Shown: positions 1-64,000 of the stretch, in pieces
Layout: each line of letters opens with the position of its first letter
Numbering within the stretch: the stretch's first letter is position 1
Virus record (IMG/VR): IMGVR_UViG_3300027971_000031
Location: 43,127-107,126 of that record
Reading direction: 5' to 3' (one strand)
From: a virus
DNA: 64,000 bases
Notes under the pieces: model-generated
Told to the model about the DNA's origin: nothing
Databases searched by the model: none
The model's input: only the letters and a program-made list of their open reading frames with translations
Position numbers and translations under genes: made by a program

Positions 1-1403
1 CTTGTAAGTATGGTGATAATTTTGTTTATATGAAATTAGACCCTGAAAAAGGTATTGTTGGTTGTCAACAATTACCAACAATTGAAATTGAACGTCATGA
101 GGTTGGTGTAACCGCTAAGATTACTGTGGATATCACACAGGAACAAGACCAGAATAAGAAGGCTCTTCACTTTACTTGGAAAAACAGAAACATGGAATTC
201 CAATCATGGGAGATTGCTCACTTTAGATTATTAGGTGATGACAGAAAACTTCCATATGGTACATCAATGTTAGAAAAAGCAAGACGTATTTGGAAACAGT
301 TATTGTTATCAGAAGATGCCATGTTAATCTATCGTACATCAAGAGCACCTGAAAGAAGAATGTTTAAAGTGTTTGTGGGTAACATGAATGACGATGATGT
401 TGAAGCATACGTAAACCGTGTTGCGAACAAATTTAAAAGAGAACAAATTGTGGACGCTAAAACAGGAAACGTAGATATGAGATTCAACCAAATGGCGGTT
501 GACCAAGATTACTTCATTCCAGTTCGTGACCCTGCAGCACCAGACCCAATTACAACATTACCCGGAGCTACAAACTTATCAGAAATTGCCGATATTGAAT
601 ATATCCAAAAGAAATTATTAACCGCACTTCGTGTTCCTAAGGCATTCTTAGGATTTGAAGAAGTTGTTGGTGATGGTAAAAACTTATCATTACAAGATAT
701 CCGTTTTGCTCGTACAATCAACAGAATTCAAAAAAGTATGATTGCCGAGTTAAATAAAATTGCAATTGTTCACTTATTTTTATTAGGATTTGAAGATGAA
801 TTACAAAACTTTACATTAGGTTTATCTAATCCATCAACACAAGCCGATTTATTAAAAATTGACGTATGGAAAGAAAAAGTGTTATTGTATAAAGATTTGG
901 TTGCCGACCCAGGAAATGGTATTCAACCTACATCATCAACTTGGGCTAAGAAACATATCTTTAACTGGTCTGATGAAGAAATCAGATTGGATTTACAACA
1001 ACAAAGAATTGAAAGAGCTGTTGGAGAGGAACTTAAAGCAACTCCGACAGTTATTACCAAAACAGGATTATTTGATAATATTGATAAGTTATATGGTAAT
1101 CCGTCTGGGTCAACTGCAAATGCTGCGACAACTACAGATAGTGAAAATACGGGTGCCGTACCATCATTTGGAGGAGGAGGTTTTGAAACAGCTCCACCAC
1201 CAGCAGGTGAAGAAGCTCCACCAGCAGGAGGTGAAACAGCACCGCCACCAGCAGGTGAAGTAACACCTGAATCTAAAAGAGCAAATATGAATATTTTATT
1301 AGAAAATAATTTTGCAGAAAAATCAAGATTTTTAAATTTGAATCAAGGTCAAGATTCTTTGGGAGAAATTTCAAAAGAATTGGATAAGTTACTAAATTCG
1401 TAA
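1..1403 (+). CDS. 20: Portal vertex protein, gp20-like (5' end missing)
   Basis: This is the dodecameric portal at the head-tail vertex, through which DNA is packaged and ejected. The reading frame is open from the first bases of the window (frame starting at base 3), so the N-terminus lies outside; the internal ATG at base 30 is not the true start. The visible 466 or so residues include a conserved portal segment beginning YGDNFVYMKLDPE, and T4 gp20 is about 520 residues. The C-terminal 80 residues are a Pro/Gly/Ala-rich linker with repeated APPPAGE units, followed by a short helical end; such a tail is not part of the core portal fold. The order portal, protease, scaffold, capsid matches T4. 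Identification is secure, while the role of the tail is unknown. Confidence 0.92.
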   Translation, partial: CKYGDNFVYMKLDPEKGIVGCQQLPTIEIERHEVGVTAKITVDITQEQDQNKKALHFTWKNRNMEFQSWEIAHFRLLGDDRKLPYGTSMLEKARRIWKQLLLSEDAMLIYRTSRAPERRMFKVFVGNMNDDDVEAYVNRVANKFKREQIVDAKTGNVDMRFNQMAVDQDYFIPVRDPAAPDPITTLPGATNLSEIADIEYIQKKLLTALRVPKAFLGFEEVVGDGKNLSLQDIRFARTINRIQKSMIAELNKIAIVHLFLLGFEDELQNFTLGLSNPSTQADLLKIDVWKEKVLLYKDLVADPGNGIQPTSSTWAKKHIFNWSDEEIRLDLQQQRIERAVGEELKATPTVITKTGLFDNIDKLYGNPSGSTANAATTTDSENTGAVPSFGGGGFETAPPPAGEEAPPAGGETAPPPAGEVTPESKRANMNILLENNFAEKSRFLNLNQGQDSLGEISKELDKLLNS

Positions 1404-1411
1404 TATTTATA
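1404..1411 (+). promoter_or_regulatory. Late-promoter-like box TATTTATA
   Basis: TATTTATA begins directly after the portal stop codon and 15 bases before the ATG of the next gene. It matches the box found in front of many other transcription units here. Promoter function is inferred from recurrence and position. Confidence 0.55.
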
Positions 1412-1426
1412 TTGAAAATAGACAAA

Positions 1427-2128
1427 ATGACTTTCGGACAAATTAAATCCATAATTGAAAACAATTTATTAGAATCCTACAAAAATGAGCAGGAATTTAA
1501 AAAATCGTTAAAAGAGTTCAAACATAATGTTTTGAACAATAAGAATATGTCAAAATTATATTCTTTATACGACCAATTAACTACACCTCAAGGATTAACC
1601 GAAGCCGATGCAAAAGATTTCTTGGAAGAAGGGATTACCTTAATTCAAAAATTGGTGCCAACAATTAAAACACCAAAAACAACATATGAGAATGTTTCAA
1701 ACAAATATTCTGATATTGATTCGTTAGTTTATACTAACAAATTGGATTTAATGGAAAGAGTTCAATCAAAGAAGACTTTGATTAAGACATTGGTTTCACA
1801 AAAACCTGAAACTATAAAGGAATCAATTAATATTCCTTTAAAATCTATGGTTAGTATTGCAAACCAAACAATGAAGGGTTATCTTGATAATCTTGACGAA
1901 TCAACCAAAAAAGAATTCATCCAATTAATGTCTGAAGATACTTCATTACTTCAAGAAAAATTTGAAACTTTAAAAGAAAGTACAATCTCTAAATTGAACA
2001 CTCTATTAGAAAACGAAAATGAATTTGAAATTAAGACAAAATTGTCTGAAACAATTGATAGATTGAAAGTTGAAAAATTTGACCAACTTAATTTCCTTAA
2101 GTTAAAGAACTTAGAAGAATCAATCTAA
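1427..2128 (+). CDS. Helical protein of the head-assembly cluster, unknown function
   Basis: I do not recognise this 233-residue protein by sequence. It is Lys/Glu-rich, predicted almost wholly helical, and has several short runs ending in Glu that resemble prohead-protease sites. It lies between portal and protease, where T4 has its small prohead core proteins gp67 and gp68, so a core or assembly role is a reasonable guess by position only. A TTG fifteen bases upstream would add five residues, but the ATG at 1427 is preferred because it follows the TATTTATA box at ordinary spacing. The 3' end overlaps the convergent bS21 gene by nine bases. Confidence 0.7.
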   Translation: MTFGQIKSIIENNLLESYKNEQEFKKSLKEFKHNVLNNKNMSKLYSLYDQLTTPQGLTEADAKDFLEEGITLIQKLVPTIKTPKTTYENVSNKYSDIDSLVYTNKLDLMERVQSKKTLIKTLVSQKPETIKESINIPLKSMVSIANQTMKGYLDNLDESTKKEFIQLMSEDTSLLQEKFETLKESTISKLNTLLENENEFEIKTKLSETIDRLKVEKFDQLNFLKLKNLEESI

Positions 2129-2308
2129 TTTAGATTTCATCTTTTGAACGTAAGAAGCTTTCAACTTTTGTTGTCTTCTTTCCACCGACTTTTTAACAAA
2201 TTCTTTTTTACCAAACAACATCTGATTTTGTTTAGTTTTAATTACTTTTGACTTTAATGTCTTTAGGGCCCTTTCTATCCCATCTTTTTTTACATCTACT
2301 TTTAACAT
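2120..2308 (-). CDS. rpsU: Phage-encoded ribosomal protein bS21
   Basis: The 62-residue basic protein matches the bS21 family along its whole length: an N-terminal beta strand (MLKVDVKKDG), the helix GIERALKTLKSK, a basic turn, then SVERRQQKLKASYVQKMK, which corresponds to the conserved second and third helices. In the bacterial ribosome bS21 sits on the 30S platform next to the 16S rRNA 3' end, where the anti-Shine-Dalgarno sequence is. In Bacteroidetes ribosomes bS21 is reported to help occlude that sequence. The ATG at 2308 is preferred over a TTG three codons upstream. It is alone on the minus strand inside the head module. Family assignment is confident; a role in redirecting host translation is inference. 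Confidence 0.88.
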   Translation of the reverse strand: MLKVDVKKDGIERALKTLKSKVIKTKQNQMLFGKKEFVKKSVERRQQKLKASYVQKMKSKLD

Positions 2309-2407
2309 ATAATACAAATATCTTAATATTTCAGAAAGTTTTTGACAATAGAACTAATTTTTATTATTATTTTAACAAATAAATAAACATTGACAATATG
2401 AAACTTA

Positions 2408-2839
2408 ATGAAAAAAGGAAAAAGTGTAAAGTTAAATCTGTATAATCCAATTAAATCTGTCTACGGAACAGTAGATTCAAAAAATTTAAAATCATTATAC
2501 ATTAACATACAATCATGGGTAACACCTAAATTTGAACATAACAATTGGAATAGAGTTGTTTGTAATCTTAGCCGAGATATTAAACATTCGGTATTCAACT
2601 CAATAAACCACGAATTATTTAAAGAACAAAGTATAGTTGATTTGGACCTTAGGACAAGTGGTATTTCACACGGTAAAAAATCTTTTTTAAACTTAGAGGT
2701 TAATTTATATACCAACAATGAAATAGATTTTAAATGTCCTGAAATAAAAGATTCGGTTAAAGCAATCATTAAAAACATAGTTAAAGAGAATGTAATCCAA
2801 AACAAATACTTCGAATTTTCACCTTCTAAAAACGATTAA
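2408..2839 (+). CDS. Conserved-looking hypothetical protein
   Basis: The 143-residue product is of mixed alpha/beta character with no signal peptide, membrane segment or catalytic motif that I can recognise. It follows a 99-base divergent intergenic region shared with bS21 and ends 45 bases before the prohead protease gene. The start at 2408 is used because an ATG ten bases upstream is in another frame. Position suggests a head-associated or late accessory protein, but nothing in the sequence shows function. Confidence 0.65.
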   Translation: MKKGKSVKLNLYNPIKSVYGTVDSKNLKSLYINIQSWVTPKFEHNNWNRVVCNLSRDIKHSVFNSINHELFKEQSIVDLDLRTSGISHGKKSFLNLEVNLYTNNEIDFKCPEIKDSVKAIIKNIVKENVIQNKYFEFSPSKND

Positions 2840-2863
2840 TATTAAAAAGATAGTAATATCGTA

Positions 2864-2871
2864 TATTTATC
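2864..2871 (+). promoter_or_regulatory. Late-promoter-like box TATTTATC
   Basis: The box lies 13 bases before the ATG of the prohead protease gene, in the short gap after the preceding stop codon. It matches the recurrent box of this genome. Confidence 0.6.
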
Positions 2872-2884
2872 TTAAAAAGAATTC

Positions 2885-3607
2885 ATGAAACAATTAAGAA
2901 TTTTAGAAGCAAGCGAAGTAGGTCATGGAATATTGGTTGAAACCGACGCAGGTTGGATATCACCAAAAGATATTCGTAACGCCGAGATGTTAAGAGAAGC
3001 AAAGGAGTTAGATTATAGAAATCCTTTTGAATTTTATGCGGTATTACAAAAATACGATACACCAAATAGAAACGGAAGATTTTATCCTGAAAGAATATTA
3101 AAGAGAGAAGCAATAAACTATCAAAAAGCAATTGAAAAGGGTTTATCCACTTCAGAACTTAATCACCCTGAATCGTCTTTAATTGACTTAGATAGGGTAT
3201 CTCACATCATCACAGAGATATGGTGGGATAGAAATATCTTAATGGGTAAACTTAAATTGTTAACATCGCCAGGTTTTCATGAAAGAGGTATTGTTTCCAC
3301 TAAAGGAGACCAAGCAGCTAACTTAATGAGACAAGGTGTTACTATGGGTGTTTCTTCAAGAGGTGTAGGTTCGTTGAAAAAGGTTGGTGAAAGAAATGAA
3401 GTACAAGACGATTTTGAATTAATCTGTTTTGATTTGGTATCATCTCCATCAACACCAGGAGCTTATTTATTTACGAATCCTGATGATAGAGATAAGTACG
3501 AAGAGAACTTGGAAGAAGAAAAAAAATACAAATCACCTGAAAATTCGGAATTTCAAACTAAAGGAGTTGACTTAATGAGAAAATTAACCGATTATTTGGG
3601 AAAATAA
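2885..3607 (+). CDS. 21: Prohead core protease, gp21-like
   Basis: This is the maturation protease that cleaves scaffold, capsid and internal proteins inside the prohead. The 240-residue length fits the family (T4 gp21 is 212). The likely catalytic His is His94 in ELNHPESS, and the likely nucleophile lies in the MGVSSRGVG motif (Ser157/Ser158), typical of this herpesvirus-assemblin-like serine protease family. The N-terminus contains ILE/A at residues 6-9, which matches the (L/I)xE cleavage consensus of T4 gp21 and suggests self-processing. The gene is preceded by a late-promoter-like box and lies upstream of the scaffold and capsid genes, as in T4. Confidence 0.92.
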   Translation: MKQLRILEASEVGHGILVETDAGWISPKDIRNAEMLREAKELDYRNPFEFYAVLQKYDTPNRNGRFYPERILKREAINYQKAIEKGLSTSELNHPESSLIDLDRVSHIITEIWWDRNILMGKLKLLTSPGFHERGIVSTKGDQAANLMRQGVTMGVSSRGVGSLKKVGERNEVQDDFELICFDLVSSPSTPGAYLFTNPDDRDKYEENLEEEKKYKSPENSEFQTKGVDLMRKLTDYLGK

Positions 3608-3613
3608 TAAATT

Positions 3614-3823
3614 ATGGACGAAAAATATTTTGTAGCGAAAATTCAGTATGACTTACCTGATGAGAATACTGGTAAAATCAAAAAAATCAGAGAAGAGAAA
3701 TTAGTTAAAGGTTTTTCAGTAACAGATGTCGAAGCAAAGGTTACGGAAAAATACCAAGGGTTTACAAATGATTGGAGAATTACTTCAGTATCAGAAAGTA
3801 AAATTGATGAGGTAATCGAATAA
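3614..3823 (+). CDS. Small DUF4494-like protein
   Basis: The 69-residue product begins six bases after the protease stop codon and is probably cotranscribed with it. Its pattern of an N-terminal strand (YFVAKIQYDLPDE), a Lys-rich hairpin, a central helix (VTDVEAKVTEKY) and a final strand resembles the DUF4494 family found in Bacteroidetes and their phages. That assignment is by memory of the family pattern and is tentative. No function is known. A strong terminator follows. Confidence 0.6.
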   Translation: MDEKYFVAKIQYDLPDENTGKIKKIREEKLVKGFSVTDVEAKVTEKYQGFTNDWRITSVSESKIDEVIE

Positions 3824-3846
3824 TTAAATTTTAAACAAATTAAATT

Positions 3847-3874
3847 AAAGTGGTCATAATCGACCACTTTTTTT
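3847..3874 (+). terminator. Rho-independent terminator after protease operon
   Basis: A perfect nine-base stem (AAAGTGGTC pairing with GACCACTTT) with a six-base loop is followed by a T run. It separates the protease unit from the scaffold unit. Confidence 0.88.
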
Positions 3875-3948
3875 ATGCTCCGAATTTTTTACATAAAATA
3901 AAATTAAGATTGTGTTACCCTAAAAGTGAATTTTTTATTATTTGACAC

Positions 3949-3956
3949 TATTTATA
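3949..3956 (+). promoter_or_regulatory. Late-promoter-like box TATTTATA
   Basis: The box is 21 bases before the scaffold ATG, in the gap after a strong terminator. A new transcription start is therefore needed here. Confidence 0.6.
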
Positions 3957-3977
3957 TTGTAAAAATAATAGATTTTC

Positions 3978-5537
3978 ATGAAAGAAAACAAATTAGTCCA
4001 AGAGGCTCTTATTCAAATGAGACAAGTTGAAGAAGCTATAGCCGAAAATGCAAAAGGAATACTTGCTTCAACTATGAAGGAAGAAATCAACCAATTAGTA
4101 AAAGAATCTCTTTCTGAACAGGATGATGAAAATGAGATTGATTTAGATGCAGACGTTGATACGGATGCTGATAACGATGAAATGGAAATGGATATCGATA
4201 CAGATATGGACATGGACTCTGATGAAGAGGATATGGATATGGATGTTGACATGGATATGGACATGGATTCAGAAGAAAGTCCAATAGATTTAACTGACGC
4301 TTCTGACGAGGAAATCTTGAAAGTATTCAAAGCTATGGGTGAAGATGACGGTATCATTGTAAAAAAAGATGGTGAAAACGTTCATTTAACTGATGATGAT
4401 GCTGACGTAGAATATCTTGTTAAGCTTGGTGAGTCTGAAGAAGACGAATTAATGCAAGAAGACGATATGAATTACGACGAACGAGATGAATCTGTTGATG
4501 ACGTTATTAACGCTATTTTCTCTGATAATGGTGATTCATCAGATGTTGAAGATTTTGACGATGAAGAAGAAGTTGTTTATGAAATAACTTTAGACGATGA
4601 TGATGACGAAATGATGGACGATGATGATGACGAAATGATGGACGATGATGATGACGAAATGATGGATGATTCAGAAATGAGGGAAGAAGATGACATGGAC
4701 GATTTAACAAATGAAACTTACAAACCTAAAGGTGTTGGAATGGGCTCAGGTCCTAAATTTTCTTACAAAGATAAAGCTAAAGGCGGATTTGATGAAAAGA
4801 AAAAAGTAGGTCCTAAATCAGTTGGTACTGGTAAAGCAAAATTTGAATACAAGAAAGGTGAAAATATGGGAGGTAAATCCAAAGTTGTTAAAGCAGAAAC
4901 TAAAGAAGGTGATTACGGAATGAATAGAGGTGATAAATCTAAAACCATGAAAGGTAAAGAAGATTACACTACTAAAAAAGGTATGACAAATTCTAAAGGA
5001 GAAAAAGCTTTTGAAAAAACTGAAACAAAAGAAGCAGCTAGAACATACGGAATGGGTTCCAAAGAAGGTAGAGGATTAAGAAAAGGCATCACAAATAACA
5101 GAAACTATGTTTATGGTAAAAATGGTGTTAAAGTTGAATCAACTACTTCAGAAGAAGTTAGAATGTTGAGAGAAAAGAATGAAGAGTACAGAAAAGCATT
5201 GAATGTGTTTAGAGAAAAACTTAACGAAGTTGCAATCTTTAATTCAAACTTAGCTTACGCAACAAGATTGTTCACAGAGCACTCAACCACTAAAAAAGAA
5301 AAAATAAACATCCTAAGAAGATTCGATGATGTTGAAACTTTAAAAGAATCTAAAAATCTTTATAAGTCAATCAAAGACGAATTAAATACTGTGGATACAA
5401 AATCAATTAACGAATCGGTAGCAACAAAACTAAACAAATCAGTTTCTACAGGTTCATCAACAACTCTAATTGAATCAAAAACTTATGAAAATCCTCAATT
5501 CTTAAGAATGAAGGACTTAATGGGTAAATTAGGTTAA
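3978..5537 (+). CDS. 22: Prohead core scaffold protein, gp22-like
   Basis: This is the major internal scaffold around which the capsid shell assembles. The assignment rests on position directly before the capsid gene, extreme acidity and helical ends. Residues 1-50 are helical with clustered protease-like sites (IAE at 21-23, LSE at 45-47), residues 50-250 are nearly all Asp/Glu/Met, residues 250-390 are Lys/Gly-rich, and residues 400-519 form a helical C-terminus ending in MKDLMGKLG. It is much longer than T4 gp22 (about 270), mainly because of the low-complexity acidic and basic stretches. The LVKESLSEQD motif at 40-49 recurs in a minus-strand accessory protein at 10085-10546. Sequence identity to T4 gp22 is likely too low to see, so the call leans on context. 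Confidence 0.85.
   Translation: MKENKLVQEALIQMRQVEEAIAENAKGILASTMKEEINQLVKESLSEQDDENEIDLDADVDTDADNDEMEMDIDTDMDMDSDEEDMDMDVDMDMDMDSEESPIDLTDASDEEILKVFKAMGEDDGIIVKKDGENVHLTDDDADVEYLVKLGESEEDELMQEDDMNYDERDESVDDVINAIFSDNGDSSDVEDFDDEEEVVYEITLDDDDDEMMDDDDDEMMDDDDDEMMDDSEMREEDDMDDLTNETYKPKGVGMGSGPKFSYKDKAKGGFDEKKKVGPKSVGTGKAKFEYKKGENMGGKSKVVKAETKEGDYGMNRGDKSKTMKGKEDYTTKKGMTNSKGEKAFEKTETKEAARTYGMGSKEGRGLRKGITNNRNYVYGKNGVKVESTTSEEVRMLREKNEEYRKALNVFREKLNEVAIFNSNLAYATRLFTEHSTTKKEKINILRRFDDVETLKESKNLYKSIKDELNTVDTKSINESVATKLNKSVSTGSSTTLIESKTYENPQFLRMKDLMGKLG
4593..4664 (+). repeat. Three tandem 24-base units inside scaffold gene
   Basis: Three identical 24-base units encode DDDDDEMM three times within the acidic domain (about residues 206-229). 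The exact identity at DNA level points to recent tandem duplication by slippage or recombination. Confidence 0.9.
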
Positions 5538-5581
5538 AAAAATAAAAATAAAATAAACTTAAAAACAAAACAAATACTAAA

Positions 5582-7387
5582 ATGGGAGCATTATTAGAAT
5601 CAGGTCTTGTAGGTAACATCGGGTTAAAACACCTTAAAGTTATCAAAGAAGACACAATCAACAAATGGGACAAATTAGGCTTTTTAGAAGGTCTTAAAGG
5701 TCACATGAGAGAAAACGTAGCACAATTATACGAAAACCAAGCATCGTTCTTAATTAACGAAGCATCATCTACATCTGACACAGGTGCATTTGAAACAGTT
5801 GTTTTCCCAATTGTAAGACGTGTATTCTCTAAATTATTAGCGAATGACATCGTATCAGTACAAGCAATGAACTTACCTATCGGTAAATTATTTTACTTTG
5901 TACCTAACATTCAGGCTTACACTGACCCAGCTAACTTAGCTACTACAGGTATTCACTACCCACCTTATGGTTCACCAAACGCTGCGGCTGACCAAACACC
6001 AAACAGTGGTTATGACTACAACAACACTAAAGACCTTTACGATAGATTCTACGAAGGTAACGAACCAGCGTTAGACCCACCAGGTTTATTCGACTATTCT
6101 AAAGGACAATATTCTGCAATCACAGCTCCAGTTGTAACTGTATCTTGGTTAGCAGACCAATTGGTTCCTTCAGCTTACACTACAGACAACTATAGAAAAG
6201 TTCTTATTGTTATGTCAGGTTTTGCAGCTGATGGTGCTGGTAAATTAATCGGTCCTGATGGTCAACCAATGGATAACGAAGCGTTTTTATCTGATTTAAC
6301 TATCTATGGTGTTGCAGGTAATAACTACACTTCAGGAAACACAAGTAACCCTTACTTATTTAGAGTTGTAACTCAAAGATATGGTAAAGGTATTGTACAA
6401 TACGGTAATAACAACTCTACGTTAGTATTCCCTAACAGTAAAACTGATGGTGGTCAATATGACAACATGTGTGATGCTGAAGGTAAAATCTACTTAGAAG
6501 TTGATTTACAAGTACCAGTTTGTATTACTTGTGGTGGTTCTATGGACGGTTACACAGGTTCAACATTCTCTTCAGATACAACAAGTAATGATGCATTTAC
6601 TGCAACTTACAGAATCTACAAAAACTTAGAATTTGAAGATAGAATTGGTGAGGTATCTTTCGACCTTATGTCAGTTACAGTTTCTGTAACAGAAAGAAAA
6701 TTAAGAGCTCAATGGTCTCCAGAAATGGCACAAGACGTTGCAGCATTCCACAACATCGATGCTGAAGCTGAATTAACAGCTTTATTATCTGAGCAAGTTG
6801 CGGCTGAAATCGACCGTGAAATCTTAAGAGATTTACGTAAAGGTGCGGCTTGGAACTTACGTTGGGATTACAATGGTTGGAAACGTCTTGGTTCAAGTGC
6901 AGTTCCTTACACTCAAAAAGACTGGAATCAAACGTTGATTACAGCTATCAACCAAATTTCGGCTCAAATCCACAAATCTACCTTAAGAGGTGGAGCTAAC
7001 TGGATTGTTGTTTCTTCTGAAATCAGTGCTATCTTTGATGACTTGGAGTACTTCCACGTATCAAATGCAGCTCCTGAGCAAGACCAATACAACATGGGTA
7101 TTGAAAGAGTTGGTACATTAGCTGGTCGTTACCAAGTGTATAGAGACCCTTACTTCCCACCAAACCAAGTGTTGTTGGGTCACAAAGGTACGTCTTTACT
7201 TGACACAGGTTATATCTACGCACCGTATGTACCTCTACAATTAACACCTACAATGTACAATCCATTCAACTTTACACCTATCAAAGGTATAATGACGAGA
7301 TACGCTAAGAAAATGGTTAATAACCGTTTCTACGGACGTATCACGGTTGATGGTGTACGTACATTCGATTTAAGAGAATTGAGATAA
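5582..7387 (+). CDS. 23: Major capsid protein, gp23-like
   Basis: This is the main shell protein (601 residues; T4 gp23 is 521). The family's N-terminal layout is visible: a helical propeptide of about 60 residues, then INE/ASSTSDTGAF at 58-70, which fits the (L/I)xE cleavage consensus of the prohead protease and would remove 60 residues. The core follows with FPIVRRVFSKL and a C-terminal MTRYAKKMVNNRFYG segment typical of T4-like capsid proteins. The 44-base leader is almost pure A with few other bases and has no Shine-Dalgarno sequence, which is the kind of leader favoured by Bacteroidetes ribosomes. A terminator follows at once, and no gp24 vertex paralogue is next to it. Confidence 0.95.
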   Translation: MGALLESGLVGNIGLKHLKVIKEDTINKWDKLGFLEGLKGHMRENVAQLYENQASFLINEASSTSDTGAFETVVFPIVRRVFSKLLANDIVSVQAMNLPIGKLFYFVPNIQAYTDPANLATTGIHYPPYGSPNAAADQTPNSGYDYNNTKDLYDRFYEGNEPALDPPGLFDYSKGQYSAITAPVVTVSWLADQLVPSAYTTDNYRKVLIVMSGFAADGAGKLIGPDGQPMDNEAFLSDLTIYGVAGNNYTSGNTSNPYLFRVVTQRYGKGIVQYGNNNSTLVFPNSKTDGGQYDNMCDAEGKIYLEVDLQVPVCITCGGSMDGYTGSTFSSDTTSNDAFTATYRIYKNLEFEDRIGEVSFDLMSVTVSVTERKLRAQWSPEMAQDVAAFHNIDAEAELTALLSEQVAAEIDREILRDLRKGAAWNLRWDYNGWKRLGSSAVPYTQKDWNQTLITAINQISAQIHKSTLRGGANWIVVSSEISAIFDDLEYFHVSNAAPEQDQYNMGIERVGTLAGRYQVYRDPYFPPNQVLLGHKGTSLLDTGYIYAPYVPLQLTPTMYNPFNFTPIKGIMTRYAKKMVNNRFYGRITVDGVRTFDLRELR

Positions 7388-7408
7388 TCAATATCTTATT
7401 TAGATACC

Positions 7409-7440
7409 AAAAAGGGGACAAGAAATTGTCTCCTTTTTTT
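7409..7440 (+). terminator. Rho-independent terminator after capsid gene
   Basis: A stem of GGGGACAA with TTGTCTCC (one G-T pair), extended by A-T pairs, has a short GAAA loop and is followed by seven or more T. Confidence 0.85.
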
Positions 7441-7465
7441 ATTTACAGGAAAATTAAATTGTATA

Positions 7466-7473
7466 TATTTATT
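7466..7473 (+). promoter_or_regulatory. Late-promoter-like box TATTTATT
   Basis: The box follows the capsid terminator and precedes the open frame of the zinc-ribbon protein, whose start codon is uncertain. Confidence 0.5.
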
Positions 7474-7510
7474 ATTAGATTTTAGATTATCAGTCCCCAA
7501 CCCTAAGAAG

Positions 7511-8353
7511 TTGTTGAGTGTTCACGGACACAAAGGTATTGGTAACATAGTCATTAACTATTATAAAATTAAAAAAAAAAAGTATTACAAAACAACTAGC
7601 GCGAGCAAGCCGACTGCTCACATCACAAAGAAAAAGTCGCGTTTAAAAATCTACAATGGTAATGTCGTATTCCTTAACGACAAAGATAATTTCGAATTCG
7701 AAATTCATAATCCAAAACAAACATCGGTTCTTTGTAAAATCAAACTGAATGGTCAGTATATCTCTAAAAGTGGTATTATTTTACGACCAGGTCAAAGGGT
7801 GTTTTTAGAACGTTTCCTTGACTCAAATAACAAGTTTGAGTTCAGTACCTATGAAGTTAAAGATACGTCCGAGAATCGTGATGCAATTGACTTAAATGGA
7901 GATGTAATGGTTGAGTTCTACGATGAACAGGAAGTTAGGATTTACCCTCACCTTTCAGGTGGAAATTGGGGTAGTGGTTGGACAACTATTAATACAGGTT
8001 CTCCATATTATGGTGATATAACTTTTACCAATAACTCATCAACTACATATGTTTCTACCACATCTCTTAATAGTCTGACCAATACAGTTGAAGGTCCAAA
8101 CATTAGAAGTGTTAAATCTAAAAAATCTATTGAAACAGGTAGGGTTGAAAAAGGTGAAAAATCAAATCAACAATTTACCAATTCATCAAATCAAACTTTT
8201 AATTTTTTGGTATCTAACTCTATAAGATTTAAAATATTACCATTAGGTAATAAAAATGTCACCACAGAGGATATTAAACATTACTGTACCGAATGTGGTA
8301 TCAAGACAAAATCAAAATATAAATTTTGTCCGTCTTGTGGTAAAAAATTGTAA
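7511..8353 (+). CDS. Zinc-ribbon protein with non-ATG start, unknown function
   Basis: The frame has no ATG before about residue 136, so translation must begin at a non-ATG codon. The tandem TTG codons at 7511 and 7514 are the first plausible starts; the frame is open back to 7457. The N-terminal 45 residues are very basic, encoded partly by an A run of about 11 bases near 7570. A beta-rich region follows (residues 45-150), then a Ser/Thr/Asn-rich middle. The C-terminus is a clear zinc ribbon with two CxxC pairs (YCTECG and FCPSCG). It sits directly after the capsid gene with its own promoter box and terminator, so a virion or late accessory role is possible. I do not recognise the family. 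Confidence 0.7.
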   Translation: MLSVHGHKGIGNIVINYYKIKKKKYYKTTSASKPTAHITKKKSRLKIYNGNVVFLNDKDNFEFEIHNPKQTSVLCKIKLNGQYISKSGIILRPGQRVFLERFLDSNNKFEFSTYEVKDTSENRDAIDLNGDVMVEFYDEQEVRIYPHLSGGNWGSGWTTINTGSPYYGDITFTNNSSTTYVSTTSLNSLTNTVEGPNIRSVKSKKSIETGRVEKGEKSNQQFTNSSNQTFNFLVSNSIRFKILPLGNKNVTTEDIKHYCTECGIKTKSKYKFCPSCGKKL

Positions 8354-8359
8354 GATATA

Positions 8360-8389
8360 AAAAAAGGGGTTCCGTGAGACCCCTTTTTT
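8360..8389. terminator. Bidirectional terminator between convergent genes
   Basis: A perfect stem AAAAAAGGGGT pairing with ACCCCTTTTTT, with an eight-base loop, carries T runs in both orientations. It lies between convergent genes and can serve both. Confidence 0.92.
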
Positions 8390-8595
8390 TATTTTAGCAT
8401 TCTAAGTGATTTAGAAACAATTTCAGATTCGGTTAACGAATATAATCCATTCTTATATGCCATTTGAACGGCTCTAATTAACATAAATTTTGCCTGTTCT
8501 TCTGTTAAGTTATCTATTAGATTTTCAATATCTTCAGGTTTGTATATTGCAACGTCCTCAAATAGAAAGGCGATTGGTTGTTTTTCTTGTTCCAT
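8389..8595 (-). CDS. Small acidic hypothetical protein
   Basis: The 68-residue protein is acidic and helical (EDIENLIDNLTEEQAKFML), with no recognisable domain. It is divergent from the gene at 8627 and ends on the bidirectional terminator; both features support a real gene. Function is unknown. Confidence 0.65.
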   Translation of the reverse strand: MEQEKQPIAFLFEDVAIYKPEDIENLIDNLTEEQAKFMLIRAVQMAYKNGLYSLTESEIVSKSLRMLK

Positions 8596-8610
8596 AATGT
8601 ATTAACGATA

Positions 8611-8618
8611 TATTTATA
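8611..8618 (+). promoter_or_regulatory. Late-promoter-like box TATTTATA
   Basis: The box ends eight bases before the ATG at 8627. Read on the other strand it is TATAAATA, the T4 late consensus, so it might also serve the divergent gene. Confidence 0.6.
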
Positions 8619-8626
8619 GTAAGTAT

Positions 8627-9319
8627 ATGAAAAGAAATAGAATTAGTGAAGCCACAGGTTCGGGAAGTGCGGGAAACTTCAAAGTACCAATAGTATTATC
8701 TCCACAACCGTGGACAGAAGACCAAGTTGCACCATTTACTAATCCTGTTTATAGTTATAATAATGCAGAGTTGGCATATGAAGAAGCTGACGGTGATTTT
8801 AAAGAAACACCTGAAGAACGAGCTCGAATAGAAAAAAGGACAGATAGAATTGCTCAAGTGGATAGATACCTAAAAAGTTTCTATACTGGTCAAAATGATG
8901 AAGATGGGAGTAATGTTGCGGATATTGAAGACCCTGAGAAAATCATACAACAAGCGGTTGGACCACTTAAAGAAGATTTAGCTGTTTGGTTTGGAACAAA
9001 GAAAAAACCAAAAGGTTCGTCACAACCAAAAGGTCCTTGGGTTAATATTTGTAGAAAAAAAGAAGGTGGTGGTCACCCACCATGTGGAAGACCTGAATCT
9101 TCAGATAAAGGATATCCAAAATGTAGAGCCGCAGGGGTTGCATCTAAAATGAGTGATTCTGAAAAGAAATCTGCGTGTGCTCAAAAAAGAAAAGAAGAGA
9201 AAAAAGACCCAAAAGTTGGTACAGGTAATAAACCAACTATGGTATCTTACAAACCAAAAAATGAATCATTAAAGGACGTAATAAAAAATGTTCTTAATGA
9301 ATATAAAACATCTATTTGA
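8627..9319 (+). CDS. Probable capsid-packaged protein with DUF5872-like domain
   Basis: The 230-residue product begins MKRNRISEATG, in which ISE/A at 6-9 fits the prohead-protease consensus and resembles the short N-terminal capsid-targeting peptides of T4 internal proteins. An acidic helical region follows. Residues about 140-200 form a small Cys/Lys-rich domain with GPWVNICRKK, HPPCGRPES, GYPKCRAAG and a basic tail, resembling the DUF5872-type domain also seen in viral proteins. The last 20 residues (NESLKDVIKNVLNEY) form an amphipathic helix like those in other tagged proteins here. The basic Cys domain could bind nucleic acid. Packaging is inferred from the tag only. Confidence 0.65.
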   Translation: MKRNRISEATGSGSAGNFKVPIVLSPQPWTEDQVAPFTNPVYSYNNAELAYEEADGDFKETPEERARIEKRTDRIAQVDRYLKSFYTGQNDEDGSNVADIEDPEKIIQQAVGPLKEDLAVWFGTKKKPKGSSQPKGPWVNICRKKEGGGHPPCGRPESSDKGYPKCRAAGVASKMSDSEKKSACAQKRKEEKKDPKVGTGNKPTMVSYKPKNESLKDVIKNVLNEYKTSI

Positions 9320-9614
9320 TAACACTATCATTAAATGATGTTGTATCTATTTTTTTAGGTTGAATTAATTTAGTTTCTTTTTTTGGTATTAAAACATTAA
9401 TTGGTTTTGGACGTTCAATAAAAAGAGTATCGTGTATAATTTCTTTTTCAAAGGTTATTGGCGTTTCAATAACTTCAATTTTCTCTTTCTTAATTGGGTT
9501 ATTATTATAAATTGTTTTATAAATGTTAATTGAAACTGATGTAATTAACGCACATACTATTAATATAATTAACAGCCCAAAATAAAACGTATATTTGAAA
9601 GAATTGTTTTTCAT
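9312..9614 (-). CDS. Single-pass membrane protein, unknown
   Basis: The 100-residue protein has one strong hydrophobic helix at about residues 10-30 after a short basic N-terminus, then a hydrophilic Lys/Pro/Ile-rich tail, which is the layout of an inner-membrane-anchored protein with a periplasmic tail. An inner spanin would have this topology, but I see no coiled coil or partner lipoprotein, so that is only one option. The start overlaps the stop of the upstream gene (TAATG), indicating translational coupling. The 3' end overlaps the convergent gene by eight bases. Confidence 0.65.
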   Translation of the reverse strand: MKNNSFKYTFYFGLLIILIVCALITSVSINIYKTIYNNNPIKKEKIEVIETPITFEKEIIHDTLFIERPKPINVLIPKKETKLIQPKKIDTTSFNDSVIK

Positions 9615-10015
9615 TAGATGCTATGTAATATATTTTGAAGTGAATGTTTAATGTTTGACGTAATTTCTTTTTCAAAAATTTCTCTACGTTTTTCTACCTC
9701 ATTATCAAACATAGATACAAGATTTTCCCAACAATTTTTTTCTAAAAAAACCGTATAAGAATATACGTGGTTAATTACCTTAACGTTGTTACCCTCTAAA
9801 ATAACAAATATTTGATGTTCTTCATTTCTAATGTAACGTTTATTAGAAATTGGGGTTAATAATAAAATGGTTTCTTCTTTATCGATAAGTTTTTTACAAA
9901 TAGAAATACAATCTCTCTCATATTCCGATTTTTGCATAGGTGGAGTTGATAATCTAACTAAAGAAATGTACCATTTTTGAATTGCGCGTTTTAAGTTGTG
10001 TGGTGAAAGATTCAT
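9614..10015 (-). CDS. Hypothetical protein
   Basis: The 133-residue product is of mixed alpha/beta character with a helical C-terminus (EVEKRREIFEKEITSNIKHSL). No known motif is visible. It is coupled to the downstream membrane protein through a TAATG overlap, so the two probably act together. Upstream is a sequence resembling a Bacteroidetes housekeeping promoter rather than the late box, which suggests early or middle expression. Confidence 0.6.
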   Translation of the reverse strand: MNLSPHNLKRAIQKWYISLVRLSTPPMQKSEYERDCISICKKLIDKEETILLLTPISNKRYIRNEEHQIFVILEGNNVKVINHVYSYTVFLEKNCWENLVSMFDNEVEKRREIFEKEITSNIKHSLQNILHSI

Positions 10016-10036
10016 ATGTGTATTTTTATTTGACTA

Positions 10037-10070
10037 CAAAAGTAAACAAAAACTTTAAATAAAAAAACAA
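10037..10070 (-). promoter_or_regulatory. Possible host-type (Bacteroidetes) promoter
   Basis: On the minus strand TACTTTTG (10044-10037) matches the Bacteroidetes -7 consensus TAnnTTTG exactly, with a TTG about 23 bases upstream where the -33 element is expected. In AT-rich DNA such matches also occur by chance. Confidence 0.35.
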
Positions 10071-10084
10071 CTGATATAAAAAAA

Positions 10085-10546
10085 TTAACAATAAGCTCCA
10101 GAGCACTGTCTTTTACCGTCCAATCCTTTGATTTTACCCTTACATACTTGAACGGCATATCCGTTAGCGTATGCTGATGGATAAACAGTATATTTTGATT
10201 TGGCGGCAGATTTACCTCTTGCACAAAGTGGAGTTCCTGTTTTTTTTCTACCTTCATTCATTTCTTCAAAATCAACATATTGTGATTCTTTTTCCATTTC
10301 ATTTTTTAAGAAATCAAAAACTTGGTCAATATTTGTTTTGGCTTCGGATATATGGTCATCTGCCCAATCATGTCCATTTTGAAGTATTTGGTCAACTGTT
10401 GATGGGTCCATCTCCATAATCATTTCAAGTTGTCTTTTCATCTGTTTTAAATTTGAAAAGAACATATAATTCGTTTCGTCTTGTTCTGAAAGAACTTTTT
10501 TAACAATTCTGTTTAAGTCTGATTCGGTTAATTTTACTGTTTTCAT
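10085..10546 (-). CDS. LTES-tagged protein with Cys-containing basic C-terminal domain
   Basis: The N-terminus KLTESDLNRIVKKVLSEQD (residues 5-23) contains two prohead-protease-like sites, LTE/S (6-9) and LSE/Q (19-22), on an amphipathic helix. Its second half, IVKKVLSEQD, is nearly the same as LVKESLSEQD at residues 40-49 of the scaffold. The acidic middle is helical. The C-terminal 50 residues contain TPLCARGKSAAK, VYPSAYANGYAVQVCKG and a last CSGAYC, a small conserved basic Cys-bearing domain that I have seen in hypothetical proteins of marine T4-like phages. The gene starts one base after the structural gene at 10548, so it is late and cotranscribed. I infer a packaged internal protein; the domain's activity is unknown. 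Confidence 0.7.
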   Translation of the reverse strand: MKTVKLTESDLNRIVKKVLSEQDETNYMFFSNLKQMKRQLEMIMEMDPSTVDQILQNGHDWADDHISEAKTNIDQVFDFLKNEMEKESQYVDFEEMNEGRKKTGTPLCARGKSAAKSKYTVYPSAYANGYAVQVCKGKIKGLDGKRQCSGAYC

Positions 10547-10547
10547 A

Positions 10548-12071
10548 TTATTGTCTGAATGATGTATTATTTGTTTTGTAATTTACTATGTTAAAAGTTA
10601 ATTGTCTCTTATAAGTATCTTTCTCTCCTGAAGTGTTCACTTGAATATCAACATAATATTGATTAGGTATTTTATCCCTCATATCAAACATGAAATAATA
10701 TTCATTTGGAGTTCTGTTAACTGGCGTCCAATCTTGAACTAATACTTCAGTTGTTCCTTCTCTAACGTATACTCTATAAAATGCTGAGATATCTTCTAAT
10801 GGTGCTTGACCCGTATAAGCCTTTTTAATTGTAACCCCAACCTTTCTAATATCGGTATTAAGGATTTGTTCGTTTTGTAAAATACCGTAGAACTCAAATC
10901 CAAATTTACTTGGTTCTTTGGATGTTGAACCGATTTGAATACCTGCTGTATATTGTTGTAATATAAATTGATTTGTTACGTTTGGTAATGCTTGACCATT
11001 AATTGTTAAACCTGACCATATATCATAAAACATACAAGGAGTTGCCCCTGTAAATCCATTAGGTACAATTACTTCATAAACTCCTCTTGTTCTTAAACAA
11101 GTTGATAATGTTGCCATACCAGGAACGGCATCACCATTTCTGTCTTCAATTCTAACTACAGGGTCAGAATCTAAATTGGCAAAATCACCATTTTGATAAA
11201 TGTATAAATACAATTTATTTGTTTGGTTTTTTAAGAATAGGTTACGGTTGTCTTTAATTAAGTCGTCGTATGTTGTTTGAAGGAATGGTTGGTAAAATGT
11301 TTGAGTATGTCTTGAAAAGAACGCCACACTATAACTGTCAGTTAAACCTGTAATATTTTCAATTTGTGGTAAGTATGCAACTCCCCAACCAGTAACACCA
11401 GTTATTGTACCATTTAATATACCATTAATTTCATTTGACATATCCATCAATAAATCTTCATTACCAAGTTCAAAGTGTTGTCTTGCAACAATTGTTAAAC
11501 CTGAGAAATTTACGGTACCTTCATTCTTGTTGTTATAAACCCCTGGTTGAGACCAATTGTTAATAGTGGATGTCTGATACCAATTTGATGGTCGAGTCGA
11601 ATAGGCACGACTATCTACATACGTAAGAGGTGTTGAACCACCATACGGGCTATTTTGATTTTCATTAAAATCTGTGTAATCATAACCAACACCTTCATCC
11701 CAAGTTTGAGGGATTCCTGTTGTTCCTGAAGTTTGAGGAATTCTAAATAAGATTAAATCAAATGATGTCGCTCGTCTTCTCTCGTTTGACATGAATGTAT
11801 TTAACAATTCATTATCAAATGATGAGGTGTTTGTCATTTGTAAGACGTGAGTCATACCTGTGGTACATCCTGTAGAAATTACACCTGATGCAATGTCTTC
11901 TCTTAATAAATCTAAATCTAAATCAAATAGGAAACGAGTGTAACCATAATTTGGGATGATATAATCTGACGCACCAAAATTTAATTCAACAATAGGGTTT
12001 CTACCCGTATTGACATATGAATTTGAAATGATGGTATTGTTCTTATCTATGTACGACCTTAAAATTGACAT
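10548..12071 (-). CDS. Tail or baseplate structural protein, unknown family
   Basis: The 507-residue, beta-rich, Asn/Thr/Gly-rich protein has no signal peptide or enzymatic motif. Its composition and its place directly after the gp5-like gene, behind its own late box, indicate a virion structural protein, perhaps a baseplate-periphery or fibre-attachment component. The N-terminal ISNSYVNTGRNPIVELNFG segment looks like a conserved attachment region of such proteins. The C-terminal 150 residues alternate strands in a manner like immunoglobulin-type modules, but I cannot assign a fold. Confidence 0.7.
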   Translation of the reverse strand: MSILRSYIDKNNTIISNSYVNTGRNPIVELNFGASDYIIPNYGYTRFLFDLDLDLLREDIASGVISTGCTTGMTHVLQMTNTSSFDNELLNTFMSNERRRATSFDLILFRIPQTSGTTGIPQTWDEGVGYDYTDFNENQNSPYGGSTPLTYVDSRAYSTRPSNWYQTSTINNWSQPGVYNNKNEGTVNFSGLTIVARQHFELGNEDLLMDMSNEINGILNGTITGVTGWGVAYLPQIENITGLTDSYSVAFFSRHTQTFYQPFLQTTYDDLIKDNRNLFLKNQTNKLYLYIYQNGDFANLDSDPVVRIEDRNGDAVPGMATLSTCLRTRGVYEVIVPNGFTGATPCMFYDIWSGLTINGQALPNVTNQFILQQYTAGIQIGSTSKEPSKFGFEFYGILQNEQILNTDIRKVGVTIKKAYTGQAPLEDISAFYRVYVREGTTEVLVQDWTPVNRTPNEYYFMFDMRDKIPNQYYVDIQVNTSGEKDTYKRQLTFNIVNYKTNNTSFRQ

Positions 12072-12083
12072 TAATTGTTTTAA

Positions 12084-12091
12084 TATAAATA
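12084..12091 (-). promoter_or_regulatory. Late-promoter-like box TATTTATA (minus strand)
   Basis: On the minus strand the box reads TATTTATA and ends 12 bases before the ATG at 12071. It occupies the 20-base gap between two tail genes. Confidence 0.6.
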
Positions 12092-13627
12092 TTAGTTAAG
12101 TCTAATATTTTCATTAAGAATTTTTGTGTAGGCGTTTTGCATTTCAGTTAATATATCCGTAACAGTTGAACCGTCTTGAGTTACAGGAACTGGAGGTAAA
12201 CCAGGGTATGCGTGAGTATGAGTAATTAAGAATCTAACAATCAAGTTAATCAATTCTAAAAGTTCTTCCCCTCTAACTAAACTTGATGTTTTTGGTAATA
12301 TTTCATCAACAAATTGGTCTAATGAAATTCCATATAATGTGTCATCAAAATTGATTTTACCTTTACCAGGAATTGCCGACGTATGAGATAACAAATATAA
12401 AGTATCCGCCCCAACCGCTCCATATGTGGTTTGAATTGATTTGTATGTCTCCTGAGGTACAATAGTTGTTTTAAAGTTAAGTGGTTTTCCAACTTTATCC
12501 TTAGCATAAATTAAACCATAACCACCTCGTTTAAGGGCGGGGTATAATTTAATTTGATTGTATATGTCAGAAACATTTTTAAATGCGTCCGCTTCGGTTG
12601 TTCCTGTTTGAGTGGTTGATGATGGTGTTATAACAGAATAAGTTATATTATTTGGTCTATAAAATATTGCAAATTTATTAAGTTCACTTGTAAATAATGT
12701 TTTACCTGAAACGGTTGTTGTTTTGGTATTACACGTTTTAATAAAATTATTTATAAATGTAATAGTTTCTGTTTTTGTTAATCGTGAAAATTTTTCTTCG
12801 GCAACTAAAGATTTTAAAGATTCTTTAACAATTGTACCAACTGTTAAATTTGTGGAGTTTGTCGATAGGTCGGGTTTTAATTGATAAAGATAAACTGACC
12901 CAGTAAAATTATCTTGGGTGTTTTCAGGATTTGTGATAACCCATTCAATTAAGTATTTAACTTGAACTACGATTTCATTTGTCTCTGTTACAATTTTATT
13001 TGGTAATGGTACTTTTGATTGATTAAATCTTGAGAGTTGTAAAAATCCTCGTTGTTGGTTTGCCACAGGTGGAACATTTGGTACTAATTCAGCACCTTTA
13101 AATTTACCTGCTCTAAGTAATACCGTATCTTGTTTTGTAATAACATCGGCACTTCCCCTACCTAAAATGGCATTATCACCTGGCTCAGGAAATACACCCT
13201 TGTGAACCGCTTTGTCGGTATAAGTACCATCTTGGTTTTTTAAAGGTTTTGGATTTTTTAATTGTGTACCTGTACCTGTAAACTTATTACCACCTTGATA
13301 ATATTCATAACCCGTTGTTGTCGGACTTGAAAATGTATTTTGGACGTAATATTGGTTTTGATATTTAAAATCTTTATTCACATAAAGTACTTGAGCCATT
13401 TCTGTTGGCTTTGGTACTTGATACATGAAATATGGCATAAGGGGACTAAAGACAAAAGGGTCTCTTGTCGTCCAAATATCTTTTTCTTCATTCCAAGGTG
13501 GGTCAGTAATTGACTTGACTATGTCGTTATAGTTATCAATTAAAAGTTTTGCTCGAATCCTACCCAACATCATTGGGTCTTGATTACTTATAACCGATAC
13601 CTGAAAAAATATTGTATTATCATCCAT
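12092..13627 (-). CDS. 5: Baseplate hub/spike protein with gp5-like OB domain
   Basis: Residues 1-130 fit the OB-fold start of T4 gp5-type hub proteins: strands around MMLGRIRAKLLIDNY, then DPFVFSPLMPYFMYQVPKP, the loop that precedes the conserved EMAQVLYVN strand. The later VFPEPGDNAILGRGS segment is also shared by such proteins. No lysozyme domain is visible, unlike T4 gp5, and the C-terminus ends in a short helical stretch rather than a long beta-helix. It probably forms or caps the central spike of the baseplate. It is translationally coupled (TAATG) to the small gene upstream. Confidence 0.65.
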   Translation of the reverse strand: MDDNTIFFQVSVISNQDPMMLGRIRAKLLIDNYNDIVKSITDPPWNEEKDIWTTRDPFVFSPLMPYFMYQVPKPTEMAQVLYVNKDFKYQNQYYVQNTFSSPTTTGYEYYQGGNKFTGTGTQLKNPKPLKNQDGTYTDKAVHKGVFPEPGDNAILGRGSADVITKQDTVLLRAGKFKGAELVPNVPPVANQQRGFLQLSRFNQSKVPLPNKIVTETNEIVVQVKYLIEWVITNPENTQDNFTGSVYLYQLKPDLSTNSTNLTVGTIVKESLKSLVAEEKFSRLTKTETITFINNFIKTCNTKTTTVSGKTLFTSELNKFAIFYRPNNITYSVITPSSTTQTGTTEADAFKNVSDIYNQIKLYPALKRGGYGLIYAKDKVGKPLNFKTTIVPQETYKSIQTTYGAVGADTLYLLSHTSAIPGKGKINFDDTLYGISLDQFVDEILPKTSSLVRGEELLELINLIVRFLITHTHAYPGLPPVPVTQDGSTVTDILTEMQNAYTKILNENIRLN

Positions 13628-13830
13628 TATTTTCTAGATTGAAACTCTTTAAGAGTATTGTTATATAGTTCTTCAAGTTTATCCAAATACATTGTTAAAT
13701 TAATAATGTTTTCTTTGGTCAACTCAAAATCAGTGGTTAAAATATCCATAGCCTCAATTAATTTTGAATTAGGTTGTTCTTTCAAATTATTTTGTAAATT
13801 TACAATATTTTCAAATTCTTCTTTTTTCAT
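13627..13830 (-). CDS. Small coiled-coil protein in the tail cluster
   Basis: The 67-residue product is nearly all helix with heptad-like spacing of Leu/Ile, consistent with a short coiled coil. It is overlapped by the gp5-like gene (TAATG) and starts one base after the stop of the 700-residue tail gene, so it is expressed with them. An assembly-chaperone or hub-associated role is possible but not shown. Confidence 0.65.
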   Translation of the reverse strand: MKKEEFENIVNLQNNLKEQPNSKLIEAMDILTTDFELTKENIINLTMYLDKLEELYNNTLKEFQSRK

Positions 13831-13831
13831 A

Positions 13832-15934
13832 TTATTTTGGTTTTATCCAATTTTTAACAAGCATTCCGTCAGATGTTACTCCAAATGAGTCAGCAGTTCC
13901 ATTTTCTGCCTGTTCTTTATCCGCCCCTTTGTTTGCCGATAAGTTAAATAATAACATTACATTTGGTGAACCATCAGGTAAAGTACCTGTCGGTATTCCA
14001 AGTTTTTGTAATTGTTCTATTGTATTAATAGTTGACCTTTCAGGTGATGTTCCCGGTAAAAACTCTGTTAATAGTAACAATGCGTTTGGTATTTTTGAAC
14101 CTGGAGGTGCTAAACTATTTAATAAATTTAGTATTTTTAAAATTTCATCAACTAAAGATTTACATTTTCGATAATCATTAACCCCCCTTGCAACTTGTTG
14201 AAGAATTAATGCAATATTAACTAATCTTTGAACTGTTAAATATTTTTTCTCTAATCTTCCTTTTGCAATATCTGTAATAACAGGTTTTAAAAGATTAATT
14301 AAATCTTTTTTTAATATTTGAAAAAGTTGTTCTATAAAAATTGAACCAACTCTTGATGTTACTTGGATGTTAAAAGTTTTGAATGTTTTGGCAAAATCAA
14401 CTTGATTATTAATGATATTATTAACGATACCATTAATTGTGTTTGCGCTTTGAGTATATGTGTTTGCGGATGTAACCGCTTGGTTATAAACATTCGTACC
14501 TTGACTTTCAAGTACTTGTAATAAAACAAAAATTGGAAATAAAACTTTTGGACTTAAAATTGAACCAGCAACTGCCAATGGGATTTGGTTAATAAATTCT
14601 TGATTTAAAATTTGACCATCAAAATTTGTTGGTAAAAAAACTTTCCAATCGGGATTTTCAACTAATGTGTTAGTAATATCAATAATATTTTGAACTTGTT
14701 CTTCGGTTGACAAATCTTCTTTATCTCGAAACCCAATTAATTCATCAATTATTGTTTCATAATCAACGGGTACTTGTACATTATCGCAATCAACAAGTTC
14801 TATAATACCATTTTGGATATTATTTATTCTTATGTCAATATTTCTTAAATCGACTTCTGTTGTTTCAAAAAATGTTTCATCAACACCATCTAACTCTGCA
14901 ATTTTTGAAATCCCACTAACATCTATTTCTTTTCTTGAATCAAAACAAAGACCTAATATTCTTTGAAGAAAGATTAAAAACTTTGTTTGTTCTGTAATCT
15001 CTTCGCTACCCAAGTTTGCTTTAATATCAATTGCACCTGAAACAATATTCATTAGTGTTGCGGTAAAATCGACAGTATCTATTAATTTAATTGTACCGTA
15101 ATAATCTTGTAATAAATCTATTACTTTATTTACGGTACCTCCAGTTACTGTTGATGTCGCATTTACTTTTGATATTAATGCGACTCTATAACATGCTTGG
15201 TCAACCCCAAATTGGTTTGTTGGACTATATTGAAAATCAAATAAATCTTGACCTGAAACACCTTGATAATATTTACCATATTCACCCTTATATGATTTTG
15301 AAAAATTTGAACCGGTTAATCTTTGATTAAATTCTTTATTCATTGGAAATGGTCTTATACCTCCATAAGGTAAGAAATTACCCGTTTGTACGTTAGGTGT
15401 TTGTTTTTCATATATTACTTTACCAACTCTTGAAGTTGTGGATATTTTTAATATACTAGCAATATCCATAGATTGAATGGGTACGTATATTCCTTGTCCC
15501 ACAGGTAAAGTTTCTAAAGGATTAGCATCTAAATCTGTGGAAGTAAAAGCTTGAAATGTTTGTTCTTGTGAACAACCTAATGCCTTTAACGCTTCTTCAC
15601 TAATAATTTTTTTAATATCTGGCTCAATTTTAGTTACAGTTTCTAATAATTTTTTCTTAAGATATCTTGAAGTTTCTGAACCAGAGCCACTTGATAATTT
15701 TAACAATTCAAATAATTGGTTAAATGTCGTTGGTTGATTTCTTAAATATCGTTTTTGTTGGTCAGCAACTTTATTTAATTGTGATGCAACATCTGGTATT
15801 GCTGGTGATTGTGAATTTCCAGCACTACTTTTTAATTTTTTTGCAGATTTAGAAACCTCAGTATAATTTTTAATTGAACTGATTTTACTTTGGGAAGAAT
15901 CGTATCCTTCCGTTAAATCAACAATTGTTCCCAT
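13832..15934 (-). CDS. Large tail/baseplate-associated protein, unknown family
   Basis: The 700-residue protein has long helical regions and a central hydrophobic helical block (about residues 400-600), without clear transmembrane topology. Its position within the tail operon suggests a baseplate hub or tape-measure-associated function such as that of T4 gp29 or gp48, but I see no motif that decides. The N-terminus MGTIVDLTEGYDS contains LTE/G at residues 7-10, resembling a prohead-protease site, though for a tail protein this may be chance. It starts one base after the stop of the gene upstream. Confidence 0.65.
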   Translation of the reverse strand: MGTIVDLTEGYDSSQSKISSIKNYTEVSKSAKKLKSSAGNSQSPAIPDVASQLNKVADQQKRYLRNQPTTFNQLFELLKLSSGSGSETSRYLKKKLLETVTKIEPDIKKIISEEALKALGCSQEQTFQAFTSTDLDANPLETLPVGQGIYVPIQSMDIASILKISTTSRVGKVIYEKQTPNVQTGNFLPYGGIRPFPMNKEFNQRLTGSNFSKSYKGEYGKYYQGVSGQDLFDFQYSPTNQFGVDQACYRVALISKVNATSTVTGGTVNKVIDLLQDYYGTIKLIDTVDFTATLMNIVSGAIDIKANLGSEEITEQTKFLIFLQRILGLCFDSRKEIDVSGISKIAELDGVDETFFETTEVDLRNIDIRINNIQNGIIELVDCDNVQVPVDYETIIDELIGFRDKEDLSTEEQVQNIIDITNTLVENPDWKVFLPTNFDGQILNQEFINQIPLAVAGSILSPKVLFPIFVLLQVLESQGTNVYNQAVTSANTYTQSANTINGIVNNIINNQVDFAKTFKTFNIQVTSRVGSIFIEQLFQILKKDLINLLKPVITDIAKGRLEKKYLTVQRLVNIALILQQVARGVNDYRKCKSLVDEILKILNLLNSLAPPGSKIPNALLLLTEFLPGTSPERSTINTIEQLQKLGIPTGTLPDGSPNVMLLFNLSANKGADKEQAENGTADSFGVTSDGMLVKNWIKPK

Positions 15935-15935
15935 A

Positions 15936-16304
15936 TTATTTCATTTTGTACGATTGTTCATCGTTAGAAACATCTTTGTCAATTAGATTTTGAATTAAGT
16001 CATCATCCAAATCCGCAAGCGAAAATGATTCGGTATTGTTATTATTTGATTTTTCCCAAATACCCGATTGTAATTTGGATAAACTAATTTTTTTCTCAAC
16101 ACAATCATTAACAATTTTTTGTTGTTTTTCAATAACGGGTCCAATTGTAGTCATGTCTTCAGGGTCTTTTAACATTGTTAACATTTTATTTTGAATCCTT
16201 ATTGCGGTCTGTCTTTGTTCTACAAGTTCATTATATATTTCTTGCATTAAAGATAATATTGAATCTTTAGTAAAATTAATTTCTTTACGTTGTGGTCTTG
16301 GCAT
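15936..16304 (-). CDS. Small helical protein heading the tail operon
   Basis: The 122-residue product is helical with an acidic C-terminus (LADLDDDLIQNLIDKD). It is the first gene of the minus-strand tail operon and lies three bases after a TATTTATA box, so its message is likely almost leaderless. No family is recognised. A tail assembly factor is possible from context. Confidence 0.65.
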   Translation of the reverse strand: MPRPQRKEINFTKDSILSLMQEIYNELVEQRQTAIRIQNKMLTMLKDPEDMTTIGPVIEKQQKIVNDCVEKKISLSKLQSGIWEKSNNNNTESFSLADLDDDLIQNLIDKDVSNDEQSYKMK

Positions 16305-16307
16305 ATC

Positions 16308-16315
16308 TATAAATA
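16308..16315 (-). promoter_or_regulatory. Late-promoter-like box TATTTATA (minus strand)
   Basis: The box ends only three bases before the ATG of the first tail-operon gene and lies between the sigma factor stop codon and that start. Confidence 0.65.
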
Positions 16316-16319
16316 CTTT

Positions 16320-17069
16320 TTAATCAGTTTTCATTTTTGAATGAATCAAAATATATAATTTTTTAAATCTTTTGATTGAACTTCTAATTTCTTTTGTACT
16401 AAGATTTGTCATTTCCCTTAAAGATAAAAGGATAACATTTTTATTAAATTTGTTATTATCTGCTCCTGAAAATATTGATTCATAATTTTCAAATAAATCT
16501 ATTAAAGCATAACCTAATTTTCTTTCATTGTCGTTTAAATTTTCATTTTCAATAAAATCTCGTAGTTCACTTAAATATTTTGAAATAATTACGGTAGTAT
16601 CAATCTCTTCCTCATCAATACGATACATCATGTCAGGTCTTTCTTCGATACTTTGAGACATATCCTCATAAGAAACTTTTCGATTAGTTTCCTTTTGGTC
16701 TTTAATGATTTGACCCATTAAATAATTTTTACAGATAGTTCCAAAATATGAATAAGCCTTTTTTTCTTTTGCAGGTTTAAATTTATCAACCTTTGTCATT
16801 AAAAAAGAATGTGTGTCGCAATGAATTTCAACAAAATCCATATCTTTACGATATAATTTATATCGTCGTATGATTGATGAAATCATCTTATCTAAAGGCC
16901 CTCGTAAATATTCGTTATATATTTTGTTTTTTTCTTCAGAAGTTTCAGCTAGTAAAAAACTCCTAACAGCATCTTCCTCTCTAACATCAAAATAATTTAC
17001 ATTTACCGTTTTTCTACCTCTTTTTTTGGATGAAACATCTTCTGTTGTTGCAGATAGAGTTTCTAACAT
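16320..17069 (-). CDS. 55: Late-transcription sigma factor, gp55-like
   Basis: T4 gp55 is a minimal sigma that directs RNA polymerase to late promoters. This 249-residue protein has a sigma region 2-like core at about residues 55-135: IRRYKLYRKDMDFVEIHCD, then a helix resembling the polymerase-contact helix, then KKAYSYFGTICKNYLMGQI, which parallels the HAYITQACFNAFVQRI segment of gp55, followed by KDQKETNRKVSYED. The C-terminal half has a helix-turn-helix-like stretch (SLREMTNLSTKEIRSSIKR), so it may also carry a region 4-like domain, which T4 gp55 lacks. It probably recognises the TATTTAT box repeated across this window. Its start overlaps the stop of the upstream glycosyltransferase gene (TAATG). 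Confidence 0.75.
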   Translation of the reverse strand: MLETLSATTEDVSSKKRGRKTVNVNYFDVREEDAVRSFLLAETSEEKNKIYNEYLRGPLDKMISSIIRRYKLYRKDMDFVEIHCDTHSFLMTKVDKFKPAKEKKAYSYFGTICKNYLMGQIIKDQKETNRKVSYEDMSQSIEERPDMMYRIDEEEIDTTVIISKYLSELRDFIENENLNDNERKLGYALIDLFENYESIFSGADNNKFNKNVILLSLREMTNLSTKEIRSSIKRFKKLYILIHSKMKTD

Positions 17070-17875
17070 TATACATTTTCAGATTGATATTTTATGTTTC
17101 TATCTTCAATAAAGAAAAATTCTTTTTTTGCTGTTTGAATCCAAAACTTAACCTCATCTTCAATCATTTTTTCTTCACCAAATTTATAATTCCAAAAAAT
17201 AGAACCTTCTCTTAAATTGGTATGTTTGTAACCAAGTTTTGGTATTGTCATAATAGATACAGAGTTATAAGTTAATCTCAATAAAAACTCATAAATGAAT
17301 GTTAATTTAATTGATGGTTTAAACCCTCCAAAATCTTCAATAACTGATTTTTTAATTACAGAACCTGCAGTTTGAAAGTTTTGATAATCTTGTAATGTTT
17401 CATTTGTTAAAAATCCCATTTCTTGAGTGAAATTTGCAGCAAAGGTTGCTTCATTTGTAAATCCTGCAAATATTCCTTTTTCGTCAGTTTCAACTACAAC
17501 TGGTAAGAATATTTGTGCCTTTGGGTATGCGTCGATATACTTCGCAACATTTTTAAACCAAATAGATGAATATTCATCATCAAATTCAAATAACGATATC
17601 CAAGAACCTTTTGAGTTTTTAACACCATAATTAACTTGTTCACAATAATTAGGGTCTTTATCCCATAATAATTTTGTGACGTTTAAATCTCCAAAATCAT
17701 AACCGTTTAAATATTCAACTAAAGATTCTTCTGAAGTGTGAACGATTAATAATTCTTCAATTCCAACTGTTTGTGAATTGATTGATGCAATTGCTTTTTC
17801 AAAATACTCATCAAAATTTCTTGCTTTTGATGATTTAATTGGTAATATAACTGATATTGGTAATGTAGTATTCAT
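17069..17875 (-). CDS. Family 2-type glycosyltransferase (GT-A)
   Basis: The N-terminus ISVILPIKSSKARNF begins a GT-A nucleotide-sugar-binding fold, and the acidic FEFDDEYSS motif stands where the metal-binding DxD lies. The product is 268 residues from the ATG at 17875. A TTG eleven codons upstream would overlap the preceding gene by 32 bases, so the ATG, which starts two bases past that gene's stop, is preferred. Donor and acceptor are unknown. It lies between the late sigma gene and a GT-B glycosyltransferase in one operon. Confidence 0.8.
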   Translation of the reverse strand: MNTTLPISVILPIKSSKARNFDEYFEKAIASINSQTVGIEELLIVHTSEESLVEYLNGYDFGDLNVTKLLWDKDPNYCEQVNYGVKNSKGSWISLFEFDDEYSSIWFKNVAKYIDAYPKAQIFLPVVVETDEKGIFAGFTNEATFAANFTQEMGFLTNETLQDYQNFQTAGSVIKKSVIEDFGGFKPSIKLTFIYEFLLRLTYNSVSIMTIPKLGYKHTNLREGSIFWNYKFGEEKMIEDEVKFWIQTAKKEFFFIEDRNIKYQSENV

Positions 17876-17876
17876 A

Positions 17877-18929
17877 TTATTCTTCGGTTTTAGAAATTTG
17901 TTCTTCAAATGAATTTGCCCTTACGTTTAAATAGTCACCAAATAAAGTTGTAACGTTAGTATCAAATTCTTGTTTATTAGTATAGTTTTCAACAGTTTTT
18001 TTCATACTGTCATAAAGTTCAGGTTTGATATTATCTTCTAACCAATTTTGTATAAAATCAGCAATAAAATCACACATTAATGTTGGATTAGTAACCCAAA
18101 CACCATTATTCTCATTCATCCATTCAGGTTGAATGTATGGTACTTTACCAATCACAGGTACTCCTGATGCCATAGATTCCAATGGGAATGTGCCAAATCC
18201 ACTTTGTTCATCCATCCAAACACTAACAAAACATTCTCTTAATGAATTTCCAAATTCTATTTCAGAAAGACCTCTTAAATCTCTAAATGTAAACCATCTA
18301 TATTGAGGAAATTTTAAGTAAAACGTTTTAATAATATTAATTGTGTCTGATTGTTCTTTAGTATGTACACCAATGATAGGCATTGGTGGTAAATTTTTTG
18401 GATAAAAATTTTCAGTAATTAAAGGTTTTAATATATCAAAACTACATTGTCTCATTACAGATTCAATATATTCTTGTTGTTTTTGAGTTGTAGTAATACA
18501 TTTTAAAAATCCGTATTGAGACCAACTCTGACCTGGTTGTAATGTTTCAACAATGTGAGAATAATTTTGAGTCAATACAATTTTACCACAAGGTAAATTT
18601 TTAATTTGTTCCATAATGTACCCAAAAAGTTCTGGAATTACAATAAAATCTTCAGGTGAAATTTCTAAATTTTGACCTTCAATTGATTGATGTCGGATTG
18701 ACATATATTCTTCATCCATCCAAGCAACTACACCTGCGTAGTCATTTTTTTCGTGAAGAATAATAGGATTAAATCCTGAATCTAAAAGAGTTTTAGCCAT
18801 TTGATAGATTAATCTAACAGATGCTTTTGCATTCCCTTTAGTGTCTTGAACTAAGAAATAAATTCTTGATTTTTTATCTCTTAAATTTTTAATTGATTCT
18901 GTTACTTTTTCGTTTAACGATGCGTCCAT
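17877..18929 (-). CDS. GT4-type glycosyltransferase (GT-B)
   Basis: The 350-residue protein carries the C-terminal donor-binding signature of retaining GT-B enzymes, GFGTFPLESMASGVPVIG, in which the Glu of the E-x7-E-like motif is visible. The N-terminal half is a Rossmann-like acceptor domain. It probably transfers a hexose in the surface-glycan pathway encoded around it. It is closely packed with its neighbours (one base upstream, one base downstream). Confidence 0.82.
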   Translation of the reverse strand: MDASLNEKVTESIKNLRDKKSRIYFLVQDTKGNAKASVRLIYQMAKTLLDSGFNPIILHEKNDYAGVVAWMDEEYMSIRHQSIEGQNLEISPEDFIVIPELFGYIMEQIKNLPCGKIVLTQNYSHIVETLQPGQSWSQYGFLKCITTTQKQQEYIESVMRQCSFDILKPLITENFYPKNLPPMPIIGVHTKEQSDTINIIKTFYLKFPQYRWFTFRDLRGLSEIEFGNSLRECFVSVWMDEQSGFGTFPLESMASGVPVIGKVPYIQPEWMNENNGVWVTNPTLMCDFIADFIQNWLEDNIKPELYDSMKKTVENYTNKQEFDTNVTTLFGDYLNVRANSFEEQISKTEE

Positions 18930-18930
18930 A

Positions 18931-19224
18931 TTAATAGTGATTTATAAGTTTTTTATTTAATAAGCTATTGAACGATAATCTAAATGGTATACTAGTATTG
19001 TTACTTGATTTCATACCTAATTTTTCGTCAATTTCTTCATGTTCTGTTAAAATGGTATCCATTAACATTTTTACCATTTCAAATTTTATTATATTTACTT
19101 TCATGTCTGTTGAACCTGAAAATTCATCATCTTCAATATCTTCAACAGGTTTAATTGACATGTCTAAATATTCTTCGATTTTATCTAAATCAAAATAGTA
19201 ATTTTCTCCTAATACCTTAATCAT
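18931..19224 (-). CDS. Conserved-looking small hypothetical protein
   Basis: The 97-residue acidic protein overlaps the upstream HAD-like gene by eight bases, indicating coupling. The C-terminal SIPFRLSFNSLLNKKLI looks like a conserved helix. No function is recognised. Confidence 0.6.
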   Translation of the reverse strand: MIKVLGENYYFDLDKIEEYLDMSIKPVEDIEDDEFSGSTDMKVNIIKFEMVKMLMDTILTEHEEIDEKLGMKSSNNTSIPFRLSFNSLLNKKLINHY

Positions 19225-19813
19225 ATAGTTCTGTTATTTTTGTTTTTAAATCCTTTAGGGTTGTTATTGTATGTTCAACATTAATATTTTGGTTATATAA
19301 TGTTTTATATTTTATAACGGTTTTACCTTTTGGGTGATTTAATAATAGTGTGGGATTTGCTGTAAGTAAAACATCTATTGAATCCCAAAGTGAATTAATT
19401 GTTGATTCACTATAAAATTTAACAGTTTCAACTAAACAACCAAATTTTGAAATGAAAAATAAAGACGCTGGCTTTGATTTACCCATTTCATCAGAAACAA
19501 TTAAAATATCATGAAAATCTCTCATATCTAAATAAAACTCATTAAAATCCATCATACTAGAATGTTCAACTGAACCCGCATGACCAAAGATTTCCATAGT
19601 ATGTTCTTTATATAAAAAATTATATAATTCGTCTTCATCTTTAAATTTAAGATGTTTTGATATATCTAAAGTTGTTAAATCTGAAATTACTTGATATTCG
19701 GATTTTTCTTCATCTTCTTTAAAAGGATTCTCAAGATACCATTTTTCGTACTCTTGTTGTATTTTTTTTAAAGTATCTCTTAATACTCCATTTAATTCTA
19801 TTGCAATTTTCAT
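19217..19813 (-). CDS. HAD-like protein with degenerate catalytic motif
   Basis: The 198-residue protein starts MKIAIELNGVLRDT, which aligns with HAD motif I (DxDGVLxD), but both catalytic Asp positions are changed, to Glu6 and Asn8. A later IVSDE and a Lys in GKSKPAS stand where motifs II and III would be. It therefore looks like a HAD-fold protein without standard phosphatase chemistry, perhaps a binding or regulatory subunit. It overlaps the phoH gene by four bases (ATGA), suggesting a functional link. The fold call is from motif spacing only. Confidence 0.6.
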   Translation of the reverse strand: MKIAIELNGVLRDTLKKIQQEYEKWYLENPFKEDEEKSEYQVISDLTTLDISKHLKFKDEDELYNFLYKEHTMEIFGHAGSVEHSSMMDFNEFYLDMRDFHDILIVSDEMGKSKPASLFFISKFGCLVETVKFYSESTINSLWDSIDVLLTANPTLLLNHPKGKTVIKYKTLYNQNINVEHTITTLKDLKTKITELYD

Positions 19814-20559
19814 TCTGTCTCGTTATCATATTTGTCTAAAATCTTACTAATCAAAGGATTTCTAACAATGTCTTTTTTATCTTTAAATTCAAAAGTTGAA
19901 ATGTGATTAGAGTCTCTAAACTTTTCAATAGCATCCCATAACCCACTGTGTGTTTTGTTTTTATATCTATCAGATTGTTCAACATCTCCTGAAATAAAAA
20001 ACTTACTATTAAATCCAATCCTTGTTAATAAAAGTTTCATCTGACTTGGTGTTGCATTTTGACCTTCTTCAAATATTAATATTGAATTGTCAATATTCAT
20101 ACCTCTCATAAACGCCAAAGCAAAAACTTCAATAACTTCAAGTTCTTTTAATTTTTCCCTCATTTCTTTTCCAATAATTTTATTTAATAGATAGTATGAT
20201 GGAAAAATATATGGGTCTAATTTTTCTTCTACGTTACCAGGTAAACTACCTAATTTTTCTTCAGCTTCAACCGCAGGTCTTACAATAATAATTTTTTCGT
20301 AAGGTGTACTTGGGTCTGATAATAAATCAACTGCCGCTTTCATTGTAATATAACTTTTACCTACACCCGCAGGTCCTGAACAAATAGTTACCTCACTTGA
20401 GGTTAAAACGTCATAATAATTTTTTTGGGTTTGTGTTAAAAATTTTTCTTTTGTTTTTCTTTTTATAATTGAACATATAATTTCTTTTTTTGTTCTTGTA
20501 CTTTTTTCGTCTGTTAATGGTGTTGGTGTTGGTAATTTTCTACTTGCTTTTGTTGCCAT
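19810..20559 (-). CDS. phoH: PhoH-like ATPase
   Basis: The PhoH family is a group of P-loop ATPases related to the N-terminal part of superfamily 1 helicases and common in phages. The Walker A motif GPAGVGKS is at residues 62-69, IIVRPAVEAEEKLGSLPG is the typical PhoH segment, and FEEGQNATPSQMKLLLTRIG (163-182) is the Walker B region, with FEEGQN in place of the usual LDEAQN. The sensor-like FISGDVEQSD follows. The length of 249 residues is normal for phage PhoH. Family assignment is firm; the cellular role remains poorly defined. A 44-base AT-rich gap separates it from the aminotransferase gene upstream. Confidence 0.93.
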   Translation of the reverse strand: MATKASRKLPTPTPLTDEKSTRTKKEIICSIIKRKTKEKFLTQTQKNYYDVLTSSEVTICSGPAGVGKSYITMKAAVDLLSDPSTPYEKIIIVRPAVEAEEKLGSLPGNVEEKLDPYIFPSYYLLNKIIGKEMREKLKELEVIEVFALAFMRGMNIDNSILIFEEGQNATPSQMKLLLTRIGFNSKFFISGDVEQSDRYKNKTHSGLWDAIEKFRDSNHISTFEFKDKKDIVRNPLISKILDKYDNETE

Positions 20560-20603
20560 TATTTAATATTATTGTAATAGTTTATTTAAATTTATTTTTT
20601 ATA

Positions 20604-21764
20604 TTAATATTTTAATAGGATATCACAAACTCTATCAATATCTTCTTTTGTCATTTTATCATGATTTGGAACATATATTCCTCTTTCATCTATAATTGTA
20701 CATTTAGGTAATTTATTTTCTCCGTATAATTTTTTGTAAAATGGTTGAGTTCCCATTGAACCTGAAATTAATGGTCGACATACAATGTTGTTCTCATTCA
20801 ATTCTTTTATTAGTTTTTCTTTATCCTCAATAGTTTTGGTAATAAACGGAATTGCAAAATTTGAAGTATAACTATCGTCAAAAGTTCTTGGAAACCATGT
20901 TTTACTTTCTAACTTAGATTTGTAATATAAGAAATTCTCATAACGATTATTAATCATTCCATCTACTTTATCTAATTGTTTGATTCCAATTTGGGCTTGT
21001 AAATCTGTACTTCTTAAATTAAAACCTGGAACGTAAAATGTGTATAATGCCGAAAAATCATTTACATCCCATTCTTTTCTTAATTCTTGTTGTTTTTCCA
21101 AAGATAAATCTCTATCCCATCCGTGACTTCTAAGTTGCAACAAAGTGTTGTAAATCTCTTCATCGTTAGTCGAAATAACCCCACCCTCAATTGTTGACAT
21201 TGTGTGTCCAAAATAAGTTGAGAATGATGACATCAATCCAAAGTTACCAAGTTTGGTCCCCTTAAATTTAGTTCCCTGTGACTCACAATTATCTTCAAGT
21301 AAGATTACATCATACTTTTTACATAACCGAACAATAGAATCCATATCTGGAGATAATCCTAATACAGAAACCAAAAATAATACGGACGGTTGTTCGGTTT
21401 TAAAGACTTCTTCAAGATGTGTTAAATCTACCGATAAGTTATCCAAATTACAATCAATTAATAATGGTTTCATATCAAACTGAAGTACGGGTGCCAAGTC
21501 TGTTGCCCAACATAATGTGGGAACACAAACTTTATTGTTTTTCATTTTGTTAAGAATTTTTAATGCATACAACATAAGTAAATTTGCTGACGACCCTGAA
21601 TTGACAAATACGGAATATTTTGTCCCTAACCACTGAGACCATTTATTTTCAAACTCAATTGTTTTAGACCCTTTAGTTAATTTTGGATAAGTTTTTAACC
21701 AGTCAATTAAATTATCGATGTCTTGATTATTGATTGTATCTTGAATTAAATCAATTCTTTTCAT
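20604..21764 (-). CDS. ColD-like PLP-dependent sugar 3-dehydratase
   Basis: The 386-residue protein belongs to the DegT/DnrJ/EryC1 fold (NSGSSANL cofactor phosphate motif at 55-62, LLEDNCESQG with Asp158 for the pyridine nitrogen). Where aminotransferases have the Schiff-base Lys, this one has His187, in FGHTMSTIEGG. That Lys-to-His change is diagnostic of 3-dehydratases such as ColD (GDP-4-keto-6-deoxymannose 3-dehydratase, of very similar length), which makes the precursor of GDP-colitose, and of the ascarylose enzyme E1, which also needs an iron-sulphur cluster. The adjacent fucose-synthase-like gene would supply the next step. Substrate is inferred. Confidence 0.82.
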   Translation of the reverse strand: MKRIDLIQDTINNQDIDNLIDWLKTYPKLTKGSKTIEFENKWSQWLGTKYSVFVNSGSSANLLMLYALKILNKMKNNKVCVPTLCWATDLAPVLQFDMKPLLIDCNLDNLSVDLTHLEEVFKTEQPSVLFLVSVLGLSPDMDSIVRLCKKYDVILLEDNCESQGTKFKGTKLGNFGLMSSFSTYFGHTMSTIEGGVISTNDEEIYNTLLQLRSHGWDRDLSLEKQQELRKEWDVNDFSALYTFYVPGFNLRSTDLQAQIGIKQLDKVDGMINNRYENFLYYKSKLESKTWFPRTFDDSYTSNFAIPFITKTIEDKEKLIKELNENNIVCRPLISGSMGTQPFYKKLYGENKLPKCTIIDERGIYVPNHDKMTKEDIDRVCDILLKY

Positions 21765-22684
21765 TTTCTAAGAGTATTATAATTGTTAATGAACCATTCA
21801 ATCGTTTCAATAATTCCTTGCTCTAAATTAATGTATTGGTAATCTTTAGGAATATCTGATTTTGCGGGTTTTCTAAACTGACCTTTTGGTTTTGTCTCAT
21901 CAAATATTAAGTTATCATCTTGGATATTAAATTTTTTGGCAACAATTTTAACAATATCCATAACTGAGTGTTCGTTATCATTTACTGCCATAAAGGGAAC
22001 TTCACTATTCCAATTATCAATTGCCCATAAAATAACTTTTGCCAAATCTTTTGAATGGATAAATTGTCTTAATGGACTTCCGTCTCCCCAAACTACAAAG
22101 TCTTCATTATTTTGTTTACAGTTATACGCTCTGTGAATAATACCAGGAATCATATGACTGTGCTCAGGATGAAAATTATCGTGTGGACCATAAACATTTG
22201 TTGGTACAATTGTAATCCAATTGTTACCTGTTAATTGTCTAATAATTTTTGTTTGATAACCTGACAATCTTTTTGCGTAAGAATAACCATGATTAGATGG
22301 GTGTGGCGGTGCAATGTCAATTTGGTCGGCAGTTAATGGGTATGTGATATTAGAGTCGGGGAAAATACAAGTAGATGATAAATTAACAAAATTCTTAACT
22401 TTGTTATTAAATGCCGAGTTAATTACATTATTATTTATCTTATAGTTTTCAACAAAGAAAGTTTCATTATTGTCTGAGTTTGCTTGAACTCCACCAACCA
22501 TTGCAGCACAATGTATAATTGTGTCCACACCTGAGTTTTTTACATGATGTGTGATATAATCATTAGTTGATTTTTCGTCAGTTAAATCCACATCTTTTCT
22601 TGTGTGGTATATGTGACCTTCACCTAATAATTCTTTTAATGCCGTGCCAAGTAATCCGTTTGAACCTGTAACTAATACTTTCAT
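21761..22684 (-). CDS. GDP-L-fucose synthase / ColC-like epimerase-reductase
   Basis: This short-chain dehydrogenase-type enzyme of 307 residues has the NAD(P)-binding GSNGLLG at 7-13, HCAAMVGGVQAN, SSTCIFP (102-108) and the YSYAK catalytic pair Tyr134/Lys138. The pattern is that of GDP-fucose synthase, which epimerises C3 and C5 and reduces C4 of GDP-4-keto-6-deoxymannose. ColC, the colitose enzyme, is a close relative acting on the 3-deoxy intermediate. Four-base ATGA overlaps on both sides tie it to the dehydratase and the fucosyltransferase-like gene. No GDP-mannose 4,6-dehydratase is in the window, so the precursor may come from the host or from elsewhere in the genome. Confidence 0.85.
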   Translation of the reverse strand: MKVLVTGSNGLLGTALKELLGEGHIYHTRKDVDLTDEKSTNDYITHHVKNSGVDTIIHCAAMVGGVQANSDNNETFFVENYKINNNVINSAFNNKVKNFVNLSSTCIFPDSNITYPLTADQIDIAPPHPSNHGYSYAKRLSGYQTKIIRQLTGNNWITIVPTNVYGPHDNFHPEHSHMIPGIIHRAYNCKQNNEDFVVWGDGSPLRQFIHSKDLAKVILWAIDNWNSEVPFMAVNDNEHSVMDIVKIVAKKFNIQDDNLIFDETKPKGQFRKPAKSDIPKDYQYINLEQGIIETIEWFINNYNTLRK

Positions 22685-23463
22685 AATTTAATCCATTTAT
22701 CACAATATAAGTCATTAGTGTTTAAATGTGAATTGGAAACGCCAAACCATTTTGACGGAATTATTACTTGTTTATTTTCATTGTTATTTAACCAAGCCCC
22801 CCACCAACTAAATGTTGAATTTGCAATTATGTTATTTTTACACATAGACATTAAATACAAATCTTCATAATCTTTATTATCGGATATAAATGTTTTGTTA
22901 ATTAAAAACCCAAAGTTTTCTTTACACCATTCAATATCATCGGAAAATACTAAGAAATGTTTTTCTTCACCAATAATTTGAATAGCCTCCTTATAATATT
23001 CAATTGATTGGGTTGGGTGGTAATTTGGAAGACCCAAATAATCACCTCTTCTAATATGAATTGAACACGTATCTTGATTTATAATATCTCCATATTTTTC
23101 AGACAAATATGTTTTTGTTGTATTGTCAATTTCAAAAAGTTCTAATATTTTATCCCTATGTTCTATAAAGTATTTTTCACTTTGAAAGTGTCCAACTAAT
23201 TTAATATTTCCATTAATTTTTGGTATTGGAGTGTAGTGAAATCCACCTTCACCCATATTTTTTAAATTGGTTAAACTATTTGAAAATTTAATATTTCTAA
23301 ATATATTATTAGTATAATATGTATATGGTTTATGAGGGATTTGCATCTCTGTAATATCACAAATTATTTCTTTATTATCTCTAAGAGCAATACTATGTGA
23401 TGTTGCGATTTGGTACATCATGTTCCCTAATCCCCCCATTAATCTTGTTGAAACAATATCCAT
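22681..23463 (-). CDS. GT11 alpha-1,2-fucosyltransferase-like
   Basis: The family signature HIRRGD is at residues 136-141, the N-terminal GGLGNMMYQIA at 10-20 and STFSWWGAW at 216-224, all hallmarks of GT11. It is expected to use a GDP-linked 6-deoxyhexose, which is the product of the two genes downstream, so it may transfer fucose or colitose. The length of 260 residues is typical. The start is the first gene of the deoxysugar trio on this strand. Confidence 0.9.
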   Translation of the reverse strand: MDIVSTRLMGGLGNMMYQIATSHSIALRDNKEIICDITEMQIPHKPYTYYTNNIFRNIKFSNSLTNLKNMGEGGFHYTPIPKINGNIKLVGHFQSEKYFIEHRDKILELFEIDNTTKTYLSEKYGDIINQDTCSIHIRRGDYLGLPNYHPTQSIEYYKEAIQIIGEEKHFLVFSDDIEWCKENFGFLINKTFISDNKDYEDLYLMSMCKNNIIANSTFSWWGAWLNNNENKQVIIPSKWFGVSNSHLNTNDLYCDKWIKL

Positions 23464-23550
23464 TATTTAATATTTTTTTTTAAGACAGATTTTTATTTTA
23501 GTTGAAATATAAGAAATCTTACTTATAATTCAATTATAAATTTGAATAAT

Positions 23551-24195
23551 ATGGCACAAGGGGTACATAAAATAACTGAGGATTTTGAAAGGAGTTTGTG
23601 TGATTATACAGGAGCACCTTACGCAATTGCATTAGACAACATGAGTAACGCAATATTTTTGGCGTTATATTATGAAAAGAACATAAAACAAAGTTTAACA
23701 TCAGATAAGGTAGATTGTCCGTCAAAGACATATCCATCAGTTCCGTGTGAAATTATTCATGCGGGGTTAAAAGTTAATTTTACGCCTGTTGAGGGAGAAA
23801 CAATTAAAGGAGCCTACCAACTATCTCCAAGTAATGTTTGGGATTCAGCTTTAAGATTTACTGCCGACATGTATATACCAAAGTCTCATATGTGTCTTTC
23901 ATTTACAGGTCCATATAAAACTTTAAAATTAAGTAAAGGTGGGGCAATTTTAACTGATGACCATAAAGCAATGTTATGGTTTAAACGTGCCAGATTTAGC
24001 GGTAGAAGAGAGTGTTCGTATCACGATGATAATTTTGATATGTTGGGTTGGAATTTTTACATGATGCCAGAACTTTCGGCCAGAGGATTGTTGATGATGT
24101 CACAGTTTTACGATTTGAAAGGGAATAAAAAACACATCGATGATTTGGAATTACCTTATCCTGATTTGTCCAAATTTGAAATTTATAAAAAATGA
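23551..24195 (+). CDS. Compact DegT-family aminotransferase-like protein
   Basis: The product has only about 214 residues against roughly 370 for normal family members, yet keeps the key elements in order: ALDNMSNAIFLALY in place of the cofactor phosphate loop, WDSALRF with an Asp for the pyridine nitrogen, and GPYKTLKLSKGG with the Lys where the Schiff base forms. The C-terminal small domain is largely absent. It is followed by a NeuD-like acetyltransferase with a four-base overlap, a pairing typical of amino-sugar synthesis. The ATG at 23551 is chosen over a TTG three codons earlier. It may be active as an obligate oligomer, or be a minimal or decayed enzyme. Confidence 0.72.
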   Translation: MAQGVHKITEDFERSLCDYTGAPYAIALDNMSNAIFLALYYEKNIKQSLTSDKVDCPSKTYPSVPCEIIHAGLKVNFTPVEGETIKGAYQLSPSNVWDSALRFTADMYIPKSHMCLSFTGPYKTLKLSKGGAILTDDHKAMLWFKRARFSGRRECSYHDDNFDMLGWNFYMMPELSARGLLMMSQFYDLKGNKKHIDDLELPYPDLSKFEIYKK

Positions 24196-24791
24196 AAAAA
24201 GGAATTATAGGTGCTGGAGGTTTTGGTAGAGAAGTTTATTGGAGCTTATCTTTAATAGAACGAGTTAATACCAAATTTTTTGTTGATGACAAATACTGGG
24301 ATGACACAAATGATTTAATTTTACCAATTTCTAAATTTAACCCAAGTGAATATAAAATAGTTGTTGCAATTGGAGACCCAAGGGATAGGTTTGATATGGT
24401 AGAAAGATTACCAAAAGAAACCAAATATTTTACACATATACATCCTAGTGTACAAATACTTGGAGATGACGTTGAGATTAATGAGGGAAGTATTATATGC
24501 GCCGGAACTATAATTACAACAAATGTTAAAATAGGGAAACATGCTCATTTAAATCTTCAAACCACTATTGGTCATGATTGTGAAATTGGTGATTATTTTA
24601 CCACAGCCCCTGGTGCTAAAATATCAGGTAATTGTAAGATATATGATTGTGTTTATGTAGGTACAAATGCGTCAATTAAAGAAAAAATATCAATACATAG
24701 TTTAACTACTATAGGTTCAAATGCTACGGTAGTTAAAAATATTGAAGAACCAGGAATTTATGTTGGAGTTCCTTCCAAAAAAATAAAATAA
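24192..24791 (+). CDS. NeuD/PglD-like sugar O/N-acyltransferase
   Basis: The 199-residue protein has an N-terminal small Rossmann-like domain starting GIIGAGGFGREVYW and a C-terminal left-handed beta helix of hexapeptide repeats (residues 95-185, such as IGKHAHLNLQTTIGHDCEIG), ending with IYVGVPSKKIK. This is the architecture of NeuD and PglD, which acetylate sialic acid or UDP-4-amino sugars. The catalytic His is probably in TTIGHDC. With the overlapping aminotransferase-like gene it forms a two-gene plus-strand unit inserted in the minus-strand block. Confidence 0.88.
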   Translation: MKKGIIGAGGFGREVYWSLSLIERVNTKFFVDDKYWDDTNDLILPISKFNPSEYKIVVAIGDPRDRFDMVERLPKETKYFTHIHPSVQILGDDVEINEGSIICAGTIITTNVKIGKHAHLNLQTTIGHDCEIGDYFTTAPGAKISGNCKIYDCVYVGTNASIKEKISIHSLTTIGSNATVVKNIEEPGIYVGVPSKKIK

Positions 24792-24796
24792 ACGTT

Positions 24797-25600
24797 TTAA
24801 TGATTTTTAACAAAATCAATTATTTTGTCTCTTAACGACTCTCTAAATTTGGCGTATTTAAAACTTCTTTCATAATTTTCTTGAATATAGGGTAACATTT
24901 GATGATAAGTCTCAGTTGTAATTGAATTACAAACATTAGTAATATCATCTAAGTTTTTAACTATAAACATCCCTCTAGTGTCAAAGAAATCTCCAATATT
25001 TGGACACCCCAAATAAATTGGAATTGTTTTAGTTTGAAAACAATCAATTAATTTTTCAGTAAACCAATTATATGAAGACATATTTTCAATCGCAATGTGA
25101 AACTGAGAGTAAAACAATTCATTTTTTATTTCACTATCTTGAATATATCTATCAATTAATGGTGTTCCTGTATAAGGTTCATTTTTACTGTTAAATAAAT
25201 GTATTGGTATTGTACTCACCATTTCATTTATTTTAGGTAATCCTTGTCTCATAATTTGATATTGTGTTATTGTTTTACCTCCAACAATTGATGTTATGCA
25301 ATATTCTTTTTCTTTTGTTAAATCAAAATCTAAAATCCAAGAAGTTCCAAACGGAAACAATTTAGCATTTGGACAAGTATCTAATACTTCTTTATGCCAA
25401 GTTAAAATTAAGTCAAATTCTTTGTACCTATTAATTACATGATTTCTTAACCTTGAAACTTCATTTGGCTCAACACACCAAAGAATTCTTATACCTTCTT
25501 TAGGTTTTAACGGGAATCTATCAACATATAATTCACACGGTTTATCTGTTTGAATATCAATTTTAATGTCCCAAATTGAAAATTTTTTTACTGAATACAT
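24797..25600 (-). CDS. GT10-like (alpha-1,3/4-fucosyltransferase) protein
   Basis: The C-terminal half contains FHIAIENMSSYNWFTEKL, matching the GT10 pattern of an ENS-like motif followed by a TEK motif, then TIPIYLGCPNIGDFF, which matches the family's VPVYxG segment. The 267-residue length fits bacterial members. A GDP-deoxyhexose donor is expected. The gene converges on the acetyltransferase gene with five bases between the stops. Confidence 0.82.
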   Translation of the reverse strand: MYSVKKFSIWDIKIDIQTDKPCELYVDRFPLKPKEGIRILWCVEPNEVSRLRNHVINRYKEFDLILTWHKEVLDTCPNAKLFPFGTSWILDFDLTKEKEYCITSIVGGKTITQYQIMRQGLPKINEMVSTIPIHLFNSKNEPYTGTPLIDRYIQDSEIKNELFYSQFHIAIENMSSYNWFTEKLIDCFQTKTIPIYLGCPNIGDFFDTRGMFIVKNLDDITNVCNSITTETYHQMLPYIQENYERSFKYAKFRESLRDKIIDFVKNH

Positions 25601-25635
25601 ATTTTATATTTATACGGGACTATTTGACGTACCAA

Positions 25636-26253
25636 TTAATAGATTTTTTTAATGTAACCATTTGGATTAAATGTTGCATTTTTACCAAAAAAATCACACC
25701 ATTTTCTATCAATTTGGAAATTAGGGTTATTTGGTAAAAATTCTTTAATTGCTCTTAGTGGTCCTCCATCATAATCTTTTTCAAGACCAATATTATTTAA
25801 TATTCCATCTTCAATAATAAAATAAGAGTTAACTGAAACTAAATCTTTAAACTTATCCATAGTTATTTTAACGTGACTATATAGGTGAGACCCATCATCA
25901 ATTACTAGTATATTATTAAACCCCTCGGCATTTTTTAAATCGTAACTTTCAAAACCGCCTAAAAATCTTTTAATTCTTGGGTGGTTAACTATTAACGGGT
26001 CCATAGGATATTCCATTATATCCATAGTATGAATCATACCATTACCCAACAAATCTAACATATCTGCCATGTATAGAGATGAGGCACCATGGTTAGTGCC
26101 AATTTCAATAATTAAATCAGGTTTAACTTCATTTATTATCATTTGGTATAGTAAATAATCAAAAGGGTCTTTAATTAATTTAATACCTCGATAAGATACT
26201 TTATGATGACCTTCAACTATAGATTCAATTGAGAAAGAAATTTCATTGTCCAT
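25636..26253 (-). CDS. CmcI-family SAM-dependent methyltransferase-like protein
   Basis: The 205-residue protein has a SAM-binding motif DLIIEIGTNHGASSLY at about 46-61, a later VIDDGSH and FIIEDG, as in the cephalosporin-hydroxylase/rhamnosyl O-methyltransferase family. In glycan clusters such enzymes usually methylate a sugar hydroxyl. The substrate is not determinable here. It lies between a GT10-like and a GT2-like gene. Confidence 0.8.
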   Translation of the reverse strand: MDNEISFSIESIVEGHHKVSYRGIKLIKDPFDYLLYQMIINEVKPDLIIEIGTNHGASSLYMADMLDLLGNGMIHTMDIMEYPMDPLIVNHPRIKRFLGGFESYDLKNAEGFNNILVIDDGSHLYSHVKITMDKFKDLVSVNSYFIIEDGILNNIGLEKDYDGGPLRAIKEFLPNNPNFQIDRKWCDFFGKNATFNPNGYIKKIY

Positions 26254-26280
26254 TTTAAATGTTATTATTTTTTATTATGT

Positions 26281-26985
26281 TTAGTTGTTTTTAAAATAAC
26301 CATCACCTTCTACCGTGCAAGTAATTTTATTTATTAATACTGATTTTAAATTATTTTCTTCAATCAATTCTCTAATTTCAAAATATAAGCATCCATCTGA
26401 TGAATTATCTCCACATTTTTCATCACCTAAAGTCCTATATCTTAAGGGTAGTTGATTTAAATTAAAACATATTGAGGAATGAACTAAAGTTTCTGGATAT
26501 GGTTTAAAATTAATATATTTTTCATGACTTGAAATATTAGGTAATATTGTATCACGATATTTACTTTTGGTACAAATAAATGCCGGATTGTTTAATTCAA
26601 TACATTCATTTATTAATTCTAAATGATTGTTTTCCCAAAAATCATCATGGTCAAGTTTAACAATATAATTAAACCCTTCATTACTTGAAATATTTATGGA
26701 ATGGTTTATTGCATTAACCCCACCAAATTTCCAAATATCTACTTTATTATCAAAAATATCCCTTTCTTTTGCCACCTCTAAATTTTGATAAAATAATTTT
26801 TCAGGGTAAGGAAATGATTTACATATAGTTTCAAACTCCTCATTGTTTTCGTACCTATCACCAGTTAAAAAAATTTTATAATCTTGATAGGTTTGATTTG
26901 CAATACTATTTAAAGCTCTTGTTAAGAAACTACTAGACCTACCATCTTTACGGTAGTAAGTTGATATAATTATTGCTAATTTCAT
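26281..26985 (-). CDS. GT2-type glycosyltransferase
   Basis: The 234-residue protein begins with the GT-A signature LAIIISTYYRKDGRSSFL-like segment and RALNSIANQTYQDYKIFLTGD, and has KLDHDDFWE with the metal-binding acidic motif at about residue 122. It is close to the catalytic minimum of the family. The donor is unknown. Confidence 0.85.
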   Translation of the reverse strand: MKLAIIISTYYRKDGRSSSFLTRALNSIANQTYQDYKIFLTGDRYENNEEFETICKSFPYPEKLFYQNLEVAKERDIFDNKVDIWKFGGVNAINHSINISSNEGFNYIVKLDHDDFWENNHLELINECIELNNPAFICTKSKYRDTILPNISSHEKYINFKPYPETLVHSSICFNLNQLPLRYRTLGDEKCGDNSSDGCLYFEIRELIEENNLKSVLINKITCTVEGDGYFKNN

Positions 26986-26989
26986 TTAA

Positions 26990-27412
26990 TTATATTTTTT
27001 TTAAATCAAATCTCATAGTTATTGACTCTTGATTAAATCCATTTTTTTTATAAAAATTAATCCTTTCAGGAAAACAAGATAAAATTATTTTATAACACCC
27101 AAAATTTTCAGCCTTTTTAATTAATTCTTGTATTAATTGAGAACCAATGTTATTTCCTCTATAATCCTCTCTAACTACAACATCTTCAATACATCCAGCA
27201 ATACCACCATTACGAATAATTTTTTGTTGTAAATGTAAAGTTGCAGAACCAACAATTTCACCATTAAACTCGGCAACTACCATGTGATTATCATTATTAA
27301 ACCATTTATCTAATGTTGATTCGTTTATTTCATCAACTGACCACACTTCTTTAAGTGTTTTTAATAACCCGTTTGTTGAGTCATTTCTTTCAAAATCACG
27401 AATAACTAACAT
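26990..27412 (-). CDS. GNAT acetyltransferase, GNA1-like
   Basis: The 140-residue protein shows the GNAT acetyl-CoA pyrophosphate loop in VVREDYRGNNIGSQLI, preceded by IEDVVV, and the C-terminal YKIILSCFPERINFYKKNGF. This series closely parallels glucosamine-6-phosphate N-acetyltransferase (GNA1), an enzyme best known from eukaryotes. A role in making GlcNAc or another acetamido sugar fits the cluster, but other GNAT substrates are possible. Confidence 0.8.
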   Translation of the reverse strand: MLVIRDFERNDSTNGLLKTLKEVWSVDEINESTLDKWFNNDNHMVVAEFNGEIVGSATLHLQQKIIRNGGIAGCIEDVVVREDYRGNNIGSQLIQELIKKAENFGCYKIILSCFPERINFYKKNGFNQESITMRFDLKKI

Positions 27413-27413
27413 A

Positions 27414-28571
27414 TCAATTTAAATTTTTATTTATTTCTATAACTTTTTCTATGATGTATTTCACATCATCGTCATTTAAGTTCATATGTAATGGTAGTGT
27501 TATTAATTTTTCAGAGATAGTTAAAGAGTTTGGACAAGTACCAAATCCGTGTTTATACATTTTATAATTGGTATTGTCTCTATAGTGAACTCCAGGATAA
27601 ATTCCGTTTGAGTTTAATAGTTCCATAAATTTATTTCTTTGATTAACAACAATTTGAAATAAATGTCTTGATGACAATACACAATCTTTATGAGTTTTTA
27701 TAGTTTGAATTCCATGTTTGGTTAATTCTTTTTCATAATTTTCACAGATTTCTCTTCTTCTGTTATTATCTTCGTCAAGATATTTTAAACCAACTAATGC
27801 CATTGATGCCATAATTGAGTTTCCGTGGTATTTGTAACCAACGTCAACTAAATCATATTCCCACTTATAATTTCCTTTGTCATTACTTCTTTGGTATGTG
27901 TCTTTATCAATACCTAACCAAGATAGTTTTCTAACTAAAGTATCGTAGTCCTCATTTGTAAAACAAATCATACCCGAATCTGCCGTTGGTAAGTTTTTAA
28001 CGGCTTGGAAACTAAATACGGTTACGTCAGCTCCATGACCAACATGTTCAACGTCACCTGTTGATGGATTTTTTGCAAATGTACCTGACATGTGTGCTGC
28101 ATCTAAAATTAACTTTAACTTATGTTTCTTACATAAGTCAATAATTTTATAAAGTTCACCAGTATTACCTCCAATACCAATAAACAAAACTGCCTTTGTT
28201 TTTTTAGTTATTTTTGATTCTACTGATTCAGGGTCTAAACACAAGTGTTCATCAACATCTGCAAATACAGGTTTTAAATTTTCATACATTATTGCATGAT
28301 TTGACGATACAAATGTTAATGGACTTGTAATGATTTCATCGTCATCCGACCATTTATTAGTATCTTTTAATATTTTGATTGCCAAATGGAGACCTGAAGT
28401 ATTTGAGTTTATAAAATGGGCGTAAGGTAATCCTGTGTAAGATTTCCATTCATTTTCAATTTCAACGGTTTTAAATCCTAAACCAGTCCACCCTTTGTCT
28501 AAACAAGTTGACATGTGTTCAAAAATTTCTTCGTTTCTAAATTTTGGGATAAATAATTGTATGTTTTTCAT
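27414..28571 (-). CDS. DegT/DnrJ/EryC1-family sugar aminotransferase
   Basis: The full-length (385 residues) PLP enzyme has INSNTSGLHLA near residue 54, LILDAAHMSGT with the cofactor-binding Asp, and FSFQAVKNLPTADSGM with the Schiff-base Lys retained, unlike the ColD-like paralogue at 20604. It is expected to transfer an amino group from glutamate to a keto-sugar nucleotide. The neighbouring GNAT gene could acetylate the product. It overlaps the upstream glycosyltransferase gene by four bases. Confidence 0.88.
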   Translation of the reverse strand: MKNIQLFIPKFRNEEIFEHMSTCLDKGWTGLGFKTVEIENEWKSYTGLPYAHFINSNTSGLHLAIKILKDTNKWSDDDEIITSPLTFVSSNHAIMYENLKPVFADVDEHLCLDPESVESKITKKTKAVLFIGIGGNTGELYKIIDLCKKHKLKLILDAAHMSGTFAKNPSTGDVEHVGHGADVTVFSFQAVKNLPTADSGMICFTNEDYDTLVRKLSWLGIDKDTYQRSNDKGNYKWEYDLVDVGYKYHGNSIMASMALVGLKYLDEDNNRRREICENYEKELTKHGIQTIKTHKDCVLSSRHLFQIVVNQRNKFMELLNSNGIYPGVHYRDNTNYKMYKHGFGTCPNSLTISEKLITLPLHMNLNDDDVKYIIEKVIEINKNLN

Positions 28572-29284
28572 ATTAAAAATTTTTTATTGCAATACTCAAT
28601 ATCTTTATAAAGTAAATCACTTTGTTTTAATGCCCATTGGCTAGTTAATGTATGGTCTCCAATTCCAACGGATATTCTATAATCTTTTAAAACACCCGGA
28701 TAACCATATTTTATAAACATACGATACCAAAGTTCACAATCAATCATATATAAAACTTCAGTGTCAAAATATTCATCACGAGGTATTAATCCAACACTTG
28801 GACAACCAACAAAGTTAATGCCCCTTATTAAATGTCTACCATCACCTTCAATTCTAGGAATGATTGGATTTGTCCAACTTCCATTTCCATAATCATAATG
28901 AATGCATCCACTGATAACCCATTTACCTTCATTTAATAATAAATTAACCATTAGTTGTAATGTATCTTCACCAACAATAAAATCATCTAAATTCATCAAT
29001 TTGATGTAATCCCCACTAGAATTTTTAATGGCGTTATTAGTATTGTGAGCAGGAAACCCAATATTCTCGGTGTTTCTTAAATACACAATATTATCTAACC
29101 CTAACCCTTTAATGTAGTTCTCAATATCATCATTTTTTGAATGGTCGGAAATTACAATTTCCATATTTTTATATGTTTGAGAAAGAATTGATTGGATATT
29201 TTTATTGATAAATTCAACACCTCTACCATTTGCTTCATATGATGGAATACATATTGAAATTTTTGGAGTAAAGTTTTCAGACAT
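28568..29284 (-). CDS. GT2-type glycosyltransferase
   Basis: The 238-residue product contains KISICIPSYEANGRG, SILSQTYKNMEIVISDHS and KLMNLDDFIVGED, the standard GT-A series with an LDD metal site. Four-base and eight-base overlaps with its neighbours show tight coupling. The acceptor is unknown. Confidence 0.88.
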   Translation of the reverse strand: MSENFTPKISICIPSYEANGRGVEFINKNIQSILSQTYKNMEIVISDHSKNDDIENYIKGLGLDNIVYLRNTENIGFPAHNTNNAIKNSSGDYIKLMNLDDFIVGEDTLQLMVNLLLNEGKWVISGCIHYDYGNGSWTNPIIPRIEGDGRHLIRGINFVGCPSVGLIPRDEYFDTEVLYMIDCELWYRMFIKYGYPGVLKDYRISVGIGDHTLTSQWALKQSDLLYKDIEYCNKKFLI

Positions 29285-29996
29285 TTTGTAATAAATTATA
29301 TTGTAGTTTATTTCTAATTATGTTTACGGTTGAACTTACTTTATTCATATTAACTTTGTGGTCATTTAATGGGTTTGACTCATTGTATATATATAACACA
29401 TTTGGAATATATTTAAAGTGATTTTCTCCCGACATTTCTAACATTGGAAACATAAATGATAAATCACCTGCAACACTCCAATAATTTCCACTATTATCTT
29501 TTAAATCTTCTTCTTTAATTTTTTTCCATAACCAAGACTTCCATGTTCTCATATGGGACAATGTAAAAGTTTGTTTTCTAATATCTGTAAATTTTTTTGG
29601 AGGATTTGCAAACCCTGGCCGACCATCATGATACTTAAAAGAACCACTTGTCATCCAAACGTTTTCATCTTTATAAACGTCATCTATGAACGATAAAACA
29701 TTTGAATTGGGTAACCAATCGTCACCATCAATCTCAACACATATTTCATTATCAGGAATATTTAAACCACGAATTACTTGGTCGTAATTACCAGGTTGAT
29801 ACATTTTTTCTTTATTCTCAATTAGGATAAATCTTTCATCACCTAATATAGTTTTCTTTATTACATTAACCGTATTATCGGTTGACATGTCATCTGTAAT
29901 ATAACATTTAAAATCTTTAAATCTTTGTGTCATAATTGTTAGCAAAGATTTTTCTACATAATTTTCACAATTATATGTTGTGGTTAATATTATCAT
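29277..29996 (-). CDS. GT2-type glycosyltransferase
   Basis: The 239-residue protein begins MIILTTTYNCENYVEKSL and has CYITDDMSTDNTV and EIDGDDWLP, a canonical family 2 arrangement with the DGDD metal site at about residue 92. It starts on the stop codon of the upstream dehydrogenase-like gene (TAATG). Confidence 0.88.
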   Translation of the reverse strand: MIILTTTYNCENYVEKSLLTIMTQRFKDFKCYITDDMSTDNTVNVIKKTILGDERFILIENKEKMYQPGNYDQVIRGLNIPDNEICVEIDGDDWLPNSNVLSFIDDVYKDENVWMTSGSFKYHDGRPGFANPPKKFTDIRKQTFTLSHMRTWKSWLWKKIKEEDLKDNSGNYWSVAGDLSFMFPMLEMSGENHFKYIPNVLYIYNESNPLNDHKVNMNKVSSTVNIIRNKLQYNLLQNV

Positions 29997-31153
29997 TATA
30001 AATTAATTACTATTCCTTCAGGTTTTGTACCTGGCTTATAAAATTTTAATCTACCGTTATATGATTCAGATAATGAATTTAGATTGGTAGATACTTCGGA
30101 GATTTCAATAACATTTACACTATATCCATCACTTAGTAATTCAATACACAATTTGAATTGTTGAGATTCTTCAACAATATTAGAACCTTTCTTATATGTT
30201 ATATGGTTCATAACAAATGGGATTTCTTTATTTGGATTTTTTTGTGTGTAATATTTTTTAATAAATAAAATATGAGATTTATTAAATTGATTAACACTTG
30301 AAATTAAATCAGTACCCGCACCAACACTATCGGCAAAATGTTTTAATGATTTATTGTCCCCATTAATTGTTGGACCACCAAAACCAAACCCATAGTTCAT
30401 GTGTTTTTTACCAATTCCTGAATCACCTCCAATTGCGTTTAATACCATATTAACCTCATCTTCAATACCTGATTTAGTGATAATTTCACCTAACATATTG
30501 GCGTAACTAATTTTTGCAGATAAAAAAGAATTAATTCCAATCTTTGTCAATTCCGCAGCTTTTGATGACATGGAATAAACATTAACAAGAACTTTTTTAA
30601 TTTTGGTGTGTAACTGAATTAAATCATTTGTTAATTCTTGGTATTCACTACCAATCAAAACCATTTCATGATTTTCAATATCTTTAACAATTTCACCTTC
30701 ATTTGTAAAGAATGGGTTGTAAGCAACCTGAACATTAAACATGTTTAATCTTTGTTGTATTTGTTCCACTTCGCCAGGATTTGTGGTAGAACATATAACC
30801 ACTTTCTTATTATGAATAGGAACATTTTGTGATGATAAACTATAAAATTCTGAAATTATATCAAACACTTTTGTTGTGTCGTAGTTACCCTCAATATTAG
30901 ATGGGGTTTGTGAAAAAATAAAAATGATATCAGAATTTTTAATCACATCTAAATTACTTGTCGTTGCACTAAATTTTTTAGTGTTAAATAACATAGATTG
31001 AATTAATGGTTCATTTGTAATACAAATCTTTTGATTAAGATTAAAAATATAATCTTCATCCATATTTGAAACTAAAACGTCATATCCATTTTTTTCACAT
31101 AATAAACCAAACGACAACCCAACGTCATTAATACCAATAACACCTAATTTCAT
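29996..31153 (-). CDS. UDP-sugar dehydrogenase-like protein lacking the catalytic Cys
   Basis: The 385-residue protein has the three-domain layout of UDP-glucose/GDP-mannose dehydrogenases: N-terminal MKLGVIGINDVGLSFG, YNPFFTNEGEIVKD, the central helix AELTKIGINSFLSAKISYAN with Lys204 and Asn208 retained, and a C-terminal Rossmann domain. In active enzymes the motif FGGxCFPKD carries the nucleophilic Cys; here it reads FGGPTINGD (259-265), with Thr262 at the Cys position and the following Lys absent. Full four-electron oxidation to a uronate is therefore unlikely. It may oxidise only once, act on another substrate, or be non-catalytic. Confidence 0.82.
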   Translation of the reverse strand: MKLGVIGINDVGLSFGLLCEKNGYDVLVSNMDEDYIFNLNQKICITNEPLIQSMLFNTKKFSATTSNLDVIKNSDIIFIFSQTPSNIEGNYDTTKVFDIISEFYSLSSQNVPIHNKKVVICSTTNPGEVEQIQQRLNMFNVQVAYNPFFTNEGEIVKDIENHEMVLIGSEYQELTNDLIQLHTKIKKVLVNVYSMSSKAAELTKIGINSFLSAKISYANMLGEIITKSGIEDEVNMVLNAIGGDSGIGKKHMNYGFGFGGPTINGDNKSLKHFADSVGAGTDLISSVNQFNKSHILFIKKYYTQKNPNKEIPFVMNHITYKKGSNIVEESQQFKLCIELLSDGYSVNVIEISEVSTNLNSLSESYNGRLKFYKPGTKPEGIVINL

Positions 31154-32787
31154 TATGAAAGAATTTTAAGATATTCGTCTTTAATTTGTTGAGCAACACC
31201 CATAGTATAATATTTCTCAATATCTGTTGGTGGTTCGTATTTTTTTTTGGAAAGGATAAATCCACCTTTATCGACTTTATAAATCCAACTTGATTTACCA
31301 CACATCCAACTTTCAATTGTTGTTCTACCTAATTGGATTCCTGCTGTTTCATAAGCCTTTAAGATGAAATCCTCAACCTTCCAAGTTGATGGGAAATGTT
31401 TGACGTGGTCTTCCAACAAAACATTTTCCAAATAATTTCCATTATTTTCTCCAACTAACCAAAGTTCTTTTCCAATCTCTCTGGTATATTCAATTAAATC
31501 TAAGATTGATTCTTTTCTCAAATAATCTATGGTACCAACAAATAACACATAATTTTCTGTCGATGCGTTTTTAGATTTAAATTTCTCATTATCTATAGGA
31601 TTATAAATAATGTTAATCATCTCTTCAGGTATTTCAAAGTTATCAACCATGTGTTCTTTAATCTCAGGACGAATGGCAATGTATTTTTTAATTGTTGGGT
31701 CAACAACTGGGTCTTCTAACGAAATGACCTCAGAGTGAATACTACAAATCTTATCCAATTCAGGATACATATTTAAAATTCGTTCTGCAACAGGTTTGTG
31801 TTGGAAGTGGATTATATCATAATCTACTTCTGCAACACGGTATAATGCATTTGGTGTTGATGGTTTAAATCCTTCAGGAGTATTTGTTCCCCACTGTCCG
31901 TCACCAAGTTTGAAACCTGGCGCATTTTCAAATGAAACACATTTAATCCCAAGTTTTTTTGCCATGTCAGTTACAGGACCACCAATTTGTGAAAGAACCG
32001 TAACACTACAATTTAACTTGATTAAACTTTTTGCCAATTCAAAAACATATAATTCTGAACCTGTAAAATTTCTAAATGAAATACAAGATAATAATACTTT
32101 TAATCTTCTATTTGGGTCAAACGGAATTTTGTTTGGTAAATTATCTTTATATTTTTGAACGAAAAAATTTCTATTATCTTCCCATTGGTCATTGGTTTGA
32201 CCAATAGACTTATGAGTTATTCTGATGTTGGTGATTACACCAACTTTAACACCTTCTAAATGATTTCTAAAACAAAACGCAATATCATAAAAGTGAAACC
32301 CTTCAAACTCTTCATCAAATGTGTGTTTAATTCTTGATTTACTTAACGCGATAAATAAACCATCAACAATAACTGTTTGTCTAATTGACTTACCTAAATC
32401 ATCTGAATATTTTGAAGTCCATTTCTTTCCTTCACTTTCGTGGTTAACAATACCAATCATATCTTTTCTACGATTAGTCTCCCACCATCTACCAGTGTCA
32501 GACATGTTGGTTGTACCTGCAACTCCTAAAATACCAAAATCACTTTTTTCAAAATGAGTTTTAATTTTGTGAAACCAACTTGGGGTATCAAAATAAATGT
32601 CATCATGACAAAGAACAACGATATCTGTCGTTGATTCCTCAAGAATTTCATTATAAACTTGAGACAGTGATTTCTCTCCGTTATTAATCTTTTCAATAAC
32701 TTCTATTTTTTTAAACCCCGAACTTTTCTTTAAGTACTCAATAAATTGAGGGTTATGTTCTCTTGTTGAATATCCTACTGTAATCAT
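31153..32787 (-). CDS. Two-domain glycosyltransferase (GT-A plus GT-B)
   Basis: Residues 1-220 resemble the GT2-like 'streptomycin StrF' type domain: VGYSTREHNPQFIEYL, VLCHDDIYFDTPSWF with the acidic metal motif, and GVAGTTNMSD. Residues 228-544 form a GT-B unit beginning LKVLLSCISFRNFTGSELY, with YVLFVGTIDYLRKESI at the linker to the donor domain and a weakly conserved donor site. The fusion suggests sequential addition of two sugars. Its start is the head of the dense overlapping series that runs down to 28568. Confidence 0.82.
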   Translation of the reverse strand: MITVGYSTREHNPQFIEYLKKSSGFKKIEVIEKINNGEKSLSQVYNEILEESTTDIVVLCHDDIYFDTPSWFHKIKTHFEKSDFGILGVAGTTNMSDTGRWWETNRRKDMIGIVNHESEGKKWTSKYSDDLGKSIRQTVIVDGLFIALSKSRIKHTFDEEFEGFHFYDIAFCFRNHLEGVKVGVITNIRITHKSIGQTNDQWEDNRNFFVQKYKDNLPNKIPFDPNRRLKVLLSCISFRNFTGSELYVFELAKSLIKLNCSVTVLSQIGGPVTDMAKKLGIKCVSFENAPGFKLGDGQWGTNTPEGFKPSTPNALYRVAEVDYDIIHFQHKPVAERILNMYPELDKICSIHSEVISLEDPVVDPTIKKYIAIRPEIKEHMVDNFEIPEEMINIIYNPIDNEKFKSKNASTENYVLFVGTIDYLRKESILDLIEYTREIGKELWLVGENNGNYLENVLLEDHVKHFPSTWKVEDFILKAYETAGIQLGRTTIESWMCGKSSWIYKVDKGGFILSKKKYEPPTDIEKYYTMGVAQQIKDEYLKILS

Positions 32788-32797
32788 TTTTTAATTT

Positions 32798-33418
32798 TTA
32801 AATTCCCGTACTACCAAATCCATTATCGCCTCTATCTTTTTCATTAAGAGTATCGACTTGTTCAAATCTTACGTATTTTCCATTTATTACGGGACACAAT
32901 ACCGCTTGAGCAACTTTCATACCTTTAGGTATCATCACGGTGTGATTATTTGTGTTAAACACAATTACTTGTATTTCACCTGTATATCCTTGGTCAACAG
33001 TCCCTGGTGTGTTAAGAACTGTTAATCCTTGTTTAATGGCTAAACCACTCTTGGGTCTAACTTGAATTTCATAGCCCTCTTGGAAAGAAACTTTAATACC
33101 TGTTGGAACTAAAATTCTACCAAACGGACCAATTGTTAAATCTTGTGTTGAGTGTAAGTCAAATCCTGAATCCGATGGATAGGCATATTTTGGAAAAACG
33201 GCATCATTATTAACCAATTCAACCTCAACAAATTTTGTTTTAGCGTTGATTGCAATCTGTTCGTCTAAATCATCGAAATCAATACCAAAAAGGTCTTCAA
33301 ATTCTTTTTGATTTTCATCATCAGGTTCAATACCTGCTTCAAGTTTAATTTTTTCAAATTGTTTTAAAATTTCTTCGTAAATTTTTGGGTCATAACCCAA
33401 TTGATTCATGTTGTCCAT
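32798..33418 (-). CDS. dut: dUTPase
   Basis: This trimeric dUTP pyrophosphatase lowers dUTP and supplies dUMP for dTTP synthesis. All five motifs are present: SDSGFDLHS, RPKSGLAIKQG, GTVDQGYTGEIQV, GMKVAQAVL and the C-terminal RGDNGFGSTG that closes over the active site. An N-terminal extension of about 60 acidic, helical residues (206 in total against about 145 usual) precedes the core and has no recognisable role. The start codon overlaps the stop of the exonuclease gene's partner by a TAATG junction at its other end. Confidence 0.93.
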   Translation of the reverse strand: MDNMNQLGYDPKIYEEILKQFEKIKLEAGIEPDDENQKEFEDLFGIDFDDLDEQIAINAKTKFVEVELVNNDAVFPKYAYPSDSGFDLHSTQDLTIGPFGRILVPTGIKVSFQEGYEIQVRPKSGLAIKQGLTVLNTPGTVDQGYTGEIQVIVFNTNNHTVMIPKGMKVAQAVLCPVINGKYVRFEQVDTLNEKDRGDNGFGSTGI

Positions 33419-34119
33419 TATTTTAAATCTATTAATTTTTTTATTACATCAATTAACACCGACACATCTTTTTCACAATATTTCACAATACCTTCAATAT
33501 CTTTTTTAACCCAAAAAGCTTCGTGTACTTTATTACCCGTTATCTCCATTGTTTTTGATGATTCAACACCTAAACAAACACACATAAGTTCAAGAGATGC
33601 GATGGAACCATATCCACCATATTGCCAAACTTCTTTTGTATCCAAAGCTTTAATTTCCCATGGTTTTGTATCGTGACCAGGTAAAATCTTTGGCGGCATA
33701 ATTCCATTCATAATCATACGTTTTGCCAACATTGGAATATCAAATCCTTTAACATTATGACCACATAAAAAGAAACCAAGTTCACCAATTCTATATAAAA
33801 GTTTTTGAACTTCTAACAACATTTTTTTCTCATCAATATCGCTAAATGATTGCATTTTAACTTCACCCTTTTCTGTTACGAACGCAACACTGACACAGGC
33901 GATTCTTGCAAATTCAGGAACTAATGCTGAACGATTAACGAACATTTGACCAACCCCGTTGGCTCCGTCTTCAGGAAATCGTTTTTGAAACCAATCAAAA
34001 TAATGTTCGAATTGGAATGAAAGAGCTTCATTGTGTTTAACTAATGAATCCCAATCAGGTTGGACACCAACAGTTTCAATGTCCAAAAATAAAATTTTAG
34101 TTAATGGTATGTTAATCAT
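33418..34119 (-). CDS. DnaQ-like 3'-5' exonuclease (PolB-exo type)
   Basis: The 233-residue protein has the DEDD series: FLDIETVGVQ (Asp13, Glu15), CGHNVKGFDIPML in the middle, and YCEKDVSVLID near the end. It most resembles stand-alone exonucleases related to the proofreading domain of family B polymerases (DNA_pol_B_exo2 type). It may process DNA or RNA ends during replication or recombination. It is overlapped by the dUTPase start within the same operon. Confidence 0.85.
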   Translation of the reverse strand: MINIPLTKILFLDIETVGVQPDWDSLVKHNEALSFQFEHYFDWFQKRFPEDGANGVGQMFVNRSALVPEFARIACVSVAFVTEKGEVKMQSFSDIDEKKMLLEVQKLLYRIGELGFFLCGHNVKGFDIPMLAKRMIMNGIMPPKILPGHDTKPWEIKALDTKEVWQYGGYGSIASLELMCVCLGVESSKTMEITGNKVHEAFWVKKDIEGIVKYCEKDVSVLIDVIKKLIDLK

Positions 34120-34120
34120 A

Positions 34121-35335
34121 TTATTTAATTAAAGATTTGTAATATTCAGCTCTATTTTTTGTAACGTTATTTAAATCATATGTGTCTTTAACAGTTTCAT
34201 ATAATCTTTCACCCATATCGTTTACTAAGTTAGGGTTATCAACCAATTTCTTAATGTATTTTGCCCAATCAGAGTGATTTCTATTTTCATTTACTAACAT
34301 AGCATTTCCATCAACAAAATTACCGTGTTCTAAACAATGTTTTAAATCGATGGTATATGGACCTAAATCAGAAGTAATTAACGCCTTCTTATAAAATCCC
34401 GCTTCAATTACTTTCAATTGTGATTTCATTCGGTTAAACATTGTATTTTTGATTGGTGCCAAAGATACATCAAATTTTGAATAATTTTTTGCGTAAGATG
34501 TAACGGGTTGTGTCCAAACTCTCACGTACGATTCATTGTATTGGTTCGGATAAACTTCTTGAGTATATTTTAACAAATATTTTTTATATTCTTCGGAAAC
34601 TAATGAATGGTTTTGTGTAAATATTTTTTCATATTGAGCCCAAACAGTTTCATGAGGTAAAATGTCTCTTTTTTTATGTTCACCTGTTTGTTGATTGATT
34701 TCAGTCACACTTCCTCTTGTGTCAAATCCACACAAAACAAATTGTAATTTATCTTTAAGATTTGTTATTTTACCAAAAGGTTGGTCTAATAACTGAATAT
34801 CATGTAAGTGTGATGAACCACCTAACCATCCGACTCTTAATCGGTCTGATTCTAATGTTGGTTCTTTAAATTGGGGTTCATTTGGATTAATTGCGTTTGG
34901 AAAAACAACAACATTTTTATTAAACTTTCTAATTTCATTTGCAAAGATTTCTGTTGTTGTTGTAACATATGAGGCAACTTTAAGATTTGCAACAATCTTT
35001 TCATTAATCTTATTAAATTTAATGATATCGTGAATAGGGTGTTCTTTGCCTGGCATCCAATAATCGTCAATGTCCGCAATTGTGATTATACCTAATGAAT
35101 TTAATTTTTGAATTAATTCATGTGCTCTTTCAAAATCAGGACCAATACTTCTGTGAAAAGTAACTATTTGATACTGTTTCCAAAAGTTCATATCATCATA
35201 TGATGGTTCATAATCAATATCCACATGGAAATCATCACCATATAAATTTTGTAAGAATACGTGAGGGTCAACCGACCTAAATTTACCAACTCCTGTTCTA
35301 TCGGATGGTACGACTAAGACTTTAATTTTCGACAT
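34121..35335 (-). CDS. GT-B glycosyltransferase-like protein
   Basis: The 404-residue protein begins KIKVLVVPSDRTGVGKFR and has IADIDDYWMPG, then RVGWLGGSSHLHDI at the start of the second Rossmann domain, and SQLKVIEAGFYKKALITSD where the donor-site Glu of GT4-type enzymes lies. Substrates are unknown. It heads the long minus-strand block, after a 54-base AT-rich gap with no clear late box. Confidence 0.8.
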   Translation of the reverse strand: MSKIKVLVVPSDRTGVGKFRSVDPHVFLQNLYGDDFHVDIDYEPSYDDMNFWKQYQIVTFHRSIGPDFERAHELIQKLNSLGIITIADIDDYWMPGKEHPIHDIIKFNKINEKIVANLKVASYVTTTTEIFANEIRKFNKNVVVFPNAINPNEPQFKEPTLESDRLRVGWLGGSSHLHDIQLLDQPFGKITNLKDKLQFVLCGFDTRGSVTEINQQTGEHKKRDILPHETVWAQYEKIFTQNHSLVSEEYKKYLLKYTQEVYPNQYNESYVRVWTQPVTSYAKNYSKFDVSLAPIKNTMFNRMKSQLKVIEAGFYKKALITSDLGPYTIDLKHCLEHGNFVDGNAMLVNENRNHSDWAKYIKKLVDNPNLVNDMGERLYETVKDTYDLNNVTKNRAEYYKSLIK

Positions 35336-35389
35336 TTTAATTATTATATTTCTTAAAATATAGTAATTACTATCGAATAAAGAAAGGTG

Positions 35390-36031
35390 TTATGACAATT
35401 TTTTAATTTTTGTGACCTTACCTTCGAATACGTGTTTACCTACTTTAAAGTTAAACACCTCGTTAGATTTTTCGGAACTTTCAACTACTAAACCATTCTC
35501 TTTTAAAGCATTGTTAACCGCTTCATTAATCATTTTTTGAATTAATTTGTAATCAATACCTCCATTAGGGTTTGATTGAGGTTGTTGTTGTGTGGTTTGT
35601 TTTGGTTTTGCGGATTCAGGTATGTAACCACCACCAGTTTGTTTCATTAATCTCGATGCTTTTTCAATAAGTTCGTTAGATATTGTAGTTGGCTGTTGTT
35701 GAGGTTGTCCAATTGGGTGTTCCATCATCAATCTCTTAATCTCATCAGGTAATTTAGAGTTTTTAATTGCATCTACCGTTGGAACTCCAACAGGTTTAGT
35801 ATTTTCTCTTGGTATGTTAGATAAGTAAGGTTGTTGTGTTTGTTCTGATTCCTGTAAAAATTCTGCAGGAATGTTATATTTTGCCGTTGGTATATTAAAT
35901 GATTCTGGAGAATTCATTTGTTGTAATGATGTTGGAGGTAATCCTCCATTCATAGAATTACTATTTTTAATTCCGTCTGCTTTATCCATAATTGCTTTTG
36001 ATAAAGCTAATTTTTCCATTAAATTGCTCAT
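35390..36031 (-). CDS. Gln/Pro-rich hypothetical protein
   Basis: The 213-residue protein has a helical N-terminus, a long disordered middle rich in Gln, Pro, Ser and Asn, and a short ordered C-terminus (IDYKLIQKMINEAVNNALK, then FNFKVGKHVFEGKVTKIKKLS). The last segment looks like a small beta hairpin module. No function is recognised. It is closely followed by other small unknown genes on the same strand. Confidence 0.65.
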   Translation of the reverse strand: MSNLMEKLALSKAIMDKADGIKNSNSMNGGLPPTSLQQMNSPESFNIPTAKYNIPAEFLQESEQTQQPYLSNIPRENTKPVGVPTVDAIKNSKLPDEIKRLMMEHPIGQPQQQPTTISNELIEKASRLMKQTGGGYIPESAKPKQTTQQQPQSNPNGGIDYKLIQKMINEAVNNALKENGLVVESSEKSNEVFNFKVGKHVFEGKVTKIKKLS

Positions 36032-36037
36032 ATTATA

Positions 36038-36478
36038 TTATATTTCTTCTTCAGGTGTATTTGGTTCTGTTGGAGGTTGTGGAGTTGGGGGGTTATTATC
36101 AAATTTTGCATTAATAATAACACTAACCATACTTTTGTCTCCATTAAAATTATAACCAGGTTTAGGTTCATTGTAAACCTCACCTGTTGGTTTGTTTGAT
36201 AGTATTTTATCCAATCTGAATAATCTCCAACCTGGTAATGGTTGTTCGCCCTTATAACCAGTATGCGACGCACCTTCAGTATCCCAAGCTCTTAAAACTT
36301 TATTTCCTGCTTTACTAACTCCTAAGCACACAGGTTCAATTTGACGTATACCTCTACCACCTGGCTCATCACCATCATAATAGATTATAACAACTTTTCG
36401 TCCTTTGATAGCATCAACTATACTATCCAAAGAAGCAATTTCACAAATTAAACCTTTTAATGCTCCTTGAAGTTTCAT
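36038..36478 (-). CDS. WYL-like small beta-domain protein
   Basis: Residues 25-100 resemble the ligand-binding WYL fold: KVVIIYYDGDEPGGRGIRQIEP, then CLGVSKAGNKVLRAWD and WRLFRLDKIL, matching the strand series in which WYL domains read IxY, IxPxxL and FRLDRI. It lacks an N-terminal helix-turn-helix, so it is not a classical WYL regulator. The C-terminal 40 residues are Pro/Asn-rich and disordered. The role is unknown; nucleic-acid or nucleotide binding would fit the fold. Confidence 0.6.
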   Translation of the reverse strand: MKLQGALKGLICEIASLDSIVDAIKGRKVVIIYYDGDEPGGRGIRQIEPVCLGVSKAGNKVLRAWDTEGASHTGYKGEQPLPGWRLFRLDKILSNKPTGEVYNEPKPGYNFNGDKSMVSVIINAKFDNNPPTPQPPTEPNTPEEEI

Positions 36479-36771
36479 TAGAAATTAGGATATGTTTTCG
36501 ATTGGTTATATTGATTAATTTTTATTTCGCTCTTTCTTTCAACAACGTCATTTATTGTTCCAGCGTTTACGTTATAAACATCTAAAAAAACTCCTGTACC
36601 TCTACCTAAATCATCACCATCGGCGAGGGCATCTTTATTAACTACGGAATATTCGTTTCCTACTTTATTGTAGTCATTTTTAGGGATTAATTTTGCTCTC
36701 TCTTGGTCTGCAATTGCGCTAAGAGCGTTTGGTTCTGTTTGGTTTAAATCTACCGTGATTTGAGTTGACAT
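36478..36771 (-). CDS. Small hypothetical protein
   Basis: The 97-residue polar product has no recognisable domain. Its stop codon lies on the start of the WYL-like gene (TAATG), so the two are co-translated. Composition suggests a partly disordered structural or accessory protein. Confidence 0.6.
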   Translation of the reverse strand: MSTQITVDLNQTEPNALSAIADQERAKLIPKNDYNKVGNEYSVVNKDALADGDDLGRGTGVFLDVYNVNAGTINDVVERKSEIKINQYNQSKTYPNF

Positions 36772-36775
36772 AATT

Positions 36776-37243
36776 TTATATTTTTGATATTAGTTCGTTT
36801 ATTCTCTTAACACTTTCATTAACTGATGGATTATACTTGTCCACCGTTTTTGAGTGTTCTTGAGATGTTCTTACATTTGTAAAATCTTTTTTCTCGTGAG
36901 GGTCAATAAACTGGTTCATCATACCTGCGTCCATTTTATTGGTTTTAGTGTTTTTAATATAATCCCTCATTTTTCTTAATTCACTATCAACCCAATTTTT
37001 AATCTCGACACCACCATTTAAAATAAATGAAGGTTCTTTGTGGTTGCCTTTAAAATTATCAAAAAAGTTTTTAATTCTTTTTAATTGTTTATATGTGATA
37101 AATTTTTGACCCTGAAGTTCTTTGTTTCTATTAAAACCTTCAGTATTTTCATCCGCACCTTTAACCATATGAAAAGATTTTCTCATATGTTCCCTTTTGT
37201 CAGATGGAAACTCAATTTCTTTATCGTATAAACTTTTATTCAC
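36776..37243 (-). CDS. Lys/Asn-rich hypothetical protein
   Basis: The 155-residue basic protein has a helical centre (FITYKQLKRIKNFFDNF) and ends NPSVNESVKRINELISKI, an amphipathic NES-type helix like the C-terminus of the tagged protein at 8627. It overlaps the upstream gene by eight bases. No function is recognised. Confidence 0.6.
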   Translation of the reverse strand: MNKSLYDKEIEFPSDKREHMRKSFHMVKGADENTEGFNRNKELQGQKFITYKQLKRIKNFFDNFKGNHKEPSFILNGGVEIKNWVDSELRKMRDYIKNTKTNKMDAGMMNQFIDPHEKKDFTNVRTSQEHSKTVDKYNPSVNESVKRINELISKI

Positions 37244-38048
37244 TTTTAATCATCTTTAATAGTTCAGAAATAGAAATTCCTTCTTTTTCTGCTTGTTTTT
37301 TTAATGATGAAATATTTTTCTTTAAAATATTTGATGTGTTAGATTCTTTTTTTCCAACCTCGGAATTGTCAGAACTTTTTTTACCCATCAAAATATCTTC
37401 CACAACTTTAATCATTTTTTGTTTTTGGATTTCAGATAAAGTTGCCCTTGTTATAAAATTTTTATCTTTATAGTAAGGTGATTTTTTATCTTTATTACCT
37501 GTTGGGTCTTGACCTTTTTGTTTTGTTCTTTCTTTAGCCTCATCAGGTTCCATACCCATTTTCTTAACTAAATATTTGAAAGTTTCTTCACCATCCATAT
37601 TTTCAGTTTCTTCATAACCAAAAGCACCTGACATATCAATCTCATCTATTTCTTCAACTGATTCACCATAATATGTTCTATAACCACGAGAAATAGGGTC
37701 GTTTGTAATACGAGCCGCCGCAACCGTTTGGTCCATAGTTTTCATTGGGTGAAGTTTTGGGTCAAGAATTGGAATTTTTGAGTTGGACAAAGCTCCGTCC
37801 AAGTTTACCAATTCTTCCAAATCTTTTTTAAGAGTTTTTGTAGATTTAACTTTTTTCTCTTTGGCAACTTTTTTAAGGTGGTTTTTAACTTTTTCACCCT
37901 TACTTTTTTCAAAGTGAATTACCTCATCTTTTTCACGAGCCTCATTTAAATTTCCCTCTACAGAGAAGTATAGGGAGTATTTATCTCCTTTATTTCTCAA
38001 TAAAAAATAGTATGGTGACGAATAAAATTCTTTGTCTGTAGTAATCAT
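37236..38048 (-). CDS. Lys-rich hypothetical protein
   Basis: The 270-residue product is rich in Lys and Glu and mostly helical, with a short beta-type N-terminus (EFYSSPYYFLLRNKGDKYSLYF). Near residue 205 it contains RATLSEIQKQKMIKVVED, another LSE-bearing amphipathic helix. It heads a five-gene minus-strand unit behind a TATTTATA box that is divergent to the fibre operon, so the unit is probably late. Function is unknown. Confidence 0.65.
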   Translation of the reverse strand: MITTDKEFYSSPYYFLLRNKGDKYSLYFSVEGNLNEAREKDEVIHFEKSKGEKVKNHLKKVAKEKKVKSTKTLKKDLEELVNLDGALSNSKIPILDPKLHPMKTMDQTVAAARITNDPISRGYRTYYGESVEEIDEIDMSGAFGYEETENMDGEETFKYLVKKMGMEPDEAKERTKQKGQDPTGNKDKKSPYYKDKNFITRATLSEIQKQKMIKVVEDILMGKKSSDNSEVGKKESNTSNILKKNISSLKKQAEKEGISISELLKMIKSE

Positions 38049-38063
38049 CTCTTCTTTTTTATC

Positions 38064-38071
38064 TATAAATA
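38064..38071 (-). promoter_or_regulatory. Late-promoter-like box TATTTATA (minus strand)
   Basis: The box faces the five-gene minus-strand unit and ends 15 bases from its ATG. It is paired back-to-back with the plus-strand box at 38085. Confidence 0.65.
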
Positions 38072-38084
38072 CTAGCTCATAAGG

Positions 38085-38092
38085 TATTTATC
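38085..38092 (+). promoter_or_regulatory. Late-promoter-like box TATTTATC
   Basis: The box ends eight bases before the ATG of the large fibre-like gene. With the minus-strand box 13 bases away it forms a compact divergent promoter pair, which supports directionality of the motif. Confidence 0.65.
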
Positions 38093-38100
38093 ATTAGTAT

Positions 38101-40971
38101 ATGGCATATCAAAACATTAATCAGTATAATTTTCGTAAATGGGGGATAAAACCAGTCAATGAAATTACCGACATTTGCTTAGCGTCGGACGAGAGAGATT
38201 ATGACCAAGAAGTCGTTTTTTCACCTTTATTAATAGGTGAATTTGATGGAAACAGAATGCCATTTAAGTTTGACTTCAATAGTTCAGGAACAACTTTATG
38301 TCAAGTATCCCCTTGTGTTTTTAGTGCAGATACTATTGTTTCAGAGAATTATTGGAACCCTGACGACATTGACCCCAACTTTTGTCCAATCGTTACAGAA
38401 TTATGTGATATTGGTCTAACGGGAATCGACAACGGACTTGTTCAAAACATGTCAGGTGAAACAATCGAAATTACAACAGGATTATATACAAACATTTCAG
38501 ACAAGTTTAGTAGATACAAATATGACAGGAGAATGAAACTTCATCCTATCACAGGTTTTACCACGACCGAAAATAGATTATGGAATGATAACTCATACAC
38601 TTATGATTTAAATTATCAAAACGTTGGTGGAGATATTGGGTATGTTGCAAACTTACAAGGTGGATTCTTCCAAGGGTTTTACAAAATACCAGGATATGAT
38701 TACCAAGTTTTTCCACAAAGAGTCCCATTAGGTTGGACAGCTGAGTTCATGTTAAAGTATAGATGGACTGGTGATACATCAGGAGGTCTTAACAACAGAT
38801 ATCCCGACAATAAAGGAACATTCTTTTACATGGGGGCAAGAGCCGAGAATAAATTTTACCATTATGCTGACGGTAGTCCAAAACAAGATACGGGATATAC
38901 AAGAGTTACATCAGGTTTAACTTGTATGCACACTTGTGGTTGTGCAAGTAGTGCCAATACATCATCACAATGTCTTCAAGTGTATCAACCATCAGGTGGT
39001 ACCATTACAAATTGTACTTGTGGATGTGCTTGTGATTGTACGACAACCGCTCAATACCCTGAAAAAGACCCACTATATGATGAGGTTTCAAATGCATTGT
39101 CTTTAAGATTAAGTGGCGACACGGGTAGTCCAAGATTGTGTGTTAAGACATATAGAATAACAGGTGGATGTGAACATAGTGGAACTTGTTTAACGGGACT
39201 CACTTATGTAACGGGGACTTCATTAACTGAATGGTGTTCGACAAGAGGTATTTTTGATGATTGTTCGGGAACCACTTATCAAAATGTAGAACATTGGGTT
39301 CAGATTGATGCCGTATTCCAAAGATATGAATGGTTGGATAAATGTGACCTATATGATAAAGGTGGACTTGGTCTGCTTGTTAAAGATGTATATTATGCAA
39401 CAATTGAAGGTAGAAGTGTAACCTTAATTGAACCTCCAATAACCCATGAAGCAAAATATGACCCAGCATCAACTGAAGTTGTGACATTCACTGACATGTG
39501 GACTGAAGAACAAAAGTATAGATTGGGAACACTTAAGTTTTATGTGAATGGAAAATTATTTATGGTCACTGAAAACTTTGAAGAAATTATTCCAAGATTG
39601 TTGAATACTCCAAAAGAAAAACAAATTGGTGTTGGATATAACATTTCAATTGGTGGTGGTACTCAAGGACTTCACGATAACTTAACATTCTCTGGTGGTT
39701 GTCCTGAAACAATTGGTGAAATTGTTTATCAACAAGACCCTGAGTGTTTAACTAATTATGATTTGGAACATACAATTTATTCAGGATTAACAACCCAAAT
39801 TAAATTGGAAGAATATTTTGGTGGTAGTATGATTGGAGAAATCAGTGCATTTAGAATGTATACTGAACCATTAAATGCTTCACAAATTAAACACAACTTT
39901 AGAATATTAAAATTCAAATATAATTTATTAGACCCTGATTGTTTAAATTGTAGAATAACAATACCAGGAAATGATTTAACATATATTTTAATTCCTAATA
40001 ATGATTTATATTATTTGAGTATACCTGCGAATGATTTGTATTACGAACTAATTCAACCAACACCTACACCGACAAATACTCCAACTAATACGACAACGCC
40101 AACTAATACACAAACACCAACGCCAACAATTGGTACTATTACAATATCTCTTGTAGGTACATATTCACCAGGCTCAATCAACGCCAACTATATTGCAAAT
40201 GCAAACACAACATTAGGTGTTGATATTGATATCACATTTGTTAACACTTTAGGTGTGACCAGTGGTTTACCAATTGTTATCAGTGGCTCGGTTACAATAC
40301 AATCGGGACAAACATTTGGAAGTAGTTATTATACTATCGTAGATGATTATAACTTATTAGACGATAATAGTGTTTTCACCTCGGTAAATGTATCAGTTAC
40401 AGGCTCAACATCAAGTACGTTTGTTGTTAATACAATATCAGAGTTTGATGTTACACCAACACCAACTCCTTCAATAACACCTACCAACACTGTAACCCCA
40501 ACTAATACACCCACTAATACCGAAACACCCACTATAACACCAACTGTAACCCCAACTAATACACCTACTAATACTAATACACCAACTGTAACACCAACTG
40601 TAACTTCAACAAACACACCTACTAATACTAATACACCAACGGTAACTCAAACTCCAACAAATACTGAAACGCCAACACCAACCAATACTGAGACACCAAC
40701 AAACACTCCAACTGAAACTCCTACTAATACACCAACTAATACACTAACACCAACTGAAACCCAAATCATTACTCCAACTCCAACAAATACTAATACACCA
40801 ACCATTACCTCAACCCCAACACCGACAACAACAAGTACACCAACTGTGACACCAACTAATACTAAAACTCCAACGCCGACTCCAACTTCAACTGAACCAT
40901 TCTTTATTTTAATTCAAAATGGTGACATATTAACGGCTCAAGATGGTAGTGGAATAGAATATCAACATTAA
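38101..40971 (+). CDS. Large fibre-like virion protein with Thr/Pro-rich tracts
   Basis: The 956-residue protein has a beta-rich N-terminal 630 residues that include a Cys-rich insert (about 270-390, with clusters such as [10 protein letters not shown] and [10 protein letters not shown]) and a concanavalin/LamG-like region (about 430-620: [34 protein letters not shown]). A short Thr/Pro tract near 650-670 leads to a beta domain, then a long mucin-like tract of PTNTPT-type repeats (785-931) and a 20-residue end. LamG-type folds commonly bind glycans, so a receptor-binding role is likely. It heads the fibre operon behind a late box. Confidence 0.75.
40453..40896 (+). repeat. Thr/Pro-rich tandem repeat tract in fibre gene
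   Basis: About 148 codons alternate mostly Pro-Thr with Asn, Glu, Val or Gln, giving degenerate 12-18-base DNA repeats. Synonymous codons vary, so selection appears to act on the amino-acid pattern. Confidence 0.9.
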
Positions 40972-40977
40972 AACTAA

Positions 40978-40985
40978 TATTTATA
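40978..40985 (+). promoter_or_regulatory. Late-promoter-like box TATTTATA
   Basis: The box ends three bases before the ATG at 40989, leaving no room for a conventional leader if it is a -10 element. Confidence 0.6.
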
Positions 40986-40988
40986 GAA

Positions 40989-41495
40989 ATGGCAAACGTA
41001 CAAATAGCAAATTTACCGACATACACAGGAAACACAAATGGTGCTTTTCTTGTTATGAACAATAGTGGGAACACAGAATCATTTAAAGTAACCAAAGAAA
41101 CATTATTTAGCGGGTATTCGCAAAATGCAATATCACCAGTCACAGGAAGTTGGACGTTATCTGCAGGTACAAATACTGTTAGTTTTACAGTTCCTCAGGG
41201 TGAATCATATGTTATGTGGGTGAATGGAAATATTCCAAACGGTATTGTTAATTGGAATGCAACAGTAACACTATCAAACAATAATGTACCTGTAATAGGT
41301 GTACAGTATGGGTGGTATTATCTCGCGGGAAATGCTTTGGAGTTAACATCAATACCAAGTCAGATAGTCGGAACTGCGGGAACTATTAGTACATCAGCAC
41401 CTGCGGGTTCAAATACAAATACCTTTACATTTGGTATAACCAATAATAGTGGCTCGTCTAAAATAATATATTACGGATATATTAAAATAAGTTAA
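40989..41495 (+). CDS. Small beta-rich fibre-associated protein
   Basis: The 168-residue product begins ANVQIANLPTYTGNTNGAFLVMNNSG, the style of N-terminal attachment repeats in phage fibres, and continues as a beta-rich domain. It lacks the Thr/Pro tracts of its neighbours. It probably belongs to the fibre complex. The next gene starts one base after its stop codon. Confidence 0.7.
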   Translation: MANVQIANLPTYTGNTNGAFLVMNNSGNTESFKVTKETLFSGYSQNAISPVTGSWTLSAGTNTVSFTVPQGESYVMWVNGNIPNGIVNWNATVTLSNNNVPVIGVQYGWYYLAGNALELTSIPSQIVGTAGTISTSAPAGSNTNTFTFGITNNSGSSKIIYYGYIKIS

Positions 41496-41496
41496 A

Positions 41497-42057
41497 ATGG
41501 ATTGTTTTTACTACAGAATAACAAATTATAATAATGTTGAAACTGGATTTTACCGATGGACAGGGTGTACTGACATAATTGGTGTTACTCCTGTTGAACC
41601 ATTACAAACTAGTTATTTTTGCGCTAAAGATATATCTGTTGAAGATTATGCTGCACCACTTGATGTTGTGGATATGGGATTATGTCCGTCAACAACACCC
41701 ACACCAACTGTAACTCCTACACCAACTCAAACATCTGTAACTCCTACACCAACTCAAACATCTGTAACCCCAACTCAAACTCCAACACCAACAGTAACAC
41801 CTGTAATTGTTTATAAATACAATTTAAGAACTGGTGGTTATTATCAAAATGTTTGTGGCTCAACATATTTTGGAAATGCAGCTAACGTTACAATTTATAC
41901 CGAAAAAATATTTGGTGATTTACAAATTGGAGACAATGTTTATGGTGATATTTTATTAACAATCCCACCAATAGGTGCGAATTTCACAATTTCAGATGGC
42001 TCAACATTTATACAAATTGGAGGAACGTTGATTATTAATAAAGGAATATGTGGTTAA
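41497..42057 (+). CDS. Fibre-like protein with Thr/Pro-rich linker
   Basis: The 186-residue protein has an N-terminal beta domain with several Cys (1-64), a PT-rich tract (65-104) with a perfect duplication of the TPTPTQTSV unit, and a C-terminal small domain (105-186) containing two Cys. The same bead-and-linker design is seen in the next two genes. It is probably a virion surface protein. Confidence 0.7.
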   Translation: MDCFYYRITNYNNVETGFYRWTGCTDIIGVTPVEPLQTSYFCAKDISVEDYAAPLDVVDMGLCPSTTPTPTVTPTPTQTSVTPTPTQTSVTPTQTPTPTVTPVIVYKYNLRTGGYYQNVCGSTYFGNAANVTIYTEKIFGDLQIGDNVYGDILLTIPPIGANFTISDGSTFIQIGGTLIINKGICG

Positions 42058-42091
42058 AATTTTTTTAATTAGTATAAAACAAAAAAATAAG

Positions 42092-42099
42092 TATTTATT
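42092..42099 (+). promoter_or_regulatory. Late-promoter-like box TATTTATT
   Basis: The box ends three bases before the ATG at 42103 in a 45-base intergenic gap. Confidence 0.6.
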
Positions 42100-42102
42100 G
42101 AT

Positions 42103-43509
42103 ATGTCATTAGGAGTAAGAATTTTAAGTAATAATTTGAGTGGTCAAACCACAAATGTTGTGTATTTTCCAGATACAGGAGGTACGATTGATTTGGGTAC
42201 GCAAGTATTCCCATTCAATTATCTTTCAAGTTATTATTATGGTAATTATGATTGTTATGTCCCAACATATGGTTATACATACTCATTGAATATTCCAGGT
42301 CCAACACCAAGTCCAACTCCAACAAATACTGAAACTCCAACAAACACACCAGGTTTAAGTCCATCAGCAACAGAAACTGCGACTCAAACACCTACAAATA
42401 CTGCAACTCCAACTGTAACACCTACAAATACCGCAACACCAACTCCTTCAGTTACGGTAGGATTGACTCCAACCGCAACTTCAAGTAATACTCCTACTCC
42501 AACTGAGACTCCAACAAATACTCCAACTAATACTACAACACCAAGTCAAACTCCAAGTAATACTGCAACTTCAACGGTTACGCCTACGGTAACTACAACA
42601 AATACCACAACTCCAACTAATACACCAACTAACACTGTAACACCAAGTAACTCACTTTGTAAGACTTATTTATTGTTTGGTGGTACAATAAATCAGACAA
42701 CATTTGCCGGTATTGATTGTGATGGTTTTGTATATGATTTCTTCCTTGAAGTTTTAGATACTTTAGTTTATTGTGCTCAAACTGTTATTATTGTCGATGG
42801 TGACGGTAGCGCGACTTATTTAGGTGGATGTCCATTACCAACACCGACAGCAACTCCAACAAATACTGCAACTCAAACACCAACTCCTTCAATTACATCA
42901 AGTAATACACCAACACCAACTGTAACTCCAACAAATACTGAGACTCAAACTCAAACGCCAACTAACACTCCAACTAACACGGAGACTCCAACAGAGACAC
43001 CAACTAACACACCTACTAATACCGAAACTTCAACTCAAACTCCAACACCAACTAACACAGAAACTCCAACACAAACTCAAACAAATACACCAAGTGAAAC
43101 TCCAACCAATACTCCTACCAACACAAAAACTCCAACACAAACTCAAACACAATCTCAAACACCGACATTAACTACAACTGAAACACCAACACAGACACCT
43201 ACTAACACAGAAACACCAACGCCAACTACTACTAATACTCCAACACCAACTACTACTCCAACTGTTGGATATTATGTTTATTCTTTTGGTTATAATGTAT
43301 CTTCAATTGTATCCGCTTGTTCGGCAACACCTTCAAACTATTATCTTTCGCCATCATTAAATCCTCTTGACTTGGGTGATTATATCTATACAGATACGTC
43401 TCTTACCACTCCGGCCCCTAATGGTTATTATTCTGACGGCACTGGATGGTATTTAGTGAGTGGAGGTTCAGGTCAAATTACAGGTAATGACCCTAATGGA
43501 TGTCCATAA
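42103..43509 (+). CDS. Mucin-like fibre protein with two Thr/Pro tracts
   Basis: The order is an N-terminal beta domain (1-65), Thr/Pro tract (66-184), small Cys-bearing domain (185-244), second Thr/Pro tract (245-386) and a C-terminal domain (387-468) with YYLSPSLNPLDLGDYIY and GYYSDGTGWY. The C-terminal domain is clearly homologous to that of the next gene. About 55 percent of the protein is low-complexity Thr/Pro with many potential O-glycosylation sites. A surface-exposed, extended fibre is likely. Glycosylation is inferred from composition and from the adjacent glycosyltransferase genes. Confidence 0.75.
   Translation: MSLGVRILSNNLSGQTTNVVYFPDTGGTIDLGTQVFPFNYLSSYYYGNYDCYVPTYGYTYSLNIPGPTPSPTPTNTETPTNTPGLSPSATETATQTPTNTATPTVTPTNTATPTPSVTVGLTPTATSSNTPTPTETPTNTPTNTTTPSQTPSNTATSTVTPTVTTTNTTTPTNTPTNTVTPSNSLCKTYLLFGGTINQTTFAGIDCDGFVYDFFLEVLDTLVYCAQTVIIVDGDGSATYLGGCPLPTPTATPTNTATQTPTPSITSSNTPTPTVTPTNTETQTQTPTNTPTNTETPTETPTNTPTNTETSTQTPTPTNTETPTQTQTNTPSETPTNTPTNTKTPTQTQTQSQTPTLTTTETPTQTPTNTETPTPTTTNTPTPTTTPTVGYYVYSFGYNVSSIVSACSATPSNYYLSPSLNPLDLGDYIYTDTSLTTPAPNGYYSDGTGWYLVSGGSGQITGNDPNGCP
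42298..43262 (+). repeat. Two Thr/Pro-rich tandem repeat tracts
   Basis: Tracts at 42298-42655 and 42835-43262, separated by a unique domain, are made of degenerate PTNTPT-type units. They cross-match the tracts of the neighbouring genes and could recombine. Confidence 0.88.
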
Positions 43510-43522
43510 ATTAAAAAAAAAA

Positions 43523-43530
43523 TATTTATA
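43523..43530 (+). promoter_or_regulatory. Late-promoter-like box TATTTATA (upstream copy)
   Basis: This is the first of two boxes in the 65-base gap before the gene at 43575. Confidence 0.5.
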
Positions 43531-43549
43531 ACAATATAAAATAACGTAG

Positions 43550-43557
43550 TATTTATA
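43550..43557 (+). promoter_or_regulatory. Late-promoter-like box TATTTATA (downstream copy)
   Basis: This second box is 17 bases from the ATG at 43575, in line with other leaders, so it is the likelier of the two to be active. Confidence 0.6.
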
Positions 43558-43574
43558 ATAAAATAGAAAATAAG

Positions 43575-44621
43575 ATGGCATGTAGTAAATATACCCTAAC
43601 AAATACTGGTTCAACCATAGTAAATTTCAACTATAGAAGATGTGATGACTCTATGTGGGAGTATCAAGTTGAATTAGAACAAAATCAAACTAAAAACATT
43701 TGGTTAATTAATGGTACATATTCAATTGCACCATCATTTAGTAGTAGTGTTGTTTTAGTTAATAATGGTGCCTACCCAACGGTTCTTCCCACACATACAC
43801 CAACAGGAACTCCAACGTCAACACCTACACAAACGCCAACTCAAACACAAACAGGTACTGCTGCGGTAACACCAACTCCAACTCAAACACAAACAGGTAC
43901 TGCTGCGGTAACACCAACTCCAAGTGTAACACCAACAGAAACCGCGGATGTAACACCAACTCCAACACCAACAGTAACTAATACACCAACAGTAACTAAT
44001 ACACCAACAGTAACTAATACACCAACACATGCTAGATTTACATTTGTAATTACTTCAGGTCTAACATCTAACGTAGCTTGTGATACGGGAGTATCGGGTA
44101 CTATCTACGGTGATGAATCAATCTTTAATGATAACACTCAATTCTATAATTCATTAACAGGACCTGTAAATATTGATATGACAGGATACTATGCAAATTC
44201 AGGAGTTGTTGTTTTATTAACTACTAATGGATTTGAAACGGGTGGTTATACACTTTGTTCGGTTCTTCCAACATTAACCCCAACTCCAACTGTAACTCAA
44301 ACTCCAACTAATACACCAACTGTAACTCAAACTCCAACTAACACATCAACATCAACTCCGACACCAACACCAACAATTGGATATTATACTTATAGTTTAG
44401 GTTATGATGCATCTTCAAATGTAACGGCTTGTTCTGCAATACTTTCAAATTATTATCTTTCTCCTTCTCAAAACCCACTTAGTATCGGTGATACTATTTG
44501 GACTAACACAGCTCTTTCAACACCAGCGTCAAATGGATACTATTCTGATGGTATTGGTTGGTATCAAGTTACTGGCGGAGCAGGATTAATTAGTAACACT
44601 GACCCTAACGGATGTATTTAA
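43575..44621 (+). CDS. Mucin-like fibre protein with duplicated C-terminal module
   Basis: The 348-residue protein has a small N-terminal domain (1-68), Thr/Pro tract (70-154), a middle beta domain (155-229), a second Thr/Pro tract (230-266) and a C-terminal module (267-348) that aligns with the C-terminus of the preceding protein through [17 protein letters not shown] and [12 protein letters not shown]. Gene duplication followed by exchange of middle domains is the simplest explanation. It ends the fibre operon at a terminator. Its likely role is adhesion or surface decoration. Confidence 0.75.
43784..44372 (+). repeat. Thr/Pro-rich repeat tracts with near-perfect tandem copies
   Basis: Tracts at 43784-44036 and 44264-44372 include a duplicated block encoding [14 protein letters not shown] and three consecutive copies of a TNTPTV unit. 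The near-identity at DNA level indicates recent slippage or duplication. Confidence 0.88.
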
Positions 44622-44647
44622 AAAAAAACAATACAAATATATTTTAG

Positions 44648-44677
44648 AAAACCCTTCACCTTCGTGGAGGGTTTTTT
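44648..44677 (+). terminator. Rho-independent terminator of fibre operon
   Basis: The stem CCCTTCAC pairs with GTGGAGGG (one T-G pair) around a CTTC loop, flanked by A4 and a T run. Confidence 0.9.
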
Positions 44678-44703
44678 ATTTTTATATATAAAATATATTA
44701 TAC

Positions 44704-45969
44704 ATGAAAATTTTCGTTCAAATCGCATCTTACAGAGACCCTCAGTTGGTTCCAACAATTAAAGACATGTTGGCAAATGCCAAAAAACCAAATAACCTTG
44801 TTATCGGTATTGCAAGACAATATAGCGATGAAGATGGTTTTGATAATTTAGATGAATATAAAGATGACAAAAGATTTAGAATCTTAAATATTCCTTACCG
44901 AGATGCCAAAGGTGTATGTTGGGCAAGACACCAAGTTCAACAACTTTACAAAGGTGAAACATACACACTACAAATTGATTCTCACATGAGATTTGTTAAG
45001 GATTGGGATGATATCCTTATCAAAATGATAAAGGGGTTACAGAAGGACGGGTATAAGAAGCCTCTACTTACGGGCTACGTTCCTTCTTTTGACCCCGAAA
45101 ATGAACCCGCAGGAAGAGCAACCGATGCTTGGAGAATGGCGTTTGACCGTTTTATTCCTGAAGGTGCTGTGTTCTTCTTACCTGAAACAATTCCAGGTTG
45201 GAAAGAAATGAAGAAACCTGTGACCTCAAGATTTTACTCAGCTCACTTCTGTTTTACATTAGGACAATTCTCAACTGAAGTTCAACACAACCCTGAATAT
45301 TATTTTCACGGAGAAGAAATTTCAATTGCTGCAAGAGCGTACACTTGGGGTTATGATTTATTCCACCCACATATTCCTGTTGTTTTCCACGAGTATACTC
45401 GTAAAGGTAGAACAAAACAATGGGATGATGACACAACTTGGGGACAAAAGAATAGTCACTCTCACTTAACAAATAGAAAATTATTTGGTATGGATGGTGA
45501 AACTCAAGAAGGTCATGACGGTCCTTATGGTTTTGGTCCTGTTAGGACTTTAACCGATTATGAAAAATATGCCGGTATTCTTTTTTCAAAAAGAGCAATT
45601 GACAAACATACTTTAGATAAAAATTATCCACCAAATCCATATAATTTTGAAACAGAACAAGAGTGGAAAGATAGTTTCTGTATGATGTTCAAACATTGTA
45701 TTGATATTGGATATTCTCAAGTTCCTGAAACTGATTATGATTTTTGGGTTGTTGCATTCCATAATGATAAAGAGGATACTTTATTTAGAAAAGACGCAGA
45801 CAAAAATGAAATTGCTGGTTTTATGAGAGACCCTGACAAATATTGTAAAGTATGGAGAGAGTTCCAAACGGATGAAATGCCGTCTCATTGGGTTGTTTGG
45901 CCTCACTCAGAATCTAAAGGATGGTGTGATAGAATTACAGGTAGATTAACCCACAATCACATTAGTTAA
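44704..45969 (+). CDS. Polypeptide GlcNAc-transferase-like glycosyltransferase (GT60/PF11397 type)
   Basis: The 421-residue protein matches the GlcNAc glycosyltransferase family that includes Dictyostelium Gnt1 and trypanosome mucin alpha-GlcNAc-transferases: N-terminal IFVQIASYRDPQLVPTI, then GVCWARHQVQQLYKGE, and YTLQIDSHMRFVKDWDD, in which the DSH at 92-94 replaces the usual DxD. HGEEISIAARAYTWGYD and FHEYTRKG follow as in the family. Known members add GlcNAc to Thr or hydroxyproline of proteins. It begins right after the mucin-like fibre operon, which suggests those Thr-rich tracts as substrates. The family call is confident; the substrate is inference. Confidence 0.82.
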   Translation: MKIFVQIASYRDPQLVPTIKDMLANAKKPNNLVIGIARQYSDEDGFDNLDEYKDDKRFRILNIPYRDAKGVCWARHQVQQLYKGETYTLQIDSHMRFVKDWDDILIKMIKGLQKDGYKKPLLTGYVPSFDPENEPAGRATDAWRMAFDRFIPEGAVFFLPETIPGWKEMKKPVTSRFYSAHFCFTLGQFSTEVQHNPEYYFHGEEISIAARAYTWGYDLFHPHIPVVFHEYTRKGRTKQWDDDTTWGQKNSHSHLTNRKLFGMDGETQEGHDGPYGFGPVRTLTDYEKYAGILFSKRAIDKHTLDKNYPPNPYNFETEQEWKDSFCMMFKHCIDIGYSQVPETDYDFWVVAFHNDKEDTLFRKDADKNEIAGFMRDPDKYCKVWREFQTDEMPSHWVVWPHSESKGWCDRITGRLTHNHIS

Positions 45970-46703
45970 TGAATATTACAAATATACCTAAGTTTGTCGT
46001 TAATTTAGAAAGACGACCTGACCGATTGGAACATATCCAAAAAGAAATGGATTATATGGGTTGGGATTATGAGTTATTTAAGGCGGTTGATTTAAATAAT
46101 CATGGTGGTTGTACTTTGTCTCATACAGAGATTATTAAAATAGCAAAAGAACGTGGGTATGATTCAGTAATGGTGATTGAAGACGATTGTACTTTTTTAC
46201 CTTATTCAAAAGATTTAATTAATAAAATTGATACAGAATCTGGTGATTTTGAATTTGGTATAATTAATCTTGCACCAACATTAAACAGAAAAGTTAATCG
46301 TAGTGAGGAAAATCCTCTCTTTTTAGACATTACAAATTTACCACCAAAACTAGAACATGAAAGAGGTGTCTTTGCAACAAATATGATAATCTATCATAGT
46401 TCAATTTATGACGATGTTTTAGAATTAGAAAAACCTGAAAAATTAGGGTACTACGCAATTGACGATTATATTTATCAATTTATTTTACCTATCAAACAAA
46501 GTTATTCTCCAATACTACCAATTGCACCTCAAATGAGTAGTTGGTCTGATGTATCACAAGGACAATACAATAATTTTTACACACAAACATATAATTGGAA
46601 TTTATATAGTCCATGTAAAATACCTTCAGGATATTTACATGGGACTTTAGTTCAAGAATTAAAAGACAATAAACAACACAACGAATTTACATATGTCAGT
46701 TAA
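45969..46703 (+). CDS. GT25-type glycosyltransferase
   Basis: The 244-residue protein has the family 25 start KFVVNLERRPDRLEHIQKEM and GCTLSHTEIIKIAKERGYD followed by VMVIEDDC, the metal-binding region. Bacterial members add galactose or glucose to lipooligosaccharide, and animal members glycosylate collagen hydroxylysine. Its start overlaps the stop of the GT60-like gene by one base, so it could extend a protein-linked sugar. Confidence 0.87.
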   Translation: MNITNIPKFVVNLERRPDRLEHIQKEMDYMGWDYELFKAVDLNNHGGCTLSHTEIIKIAKERGYDSVMVIEDDCTFLPYSKDLINKIDTESGDFEFGIINLAPTLNRKVNRSEENPLFLDITNLPPKLEHERGVFATNMIIYHSSIYDDVLELEKPEKLGYYAIDDYIYQFILPIKQSYSPILPIAPQMSSWSDVSQGQYNNFYTQTYNWNLYSPCKIPSGYLHGTLVQELKDNKQHNEFTYVS

Positions 46704-47574
46704 ATTTATTACATCAATATATAGTGATTTATATGGTACCGAATATGGTGGACGAATTGGTAGAGGAGGACATTATAGATACAGTCTGTTATCACTTTTA
46801 AAAATGACTGATGCCGATTTTTTATGTTATACCTCAGATAGAGAATTACCATCACTAATTACTTTTTTTTATGAAACTCATGGTATATCACCAGATAAAT
46901 TAAAATTTGAAGTCTTTGATATTGCAAATACAAAATTCAAAGATTTAATTAATCAATACAAAGATGTTGAGGCAACTAAAAAGTCTGACCGTTGTATTGA
47001 AGTTCAATATAGTAAATTTCATTGGTGGTGGAATGAAGATAAATCTTATGATTATTATTATTGGATTGATGCAGGATTATCACATTGTGGTTTAATTCCT
47101 GTAAAATATTTGGTTGGTACTCATCCTGAACAAAGATATTATGAATCAACCTTGTTTAACAACGATTTCTTAAAAAATTTAGTTGAGGATACTGGTGATA
47201 AATTTTTAATGATTGGAAAAGAAAATGACCGAAATTATTGGGCGGGAACTTTAAATCCTAAGTGGTATACAAATTGGGAAAGAGGTATTCATATTATTGG
47301 TGGATTGTTTGGTGGTCATAAAGATAAGTGGGACGAAATTGTAACACTATTTGAAAATTATACAGAAAATGTTATTACTGAAGATAAAGGTATACCTCAT
47401 GAAGAAAATGTGATGACGTTGATGTATTATAACCATAAAGAATTAATTGAAAGAAAACATTTTGACATTTGGTGGTGTAGGGATAACGCACCTGCAGGTG
47501 TTACCGATGAAATGTTTGAGGAAAATAAAAGTTTTTTTAGAATTTTAGAAGAATTTAATAGAATATATGAGTAA
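46693..47574 (+). CDS. Glycosyltransferase-like protein, HtrL/YibB-type relative
   Basis: The 293-residue protein begins VKFITSIYSDLYGTEYGGR and contains YYYWIDAGLSHCGLIP and a following GGLFGGHKDKW, a series shared in spirit with the HtrL/YibB family: an opening strand, an acidic WIDxG motif and a GGxFGG motif, as in the next gene. Overlaps of 11 bases upstream and 8 bases downstream show coupling. It is presumed to transfer a sugar in the same glycan. Confidence 0.65.
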   Translation: MSVKFITSIYSDLYGTEYGGRIGRGGHYRYSLLSLLKMTDADFLCYTSDRELPSLITFFYETHGISPDKLKFEVFDIANTKFKDLINQYKDVEATKKSDRCIEVQYSKFHWWWNEDKSYDYYYWIDAGLSHCGLIPVKYLVGTHPEQRYYESTLFNNDFLKNLVEDTGDKFLMIGKENDRNYWAGTLNPKWYTNWERGIHIIGGLFGGHKDKWDEIVTLFENYTENVITEDKGIPHEENVMTLMYYNHKELIERKHFDIWWCRDNAPAGVTDEMFEENKSFFRILEEFNRIYE

Positions 47575-49243
47575 TATAACTTTAGTAACAGGAATATGGG
47601 ATATTGGTAGAGGTGAACTATCTGAAGGATGGTCAAGACCTTACCAACATTATTTAGATAAGTTTGAGCAACTTTTAAAGTGCGATGAAAACATGATTAT
47701 TTTTGGAGATGAAGAACTTCAAAAATTTGTCTTTGAACGAAGAAGTCGGGATAACACTCAATTTATTCTTAGACCAATGTCTTGGTTTAGAGAGTCTGAA
47801 TTTTTTGATAAAGTTCAGAAAATTAGGACAAATGAACAATGGAAAAACTTATCGGGATGGTTAAAAGAATCAACTCAAGGTAGATTAGAGAATTATAATC
47901 CGTTAGTAATGTCCAAAGTGTTTTTATTACACGATGCTAAAATTATGGACAGATTCAATTCTGAATATATGTTTTGGATTGATGGTGGATTAACAAATAC
48001 CGTTCACCAAGGTTATTTTACTCACGATAAAGTTCTTAATAATCTATCAAAATATATTTCAAAATTTTCATTTATTTGTTTCCCATACGATGCGGAAAAT
48101 GAAATTCATGGGTTTGAATATAATGCGTTAAATTCTATTGCTGGTTCAAAAGTTAATAAAGTTGCACGAGGTGGATTCTTTGGTGGTCCAAAACACACTA
48201 TTAGTGATATTAATGGAATCTATTATGGATTACTTAAATCAACATTAGATGAGGGATATATGGGTACCGAAGAATCAATCTTCAGTATTATGTGTTATAA
48301 ACATTCTGACATGATTAATTATTTTGAAATTGAATCTAATGGTTTAGTTGGTAAGTTTTTTGAAGATTTAAAGAACGGTGAATTAAAACCTAAATCTGAA
48401 AACATTAATAAAGAAACGAACACATTAGATGTTAATAAAGTTGGTTTATATGTTATCACATTTAACAGTCCAAAACAATTCTCAACTTTAATTGAATCTA
48501 TGAATGCGTACGATAAAGATTATTTATTAAAAACTAAAAAGTTTTTGTTAGATAACTCAAGTGATGAATCAACATTTGATGATTATGCTAAATTGTGTGA
48601 AGAGAATGGTTTTGAACACATTAAAAAAGATAATTTAGGTATTTGTGGTGGTCGTCAGTGGATTGCAGAACATTTCCAAAATGAAACAGATTTAGATTTC
48701 TATTTGTTTTTTGAAGATGACATGTTCTTTTATCCAAAAGAAGGTGATGTGTGTAGAAATGGATTTAATAGATATGTTTCAAATTTATATTCAAAAACAT
48801 TACAAATTGTTAAGAAAGAAAACTTTGATTTTTTAAAACTTAATTATAGTGAATTCTTTGGTGACAATGGTACTCAATGGGCTTGGTACAACGTGCCTCA
48901 AGATGTGAGACAAAAGTATTGGCCAGGTAAAGATAGATTACCTGTTCAAGGTTTAGACCCAAATGCCCCAAGAGCGGTTTATAATTCAGTTAATTCATTT
49001 CAAGGAGTTCCTTATGTTACGGGTGATGTATATTATTGTAATTGGCCTCAAATCGTTACAAGAACAGGAAATCAAAAAATGTTCTTAGATACAACATGGG
49101 GACATCCATTCGAACAAACATGGATGAGTCATATGTATCAGTTAGTCAAGAAAGGTGAGTTATATCCTGGTTTATTACTCATGACACCAACAGAACACGA
49201 TAGATTTGAACATTACGAAAGAAGTTTAAGAAAAGAGTCATAA
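47567..49243 (+). CDS. Two-domain glycosyltransferase: HtrL/YibB-like plus GT-A
   Basis: Residues 1-285 match the HtrL/YibB family (ITLVTGIWDIGRGELSEGW, YMFWIDGGLTNTVHQG, RGGFFGG). Residues 300-558 form a second GT-A-like domain beginning VGLYVITFNSPKQFSTLIE, with LFFEDDMFFYP as the acidic metal motif and VTGDVYYCNWPQI further on. A fusion of two transferases suggests stepwise chain building. It is the last gene of the four-gene glycosylation unit. Confidence 0.78.
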   Translation: MSNITLVTGIWDIGRGELSEGWSRPYQHYLDKFEQLLKCDENMIIFGDEELQKFVFERRSRDNTQFILRPMSWFRESEFFDKVQKIRTNEQWKNLSGWLKESTQGRLENYNPLVMSKVFLLHDAKIMDRFNSEYMFWIDGGLTNTVHQGYFTHDKVLNNLSKYISKFSFICFPYDAENEIHGFEYNALNSIAGSKVNKVARGGFFGGPKHTISDINGIYYGLLKSTLDEGYMGTEESIFSIMCYKHSDMINYFEIESNGLVGKFFEDLKNGELKPKSENINKETNTLDVNKVGLYVITFNSPKQFSTLIESMNAYDKDYLLKTKKFLLDNSSDESTFDDYAKLCEENGFEHIKKDNLGICGGRQWIAEHFQNETDLDFYLFFEDDMFFYPKEGDVCRNGFNRYVSNLYSKTLQIVKKENFDFLKLNYSEFFGDNGTQWAWYNVPQDVRQKYWPGKDRLPVQGLDPNAPRAVYNSVNSFQGVPYVTGDVYYCNWPQIVTRTGNQKMFLDTTWGHPFEQTWMSHMYQLVKKGELYPGLLLMTPTEHDRFEHYERSLRKES

Positions 49244-49248
49244 CAATA

Positions 49249-49256
49249 TATTTATT
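49249..49256 (+). promoter_or_regulatory. Late-promoter-like box TATTTATT
   Basis: The box ends three bases before the ATG at 49260 and lies just after the preceding stop codon. Confidence 0.6.
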
Positions 49257-49259
49257 GTT

Positions 49260-49637
49260 ATGGAATTCTTTATTAAACAAAATGCAAATCTACCTGTATT
49301 AAAAATGCAAGTAGTAAAAGATGGTAGAGCGGGTTACTTAGAACTGATGCAGGACTTGGAGGTTTCTACTATTTTCTTTACAATGATTGATGTTGAAACT
49401 GAAATTCCTAAAATTGTGTCTGCCCCTTGTGAAATCGTTTCGCTTATCTTACCATTAGGTGCAACACCTGAATATTATATCTATTACAAGTTTACGGGTA
49501 GAGACACCAACACACCTGGTAGATATGTTGGTCAGTTCTTGATTAAGAACGATGAGGGTAATCTAATTCTTCCAATCAGAGAGGAATTGTATATTAACGT
49601 TCAACCAAGTTTTATTTCGGAAACTGCTTGTTGTTAA
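49260..49637 (+). CDS. Small beta-rich virion-type protein
   Basis: The 125-residue protein has alternating strands (IKQNANLPVLKMQVVKDG, TIFFTMIDVETEIPK, GRYVGQFLIKNDEGNLILPI) reminiscent of N-terminal domains of baseplate/fibre adaptor proteins such as BppU. This is a fold-level impression only. It is a single-gene late unit between the glycosylation genes and the polymerase. Confidence 0.62.
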   Translation: MEFFIKQNANLPVLKMQVVKDGRAGYLELMQDLEVSTIFFTMIDVETEIPKIVSAPCEIVSLILPLGATPEYYIYYKFTGRDTNTPGRYVGQFLIKNDEGNLILPIREELYINVQPSFISETACC

Positions 49638-49663
49638 TTTGATTAAATAGATTTTTCATTTAT

Positions 49664-49671
49664 ATTTATTT
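49664..49671 (+). promoter_or_regulatory. Late-like box TATTTATT upstream of polymerase
   Basis: The box lies 54 bases before the polymerase ATG, farther than elsewhere. The leader between contains TTTCACGATGGTGTGAAA, an imperfect hairpin with TTTCAC and GTGAAA arms (49680-49697) that could affect translation. Confidence 0.4.
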
Positions 49672-49725
49672 ACGAAGGTAAATTTCACGATGGTGTGAAA
49701 GCTAATAAACCAACGAAATAATATT

Positions 49726-52455
49726 ATGATATCTAACGAAGAAATTGAATCTTTCTTACACGGCAACGACCCTGAAGAATTTATTGTAGCAATCGAATTT
49801 GACTACGCATCCAACTCCATTTATAAAATTAAAGAAATTCCTGGTAAAGGAAAAGAAATCCGTAAGGATACATTTACCCCATTCGCTTGGGTAGGTGATT
49901 TACGTAATATCAACTTTTATGGTGGTTCCAAATCCGCTCAAAAAGATGCCATGACCAAACATGGTATTACGATTGATAAATTAGAAACCCATGGTGATGA
50001 ACGATTAGAAAATGGTATGACCTTTATGGTTAAATCTCTTAAAGGATATCGTGAACTCATCCAATTTTTTAGAGAAGGTGGATGTGACCCATGGGGTGAA
50101 AAAACAAAGGATAAACTTATTGTCCTTCCGCCCGTAGAACAATATCTTATATCAAAAGAAAAACGACTATTTAAGGGATTTGAGAATTACAATGAGGTGA
50201 CCCGACTCGTATATGACTTAGAGACGACCTCTCTTGAACCACAAGACGGTCGTATATTCATGATTGGAATTAAAACAAATAAAGGATACCACAGAGTTAT
50301 TGAATGTATTGATGAATCTGAAGAACGAAATGCAATCATCGAATTCTTCAACGTAATCAATGAATTAAAACCAAGTATCATCGGTGGTTATAATTCTGCA
50401 AACTTTGACTGGCATTGGATTTTTGAACGTTGTAGAATTTTGGGACTTGACCCAAAAAAGATTTGTAAGTCATTACACCCCCAACATTCGTTCACAAGAA
50501 AAGACGGGATGTTGAAACTTGCTAACGAGGTGGAGACATTTACTCAAACCTCAATTTGGGGTTATAATGTTATCGACATTATTCACGCAGTTCGTAGAGC
50601 TCAGGCAATTAACTCAAGTATCAAGGCGGCAGGTTTGAAATATATTACAAAATATATCAACGCAGAATCACCAAGTCGTGTGTATATTGAACACGACAAT
50701 ATCGGTAAGTTATTCCTTAACAAAGAAGAGTATTGGTTAAACACACAGAATGGTAATTACAAGAAAGCAAACAATCCTGCGTACGATAACTTAGACACAA
50801 AGTTTCCTAACGTCTACAAAAAGATTACAGGTGATAAAATTGTTGAGATGTATCTTGACGATGACTTAGATGAAACCTTAAAAGTTGACCAAGAGTTCAA
50901 CCAAGGTTCATTCTTGTTGGCTGCGATGATTCCAACAACATACGAGAGAGTATCTACAATGGGTACCGCAACTTTATGGAAAATGTTGATGTTGGCATGG
51001 TCTTACAAACACGGACTTGCAATCCCCGCCAAACAGGGTAAGACAGACTTCGTAGGAGGTCTCTCACGACTACTTAAGGTTGGTTATAGTAAGAATGTAC
51101 TTAAACTCGATTTCTCGTCACTATATCCATCTATTCAGTTGGTACACGATGTATTCCCTAAGTGTGATGTAACAGGTGCGATGAAAGGAATGTTAAAATA
51201 CTTCCGTGACACTCGTATTATGTACAAACAATTGGCAGAAGAGTTTGAAAAAACAGACCCTAAGAAGTCAGAGTCATATGGTAATAAACAATTACCAATT
51301 AAGATTTTCATTAACTCGATGTTCGGCGCGTTGTCGGCACCACAAGTATTTGCTTGGGGTGACATGTACATGGGAGAACAGATTACTTGTACGGGTAGAC
51401 AATACCTTCGTCAAATGATTAAGTTCTTTATGACAAAAGGATATGTTCCGTTGGTAATGGATACGGACGGTGTGAACTTCTCGACTCCTGACGATGCAAA
51501 AGACCGAGTTTATGTTGGTCGTGGATTGAATTGGAAATCTAAGTTGGGTAAAGAATATTATGGACCTGAGGCTGATGTTGCCGAGTATAACGATATCTTC
51601 ATGAGGGGTGAGATGGCACTTGACACGGATGGGGTTTGGCCTTCGTGTATTAACTTGGCTCGTAAGAACTATGCGGTTATGGATGCCAAGGGTAAAATTA
51701 AATTGACAGGTAACAGTATCAAGTCAAAGAAACTTCCAATCTACATTGAGGAGTTTTTAGATAAAGGTGTTAAAATGTTATTGGAAGGTAATGGTCAGGC
51801 GTTTGTTGAATATTATTATGAATACTTACAAAAGATTTTTGACAAACAAATCCCTTTAAGTAAGATTGCACAACGAGCTAAAGTTAAATTATCTGTAGAT
51901 GATTATAAGAAAAGATTAACAACTAAAACAAAGTCAGGAAATAGTATGAGTCGTATGGCTCACATGGAACTTGCAATACAAGAAAATCTTGCGGTAAATC
52001 TTGGGGATGTTATTATGTATGTGAATAATGGATTAAAGTCATCTCATGGTGACGTTCAGAAAAAAGGTGATGGTGTTCAAATCAATTGTTATATGTTACA
52101 CAAAGATATTTTGGAAAATGACCCTAATCTAACAGGTGAATATAATGTGCCGAGAGCAATTACAACATTTAACAAAAGAATGGAACCATTAATGGTTGTA
52201 TTTCAAGATGAGGTTAGAAATAACTTAATTGTTAATGACCCTGAAAATAGAGGTATTTTCACAAAGGCTCAATGTGAATTGATTAATGGACATCCACTAG
52301 GTAATGGTGACCAAGATAGATTGCAAGAAGATGTACTTGATATAACCGAACAAGAGTTAAATTACTGGGAAAGACGAGGGTTAAGTCCTGACTACATGTA
52401 CGATTTTGCGGAAGAAGATTGGAAAGAAAAATTAGGAATTCTTGAGACCGTCTGA
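49726..52455 (+). CDS. 43: Family B DNA polymerase, gp43-like
   Basis: This is the replicative polymerase with proofreading activity; the 909 residues compare with 898 in T4. The exonuclease domain has Exo I DLETTSLE (about 164) and Exo II GGYNSANFDWHW. The polymerase domain has motif A LDFSSLYPSIQ (about 461), motif B KIFINSMFGALSAP and motif C MDTDGVNF (about 579). All catalytic acidic residues appear intact and the frame is uninterrupted, so it is expected to be active. No clamp, clamp loader, primase or helicase genes lie near it, unlike the T4 replication cluster. The 3' end overlaps a convergent gene by 24 bases. Confidence 0.96.
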   Translation: MISNEEIESFLHGNDPEEFIVAIEFDYASNSIYKIKEIPGKGKEIRKDTFTPFAWVGDLRNINFYGGSKSAQKDAMTKHGITIDKLETHGDERLENGMTFMVKSLKGYRELIQFFREGGCDPWGEKTKDKLIVLPPVEQYLISKEKRLFKGFENYNEVTRLVYDLETTSLEPQDGRIFMIGIKTNKGYHRVIECIDESEERNAIIEFFNVINELKPSIIGGYNSANFDWHWIFERCRILGLDPKKICKSLHPQHSFTRKDGMLKLANEVETFTQTSIWGYNVIDIIHAVRRAQAINSSIKAAGLKYITKYINAESPSRVYIEHDNIGKLFLNKEEYWLNTQNGNYKKANNPAYDNLDTKFPNVYKKITGDKIVEMYLDDDLDETLKVDQEFNQGSFLLAAMIPTTYERVSTMGTATLWKMLMLAWSYKHGLAIPAKQGKTDFVGGLSRLLKVGYSKNVLKLDFSSLYPSIQLVHDVFPKCDVTGAMKGMLKYFRDTRIMYKQLAEEFEKTDPKKSESYGNKQLPIKIFINSMFGALSAPQVFAWGDMYMGEQITCTGRQYLRQMIKFFMTKGYVPLVMDTDGVNFSTPDDAKDRVYVGRGLNWKSKLGKEYYGPEADVAEYNDIFMRGEMALDTDGVWPSCINLARKNYAVMDAKGKIKLTGNSIKSKKLPIYIEEFLDKGVKMLLEGNGQAFVEYYYEYLQKIFDKQIPLSKIAQRAKVKLSVDDYKKRLTTKTKSGNSMSRMAHMELAIQENLAVNLGDVIMYVNNGLKSSHGDVQKKGDGVQINCYMLHKDILENDPNLTGEYNVPRAITTFNKRMEPLMVVFQDEVRNNLIVNDPENRGIFTKAQCELINGHPLGNGDQDRLQEDVLDITEQELNYWERRGLSPDYMYDFAEEDWKEKLGILETV

Positions 52456-52767
52456 TGATAGGATATACCAGTTTCCAACACAAAATCTAAATTCAATACA
52501 AGAGTATCGGTCAGCAATAATTTCATCATAATCCTCATCAATTTTACCAACATCAGGTTTAATTGTTAAACGAGTCATTGATTTTATTACTACGTGGTCT
52601 GTTGTTTTTGAATCTAAAATAACTGTTGATTCTTGTACGTTTCTAACGATAACACATTCTTCACCGTTTGTTCTGTATTCTGTTTCAGATACTACTGAAA
52701 TCTCTGATGTTTCAAGAATTTCACCATTAATCAATCTTGTTGATGGTATTGTTTTTATAATTGCCAT
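52432..52767 (-). CDS. Beta-rich hypothetical protein
   Basis: The 111-residue product looks like an all-beta domain (ISVVSETEYRTNGEECVIVRN, then STVILDSKTTDHVVIKS). It lies three bases after the gp13-like gene and is cotranscribed with it, so a neck or virion role is possible. It overlaps the 3' end of the polymerase gene. No family is recognised. Confidence 0.62.
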   Translation of the reverse strand: MAIIKTIPSTRLINGEILETSEISVVSETEYRTNGEECVIVRNVQESTVILDSKTTDHVVIKSMTRLTIKPDVGKIDEDYDEIIADRYSCIEFRFCVGNWYILSSDGLKNS

Positions 52768-52770
52768 AAT

Positions 52771-53892
52771 TTAAATTACATATATTTGACGAGGCATTGC
52801 TCTGAATTTCATTTGTTTATTTAGATTTTCAGCGAGTAATGCTTCTTTTTCCATTACTTTCTCAGGACGTAATCTTGTTAACCAACCTTCGGGACCTGTT
52901 AATTCTTCAATCAACTTTGTCTTTTCGTCTTTCCCTTCAGTTAATAAACTTGTGTAGTCCATTTGTAATTCTGAGTCAGGAGCCTTTAAGTTTCCACTAT
53001 ATTTTCCTCTAACTCTACCTAATGTTTCTTTAACATATGCGGTGAACCATCTTCTTACCCATTGTTGAGCGGGAACATTTAAATCAACCCAATTCATTTC
53101 CTCTAAAGGAACTTCATTTGGCATTTTAATTACGTCAGGATTATTTTTTAAACAATCGGCTCTACTATCAGGTGTTACATCATAGTACCAATACCATACA
53201 GCTTTACCAACATATTGACTATAATTACCCCAGTTAAACTGATTACCAGGAGCGTTGTATAATTGTAAATCTTTTTTACCGTCAGGTAATGCCGTAATTC
53301 TATAAGTTAAAGAACCACCAAGAATTCTATTTAAGATGTTAGATTCTTGCATTCTAATTAGATAGTCAAACCCTGACATCATATAATAAGAACCTTGATA
53401 TCCCATTTGAGCAAAACCTGCTTCGTTTGCACCAAGACCAGCACCACCAAATCCGCCAATACCACCCATACCAAATGCGGTGATAGGTTGGTTGCTAAAC
53501 CATAAAACCTCATTGATTTCACGACCTGCAGGAATTTCGTAATTTTGTTTGTTTTGTTCAAGAATAACATAATCCTTTTTTAATACCCAAGGACCTTGAG
53601 CCTGAAGACCCACAATTTTTGAATATGAATATGAGAATTGTTGTTCAAAATCCATTGTTCTTGTGATTAATGCTTGAGCAACAGATTTTTCAGTCATGTT
53701 AAGATTAACCAAGTTAACCCACTGACTATCAATTAACCAATTCAAGATATACTGTTCATAATCTTGAATAGATAATTCCATCAACGAGTCCATCATTTCA
53801 TCAGTGACTTCAACACTTCTTAATGGTGCACCCAATAGATGTTTAATTCTCGTATAAATTTTCGACCTTTCTGGTTCTGGTATAACTGCCAT
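52771..53892 (-). CDS. 13: Neck (head completion) protein, gp13-like
   Basis: The 373-residue protein opens YTRIKHLLGAPLRSVEVTDEMMDSLMELSIQDYEQYILNW, the helical pattern of T4-like gp13 neck proteins: a short helix, an LGAP turn, then a long helix with a Tyr-rich end. A later DLNVPAQQWVRRWFTAYVKETLGRVRGKY is also typical, close to the C-terminus in the family. A Gly-rich loop (about 140-175) is an insertion. gp13 seals the filled head together with gp14. It is on the opposite strand from the gp14/gp15 candidates and separated from them by the dismutase fusion and the SNF2 gene, unlike T4. Confidence 0.68.
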   Translation of the reverse strand: MAVIPEPERSKIYTRIKHLLGAPLRSVEVTDEMMDSLMELSIQDYEQYILNWLIDSQWVNLVNLNMTEKSVAQALITRTMDFEQQFSYSYSKIVGLQAQGPWVLKKDYVILEQNKQNYEIPAGREINEVLWFSNQPITAFGMGGIGGFGGAGLGANEAGFAQMGYQGSYYMMSGFDYLIRMQESNILNRILGGSLTYRITALPDGKKDLQLYNAPGNQFNWGNYSQYVGKAVWYWYYDVTPDSRADCLKNNPDVIKMPNEVPLEEMNWVDLNVPAQQWVRRWFTAYVKETLGRVRGKYSGNLKAPDSELQMDYTSLLTEGKDEKTKLIEELTGPEGWLTRLRPEKVMEKEALLAENLNKQMKFRAMPRQIYVI

Positions 53893-53896
53893 ATCT

Positions 53897-53904
53897 AATA
53901 AATA
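53897..53904 (-). promoter_or_regulatory. Late-promoter-like box TATTTATT (minus strand)
   Basis: The box is four bases upstream of the gp13-like ATG, in the gap after the dismutase-fusion stop codon. Confidence 0.6.
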
Positions 53905-53916
53905 TCGTTTAGTTTA

Positions 53917-55446
53917 TTATATACTATATAAAAGTGAATCAGGAGGAAAAACAAAGTTACCTTTAATAATTTTTGGTTTTTTATCAAACACTAAAACATT
54001 TTTCCCTCTTTGAAATACCATCCAATCTGTTTTATACAATTTAACACTTGCAGTACCCTCCAATTCCATTCCGTCTTCGGTTTGTTTCATTTCTCTGTAT
54101 GGTTTAACTTGAGCGGTATATAAAGTATCATCTTTAAATATTTCCAAATCTACTCCTTGGATTGCATCTTTTTTGTTTCCTAACTCACCAATCATTTCAA
54201 CTTTTGCACTTTTACCAAAAAATCTTTTAAGAATTGATGCCGTGATTTGTTCTCGTTTGTCGCCAGCTTTGTTTTTTTCGGTTAAAGTTATTAATAAATT
54301 AATAAATGTTGAACTTTCTCTATCAAAGATTCTATATTTAAAATGGTCCAAAGCACTTACGAATCTTTCAACTTCTTTCTTTTGTTGTGCTGGAGTTTTA
54401 TCTATAAATGATATTGGTTTTTTATTTGGTATTTTTGTAATAACGTAATTTAAATCTCTTAACAAGATACAAAACGCAGTATAATTTGTATTTAATTTAT
54501 TTATTACTGACCTACCAGGTCCTTCAATATCATAAACGCCAGGTAATTGATTGTTATTTGGTGTCTCAATATAATTTTCATTAAAAACTTCTTTAAGAAT
54601 TCTATTAATACCATTCATATAAGTCCATTTAATGTCTTGGTTTACATTAAATAACATTCTATAAAATTCATTATCAGATTTTGAACACATTTCAGATTTA
54701 CCTTCACTTAAAACTTGTTTCATTTTGGTAGATTCTGTTAATTTAGTTTCAACTTTCATTTCATACATTTTGGTTACAAAATCCCAATTAACCACTTTCC
54801 AAAAGTTTGTAATGTATTCATCTCTTTTGTTTCTATATTTCAAATAATAAGCATGTTCCCATAAATCCAATCCCAACAATGGAAAACCACCACCTTCAAT
54901 AACATTCATTAATGGATTGTCTTGGTTTGGAGTCGACATAATTTTTAATCTGTTATTGGAGGTTAGAACTAACCATACCCAACCTGAACCAAATCTTTCT
55001 TTACCAATTTTATCAAACTCTTTTTTAAAGTTTGTGAATGTTCCCCACTCTTTGGTAATTTTTTTATAAAGTTCACCTGTTAGTTTTTTTGGTTCGGGAC
55101 TTAACATATTCCAAAACAAAGCGTGGTTAAATGCTCCACCTGCGTTGTTTCGAATTGTTTTATCAAAACGACTGATTGTCTTGATTATTTTTTCTAATTC
55201 TAAATCTCCGTATTTTTTCTTTGATAATGCGTCGTTTAGTTTATCAACATACCCTTTGTAATGTTTATTGTAATGGAAACTCATGGTTTCGGGGTCAATA
55301 AACTGTTTGAGGGCTGAGTAGGAATATGGTAGTTTCTCTATTCCAATTTTTTTCATTTCTGTAATCAACAACTCTTTTTCTATGGTTACGTGATTTTCAA
55401 GTATCTGTAACTCTAGTTGTTGGATTTTCTCTTTTGTTCTTTTCAT
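53917..55446 (-). CDS. Fe/Mn superoxide dismutase fused through an LTES linker to a nuclease-like domain
   Basis: Residues 38-230 are a complete iron/manganese superoxide dismutase: LPYSYSALKQFIDPETM, the four metal ligands His58 (FHYNKHY), His108 (GGAFNHALFW), Asp194 and His198 (GLDLWEHAYYLKY), and GSGWVWLV. A helical N-terminal extension precedes it. Residues 235-250 (KLTESTKMKQVLSEGK) carry LTE/S and LSE/G, both fitting the prohead-protease consensus and resembling the tag at 10085-10546. The C-terminal 260 residues end in GVDLEIF (Asp433) and TAQVKPY (Gln446, Lys448), compatible with a PD-(D/E)xK nuclease core. The dismutase call is firm; the linker role and the nuclease call are inference. 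Confidence 0.85.
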   Translation of the reverse strand: MKRTKEKIQQLELQILENHVTIEKELLITEMKKIGIEKLPYSYSALKQFIDPETMSFHYNKHYKGYVDKLNDALSKKKYGDLELEKIIKTISRFDKTIRNNAGGAFNHALFWNMLSPEPKKLTGELYKKITKEWGTFTNFKKEFDKIGKERFGSGWVWLVLTSNNRLKIMSTPNQDNPLMNVIEGGGFPLLGLDLWEHAYYLKYRNKRDEYITNFWKVVNWDFVTKMYEMKVETKLTESTKMKQVLSEGKSEMCSKSDNEFYRMLFNVNQDIKWTYMNGINRILKEVFNENYIETPNNNQLPGVYDIEGPGRSVINKLNTNYTAFCILLRDLNYVITKIPNKKPISFIDKTPAQQKKEVERFVSALDHFKYRIFDRESSTFINLLITLTEKNKAGDKREQITASILKRFFGKSAKVEMIGELGNKKDAIQGVDLEIFKDDTLYTAQVKPYREMKQTEDGMELEGTASVKLYKTDWMVFQRGKNVLVFDKKPKIIKGNFVFPPDSLLYSI

Positions 55447-55467
55447 AATTTTGGATTATCCGTTATA

Positions 55468-55475
55468 TATAAATA
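55468..55475 (-). promoter_or_regulatory. Late-promoter-like box TATTTATA (minus strand)
   Basis: The box is 21 bases upstream of the dismutase-fusion ATG. Late control would agree with a virion-packaged product. Confidence 0.6.
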
Positions 55476-55487
55476 ATCCGTAGTTCG

Positions 55488-57242
55488 TTAATATCGCAGT
55501 TCGTTAATTCTTTGTAAGATTTCTTCTGCAGCATCGGCCGGATGTTGGTTGTCGCCCATTACGGTGGCAATGACTTGTTTTTTGTTGTTTAGGATATCGT
55601 AGATGACACCTTCGATTGTATTTTCGAATATTGGATAATAAACCAAAACATTATTTTTTTGACCGTAACGATAAGCTCGGTCTTCGGCTTGGGCGTGGTC
55701 TGATGGAAGGAATGATAAGTCATTCATAATAACCGCTTCAGCCGCAGTCAATGTAATACCAACACCTGCGGCTTTAATGTTACCCACAAATACTTTAACT
55801 TTGGGATTATCTTGGAATTGGTCAACTGAGTTTTGTCTGTTGGGTTTTGACATGGAGCCATCAAGTTTAACTGCCGCTTTACCAAAGTGTTCTGTGATTT
55901 TATTTAAGGAATCTGTGAAATTACAAAAAATAATAACTTTTTTATCTTGTTCAATAATGTTTTCGGCAAGTTCGATAGTCTGTGCAATTTTTTCATCTGC
56001 AATGATTTGTCTAACTTTTGTTAATTTTGAAAATTGTACTGTGAGTGATTTAGATTCGTCAGGGTTCTTGTCGTACCAATCATAATACTCACCCATCACA
56101 TTTTCATATGACTTTGATTTCAATCTCAAATACACAGGAGTGATAATCTTGTCGGGTAAATCAAGTACGTTTTCTTTTAATCGTCGTAATGTTAGACCTA
56201 ATGTTCGGTCTCTTAATTCTTCAAGGTTAGACGCCCCCGTTACGTTCCAAACTTTTCTTCCACCAACATTAAATTGGTACCCTGAACAATAACGGATTGC
56301 ATATGCCATCCAATTCTTTGCCACGGGTGAATCGATTATACTTAATAAGTTGAAATAATCGATTGGCCTTGATGTCATTGGTGTACCTGTTAACAACCAA
56401 ATTCGTTCGGTATTTTTAATAATATCGTTAATTAGTTTTGTTCTTTGAGCCGTAGCATTTTTGATATAGTGAGCTTCGTCGATAATAACCAAATCAAATT
56501 TGGCGGCAAGAACTTGAGAATCGTCTTTCTTTTTAGGGTCATGGAAATTTTTAATTATATCGTAATTTATAATTACATAATCGGCTTCGGTACTGAAGTT
56601 TTTACTTTCCGCAATGTAGATTGATTTATCTGAATAATTTTCAATTTCACGTTTCCAGTTAATCTTTAATGTCGCAGGACAAATAATTAATACTTTCTTT
56701 GAACCTGACTCTAACGCTGCAATAATTGTTGAAGTTGTTTTACCAAGACCCATATCATCGGCAAGGATAAACTTTTTATTCTCCACTAATTTTTGAACCG
56801 CTTCTTTTTGGTGTTCAAGTGGTGGGCGATGAGAATACTTTGAATAATCAATTACAACATCTTTAACTGAATTGTCTTTAATGATTGCAGCCTTTGGTAA
56901 CCAAAAATCATGGAATTCTTCTTTATCCAATACTTTACCCCAAATGTGGTAAGCCTTTTCTTTATCCGCCAATAATTTTTCAACCCATACTTTTTGTGGG
57001 ATTTCAGTATACAATTTGTCGTCAGCCAATTTCTGAGCGAAGTATGTGTCAAGGATTACCCATTTCTTTGCAACCTTTGGTTGTTTGTTGTGAAAATTGA
57101 TAATGTATTCCGATTGACTCCTTGTTGGATAAAACTTTCTATTGACTTGTGATTTGCGTTTTAATTCCAAGATATAGTTATTGCCGCCCTCATACGACTC
57201 AAGAATGGACATTGCCTTTGATTCTAAACTAACATCACTCAT
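55488..57242 (-). CDS. SNF2-family DNA helicase/translocase
   Basis: The 584-residue protein has Walker A DMGLGKT (163-169), DEAH (255-258), WLLTGTP (282-287), a C-terminal helicase half with KVIIFCNF and AGVGITLTAAEAVI, and the SNF2 motif VI series DHAQAEDRAYRYGQ. The compact form without chromatin domains resembles SMARCAL1/HARP-like annealing helicases, and in function it may replace T4 UvsW in fork remodelling and recombination. An N-terminal 130-residue extension is unassigned. It is upstream of the dismutase fusion but with a separate promoter box between them. Confidence 0.92.
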   Translation of the reverse strand: MSDVSLESKAMSILESYEGGNNYILELKRKSQVNRKFYPTRSQSEYIINFHNKQPKVAKKWVILDTYFAQKLADDKLYTEIPQKVWVEKLLADKEKAYHIWGKVLDKEEFHDFWLPKAAIIKDNSVKDVVIDYSKYSHRPPLEHQKEAVQKLVENKKFILADDMGLGKTTSTIIAALESGSKKVLIICPATLKINWKREIENYSDKSIYIAESKNFSTEADYVIINYDIIKNFHDPKKKDDSQVLAAKFDLVIIDEAHYIKNATAQRTKLINDIIKNTERIWLLTGTPMTSRPIDYFNLLSIIDSPVAKNWMAYAIRYCSGYQFNVGGRKVWNVTGASNLEELRDRTLGLTLRRLKENVLDLPDKIITPVYLRLKSKSYENVMGEYYDWYDKNPDESKSLTVQFSKLTKVRQIIADEKIAQTIELAENIIEQDKKVIIFCNFTDSLNKITEHFGKAAVKLDGSMSKPNRQNSVDQFQDNPKVKVFVGNIKAAGVGITLTAAEAVIMNDLSFLPSDHAQAEDRAYRYGQKNNVLVYYPIFENTIEGVIYDILNNKKQVIATVMGDNQHPADAAEEILQRINELRY

Positions 57243-57283
57243 TTAATATTACTAAATTTACTTAAATATAGTAAAAGTTTAGG

Positions 57284-57291
57284 TATTTATC
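57284..57291 (+). promoter_or_regulatory. Late-promoter-like box TATTTATC
   Basis: The box ends five bases before the ATG of the gp14-like gene, in the divergent gap with the SNF2 gene. Confidence 0.62.
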
Positions 57292-57296
57292 AATAT

Positions 57297-57809
57297 ATGG
57301 AAAAATTAGTTCCGATAACGAGATTAGGTAAATTCTTTGGTGGTGAAGATTTTGACCTTGATATTGGTATGGGTCAAGAATGGTTGGAGGGTGATATGAA
57401 CTTTACCATTGTGTTATATCGTATTGACCGTTATAAGACAAAGAAGGATGACGTTTATGGTGAAGTCATGGAAGACGGTATTCAATTCATGGCACCTGTT
57501 GAATTAAAAGGATTGGTTCAAGTTATGGCACCAACCAATAAATTCTATGGTAATTCCAAAGTTGAAATCCAAGAGCCAGGAAATATGAAATTCTCAATTT
57601 ATCAAAAACAACTTGAAGATTTGAATGTTGAAATATTCATGGGTGATTATATTGGATATTATGAAACCGAGGACCGAGTTAGATATTATTCTGTTAGTGA
57701 TGACGGATACGTTAGGTCCGACAATAAACACACATATGGTGGGTACAAACCATTTTATAGAACAATTACCGCCACATGGGTAAGTGAAAACGAATTTAGA
57801 GGATTATAA
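57297..57809 (+). CDS. 14: Probable neck protein, gp14-like
   Basis: The 170-residue protein has the arrangement of the T4 gp14 core: VLYRIDRYKTKKDDVYGEVM, a beta region, FSIYQKQLEDLNVEIFMGDYIGYYETEDRVRYYSV and PFYRTITATW, which parallel gp14's sequence of structural segments (a PxEY-like strand, a GDLIYFPMD-like strand and a DPFYQLG-like strand). It is shorter than T4 gp14 (256). Position before the gp15-like gene supports the call. gp14 binds gp13 at the portal exit. Sequence similarity is weak, so the call is tentative. Confidence 0.55.
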   Translation: MEKLVPITRLGKFFGGEDFDLDIGMGQEWLEGDMNFTIVLYRIDRYKTKKDDVYGEVMEDGIQFMAPVELKGLVQVMAPTNKFYGNSKVEIQEPGNMKFSIYQKQLEDLNVEIFMGDYIGYYETEDRVRYYSVSDDGYVRSDNKHTYGGYKPFYRTITATWVSENEFRGL

Positions 57810-58222
57810 TGAGAGTCGTTATTACAGAATCACAATTTGATAATTTATTCTTGGGTAAGAAGGTAATGGTCTATTACAACTTACACAAACAGACATTTTC
57901 TGTGACATACGACAGTAAAGTTATTATGCACGCTGACTATGTTAAGTTAGGTGATGTTGAATTCAGAGTTAGAAAAGGTGGTAAAGAACGAGTTCGTTCT
58001 GAAAAATCAAAAAACGTTCACGCATTTGTGATTGGAAGATTATTGGATTATTGTGAATATCCTTGTGATGACATTCCAAATCCACCGTCTGACATGATTG
58101 TGACATACAATCCTTATAGACACGATTCATTTGTTTATAAACAAAGTGAAGAACCCGTTTATAGAGCCGAAGAAGTTGATATGATTAATTCACAAAATAA
58201 ACTATTTGTAGTAAAAGAATAA
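57809..58222 (+). CDS. ITES-tagged small protein in the neck cluster
   Basis: The 137-residue product begins MRVVITESQFDNLF, with ITE/S at residues 5-8 resembling the prohead-protease tags of other proteins here. The body reads YYNLHKQTFSVTYDSKVIMHADYVKL, then a basic KGGKERVRSEKSKNVHAF segment, like a conserved small beta domain of T4-like phages without known role. It shares one base with the gp14-like stop and abuts the gp15-like start. It may be a packaged protein; alternatively the ITES start is an ordinary helix. Confidence 0.65.
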   Translation: MRVVITESQFDNLFLGKKVMVYYNLHKQTFSVTYDSKVIMHADYVKLGDVEFRVRKGGKERVRSEKSKNVHAFVIGRLLDYCEYPCDDIPNPPSDMIVTYNPYRHDSFVYKQSEEPVYRAEEVDMINSQNKLFVVKE

Positions 58223-59266
58223 ATGCCGTTACCAAGAACCATAGTCAAACCAACATTACCTTTGGTACCAAAAAAAGTTTTATCTGAAAGAAGAGAACAA
58301 CTTTTAGAATATATTAAAGATGATGGAACTTATTTACCTAAGTCAGTATTACATGCCGACTTGGATAGGGGAATGCTTGATTTTGTTAAGACCGAACTTG
58401 AAGTTGTCACTGCAGGTAAAATTGTTCCTTTATTAGATGTTATTATTACAACTCAAAACTGGACACAATATTTAGAAACATGGCAATTTGTGGATATGGA
58501 TTACAATCCCGCCCCGCCATTTATTACGGTAGTTAGAACACCTGAAGTTAAGTATGGTACAAACCCATCACTTCAATATACAATTCCAAATAGAAAACAA
58601 TTTTATTACGCTTCGGTTCCAACATGGAACGGAAACGAACAAGGTATGGACATTTATACAATTCCACAACCCGTTCCTGTAGATATTAATTATCAAGTTA
58701 AAATCATTTGTAATAGAATGAGAGAGTTGAATCAACTTAATAAAATTGTAATGCAAACTTTTTCATCAAGACAAGCATATACTTTTATTAAGGGTCAGTA
58801 TGTTCCAATTGTAATGAATAATGTATCTGATGAATCACAACTTAATATGGAGTCAAGAAAGTATTATGTTCAAAGTTATGATTTTACTATGTTGGGGTAT
58901 TTGATTGATGAAGAAGAATTTGAAGTAAAACCTGCAATTCAAAGAGTTACACAATTAATTGAAATGGATACTTCATCAAGAAAACGAAGAATAGATAAAT
59001 TTCCAAAAAACCCTGATGAGTTTCAAATGCCATTTTTATTTGTTTCAGGTAATACCGTTTTAACAGATAGAATTGATTTTACCGCTAATATGAATTTGGT
59101 ATCCACAAACAATGTTGATACTTTTGATGTATATATTAATGACGATTATTATGGTAGTGATTTACAAATAATTGAAATCACAACAAACGATATTTTAAGG
59201 ATTGAAGTTACAAAAAATGACGACACCCAAGAATCCAATATATTGTACGAAAACAAATTAGTTTAA
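58223..59266 (+). CDS. 15: Probable tail completion/sheath terminator protein, gp15-like
   Basis: The 347-residue protein has the central segment VDINYQVKIICNRMRELNQLNKIVMQTF, then YVPIVMNNVSDESQ and SRKYYVQSYDFTMLGYLID. This parallels T4 gp15's LSIFTRY...QIVEQILPYF, the IVLMSAAIDEA strand and the RRRIEWSLTFEVNGWMYP strand. gp15 caps the tail tube and sheath and joins the tail to the neck. The gene sits between gp14-like and gp18 genes as in T4. The C-terminal 75 residues form an added beta domain. Confidence 0.65.
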   Translation: MPLPRTIVKPTLPLVPKKVLSERREQLLEYIKDDGTYLPKSVLHADLDRGMLDFVKTELEVVTAGKIVPLLDVIITTQNWTQYLETWQFVDMDYNPAPPFITVVRTPEVKYGTNPSLQYTIPNRKQFYYASVPTWNGNEQGMDIYTIPQPVPVDINYQVKIICNRMRELNQLNKIVMQTFSSRQAYTFIKGQYVPIVMNNVSDESQLNMESRKYYVQSYDFTMLGYLIDEEEFEVKPAIQRVTQLIEMDTSSRKRRIDKFPKNPDEFQMPFLFVSGNTVLTDRIDFTANMNLVSTNNVDTFDVYINDDYYGSDLQIIEITTNDILRIEVTKNDDTQESNILYENKLV

Positions 59267-59424
59267 TCTTCTCCGTAGATATCTTTCTTCTCTTTACACT
59301 TTTCAAAGATTAAATTCTCCAAAAATTTATAAATCTTGATTCCACGCTTATCACAGTACTTTTTTAGGATATCATGTGATTCAGGGGATATTTTGATGTT
59401 CTTTATTTCTTTCTTGATTTTCAT
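59263..59424 (-). CDS. Small ribbon-helix-helix-like protein (53 residues)
   Basis: The sequence reads as a 53-residue protein with a strand-like KEIKNIKISPESHDIL start, then KKYCDKRGIKIYKFLENLIF and a basic tail ending DIYGED. A short strand followed by two helices is the pattern of ribbon-helix-helix (CopG/MetJ-type) DNA-binding proteins, which regulate transcription as dimers. A TATTTATA box lies 34 bases upstream on the same strand. It overlaps the convergent gp15-like gene by four bases. The fold is inferred from pattern and the target is unknown. Confidence 0.65.
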   Translation of the reverse strand: MKIKKEIKNIKISPESHDILKKYCDKRGIKIYKFLENLIFEKCKEKKDIYGED

Positions 59425-59458
59425 GGGTAGAAAAAAGGCAGAATTTATTCATACCGTT

Positions 59459-59466
59459 TATAAATA
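59459..59466 (-). promoter_or_regulatory. Late-promoter-like box TATTTATA (minus strand)
   Basis: The box faces the small ribbon-helix-helix gene and is back-to-back with the plus-strand sheath box 37 bases away. Confidence 0.55.
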
Positions 59467-59503
59467 CTTATCCAAAAGTAAAGTTTTTTCATTAAAAGTC
59501 GAA

Positions 59504-59511
59504 TATTTATC
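59504..59511 (+). promoter_or_regulatory. Late-promoter-like box TATTTATC
   Basis: The box precedes the sheath ATG by 33 bases. The leader is A/T-rich without a Shine-Dalgarno sequence. Confidence 0.6.
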
Positions 59512-59544
59512 TATAAAATAAATCTGTAACAGAATAATTTAATA

Positions 59545-62500
59545 ATGGCAACACAAGCAAATCAAAAAGTATTCGTATCACCAGGCGTTTACACATCTGA
59601 AACCGACCTATCATTCGTAGCCCAAAGTGTGGGGGTAACGACTTTAGGTCTTGTTGGGGAAACTATAAAAGGCCCAGCATTTGAACCAGTATTCATAACA
59701 AATTACGATGAGTTCCAAGCCTACTTTGGTGGAACCGAACCCGTTAAATTTTATAACACTCAAATCCCAAAATATGAGGCTGCATATATTGCTAAATCAT
59801 ACTTGCAACAATCAAACCAATTGTTTGTTACAAGAGTATTGGGTTTGTCGGGTTATGATGCGGGTCCATCTTGGAGTCTTTCATTAATTGCTAATGTTGA
59901 CCCAACAACGATTGGTTCACCATCAAACGCAACAACATTTACCGCAACATTTACTGGTACATCATCAGGAAATACAATTACCTTTATAAGTGGGGCGTTA
60001 CCTGCTCAAGTTCAGGCGAATTTGAATGTTCAATACAGATTACAAGACGGTTCAACATCTACAATACAAGAGGATTTTAACACATATTTAGGTAACATAA
60101 TTGACACACCATCTCTTTCGGCAACAACATCCGTAGTATATGGTGCAATTCCTGATGATGATTATACACCATTAATTAACTCATACCCAACAGTTCAAAA
60201 TCCTTATAATTGTATTAACGATTTTGAACTTAATGATTTATCGTCATCTGAAAATGACCCGTGGCTTTATGCTAACTTTGATATTTCTTCAGGAAATAAC
60301 TATACAGGTTATTCGTTCTACTATGTTGTTAATAGTTTAAGTTCAGGTGGCAGTGGTAGTTTTACTGGTACAGTTACAGGTGAAACATATACATTTACAG
60401 GTACTGCATACACAGAATTCAATAACATGGTTGTTGGTACTCTTCGTTCAAGAGGTATTACTCAATATGTTAATTCTGCGGATAGTATTGACCACGGACC
60501 TGTTTACGAAGTAGGTATTGATTACGAAAACGACAACGCTTGGGTTCCTAATAATTTACAATTAATTTGTACTGGACAATATTCAGGTATAACTGACACA
60601 CCATATGGAACATTCTTGTTATCAGGTGTAACTAAAGATAATAATACATTCTCATTAGAAACTTCATTATTGGCATCTTCTGCAAAATACATTACAAAAG
60701 TGTTGGGAGTTGATAATTTTGGTAAATCAAGATTTGAAGTTCCAATTTATGTTGAGGAAATTTATCAAGGAAGTTTAAATTATGCTTATAGTCAAGGATA
60801 CATTCGTGGATTGAATTGTGACTTAATTGCATTACCAGACGCAAGAAGTCAATCAAGTCAATCAATTGCATGGAATTTAGAAAAATACCAATCACCTGAA
60901 ACACCTTATTTGGTTTCTGAATTAAGAGGTAATAAGGTATATAACTTATTTAAGTTTATATCAATTTCTGATGGAGATTCAGCAAACACTGAAGTTAAAG
61001 TGTCAATTGCAAACTTATCATATAACAATATGTCGTTTGATGTTTTTGTTAGAAATTTCTTTGATACAGATGCAAACCCTGTTGTAATTGAAAAGTTTAC
61101 CAATTGTAACATGGACCCAGCAACTAATAACTTTATTGCGAAAAAAATTGGTTCGTCTAATGGTGAGTTCGCGTTGATTTCAAAATACATCATGGTTGAA
61201 ATGGCAAATGAGTATCCAATCGATTCTTTACCTTGTGGTTTCTACGGTTACACACAAAGAGAATATGAAGATGCTGCAATTTACCCATCACCATATCCTA
61301 AATTTAAAACAAAATACGATTATCCAGGTGAAGTTATTGCTAACCCACCTTTTGGAACACCTATTGGTGGTTCAAATACAGTGGAATCTCCTGGTGATAT
61401 TGTAAGAAGAACTTATTTAGGTTTCTCAACACAATATGGAATTGATGAATCATTCTTAACTTATAAAGGAAAACAAAACCCACAATCAAATTGGGCATTA
61501 GCGACTGACTCAATCAAATGGAATTACTTAAGTAAAGGTTTCCACATGGATTCAGGAGCAACTGTAGTTACAATTGCGAACACTTCAGAAACAAGTGGTC
61601 AAACAGCGTTTGAATGTGGTGTTGCAGAATTTAGAGCAGACCCAGCAACACAAGATAACCCATACTACTTTATCTACTCAAGAAAATACACTGTGTGTTT
61701 CGCAGGTGGATTTGACGGATGGGATATTTACAGAGAATGGAGAACTAACCAAGACAGATTCCAATTAGGACAGTCAGGTTATTTGGCGGGTACTGCACCA
61801 TCTTCAAGATACCCAACTGCAACAGGTGACGGATTGTTCAAGAGAATTATTGTTCAAAACAATACTCAGGACTTTGCAAATACTGACTACTACGCTTACT
61901 TACTTGGTATTTTGACATTCGCTAATCCTGAAGCAACTAACATTAACGTGTTTGCAAGTGCAAGTATTGACTATATTAACAACTCAAATCTTGTAGAAGA
62001 AGCAATTGACATGATTCAATACTCAAGAGCAGATTCAGTTTATATCTGTACAACTCCTGACTACCAAATGTATACACCAGATTCAACAAGTTCTTTGGAT
62101 ATCATCTATTCACAAGAAGCGGTTGACAACTTGGATAATACAGGAATTGACTCTAACTATACTGCAACTTACTACCCTTGGATTTTAACAAGAGATACTG
62201 TAAACAATACACAAATTTACTTACCACCAACAGGTGAGGTTTGTAGAAACTTAGCACTGACTGATAACATTTCATTCCCTTGGTTCGCATCTGCGGGTTA
62301 CACAAGAGGTCTTGTAAACTCAATCAAAGCTAGGCAAAAACTTACACAAACTGACAGAGATACATTGTATCAAGGTAGAATCAACCCTATCGCAACTTTC
62401 TCTGATGTTGGAACTGTAATTTGGGGTAATAAAACATTACAAATTGCTGACACAGCACTTAACAGATTGAATGTAAGAAGATTATTACTTCAAGCTCGTA

Positions 62501-62772
62501 AGTTAATTTCCGCAGTAGCTGTAAGATTATTGTTTGAACAAAACGACCAAATCGTTAGACAACAATTCTTGGATAGTGTTAACCCTATCTTGGATTCAAT
62601 CAGAAGAGACAGAGGTTTATACGATTTCCGTGTAACTGTTTCATCTTCACCTGAAGACTTAGATAGAAACACATTAACAGGTAAAATTTACTTAAAACCT
62701 ACGAAGGCATTAGAATTCATCGATATCGAATTCTTTATTACTCCAACAGGAGCTTCGTTTGAAAATATTTAA
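59545..62772 (+). CDS. 18: Tail sheath protein, gp18-like (enlarged)
   Basis: The contractile sheath subunit begins KVFVSPGVYTSETDLSF, the canonical start of T4-like sheath proteins, followed by LGLVGETIKGPAFEPVFITN and KSYLQQSNQLFVTRVLG. The C-terminal domain has NVRRLLLQARKLISAVAVRLLFEQND and ends with FRVTVSSSPEDLDRNTL and LEFIDIEFFITPTG, also canonical. The protein has 1075 residues against 659 in T4. The extra length is a Ser/Thr/Gly-rich beta region at about 110-400, plus expansions in the middle, likely surface domains on the outside of the sheath. Confidence 0.95.
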   Translation: MATQANQKVFVSPGVYTSETDLSFVAQSVGVTTLGLVGETIKGPAFEPVFITNYDEFQAYFGGTEPVKFYNTQIPKYEAAYIAKSYLQQSNQLFVTRVLGLSGYDAGPSWSLSLIANVDPTTIGSPSNATTFTATFTGTSSGNTITFISGALPAQVQANLNVQYRLQDGSTSTIQEDFNTYLGNIIDTPSLSATTSVVYGAIPDDDYTPLINSYPTVQNPYNCINDFELNDLSSSENDPWLYANFDISSGNNYTGYSFYYVVNSLSSGGSGSFTGTVTGETYTFTGTAYTEFNNMVVGTLRSRGITQYVNSADSIDHGPVYEVGIDYENDNAWVPNNLQLICTGQYSGITDTPYGTFLLSGVTKDNNTFSLETSLLASSAKYITKVLGVDNFGKSRFEVPIYVEEIYQGSLNYAYSQGYIRGLNCDLIALPDARSQSSQSIAWNLEKYQSPETPYLVSELRGNKVYNLFKFISISDGDSANTEVKVSIANLSYNNMSFDVFVRNFFDTDANPVVIEKFTNCNMDPATNNFIAKKIGSSNGEFALISKYIMVEMANEYPIDSLPCGFYGYTQREYEDAAIYPSPYPKFKTKYDYPGEVIANPPFGTPIGGSNTVESPGDIVRRTYLGFSTQYGIDESFLTYKGKQNPQSNWALATDSIKWNYLSKGFHMDSGATVVTIANTSETSGQTAFECGVAEFRADPATQDNPYYFIYSRKYTVCFAGGFDGWDIYREWRTNQDRFQLGQSGYLAGTAPSSRYPTATGDGLFKRIIVQNNTQDFANTDYYAYLLGILTFANPEATNINVFASASIDYINNSNLVEEAIDMIQYSRADSVYICTTPDYQMYTPDSTSSLDIIYSQEAVDNLDNTGIDSNYTATYYPWILTRDTVNNTQIYLPPTGEVCRNLALTDNISFPWFASAGYTRGLVNSIKARQKLTQTDRDTLYQGRINPIATFSDVGTVIWGNKTLQIADTALNRLNVRRLLLQARKLISAVAVRLLFEQNDQIVRQQFLDSVNPILDSIRRDRGLYDFRVTVSSSPEDLDRNTLTGKIYLKPTKALEFIDIEFFITPTGASFENI

Positions 62773-62782
62773 TAAACATAAC

Positions 62783-62810
62783 GGGGGTACAATTAGTACC
62801 CCCTTTATTT
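62783..62810 (+). terminator. Terminator-like hairpin after sheath gene
   Basis: GGGGGTAC pairs perfectly with GTACCCCC around a five-base loop. The T tract is short and interrupted, so it may be leaky and allow read-through to the next gene, whose ATG is only eight bases downstream. Confidence 0.65.
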
Positions 62811-62817
62811 GCCAAGT

Positions 62818-63648
62818 ATGAAAAGACAACTTAGAGAGGGATTTAAGGGTGAGGGAACACCAGATATGAAATATTATGCGTTTGATTGGGATGACAACAT
62901 TGTTCATATGCCAACAAAGATAATGTTAAAAACTGAAGATGGTGATGAAGTTGGTATGAGTACAGATGATTTTGCAGAATACAGAAGTAAAATTGGAAAA
63001 GAAGATTTTGACTATAATGGTGATACCATTGTTGGATTTTCTGAAGAACCATATAGAAACTTTAGAACCGCAGGTGACAAAGATTTTTTGGTTGATGCTA
63101 TGAGAGCAAAACTTGGACCGGCATTTAATGATTTTAGAGAAGCAATTAATAACGGGTCAATATTTTCAATTATTACTGCGAGAGGCCACAACCCCAACAC
63201 TTTAAAACAAGCCGTTTACAATTATATTATTGACGGGTTTCATGGAATAGATAAAGACCAACTCGTTAAGAACCTTAAAAAATACAGGTCGTTTTTTGAC
63301 GAGGAAGATATGACGGACGATGAATTAATCAAATCGTATTTGGACCTTAACAAATATCATCCAGTGTCTTTTGACGATGAAGAAGGTGCTGCCAACCCTG
63401 AAGAAGCAAAAGTTCGTGCTATGGAAGAGTTTGTTTCTTATATTAAGAAAATGGCGAAAAAGTTAAATAAGAATGCCTTTATTAAAAATGATGTATCTAA
63501 TAACTTTGTTCCAGAGCAACCTAGTATTGGATTTTCAGATGATGATATTAGAAATGTAGAAGTAATGAGTAAGCATTTTAAAAATAAACCAAATAATATA
63601 GTTAAGACTTATTCTACTGCTGGAGGCGTTAAAAAGGAATATAAGTAG
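62818..63648 (+). CDS. HAD-superfamily protein with N-terminal LRE/G tag
   Basis: The 276-residue protein has HAD motif I FDWDDNIV with Asp23 and Asp25, motif II in IITARGHN (Thr120), and a likely motif IV GFSDDDIRN near residue 240, so the phosphatase core seems complete, with a large helical cap between. The N-terminus MKRQLREGFKGEG contains LRE/G at 5-8 in the style of the prohead-protease tags seen elsewhere in this genome. It sits between sheath and tube genes, an unusual place for an enzyme. A TTG three codons upstream is in frame, but the ATG at 62818 gives the tag its typical position. The substrate may be a nucleotide or nucleic-acid end, which is inference. Confidence 0.78.
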   Translation: MKRQLREGFKGEGTPDMKYYAFDWDDNIVHMPTKIMLKTEDGDEVGMSTDDFAEYRSKIGKEDFDYNGDTIVGFSEEPYRNFRTAGDKDFLVDAMRAKLGPAFNDFREAINNGSIFSIITARGHNPNTLKQAVYNYIIDGFHGIDKDQLVKNLKKYRSFFDEEDMTDDELIKSYLDLNKYHPVSFDDEEGAANPEEAKVRAMEEFVSYIKKMAKKLNKNAFIKNDVSNNFVPEQPSIGFSDDDIRNVEVMSKHFKNKPNNIVKTYSTAGGVKKEYK

Positions 63649-63700
63649 ATAATAATCTCGACAAAATAAAAGTAAAGAGAAAAATTTTTTAACAAGACTA

Positions 63701-63708
63701 TATTTATA
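63701..63708 (+). promoter_or_regulatory. Late-promoter-like box TATTTATA
   Basis: The box precedes the tube gene by 43 bases. The leader between is strongly A-rich, like that of the capsid gene, and fits high expression in a Bacteroidetes host. Confidence 0.65.
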
Positions 63709-63751
63709 GGATATAAACAACAAAAAAAAAACAAAAAAAAATTAAAATAAC

Positions 63752-64000
63752 ATGGCTGATTTATTAATGAAAATGCCGATACCTTACGAACCGAAACGCC
63801 AGAACCGTTTCATTTTAAGGTTTCCGTCAAGTTTGGGTATCAACGAATGGTTTGTTGAAAGTGCTGCAAGACCATCTATCAAGATTGGTGCAACTGAAAT
63901 ACAATTTCTAAACACATCTACATTTGTTGCAGGTAGATTTAACTGGGACCCTATCAGTGTTAAGTTCCGTGACCCTATTGGACCGTCAGCAGCTCAAGCT
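63752..64000 (+). CDS. 19: Tail tube protein, gp19-like (3' end outside window)
   Basis: The 83 visible codons read as the start of a T4-type tube protein: KRQNRFILRFPSSLGINEW, then SAARPSIKIGATEIQFLNT and AGRFNWDPISVKFRDPIGP, matching the strand order and the conserved GDRTFDDWTVTVMND-like region of gp19. It forms the inner tail tube through which DNA passes. The frame is open at the window end. The position after the sheath gene, with one gene between, agrees with T4 order. Confidence 0.88.
   Translation, partial: MADLLMKMPIPYEPKRQNRFILRFPSSLGINEWFVESAARPSIKIGATEIQFLNTSTFVAGRFNWDPISVKFRDPIGPSAAQA

What the first reader, a model, noticed from the sequence alone, without database searches (positions are those of the whole stretch)
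8627..10546. A family of short N-terminal tags matching the prohead-protease consensus on unrelated proteins
Several otherwise unrelated proteins begin with Met-Lys/Arg, a few residues, then (L/I)xE followed by S, A or G: ISE/A at 8627, LTE/S and LSE/Q at 10085-10546, ITE/S at 57809, LRE/G at 62818, and ILE/A in the protease itself. The helix IVKKVLSEQD in the 10085-10546 protein shares 7 of 10 residues with LVKESLSEQD in the scaffold. In T4, gp21 cleaves after (L/I)xE, and internal proteins reach the capsid through a short N-terminal targeting peptide ending at such a site. I infer that these tags form a general capsid-targeting and cleavage signal, so that a set of effector proteins is packaged and injected with the DNA.
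Basis: partly seen in the sequence, partly recalled or inferred. Interest (0 to 1): 0.85.

Follow-up and report, generated by a model that had tools for sequence, protein, structure and literature searches.

The report
Shared cargo tags on phage proteins
Many unrelated proteins of T4-like viruses that infect Bacteroidota bacteria begin with the same roughly 22-residue helical tag, ending exactly where the virus's head protease should cut, so it very probably loads them into the virus head much as a shorter signal does in phage T4.

Summary
The window is part of a T4-like phage with portal, S77 prohead protease, scaffold and gp23 capsid. The protein at 10085-10546 starts with MKTVKLTESDLNRIVKKVLSE|Q. 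In IMG/VR this tag (consensus MKKIIRLTESDLTRIVKRVIKE|Q) sits at residue 1 of about 115 unrelated protein families. Single genomes carry up to 16 copies; three control phages and three control contigs carry none. Column information stays high through a final [ILV]-x-E and drops to background within two residues. That is the T4 gp21 cleavage rule. Tags also occur between domains of polyproteins and at C-termini. At least six other N-terminal tag types also end in [ILV]xE. Supported sites: 10085 (LSE|Q), 8627 (ISE|A), 62818 (LRE|G), capsid (INE|A), core protein (LLE|S). Not supported: LTE/S in 10085 (the helix cap) and ITE/S at 57809 (not conserved). ILE/A in the protease is lineage-limited. Resemblance of tag to scaffold helix is in register but statistically weak. 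Cleavage, packaging and injection are inferred; I found no virion data for this phage. I call it a new, much larger variant of the T4 capsid-targeting sequence.

The parts
10085..10546 (-). Tagged cargo protein, 153 aa: tag, helical domain (27-88), low-confidence linker, Cys-rich C-terminal domain (GTPLCARG...)
   Evidence: homologues in at least 586 viral contig stretches; alignment of 46; AlphaFold model
10484..10546 (-). Class-1 tag MKTVKLTESDLNRIVKKVLSE, predicted cut after E21
   Evidence: E21 invariant in 46 homologues; same tag on about 115 unrelated families
8627..8650 (+). Short N-terminal signal MKRNRISE, predicted cut ISE|AT
   Evidence: [ILV]xE-[ATVSI]T in 90 of 109 relatives; longer helix before the same junction in L288, L294, L299
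9260..9316 (+). C-terminal tag-like helix NESLKDVIKNVLNEYKTSI of the 8627 protein
   Evidence: 20 of 91 relatives match a strict pattern, 8 have a full tag plus a second domain instead
1427..1474 (+). N-terminal helix MTFGQIKSIIENNLLE|S of the core protein (gp67/68 position)
   Evidence: helix conserved in relatives
2885..3607 (+). Prohead protease (Peptidase_S77, gp21-like); begins MKQLRILE/A
   Evidence: PF03420 E=1.7e-22; N-terminal site present in 48 of 83 relatives only
4071..4118 (+). Scaffold helix TMKEEINQLVKESLSE|Q, candidate docking or mimicked segment
   Evidence: best tag-matrix site in most of 84 scaffolds; 26 of 2000 shuffles as good; not significant by hhalign
3978..5537 (+). 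Acidic scaffold-like protein (gp22 position)
   Evidence: position between protease and capsid; composition; no Pfam match
5582..7387 (+). Major capsid protein gp23; predicted cut INE|A after residue 60
   Evidence: PF07068 E=3.7e-71; site in 44 of 44 relatives
62818..62838 (+). Short N-terminal signal MKRQLRE|G
   Evidence: [LI]xE|G kept in all relatives listed
57809..58222 (+). ITESQF-type N-terminus; no cut site supported
   Evidence: E lost in 14 of about 80 relatives; body matches Phage_L5_gp82
30..1403 (+). Portal protein (gp20-like) of the same head module
   Evidence: PF07230 E=3.6e-65

Best explanation
The tag is a capsid-targeting propeptide. A capped amphipathic helix at the N-terminus of a cargo protein (or between domains, or at the C-terminus) docks the cargo on the growing scaffold core of the T4-like prohead. 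The gp21-type protease then cuts after the final [ILV]-x-E and frees the mature cargo inside the head. The cargo stays with the packaged DNA and is probably delivered into the next host cell. Shown: the shared tag on unrelated proteins, its sharp end at [ILV]xE, its use inside polyproteins, and an S77 protease in most of the same large genomes. Inferred: docking to the scaffold, the cut itself, packaging and injection.
For: About 115 unrelated families share the tag. Information ends at hydrophobic-x-E, with the middle residue variable as in L/I-X-E (rule: PMC9026906). Up to 16 copies per genome, none in controls. Unbiased N-terminal clustering finds further tag types, all ending in [ILV]xE. 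N-terminal [ILV]xE is enriched even without the main tag. Tags lie between domains and at C-termini. 15 of 17 large tagged records have Peptidase_S77. The same cargo domains are untagged and start at the domain in podovirus-like phages. T4 internal proteins show the same logic: MKTYQEFIAE|A.
Against: No virion or cleavage data. Tag-scaffold resemblance is not significant by profile comparison. Two large tagged records show neither S77 nor Gp23, and the S77 association against random contigs is only p=0.09. Four ORFs with the gut-type tag lie on contigs binned as Bacteroidales chromosomes, two or three of them beside IS1595 transposases. P1' is mostly Q, N, E, D or S, unlike the E|A of T4 internal proteins.
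Confidence: 0.8

Rival explanations
1. The tag is a binding or localisation helix for another destination (host membrane, nucleoid or a phage replication compartment) and is not cleaved. The final E would only mark the end of the helix.
For: The helix is amphipathic and basic; the cargo is diverse; some tagged ORFs lie on bacterial contigs.
Against: An end of helix does not need hydrophobic-x-E with a free middle residue. Several unrelated tag types share only that end. The same site type is conserved in the capsid protein and 8627 changes its helix but keeps the junction. A full tag sits between domains of one chain.
Confidence: 0.1
2. The short motifs chosen by the reader (LTE/S, ITE/S, ILE/A and so on) are themselves the family and the cut sites.
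For: The strings are present; ISE|AT at 8627 and LRE|G at 62818 are conserved.
Against: LTE lies at the start of the conserved helix and is dispensable. ITE/S is not conserved. ILE/A or LLE/A is found in 48 of 83 proteases.
Confidence: 0.05
3. The shared 5' ends are a nucleic-acid or translation-start signal, or recent recombination scars, with no protein function.
For: Nearly all tags start at the start codon; pairs of tags within one record are 78% identical in DNA.
Against: Synonymous codons at invariant residues vary; tags also occur internally and at C-termini; the reversed pattern control is nearly empty.
Confidence: 0.02

Closest known systems
T4 capsid targeting sequence (CTS) of internal proteins IPI-III and Alt
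   Same: Short N-terminal peptide shared by otherwise unrelated proteins, ending in a gp21-type L/I-X-E site; S77 protease and gp22/gp23-like head; C-terminal cutting known for Alt (PMC9026906, PMC3012670).
   Different: No sequence match (no tag in T4); 16-22 residues instead of 10; about 115 carrier families and up to 16 per genome; several tag types; polyprotein cargo; P1' mostly Q/N/E/D/S.
Propeptides of giant phages phiKZ and SPN3US cut by gp21-like proteases
   Same: N-terminal propeptides removed after a short motif ending in E; two of them only 20 and 24 residues long (PMC10052503).
   Different: There most propeptides are long (111-254 residues) and no shared tag is described in the passages read.
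Polyvalent proteins (PMC5512222)
   Same: Multidomain proteins of phages and plasmids deployed in conflicts with the host.
   Different: From its abstract: proteins of 2-15 domains; here many small, separately tagged proteins. Not tested further.

Membership tests
T4-type capsid targeting sequence | Genome encodes a gp21-type (S77) protease and gp23-type capsid | tested here: met
   PF03420 and PF07068 in the window; S77 in 15 of 17 large tagged records
T4-type capsid targeting sequence | Common N-terminal peptide on otherwise unrelated proteins | tested here: met
   about 115 families
T4-type capsid targeting sequence | Peptide ends in L/I-X-E | tested here: met
   102 of 115 have E, 101 of those with I/L/V two before
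T4-type capsid targeting sequence | Sequence homology to T4 CTS MKTYQEFIAEA | tested here: not met
   no tag match in T4; T4 signals read. So this is not filed as the same sequence family, only as working like it
T4-type capsid targeting sequence | Tag resembles a segment of the scaffold protein, as IPIII and gp22 share IAE|A | tested here: inconclusive
   in register, 26 of 2000 shuffles as good, not significant by hhalign
T4-type capsid targeting sequence | Peptide is removed in the prohead | not testable with these tools
   needs virion mass spectrometry or protease assay
T4-type capsid targeting sequence | Peptide is enough to bring a foreign protein into the head | not testable with these tools
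   needs tag-GFP experiment; natural domain swaps behind the tag are consistent
Polyvalent proteins | Very large multidomain proteins | not tested
   most tagged proteins are 80-500 aa

The most novel reading that the evidence does not exclude
T4-like Bacteroidota phages run a general protein-loading code: several interchangeable tag types, all closed by one protease site, placed on many cargo proteins per genome and strung together in self-separating polyproteins, with the tag imitating the scaffold helix of its own lineage so that tag and scaffold coevolve.
Probability: 0.35. Interest if true: 0.87.

Novelty: new variant of a known kind. Interest (0 to 1): 0.73.

Why it matters
If right, a sequence search alone can list the proteins such viruses carry in their heads and probably inject first, a set now almost wholly 'hypothetical': at most 13 of 113 scanned tagged families had a Pfam match. 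It turns a T4 curiosity of a few proteins into a broad, testable delivery system in lake, marine and gut viruses.

Tried and rejected
tblastn of the 23-residue tag against named phages found nothing; a short query there is insensitive, so this is no evidence of absence. Full-text search for LTESDL/LTESEL found no phage paper. Profile-profile comparison of tag with scaffold was not significant, and a capsid decoy scored as well; in that run the set labelled scaf_gut also held most marine scaffolds, so it is not a lineage test. The lineage covariation of tag and scaffold (gut: extra helical turns and an ILxE end in both) rests on four scaffolds and is only suggestive. Terminases starting MKIENLTEEELKD (L112, L199 and others) match the DNA pattern but look like chance; at least one, plus L106, is still counted among the 115 families. 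The tag patterns select columns 1-10, so only columns from 11 on are independent evidence. A first C-terminal regex gave 0 of 92 because its spacing was wrong; corrected, where it still undercounts variants such as NESLRDTITTILNE. Virion proteomes of cyanophages could not be tied to our domains.

Full report
Setting. The window is bases 43127-107126 of a 107 kb IMG/VR virus record. It carries a T4-like head module: portal (Portal_T4), a core protein in the gp67/gp68 position (1427-2128), a Peptidase_S77 prohead protease (2885-3607), an acidic scaffold-like protein (3978-5537) and a gp23 capsid protein (5582-7387). A ribosomal protein S21 gene lies inside the module on the other strand (2120-2317, PF01165). 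This is the arrangement reported for lake phages predicted to infect Bacteroidetes (PMC9723584).

What was claimed. I checked each against relatives. In the 10085 protein E21 of LSE|Q is invariant in 46 homologues, while LTE is absent from the divergent homologues L288 and L291. LTESDL looks like a classical helix N-cap (T-x-x-D capping box flanked by L and L; general knowledge), and the AlphaFold model starts a helix at residue 8 and ends it at 20. The 8627 site ISE|AT is conserved in 90 of 109 relatives. In divergent relatives the same junction is preceded by a longer helix, e.g. MNIRNIVKKILRE|ATSDS in L294 or MIERTIKNILKE|ATSTS in L288, which links the short and long signals. The 62818 site [LI]xE|G is kept in every relative listed while surrounding residues change. 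The 57809 site is lost in 14 of about 80 relatives. The protease site is found in 48 of 83 relatives. The capsid site INE|A or equivalent is in 44 of 44.

The tag family. The complemented control pattern gave 23 in the whole collection, with no tag among 231 ORFs fetched. After removing redundancy and clustering the part behind the tag, 123 families remained, of which 115 score well against a tag matrix. In 20 phage records the core pattern matched 51 times, the reversed control once. With the 23-residue consensus, single records hold up to 16 copies; T4, S-BM3, Mel-JY01 and three control contigs hold none. The window's own record has one.

Where the tag ends. Selection fixed columns 1-10 only. 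Columns 11-16 were free, yet stay at 2.0-2.8 bits except column 15 (1.1 bits). Columns 14-15-16 read hydrophobic - any - E, then information falls to 1.1 and then about 0.3 or less. Of 115 families 102 have E there, and 101 of those have I, L or V two residues before. This is the L/I-X-E rule of T4 gp21 (PMC9026906). Most of the 13 exceptions are a gut/rumen variant with one extra helical turn, such as LTESDLHRIINRSVKRILNE, which again ends in [IL]xE. P1' favours Q, N, E, D, S, unlike the E|A of T4 internal proteins.

Independent support. Clustering N-termini of 716 unrelated families without any motif gave 4148 pairs scoring 40 or more, against 1 for residues 51-76. Besides the main tag it showed, among others, ITEEExxRILGMHxSAxxxxFLxE|Q, MNLQENIRRILRE|, MNLQENIxRIKxMMGxxxE|, RHIQEANLxLExxxLxE| and MKYLLGYKxGxVxSE|Q. 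An ITESQYxxLxxE type appears by regex. These end in [ILV]xE in most members. In 500 families without the main tag, [ILV]xE[QSAGN] within residues 3-33 occurs in 116, against 66 and 60 in internal windows; [ILV]xEQ in 40 against 13 and 9 (p about 5e-5 and 2e-4 for the first comparisons).

Tags inside proteins. L003 and L004 encode tag-domain-tag-domain, the second domain being the 10085 protein. Eight 8627-type proteins carry a full internal tag (NES-MKKTIR-LTExxL... in several) followed by an unrelated domain; many others end in a C-terminal tag-like helix such as NESLKDVIKNVLNEYKTSI. L225 and L258 share one second domain behind different first domains. T4 Alt is also cut at its C-terminus (PMC9026906). 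Synonymous codons at invariant tag residues vary. These facts argue against a start-codon or DNA-level signal.

Comparative contrast. Relatives of both cargo domains occur as small separate basic proteins beginning at the domain itself, without a tag, in P-SCSP2 (Autographiviridae, within the head gene cluster), HTVC023P and HTVC106P. In T4-like cyanophage S-BM3 they are fused in one chain with LxE-type motifs between domains.

Protease link. Of 17 tagged records of 120 kb or more, 15 have Peptidase_S77 above cut-off. Of three control records of that size, one has; p=0.09, so the link is consistent but not proven. The two exceptions also lack a Gp23 match and may be fragments or divergent.

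Scaffold link. The best match to the tag matrix in most of 84 scaffolds is one site, TMKEEINQLVKESLSE|Q. 26 of 2000 shuffles of the window scaffold do as well. Profile-profile comparison aligns the same residues in register but is not significant. In T4 the IPII/IPIII signal and gp22 both end in IAE|A. I therefore treat scaffold mimicry as a hypothesis.

Mechanism, with steps marked. Shared peptide on unrelated proteins: shown. End at a gp21-type motif: shown. Cutting there by the S77 protease: inferred, strong. Docking on the scaffold core: inferred, moderate. Packaging: inferred, strong by analogy with T4 CTS fusions (PMC3012670). Injection: inferred, moderate. Cargo is mostly unknown; Pfam finds NUDIX, LysM, peptidoglycan-binding, abhydrolase/UPF0227, annexin-like and DUF1573 domains once each.

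Novelty. Capsid targeting as such is known from T4. The tag sequence, the number of carriers, the coexistence of several tag types and the polyprotein use were not found in the literature searched, which is limited to open-licence papers. I rate it a new variant of a known kind.

Noticed in passing
window 2120-2317 (-): A phage ribosomal protein S21 gene sits inside the head module on the opposite strand, as in the Bacteroidetes phage clades of PMC9723584.
   Followed up: partly
L474:1278-2675, L476:4294-5321, L477:1385-2336: On contigs binned as Bacteroidales chromosomes, gut-type tag sequences lie directly beside IS1595 transposase genes, as if tagged small genes travel as transposon passengers; unexplained.
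   Followed up: partly
L282 (LR756508, 484 kb huge phage) 463-2784: Five neighbouring small proteins share another N-terminal helix of the type KLRKIIREELxRLLxE, a possible further tag class in an unrelated lineage.
   Followed up: no
L281:1884-3184 (Flavobacterium phage immuto_2-6A): Four proteins of this isolate share FDLKKFLVENKLTxNSxILKE at the N-terminus, one of them annotated cob(I)alamin adenosyltransferase.
   Followed up: partly
L280:1-2488 and L470:1498-2150: The Cys-rich domains of the window's 8627 and 10085 proteins occur as neighbouring small basic proteins in podovirus-like phages, in P-SCSP2 between scaffold and capsid genes.
   Followed up: partly
window 20604-32787: A long run of genes that read like sugar-nucleotide and glycosyltransferase enzymes lies in the middle of the structural region; judged by reading only.
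   Followed up: no
tags, position after the final E: The residue after the predicted cut is most often Gln (39 of 102), so mature cargo N-termini could cyclise to pyroglutamate; not explained.
   Followed up: no

What the first reader, a model, noticed from the sequence alone, without database searches (positions are those of the whole stretch)
53917..55446. Superoxide dismutase joined by two protease-like sites to a nuclease-like domain
The protein has a full Fe/Mn superoxide dismutase with all four metal ligands (His58, His108, Asp194, His198), then KLTESTKMKQVLSEGK, which carries LTE/S and LSE/G sites, then about 260 residues ending in a D-x12-QxK pattern suggestive of a PD-(D/E)xK nuclease. 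The linker resembles the N-terminal tag at 10085-10546. The prohead protease may release a packaged nuclease-like effector from a dismutase carrier, or both may enter the host together. I know of no described system of this design.
Basis: partly seen in the sequence, partly recalled or inferred. Interest (0 to 1): 0.85.

Follow-up and report, generated by a model that had tools for sequence, protein, structure and literature searches.

The report
Phage dismutase carrying swappable nuclease cassette
Hundreds of T4-like viruses from lakes and seas carry one gene that joins a superoxide-destroying enzyme to a predicted DNA-cutting enzyme through a conserved double protease-type site, and the DNA-cutting half is swapped between viruses while the rest stays the same, which suggests a packaged cargo used against host or rival DNA.

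Summary
ORF 53917-55446(-) is a 509-aa fusion: complete Mn-type Fe/Mn superoxide dismutase (SOD; residues 37-230), a linker with two [LI]xE sites, and a roughly 255-aa C-terminal domain. That domain is a predicted PD-(D/E)xK nuclease (AlphaFold pLDDT 93; best PDB fold match the homing endonuclease I-Ssp6803I; E399, D427, D433, Q446, K448 invariant in 93 sequences). The fusion is not unique: 237 of 238 complete homologues, in IMG/VR contigs, have it, always between an SNF2 helicase and a neck gene. Both linker sites are conserved (P1 Glu 119/119 and 118/119) while the residues between them vary. The contig encodes a gp21-type prohead protease, and its capsid protein has a conserved LINE|A site. 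New here: the SOD is near-constant (down to 79% identity) while the nuclease exists as three types (28-36% identical). Proteins with identical SODs carry nucleases only 27% identical, and DNA identity breaks at the linker and returns just after the stop codon. Stand-alone homologues exist in megaphages; one begins MKKFTEYIKE|SS, resembling T4's MKTYQEFIAE|A. Best reading: a late, capsid-packaged cargo whose exchangeable nuclease is released from SOD by the prohead protease and ejected. Packaging, cleavage and activity are inferred.

The parts
53917..55446 (-). SOD - two-site linker - PD-(D/E)xK nuclease fusion gene, 509 aa
55469..55475 (-). TATTTAT late-promoter-like motif, 29 to 23 nt upstream of the ATG
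   Evidence: at -21 to -30 in 47 of 48 homologues; precedes 30 of 103 contig genes, including protease, scaffold-like, portal and sheath genes
55339..55446 (-). 36-aa N-terminal helical extension ahead of the SOD, with conserved ITE|M (residues 28-30, nt 55357-55365); possible capsid-targeting propeptide
54757..55338 (-). Mn-type Fe/Mn superoxide dismutase, residues 37-230, ligands H58, H108, D194, H198
54697..54744 (-). KLTESTKMKQVLSEGK linker, residues 235-250, two prohead-protease-type sites LTE|S and LSE|G; junction of cassette exchange
53920..54696 (-). Exchangeable C-terminal domain, residues 251-509: helical part followed by PD-(D/E)xK nuclease core
53983..54279 (-). PD-(D/E)xK core, residues 390-488, with E399, D427, D433, Q446, K448
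55488..57242 (-). SNF2/UvsW-like helicase, fixed upstream neighbour
52771..53892 (-). Head-tail adaptor (neck) protein, fixed downstream neighbour
2885..3607 (+). Prohead protease (PHROG head maturation protease, E 9.5e-42): candidate enzyme for the linker sites
5582..7387 (+). Major capsid protein; LINE|A at residues 58-60 (nt 5753-5761) conserved in 61/61, near the position of T4 gp23's FLTE|A
10085..10546 (-). 153-aa protein with the same two-site tag at its N-terminus (LTE conserved in 33/36, LSE in 35/36 relatives)

Best explanation
It is a virion-cargo gene of a lineage of uncultured aquatic T4-like phages. SHOWN by sequence: an intact SOD is fused to an intact PD-(D/E)xK domain; the linker holds two strictly conserved T4-type prohead-protease motifs; the nuclease half is exchanged as a cassette between that linker and the stop codon. 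INFERRED steps: (1) the gene is made late with the structural genes; (2) the fusion is built into the prohead core; (3) the prohead protease cuts after LTE238 and LSE248 (and perhaps ITE30), separating mature SOD from nuclease inside the capsid; (4) both are ejected with the genome; (5) the nuclease attacks host, plasmid or rival-phage DNA, and its specificity is under diversifying arms-race pressure, while the SOD limits superoxide damage during entry or storage. My estimates: nuclease fold 0.9; packaging plus cleavage 0.6; ejected effector role 0.5.
For: Fold: AlphaFold pLDDT 93, pTM 0.88; Foldseek prob 1.00 to I-Ssp6803I, further PD-(D/E)xK hits Hjc, BsaWI, RecU, and phage Holliday-junction resolvases and PD-(D/E)XK proteins. 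Catalytic residues invariant. Median dN/dS: nuclease 0.09, SOD 0.035, so both are under purifying selection. Linker: P3 L/I (or M) and P1 E kept in 118-119 of 119, X and flanks variable, P1' mostly S (site 1) and G/S/A (site 2); [LI]xE motifs inside the nuclease are not conserved. Protease and capsid site. N-terminal [LI]xE in 31 of 103 proteins against 13.2 +/- 3.0. Late-promoter-like motif. Cassette exchange in three SOD clusters, SOD up to 100% with nuclease 27% identity. Stand-alone homologue starting MKKFTEYIKE|SS, compared with T4 IPII/IPIII MKTYQEFIAE|A. T4 precedent: polymorphic injected internal proteins (PMC12373910, PMC9026906).
Against: No virion proteomics; no cultured host; no biochemistry. 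In T4 the capsid-targeting sequence is N-terminal, whereas here the tag is internal. The second megaphage homologue (LR756501) has no clear tag. The TATTTAT motif and N-terminal [LI]xE tags co-occur only weakly (p 0.05-0.17). How packaged phage DNA would survive the nuclease is unexplained. The PDB fold match has E 2.7e-3 with low whole-chain TM-scores, because only the core matches.
Confidence: 0.52

Rival explanations
1. Intracellular bifunctional enzyme that never enters the virion: SOD protects the infected cell, the nuclease degrades host DNA or trims DNA during replication, and the linker is just a flexible joint.
For: SODs occur unfused in other phage records. The upstream neighbour is an SNF2/UvsW-like helicase.
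Against: A simple joint need not keep [LI]xE at two positions in 118-119 of 119 sequences while the residues between change. The motif upstream is shared with structural genes and the downstream neighbour is a neck gene.
Confidence: 0.22
2. Selfish or mutual-exclusion nuclease: the C-terminal cassette is a homing-type endonuclease that cuts rival alleles and spreads by gene conversion, using the conserved SOD gene as its site.
For: Best fold match is the homing endonuclease I-Ssp6803I. Sharp cassette exchange between conserved flanks.
Against: No empty SOD allele among 238 complete ORFs. No intron or intein; the cassette is in frame and constrained. Stand-alone homologues exist elsewhere. Does not explain the conserved protease-type sites.
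Confidence: 0.12
3. DNA-processing enzyme of late development (Holliday-junction or branched-DNA resolvase used in packaging, functionally like T4 gp49), fused to SOD by accident.
For: Fold matches to Hjc and RecU and to phage resolvases; neighbours are a UvsW-like helicase and a neck protein.
Against: A housekeeping resolvase should track its neighbours; instead three types at 28-36% identity swap between genomes whose neighbours are about 80-86% identical to the window's.
Confidence: 0.09

Closest known systems
T4 internal (ejection) proteins IPI, IPII, IPIII and Alt with capsid-targeting sequences cut by gp21
   Same: T4-like head genes, gp21-type protease, [LI]xE| sites, hypervariable cargo next to fixed neighbours; a nuclease homologue with an N-terminal MKKFTEYIKE tag
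   Different: Cargo follows a complete enzyme (SOD) rather than a 10-20 aa peptide; tag is internal with two sites; cargo is a nuclease, whereas T4 IPs inhibit restriction nucleases
PD-(D/E)xK nucleases (I-Ssp6803I, Hjc, RecU, BsaWI)
   Same: Core topology and the E...D...QxK signature
   Different: Large extra N-terminal helical part; no Pfam, NCBIfam or PADLOC family match above cut-off; three strongly diverged types
Polyvalent proteins of phages and conjugative elements (PMC5512222)
   Same: Multidomain, mixed activities in one polypeptide, thought to be injected with DNA, sometimes proteolysed before packaging
   Different: No autoprotease domain; processing would be by the prohead protease; the cited paper does not mention SOD
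A0A6J5L953 'superoxide dismutase' [uncultured Caudovirales phage] (BFVD)
   Same: 501-aa protein whose predicted structure matches this nuclease domain (34% identity) and is annotated SOD, so probably the same fusion
   Different: Annotated as SOD only; nuclease half unrecognised

Membership tests
Fe/Mn superoxide dismutase | Both Pfam domains and four metal ligands | tested here: met
Fe/Mn superoxide dismutase | Dismutase activity and metal preference | not testable with these tools
   Nearest PDB relatives are MnSODs
PD-(D/E)xK nuclease superfamily | Helix with Glu, then Asp before a strand and (E/Q)xK on the next strand | tested here: met
   E399, D433, Q446, K448 invariant, in the expected elements
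PD-(D/E)xK nuclease superfamily | Fold match to solved members | tested here: met
   I-Ssp6803I prob 1.00, E 2.7e-3; Hjc prob 0.84
PD-(D/E)xK nuclease superfamily | Metal-dependent DNA cleavage | not testable with these tools
   needs purified protein
T4-type internal/ejection protein | gp21-type protease and [LI]xE| substrate sites | tested here: met
   actual cleavage untested
T4-type internal/ejection protein | N-terminal capsid-targeting sequence | tested here: inconclusive
   Conserved 30-aa N-terminal helix ending ITE|M, but the LTES...LSEG tag is internal
T4-type internal/ejection protein | Late expression | tested here: inconclusive
   Shares a TATTTAT upstream motif with structural genes; no transcript data
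T4-type internal/ejection protein | Present in virion and ejected | not testable with these tools
   needs virion mass spectrometry
Polymorphic toxin | Constant N-terminal part, exchangeable C-terminal toxin domain | tested here: met
Polymorphic toxin | Adjacent immunity gene exchanged with the toxin | tested here: not met
   DNA identity returns to about 90% within tens of bases of the stop codon
Homing endonuclease | Intron, intein or insertion with empty alleles | tested here: not met
   237 of 238 complete ORFs carry the domain; the exception looks truncated, not empty

The most novel reading that the evidence does not exclude
A capsid-packaged two-enzyme cargo in which the prohead protease cuts a polyprotein into a superoxide dismutase and a nuclease, with the nuclease swapped between phages like the warhead of a polymorphic toxin: a prohead-protease-activated effector delivery system in abundant aquatic T4-like phages.
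Probability: 0.45. Interest if true: 0.88.

Novelty: new variant of a known kind. Interest (0 to 1): 0.74.

Why it matters
If right, a widespread group of uncultured lake and sea phages delivers a redox enzyme and a variable nuclease from the capsid, extending the T4 internal-protein principle from small restriction inhibitors to an enzyme plus a DNA-cutting warhead. It gives a sequence signature (conserved [LI]xE sites at domain borders) for finding other packaged cargo in uncultured phages, explains why a 'SOD auxiliary metabolic gene' may be part of a conflict system rather than metabolism, and offers three natural nuclease types at one locus for testing specificity and phage-phage exclusion.

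Tried and rejected
Pfam, NCBIfam and PADLOC searches of the C-terminal domain: only sub-threshold hits (DUF6602 E 0.014) or none. PDB sequence-profile search: no credible hit. Search of bacterial/archaeal genome contigs with the C-terminal profile: none. Search for the megaphage stand-alone form in IMG/VR: none. The idea that the fusion is an assembly chimera: rejected, 237/238 homologues from many samples. The idea that late-promoter motif and N-terminal tags mark the same genes: only a weak association. Full-length AlphaFold gave a poor SOD half (shallow alignment) but kept the nuclease and one helix running from the end of SOD through the linker. Flavobacterium phage immuto read for context: MCP 42% identical, no SOD match.

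Full report
OBSERVATION. The ORF at 53917-55446(-) is real, starts with ATG and encodes 509 aa. Residues 37-230 are a complete Fe/Mn SOD whose ligands H58, H108, D194 and H198, plus Y66, are invariant in 93 sequences. The linker carries LTE|S (236-238) and LSE|G (246-248). Two such sites in 29 residues occur in 0.06% of linker shuffles and 0.19% of interior windows of this contig's ORFs. A protein at 10085-10546(-) starts with the same two-site tag.

CONTEXT. The window is bases 43127-107126 of a 107,126-base virus record. It is a T4-like phage: terminase, portal, prohead protease and major capsid protein, tail sheath. The nearest annotated MCPs include Microcystis and Flavobacterium phages at about 42% identity, so the host is not settled; a Bacteroidetes host is a guess. 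Relatives come from many IMG/VR contigs. The order SNF2 helicase > SOD-nuclease > neck protein > 111-aa protein > DNA polymerase (opposite strand) is kept wherever the sampled contigs reach: helicase and neck in 164 of 164 loci (some contigs were fetched by more than one scan).

THE FUSION IS A FIXED FEATURE. Scans with the SOD, with the C-terminal domain and with diverged members returned only fused proteins among those examined: 237 of 238 complete ORFs carry the nuclease motif, and all 76 new loci found with the C-terminal profile are fused to SOD. Only the best 80 per scan could be read, and some contigs recur between scans (119 distinct sequences in the later analysis), so other architectures at lower rank are not excluded.

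THE C-TERMINAL DOMAIN. AlphaFold on 35 sequences gives pLDDT 93, pTM 0.88. The best PDB fold match is I-Ssp6803I (prob 1.00, E 2.7e-3), a PD-(D/E)xK homing endonuclease (PMC1995217); other PD-(D/E)xK enzymes follow (Hjc, BsaWI, RecU). E399 lies in a long helix, D433 just before strand 434-438, Q446 and K448 in strand 441-449; all are invariant. No curated family covers it. In the viral structure library the best hit is a 501-aa protein annotated only 'superoxide dismutase', and the second a 1113-aa marine phage protein. Two megaphage proteins are homologous stand-alone forms by profile comparison (E 4e-10 and 3e-14) with the same catalytic residues.

THE LINKER SITES. In 119 non-identical homologues the P1 Glu of the two sites is kept in 119 and 118, and P3 is L/I (site 1) or L/I/M (site 2) in all, while the X positions and the residues between vary; P1' is S/T/N/Q at site 1 and mostly G/S/A at site 2. 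A third site, ITE|M (28-30), is kept 93/93 ahead of the SOD, and the [LI]xE motifs inside the nuclease are not conserved. T4 internal proteins, read here from the T4 record, start MKTYQEFIAE|A (IPII, IPIII), and gp23 has FLTE|A; the literature places gp21-type cleavage C-terminal to Glu (PMC5694885). This phage's own capsid protein has LINE|A at 58-60 in 61 of 61 relatives, and the tag of the 10085-10546 protein keeps LTE and LSE in 33 and 35 of 36 while its flanks vary. Across 103 contig proteins, [LI]xE sites within residues 4-25 occur in 31 against 13.2 +/- 3.0 in interior windows, 0 of 500 draws. One megaphage stand-alone nuclease begins MKKFTEYIKE|SS, very like the T4 peptide; the other does not.

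CASSETTE EXCHANGE (not in the finding). SOD identities among homologues range from 79 to 100%, nuclease identities from 16 to 100%, in three types (72, 34, 13 sequences) that are on average 28-36% identical to each other. Three SOD clusters contain more than one type. L025/L163 and L107/L221 have identical SOD regions and nucleases 27% identical. In three pairs aligned at DNA level, identity is about 85-97% up to the linker, about 55% through the nuclease, and about 90% again just past the stop codon. Both halves are under purifying selection (median dN/dS 0.035 SOD, 0.091 nuclease). So a working nuclease appears to be replaced by another working nuclease, with the junction in the protease-type linker and no companion gene exchanged.

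EXPRESSION. TATTTAT lies in the 45 nt upstream of 30 of 103 genes (random 1.5; opposite orientation 10), including portal, protease, the scaffold-like 3978-5537 gene, sheath and this gene, and in 47 of 48 homologues at -21 to -30. Late expression is the natural reading but is inferred.

MECHANISM. The picture that best fits is a T4-style packaged cargo: late synthesis, incorporation into the prohead core, cleavage by the prohead protease at the domain borders, ejection with the DNA. The nuclease varies as expected of a conflict component; the SOD would counter superoxide. T4 precedent exists for injected, polymorphic, host-specific internal proteins (PMC12373910, PMC9026906) and for packaging of nucleases fused behind IPIII (PMC9026906). 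What is not shown: presence in virions, cleavage, nuclease activity, target, and how the phage genome is protected.

VERDICT. Observation confirmed; nuclease interpretation supported; release and delivery plausible but inferred. A new variant of the T4 internal-protein principle, with a surprising carrier and a swappable warhead.

Noticed in passing
30 genes across the contig, e.g. upstream of window 2885, 3978, 8627 and at 55469-55475: Sense-strand TATTTAT (reverse complement of T4's late TATAAATA) close upstream of 30 of 103 genes, many structural; looks like this phage's late promoter.
   Followed up: partly
L082:1611-11788, L083:6302-7816, L083:11101-11856, window 10085-10546: Many contig proteins start with short peptides ending in (L/I)xE (e.g. 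MKPYEIYLNES, MRLTPILIQEG, MKDLIRRIIIET, MKNKFQITEQEKKEILEQ); possibly a whole set of packaged cargo proteins of unknown function.
   Followed up: partly
L273:2770-3522 and neighbours: In 634-kb megaphage LR745206 the stand-alone nuclease and adjacent genes start with MK-x-F/I-x-x-F-type peptides resembling T4 capsid-targeting sequences.
   Followed up: partly
window 59545-62772: Tail sheath of 1075 aa; PHROG sheath models match only about residues 856-1073, so a very large N-terminal part is unassigned.
   Followed up: no
window 57809-58222: L5 gp82-like gene present in only 92 of 164 otherwise syntenic loci: a gain/loss spot near the fusion.
   Followed up: no
L082:14794-19310 and L083:237-3646: About 27 tRNA genes in the contig left of the window, none in the window.
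   Followed up: no
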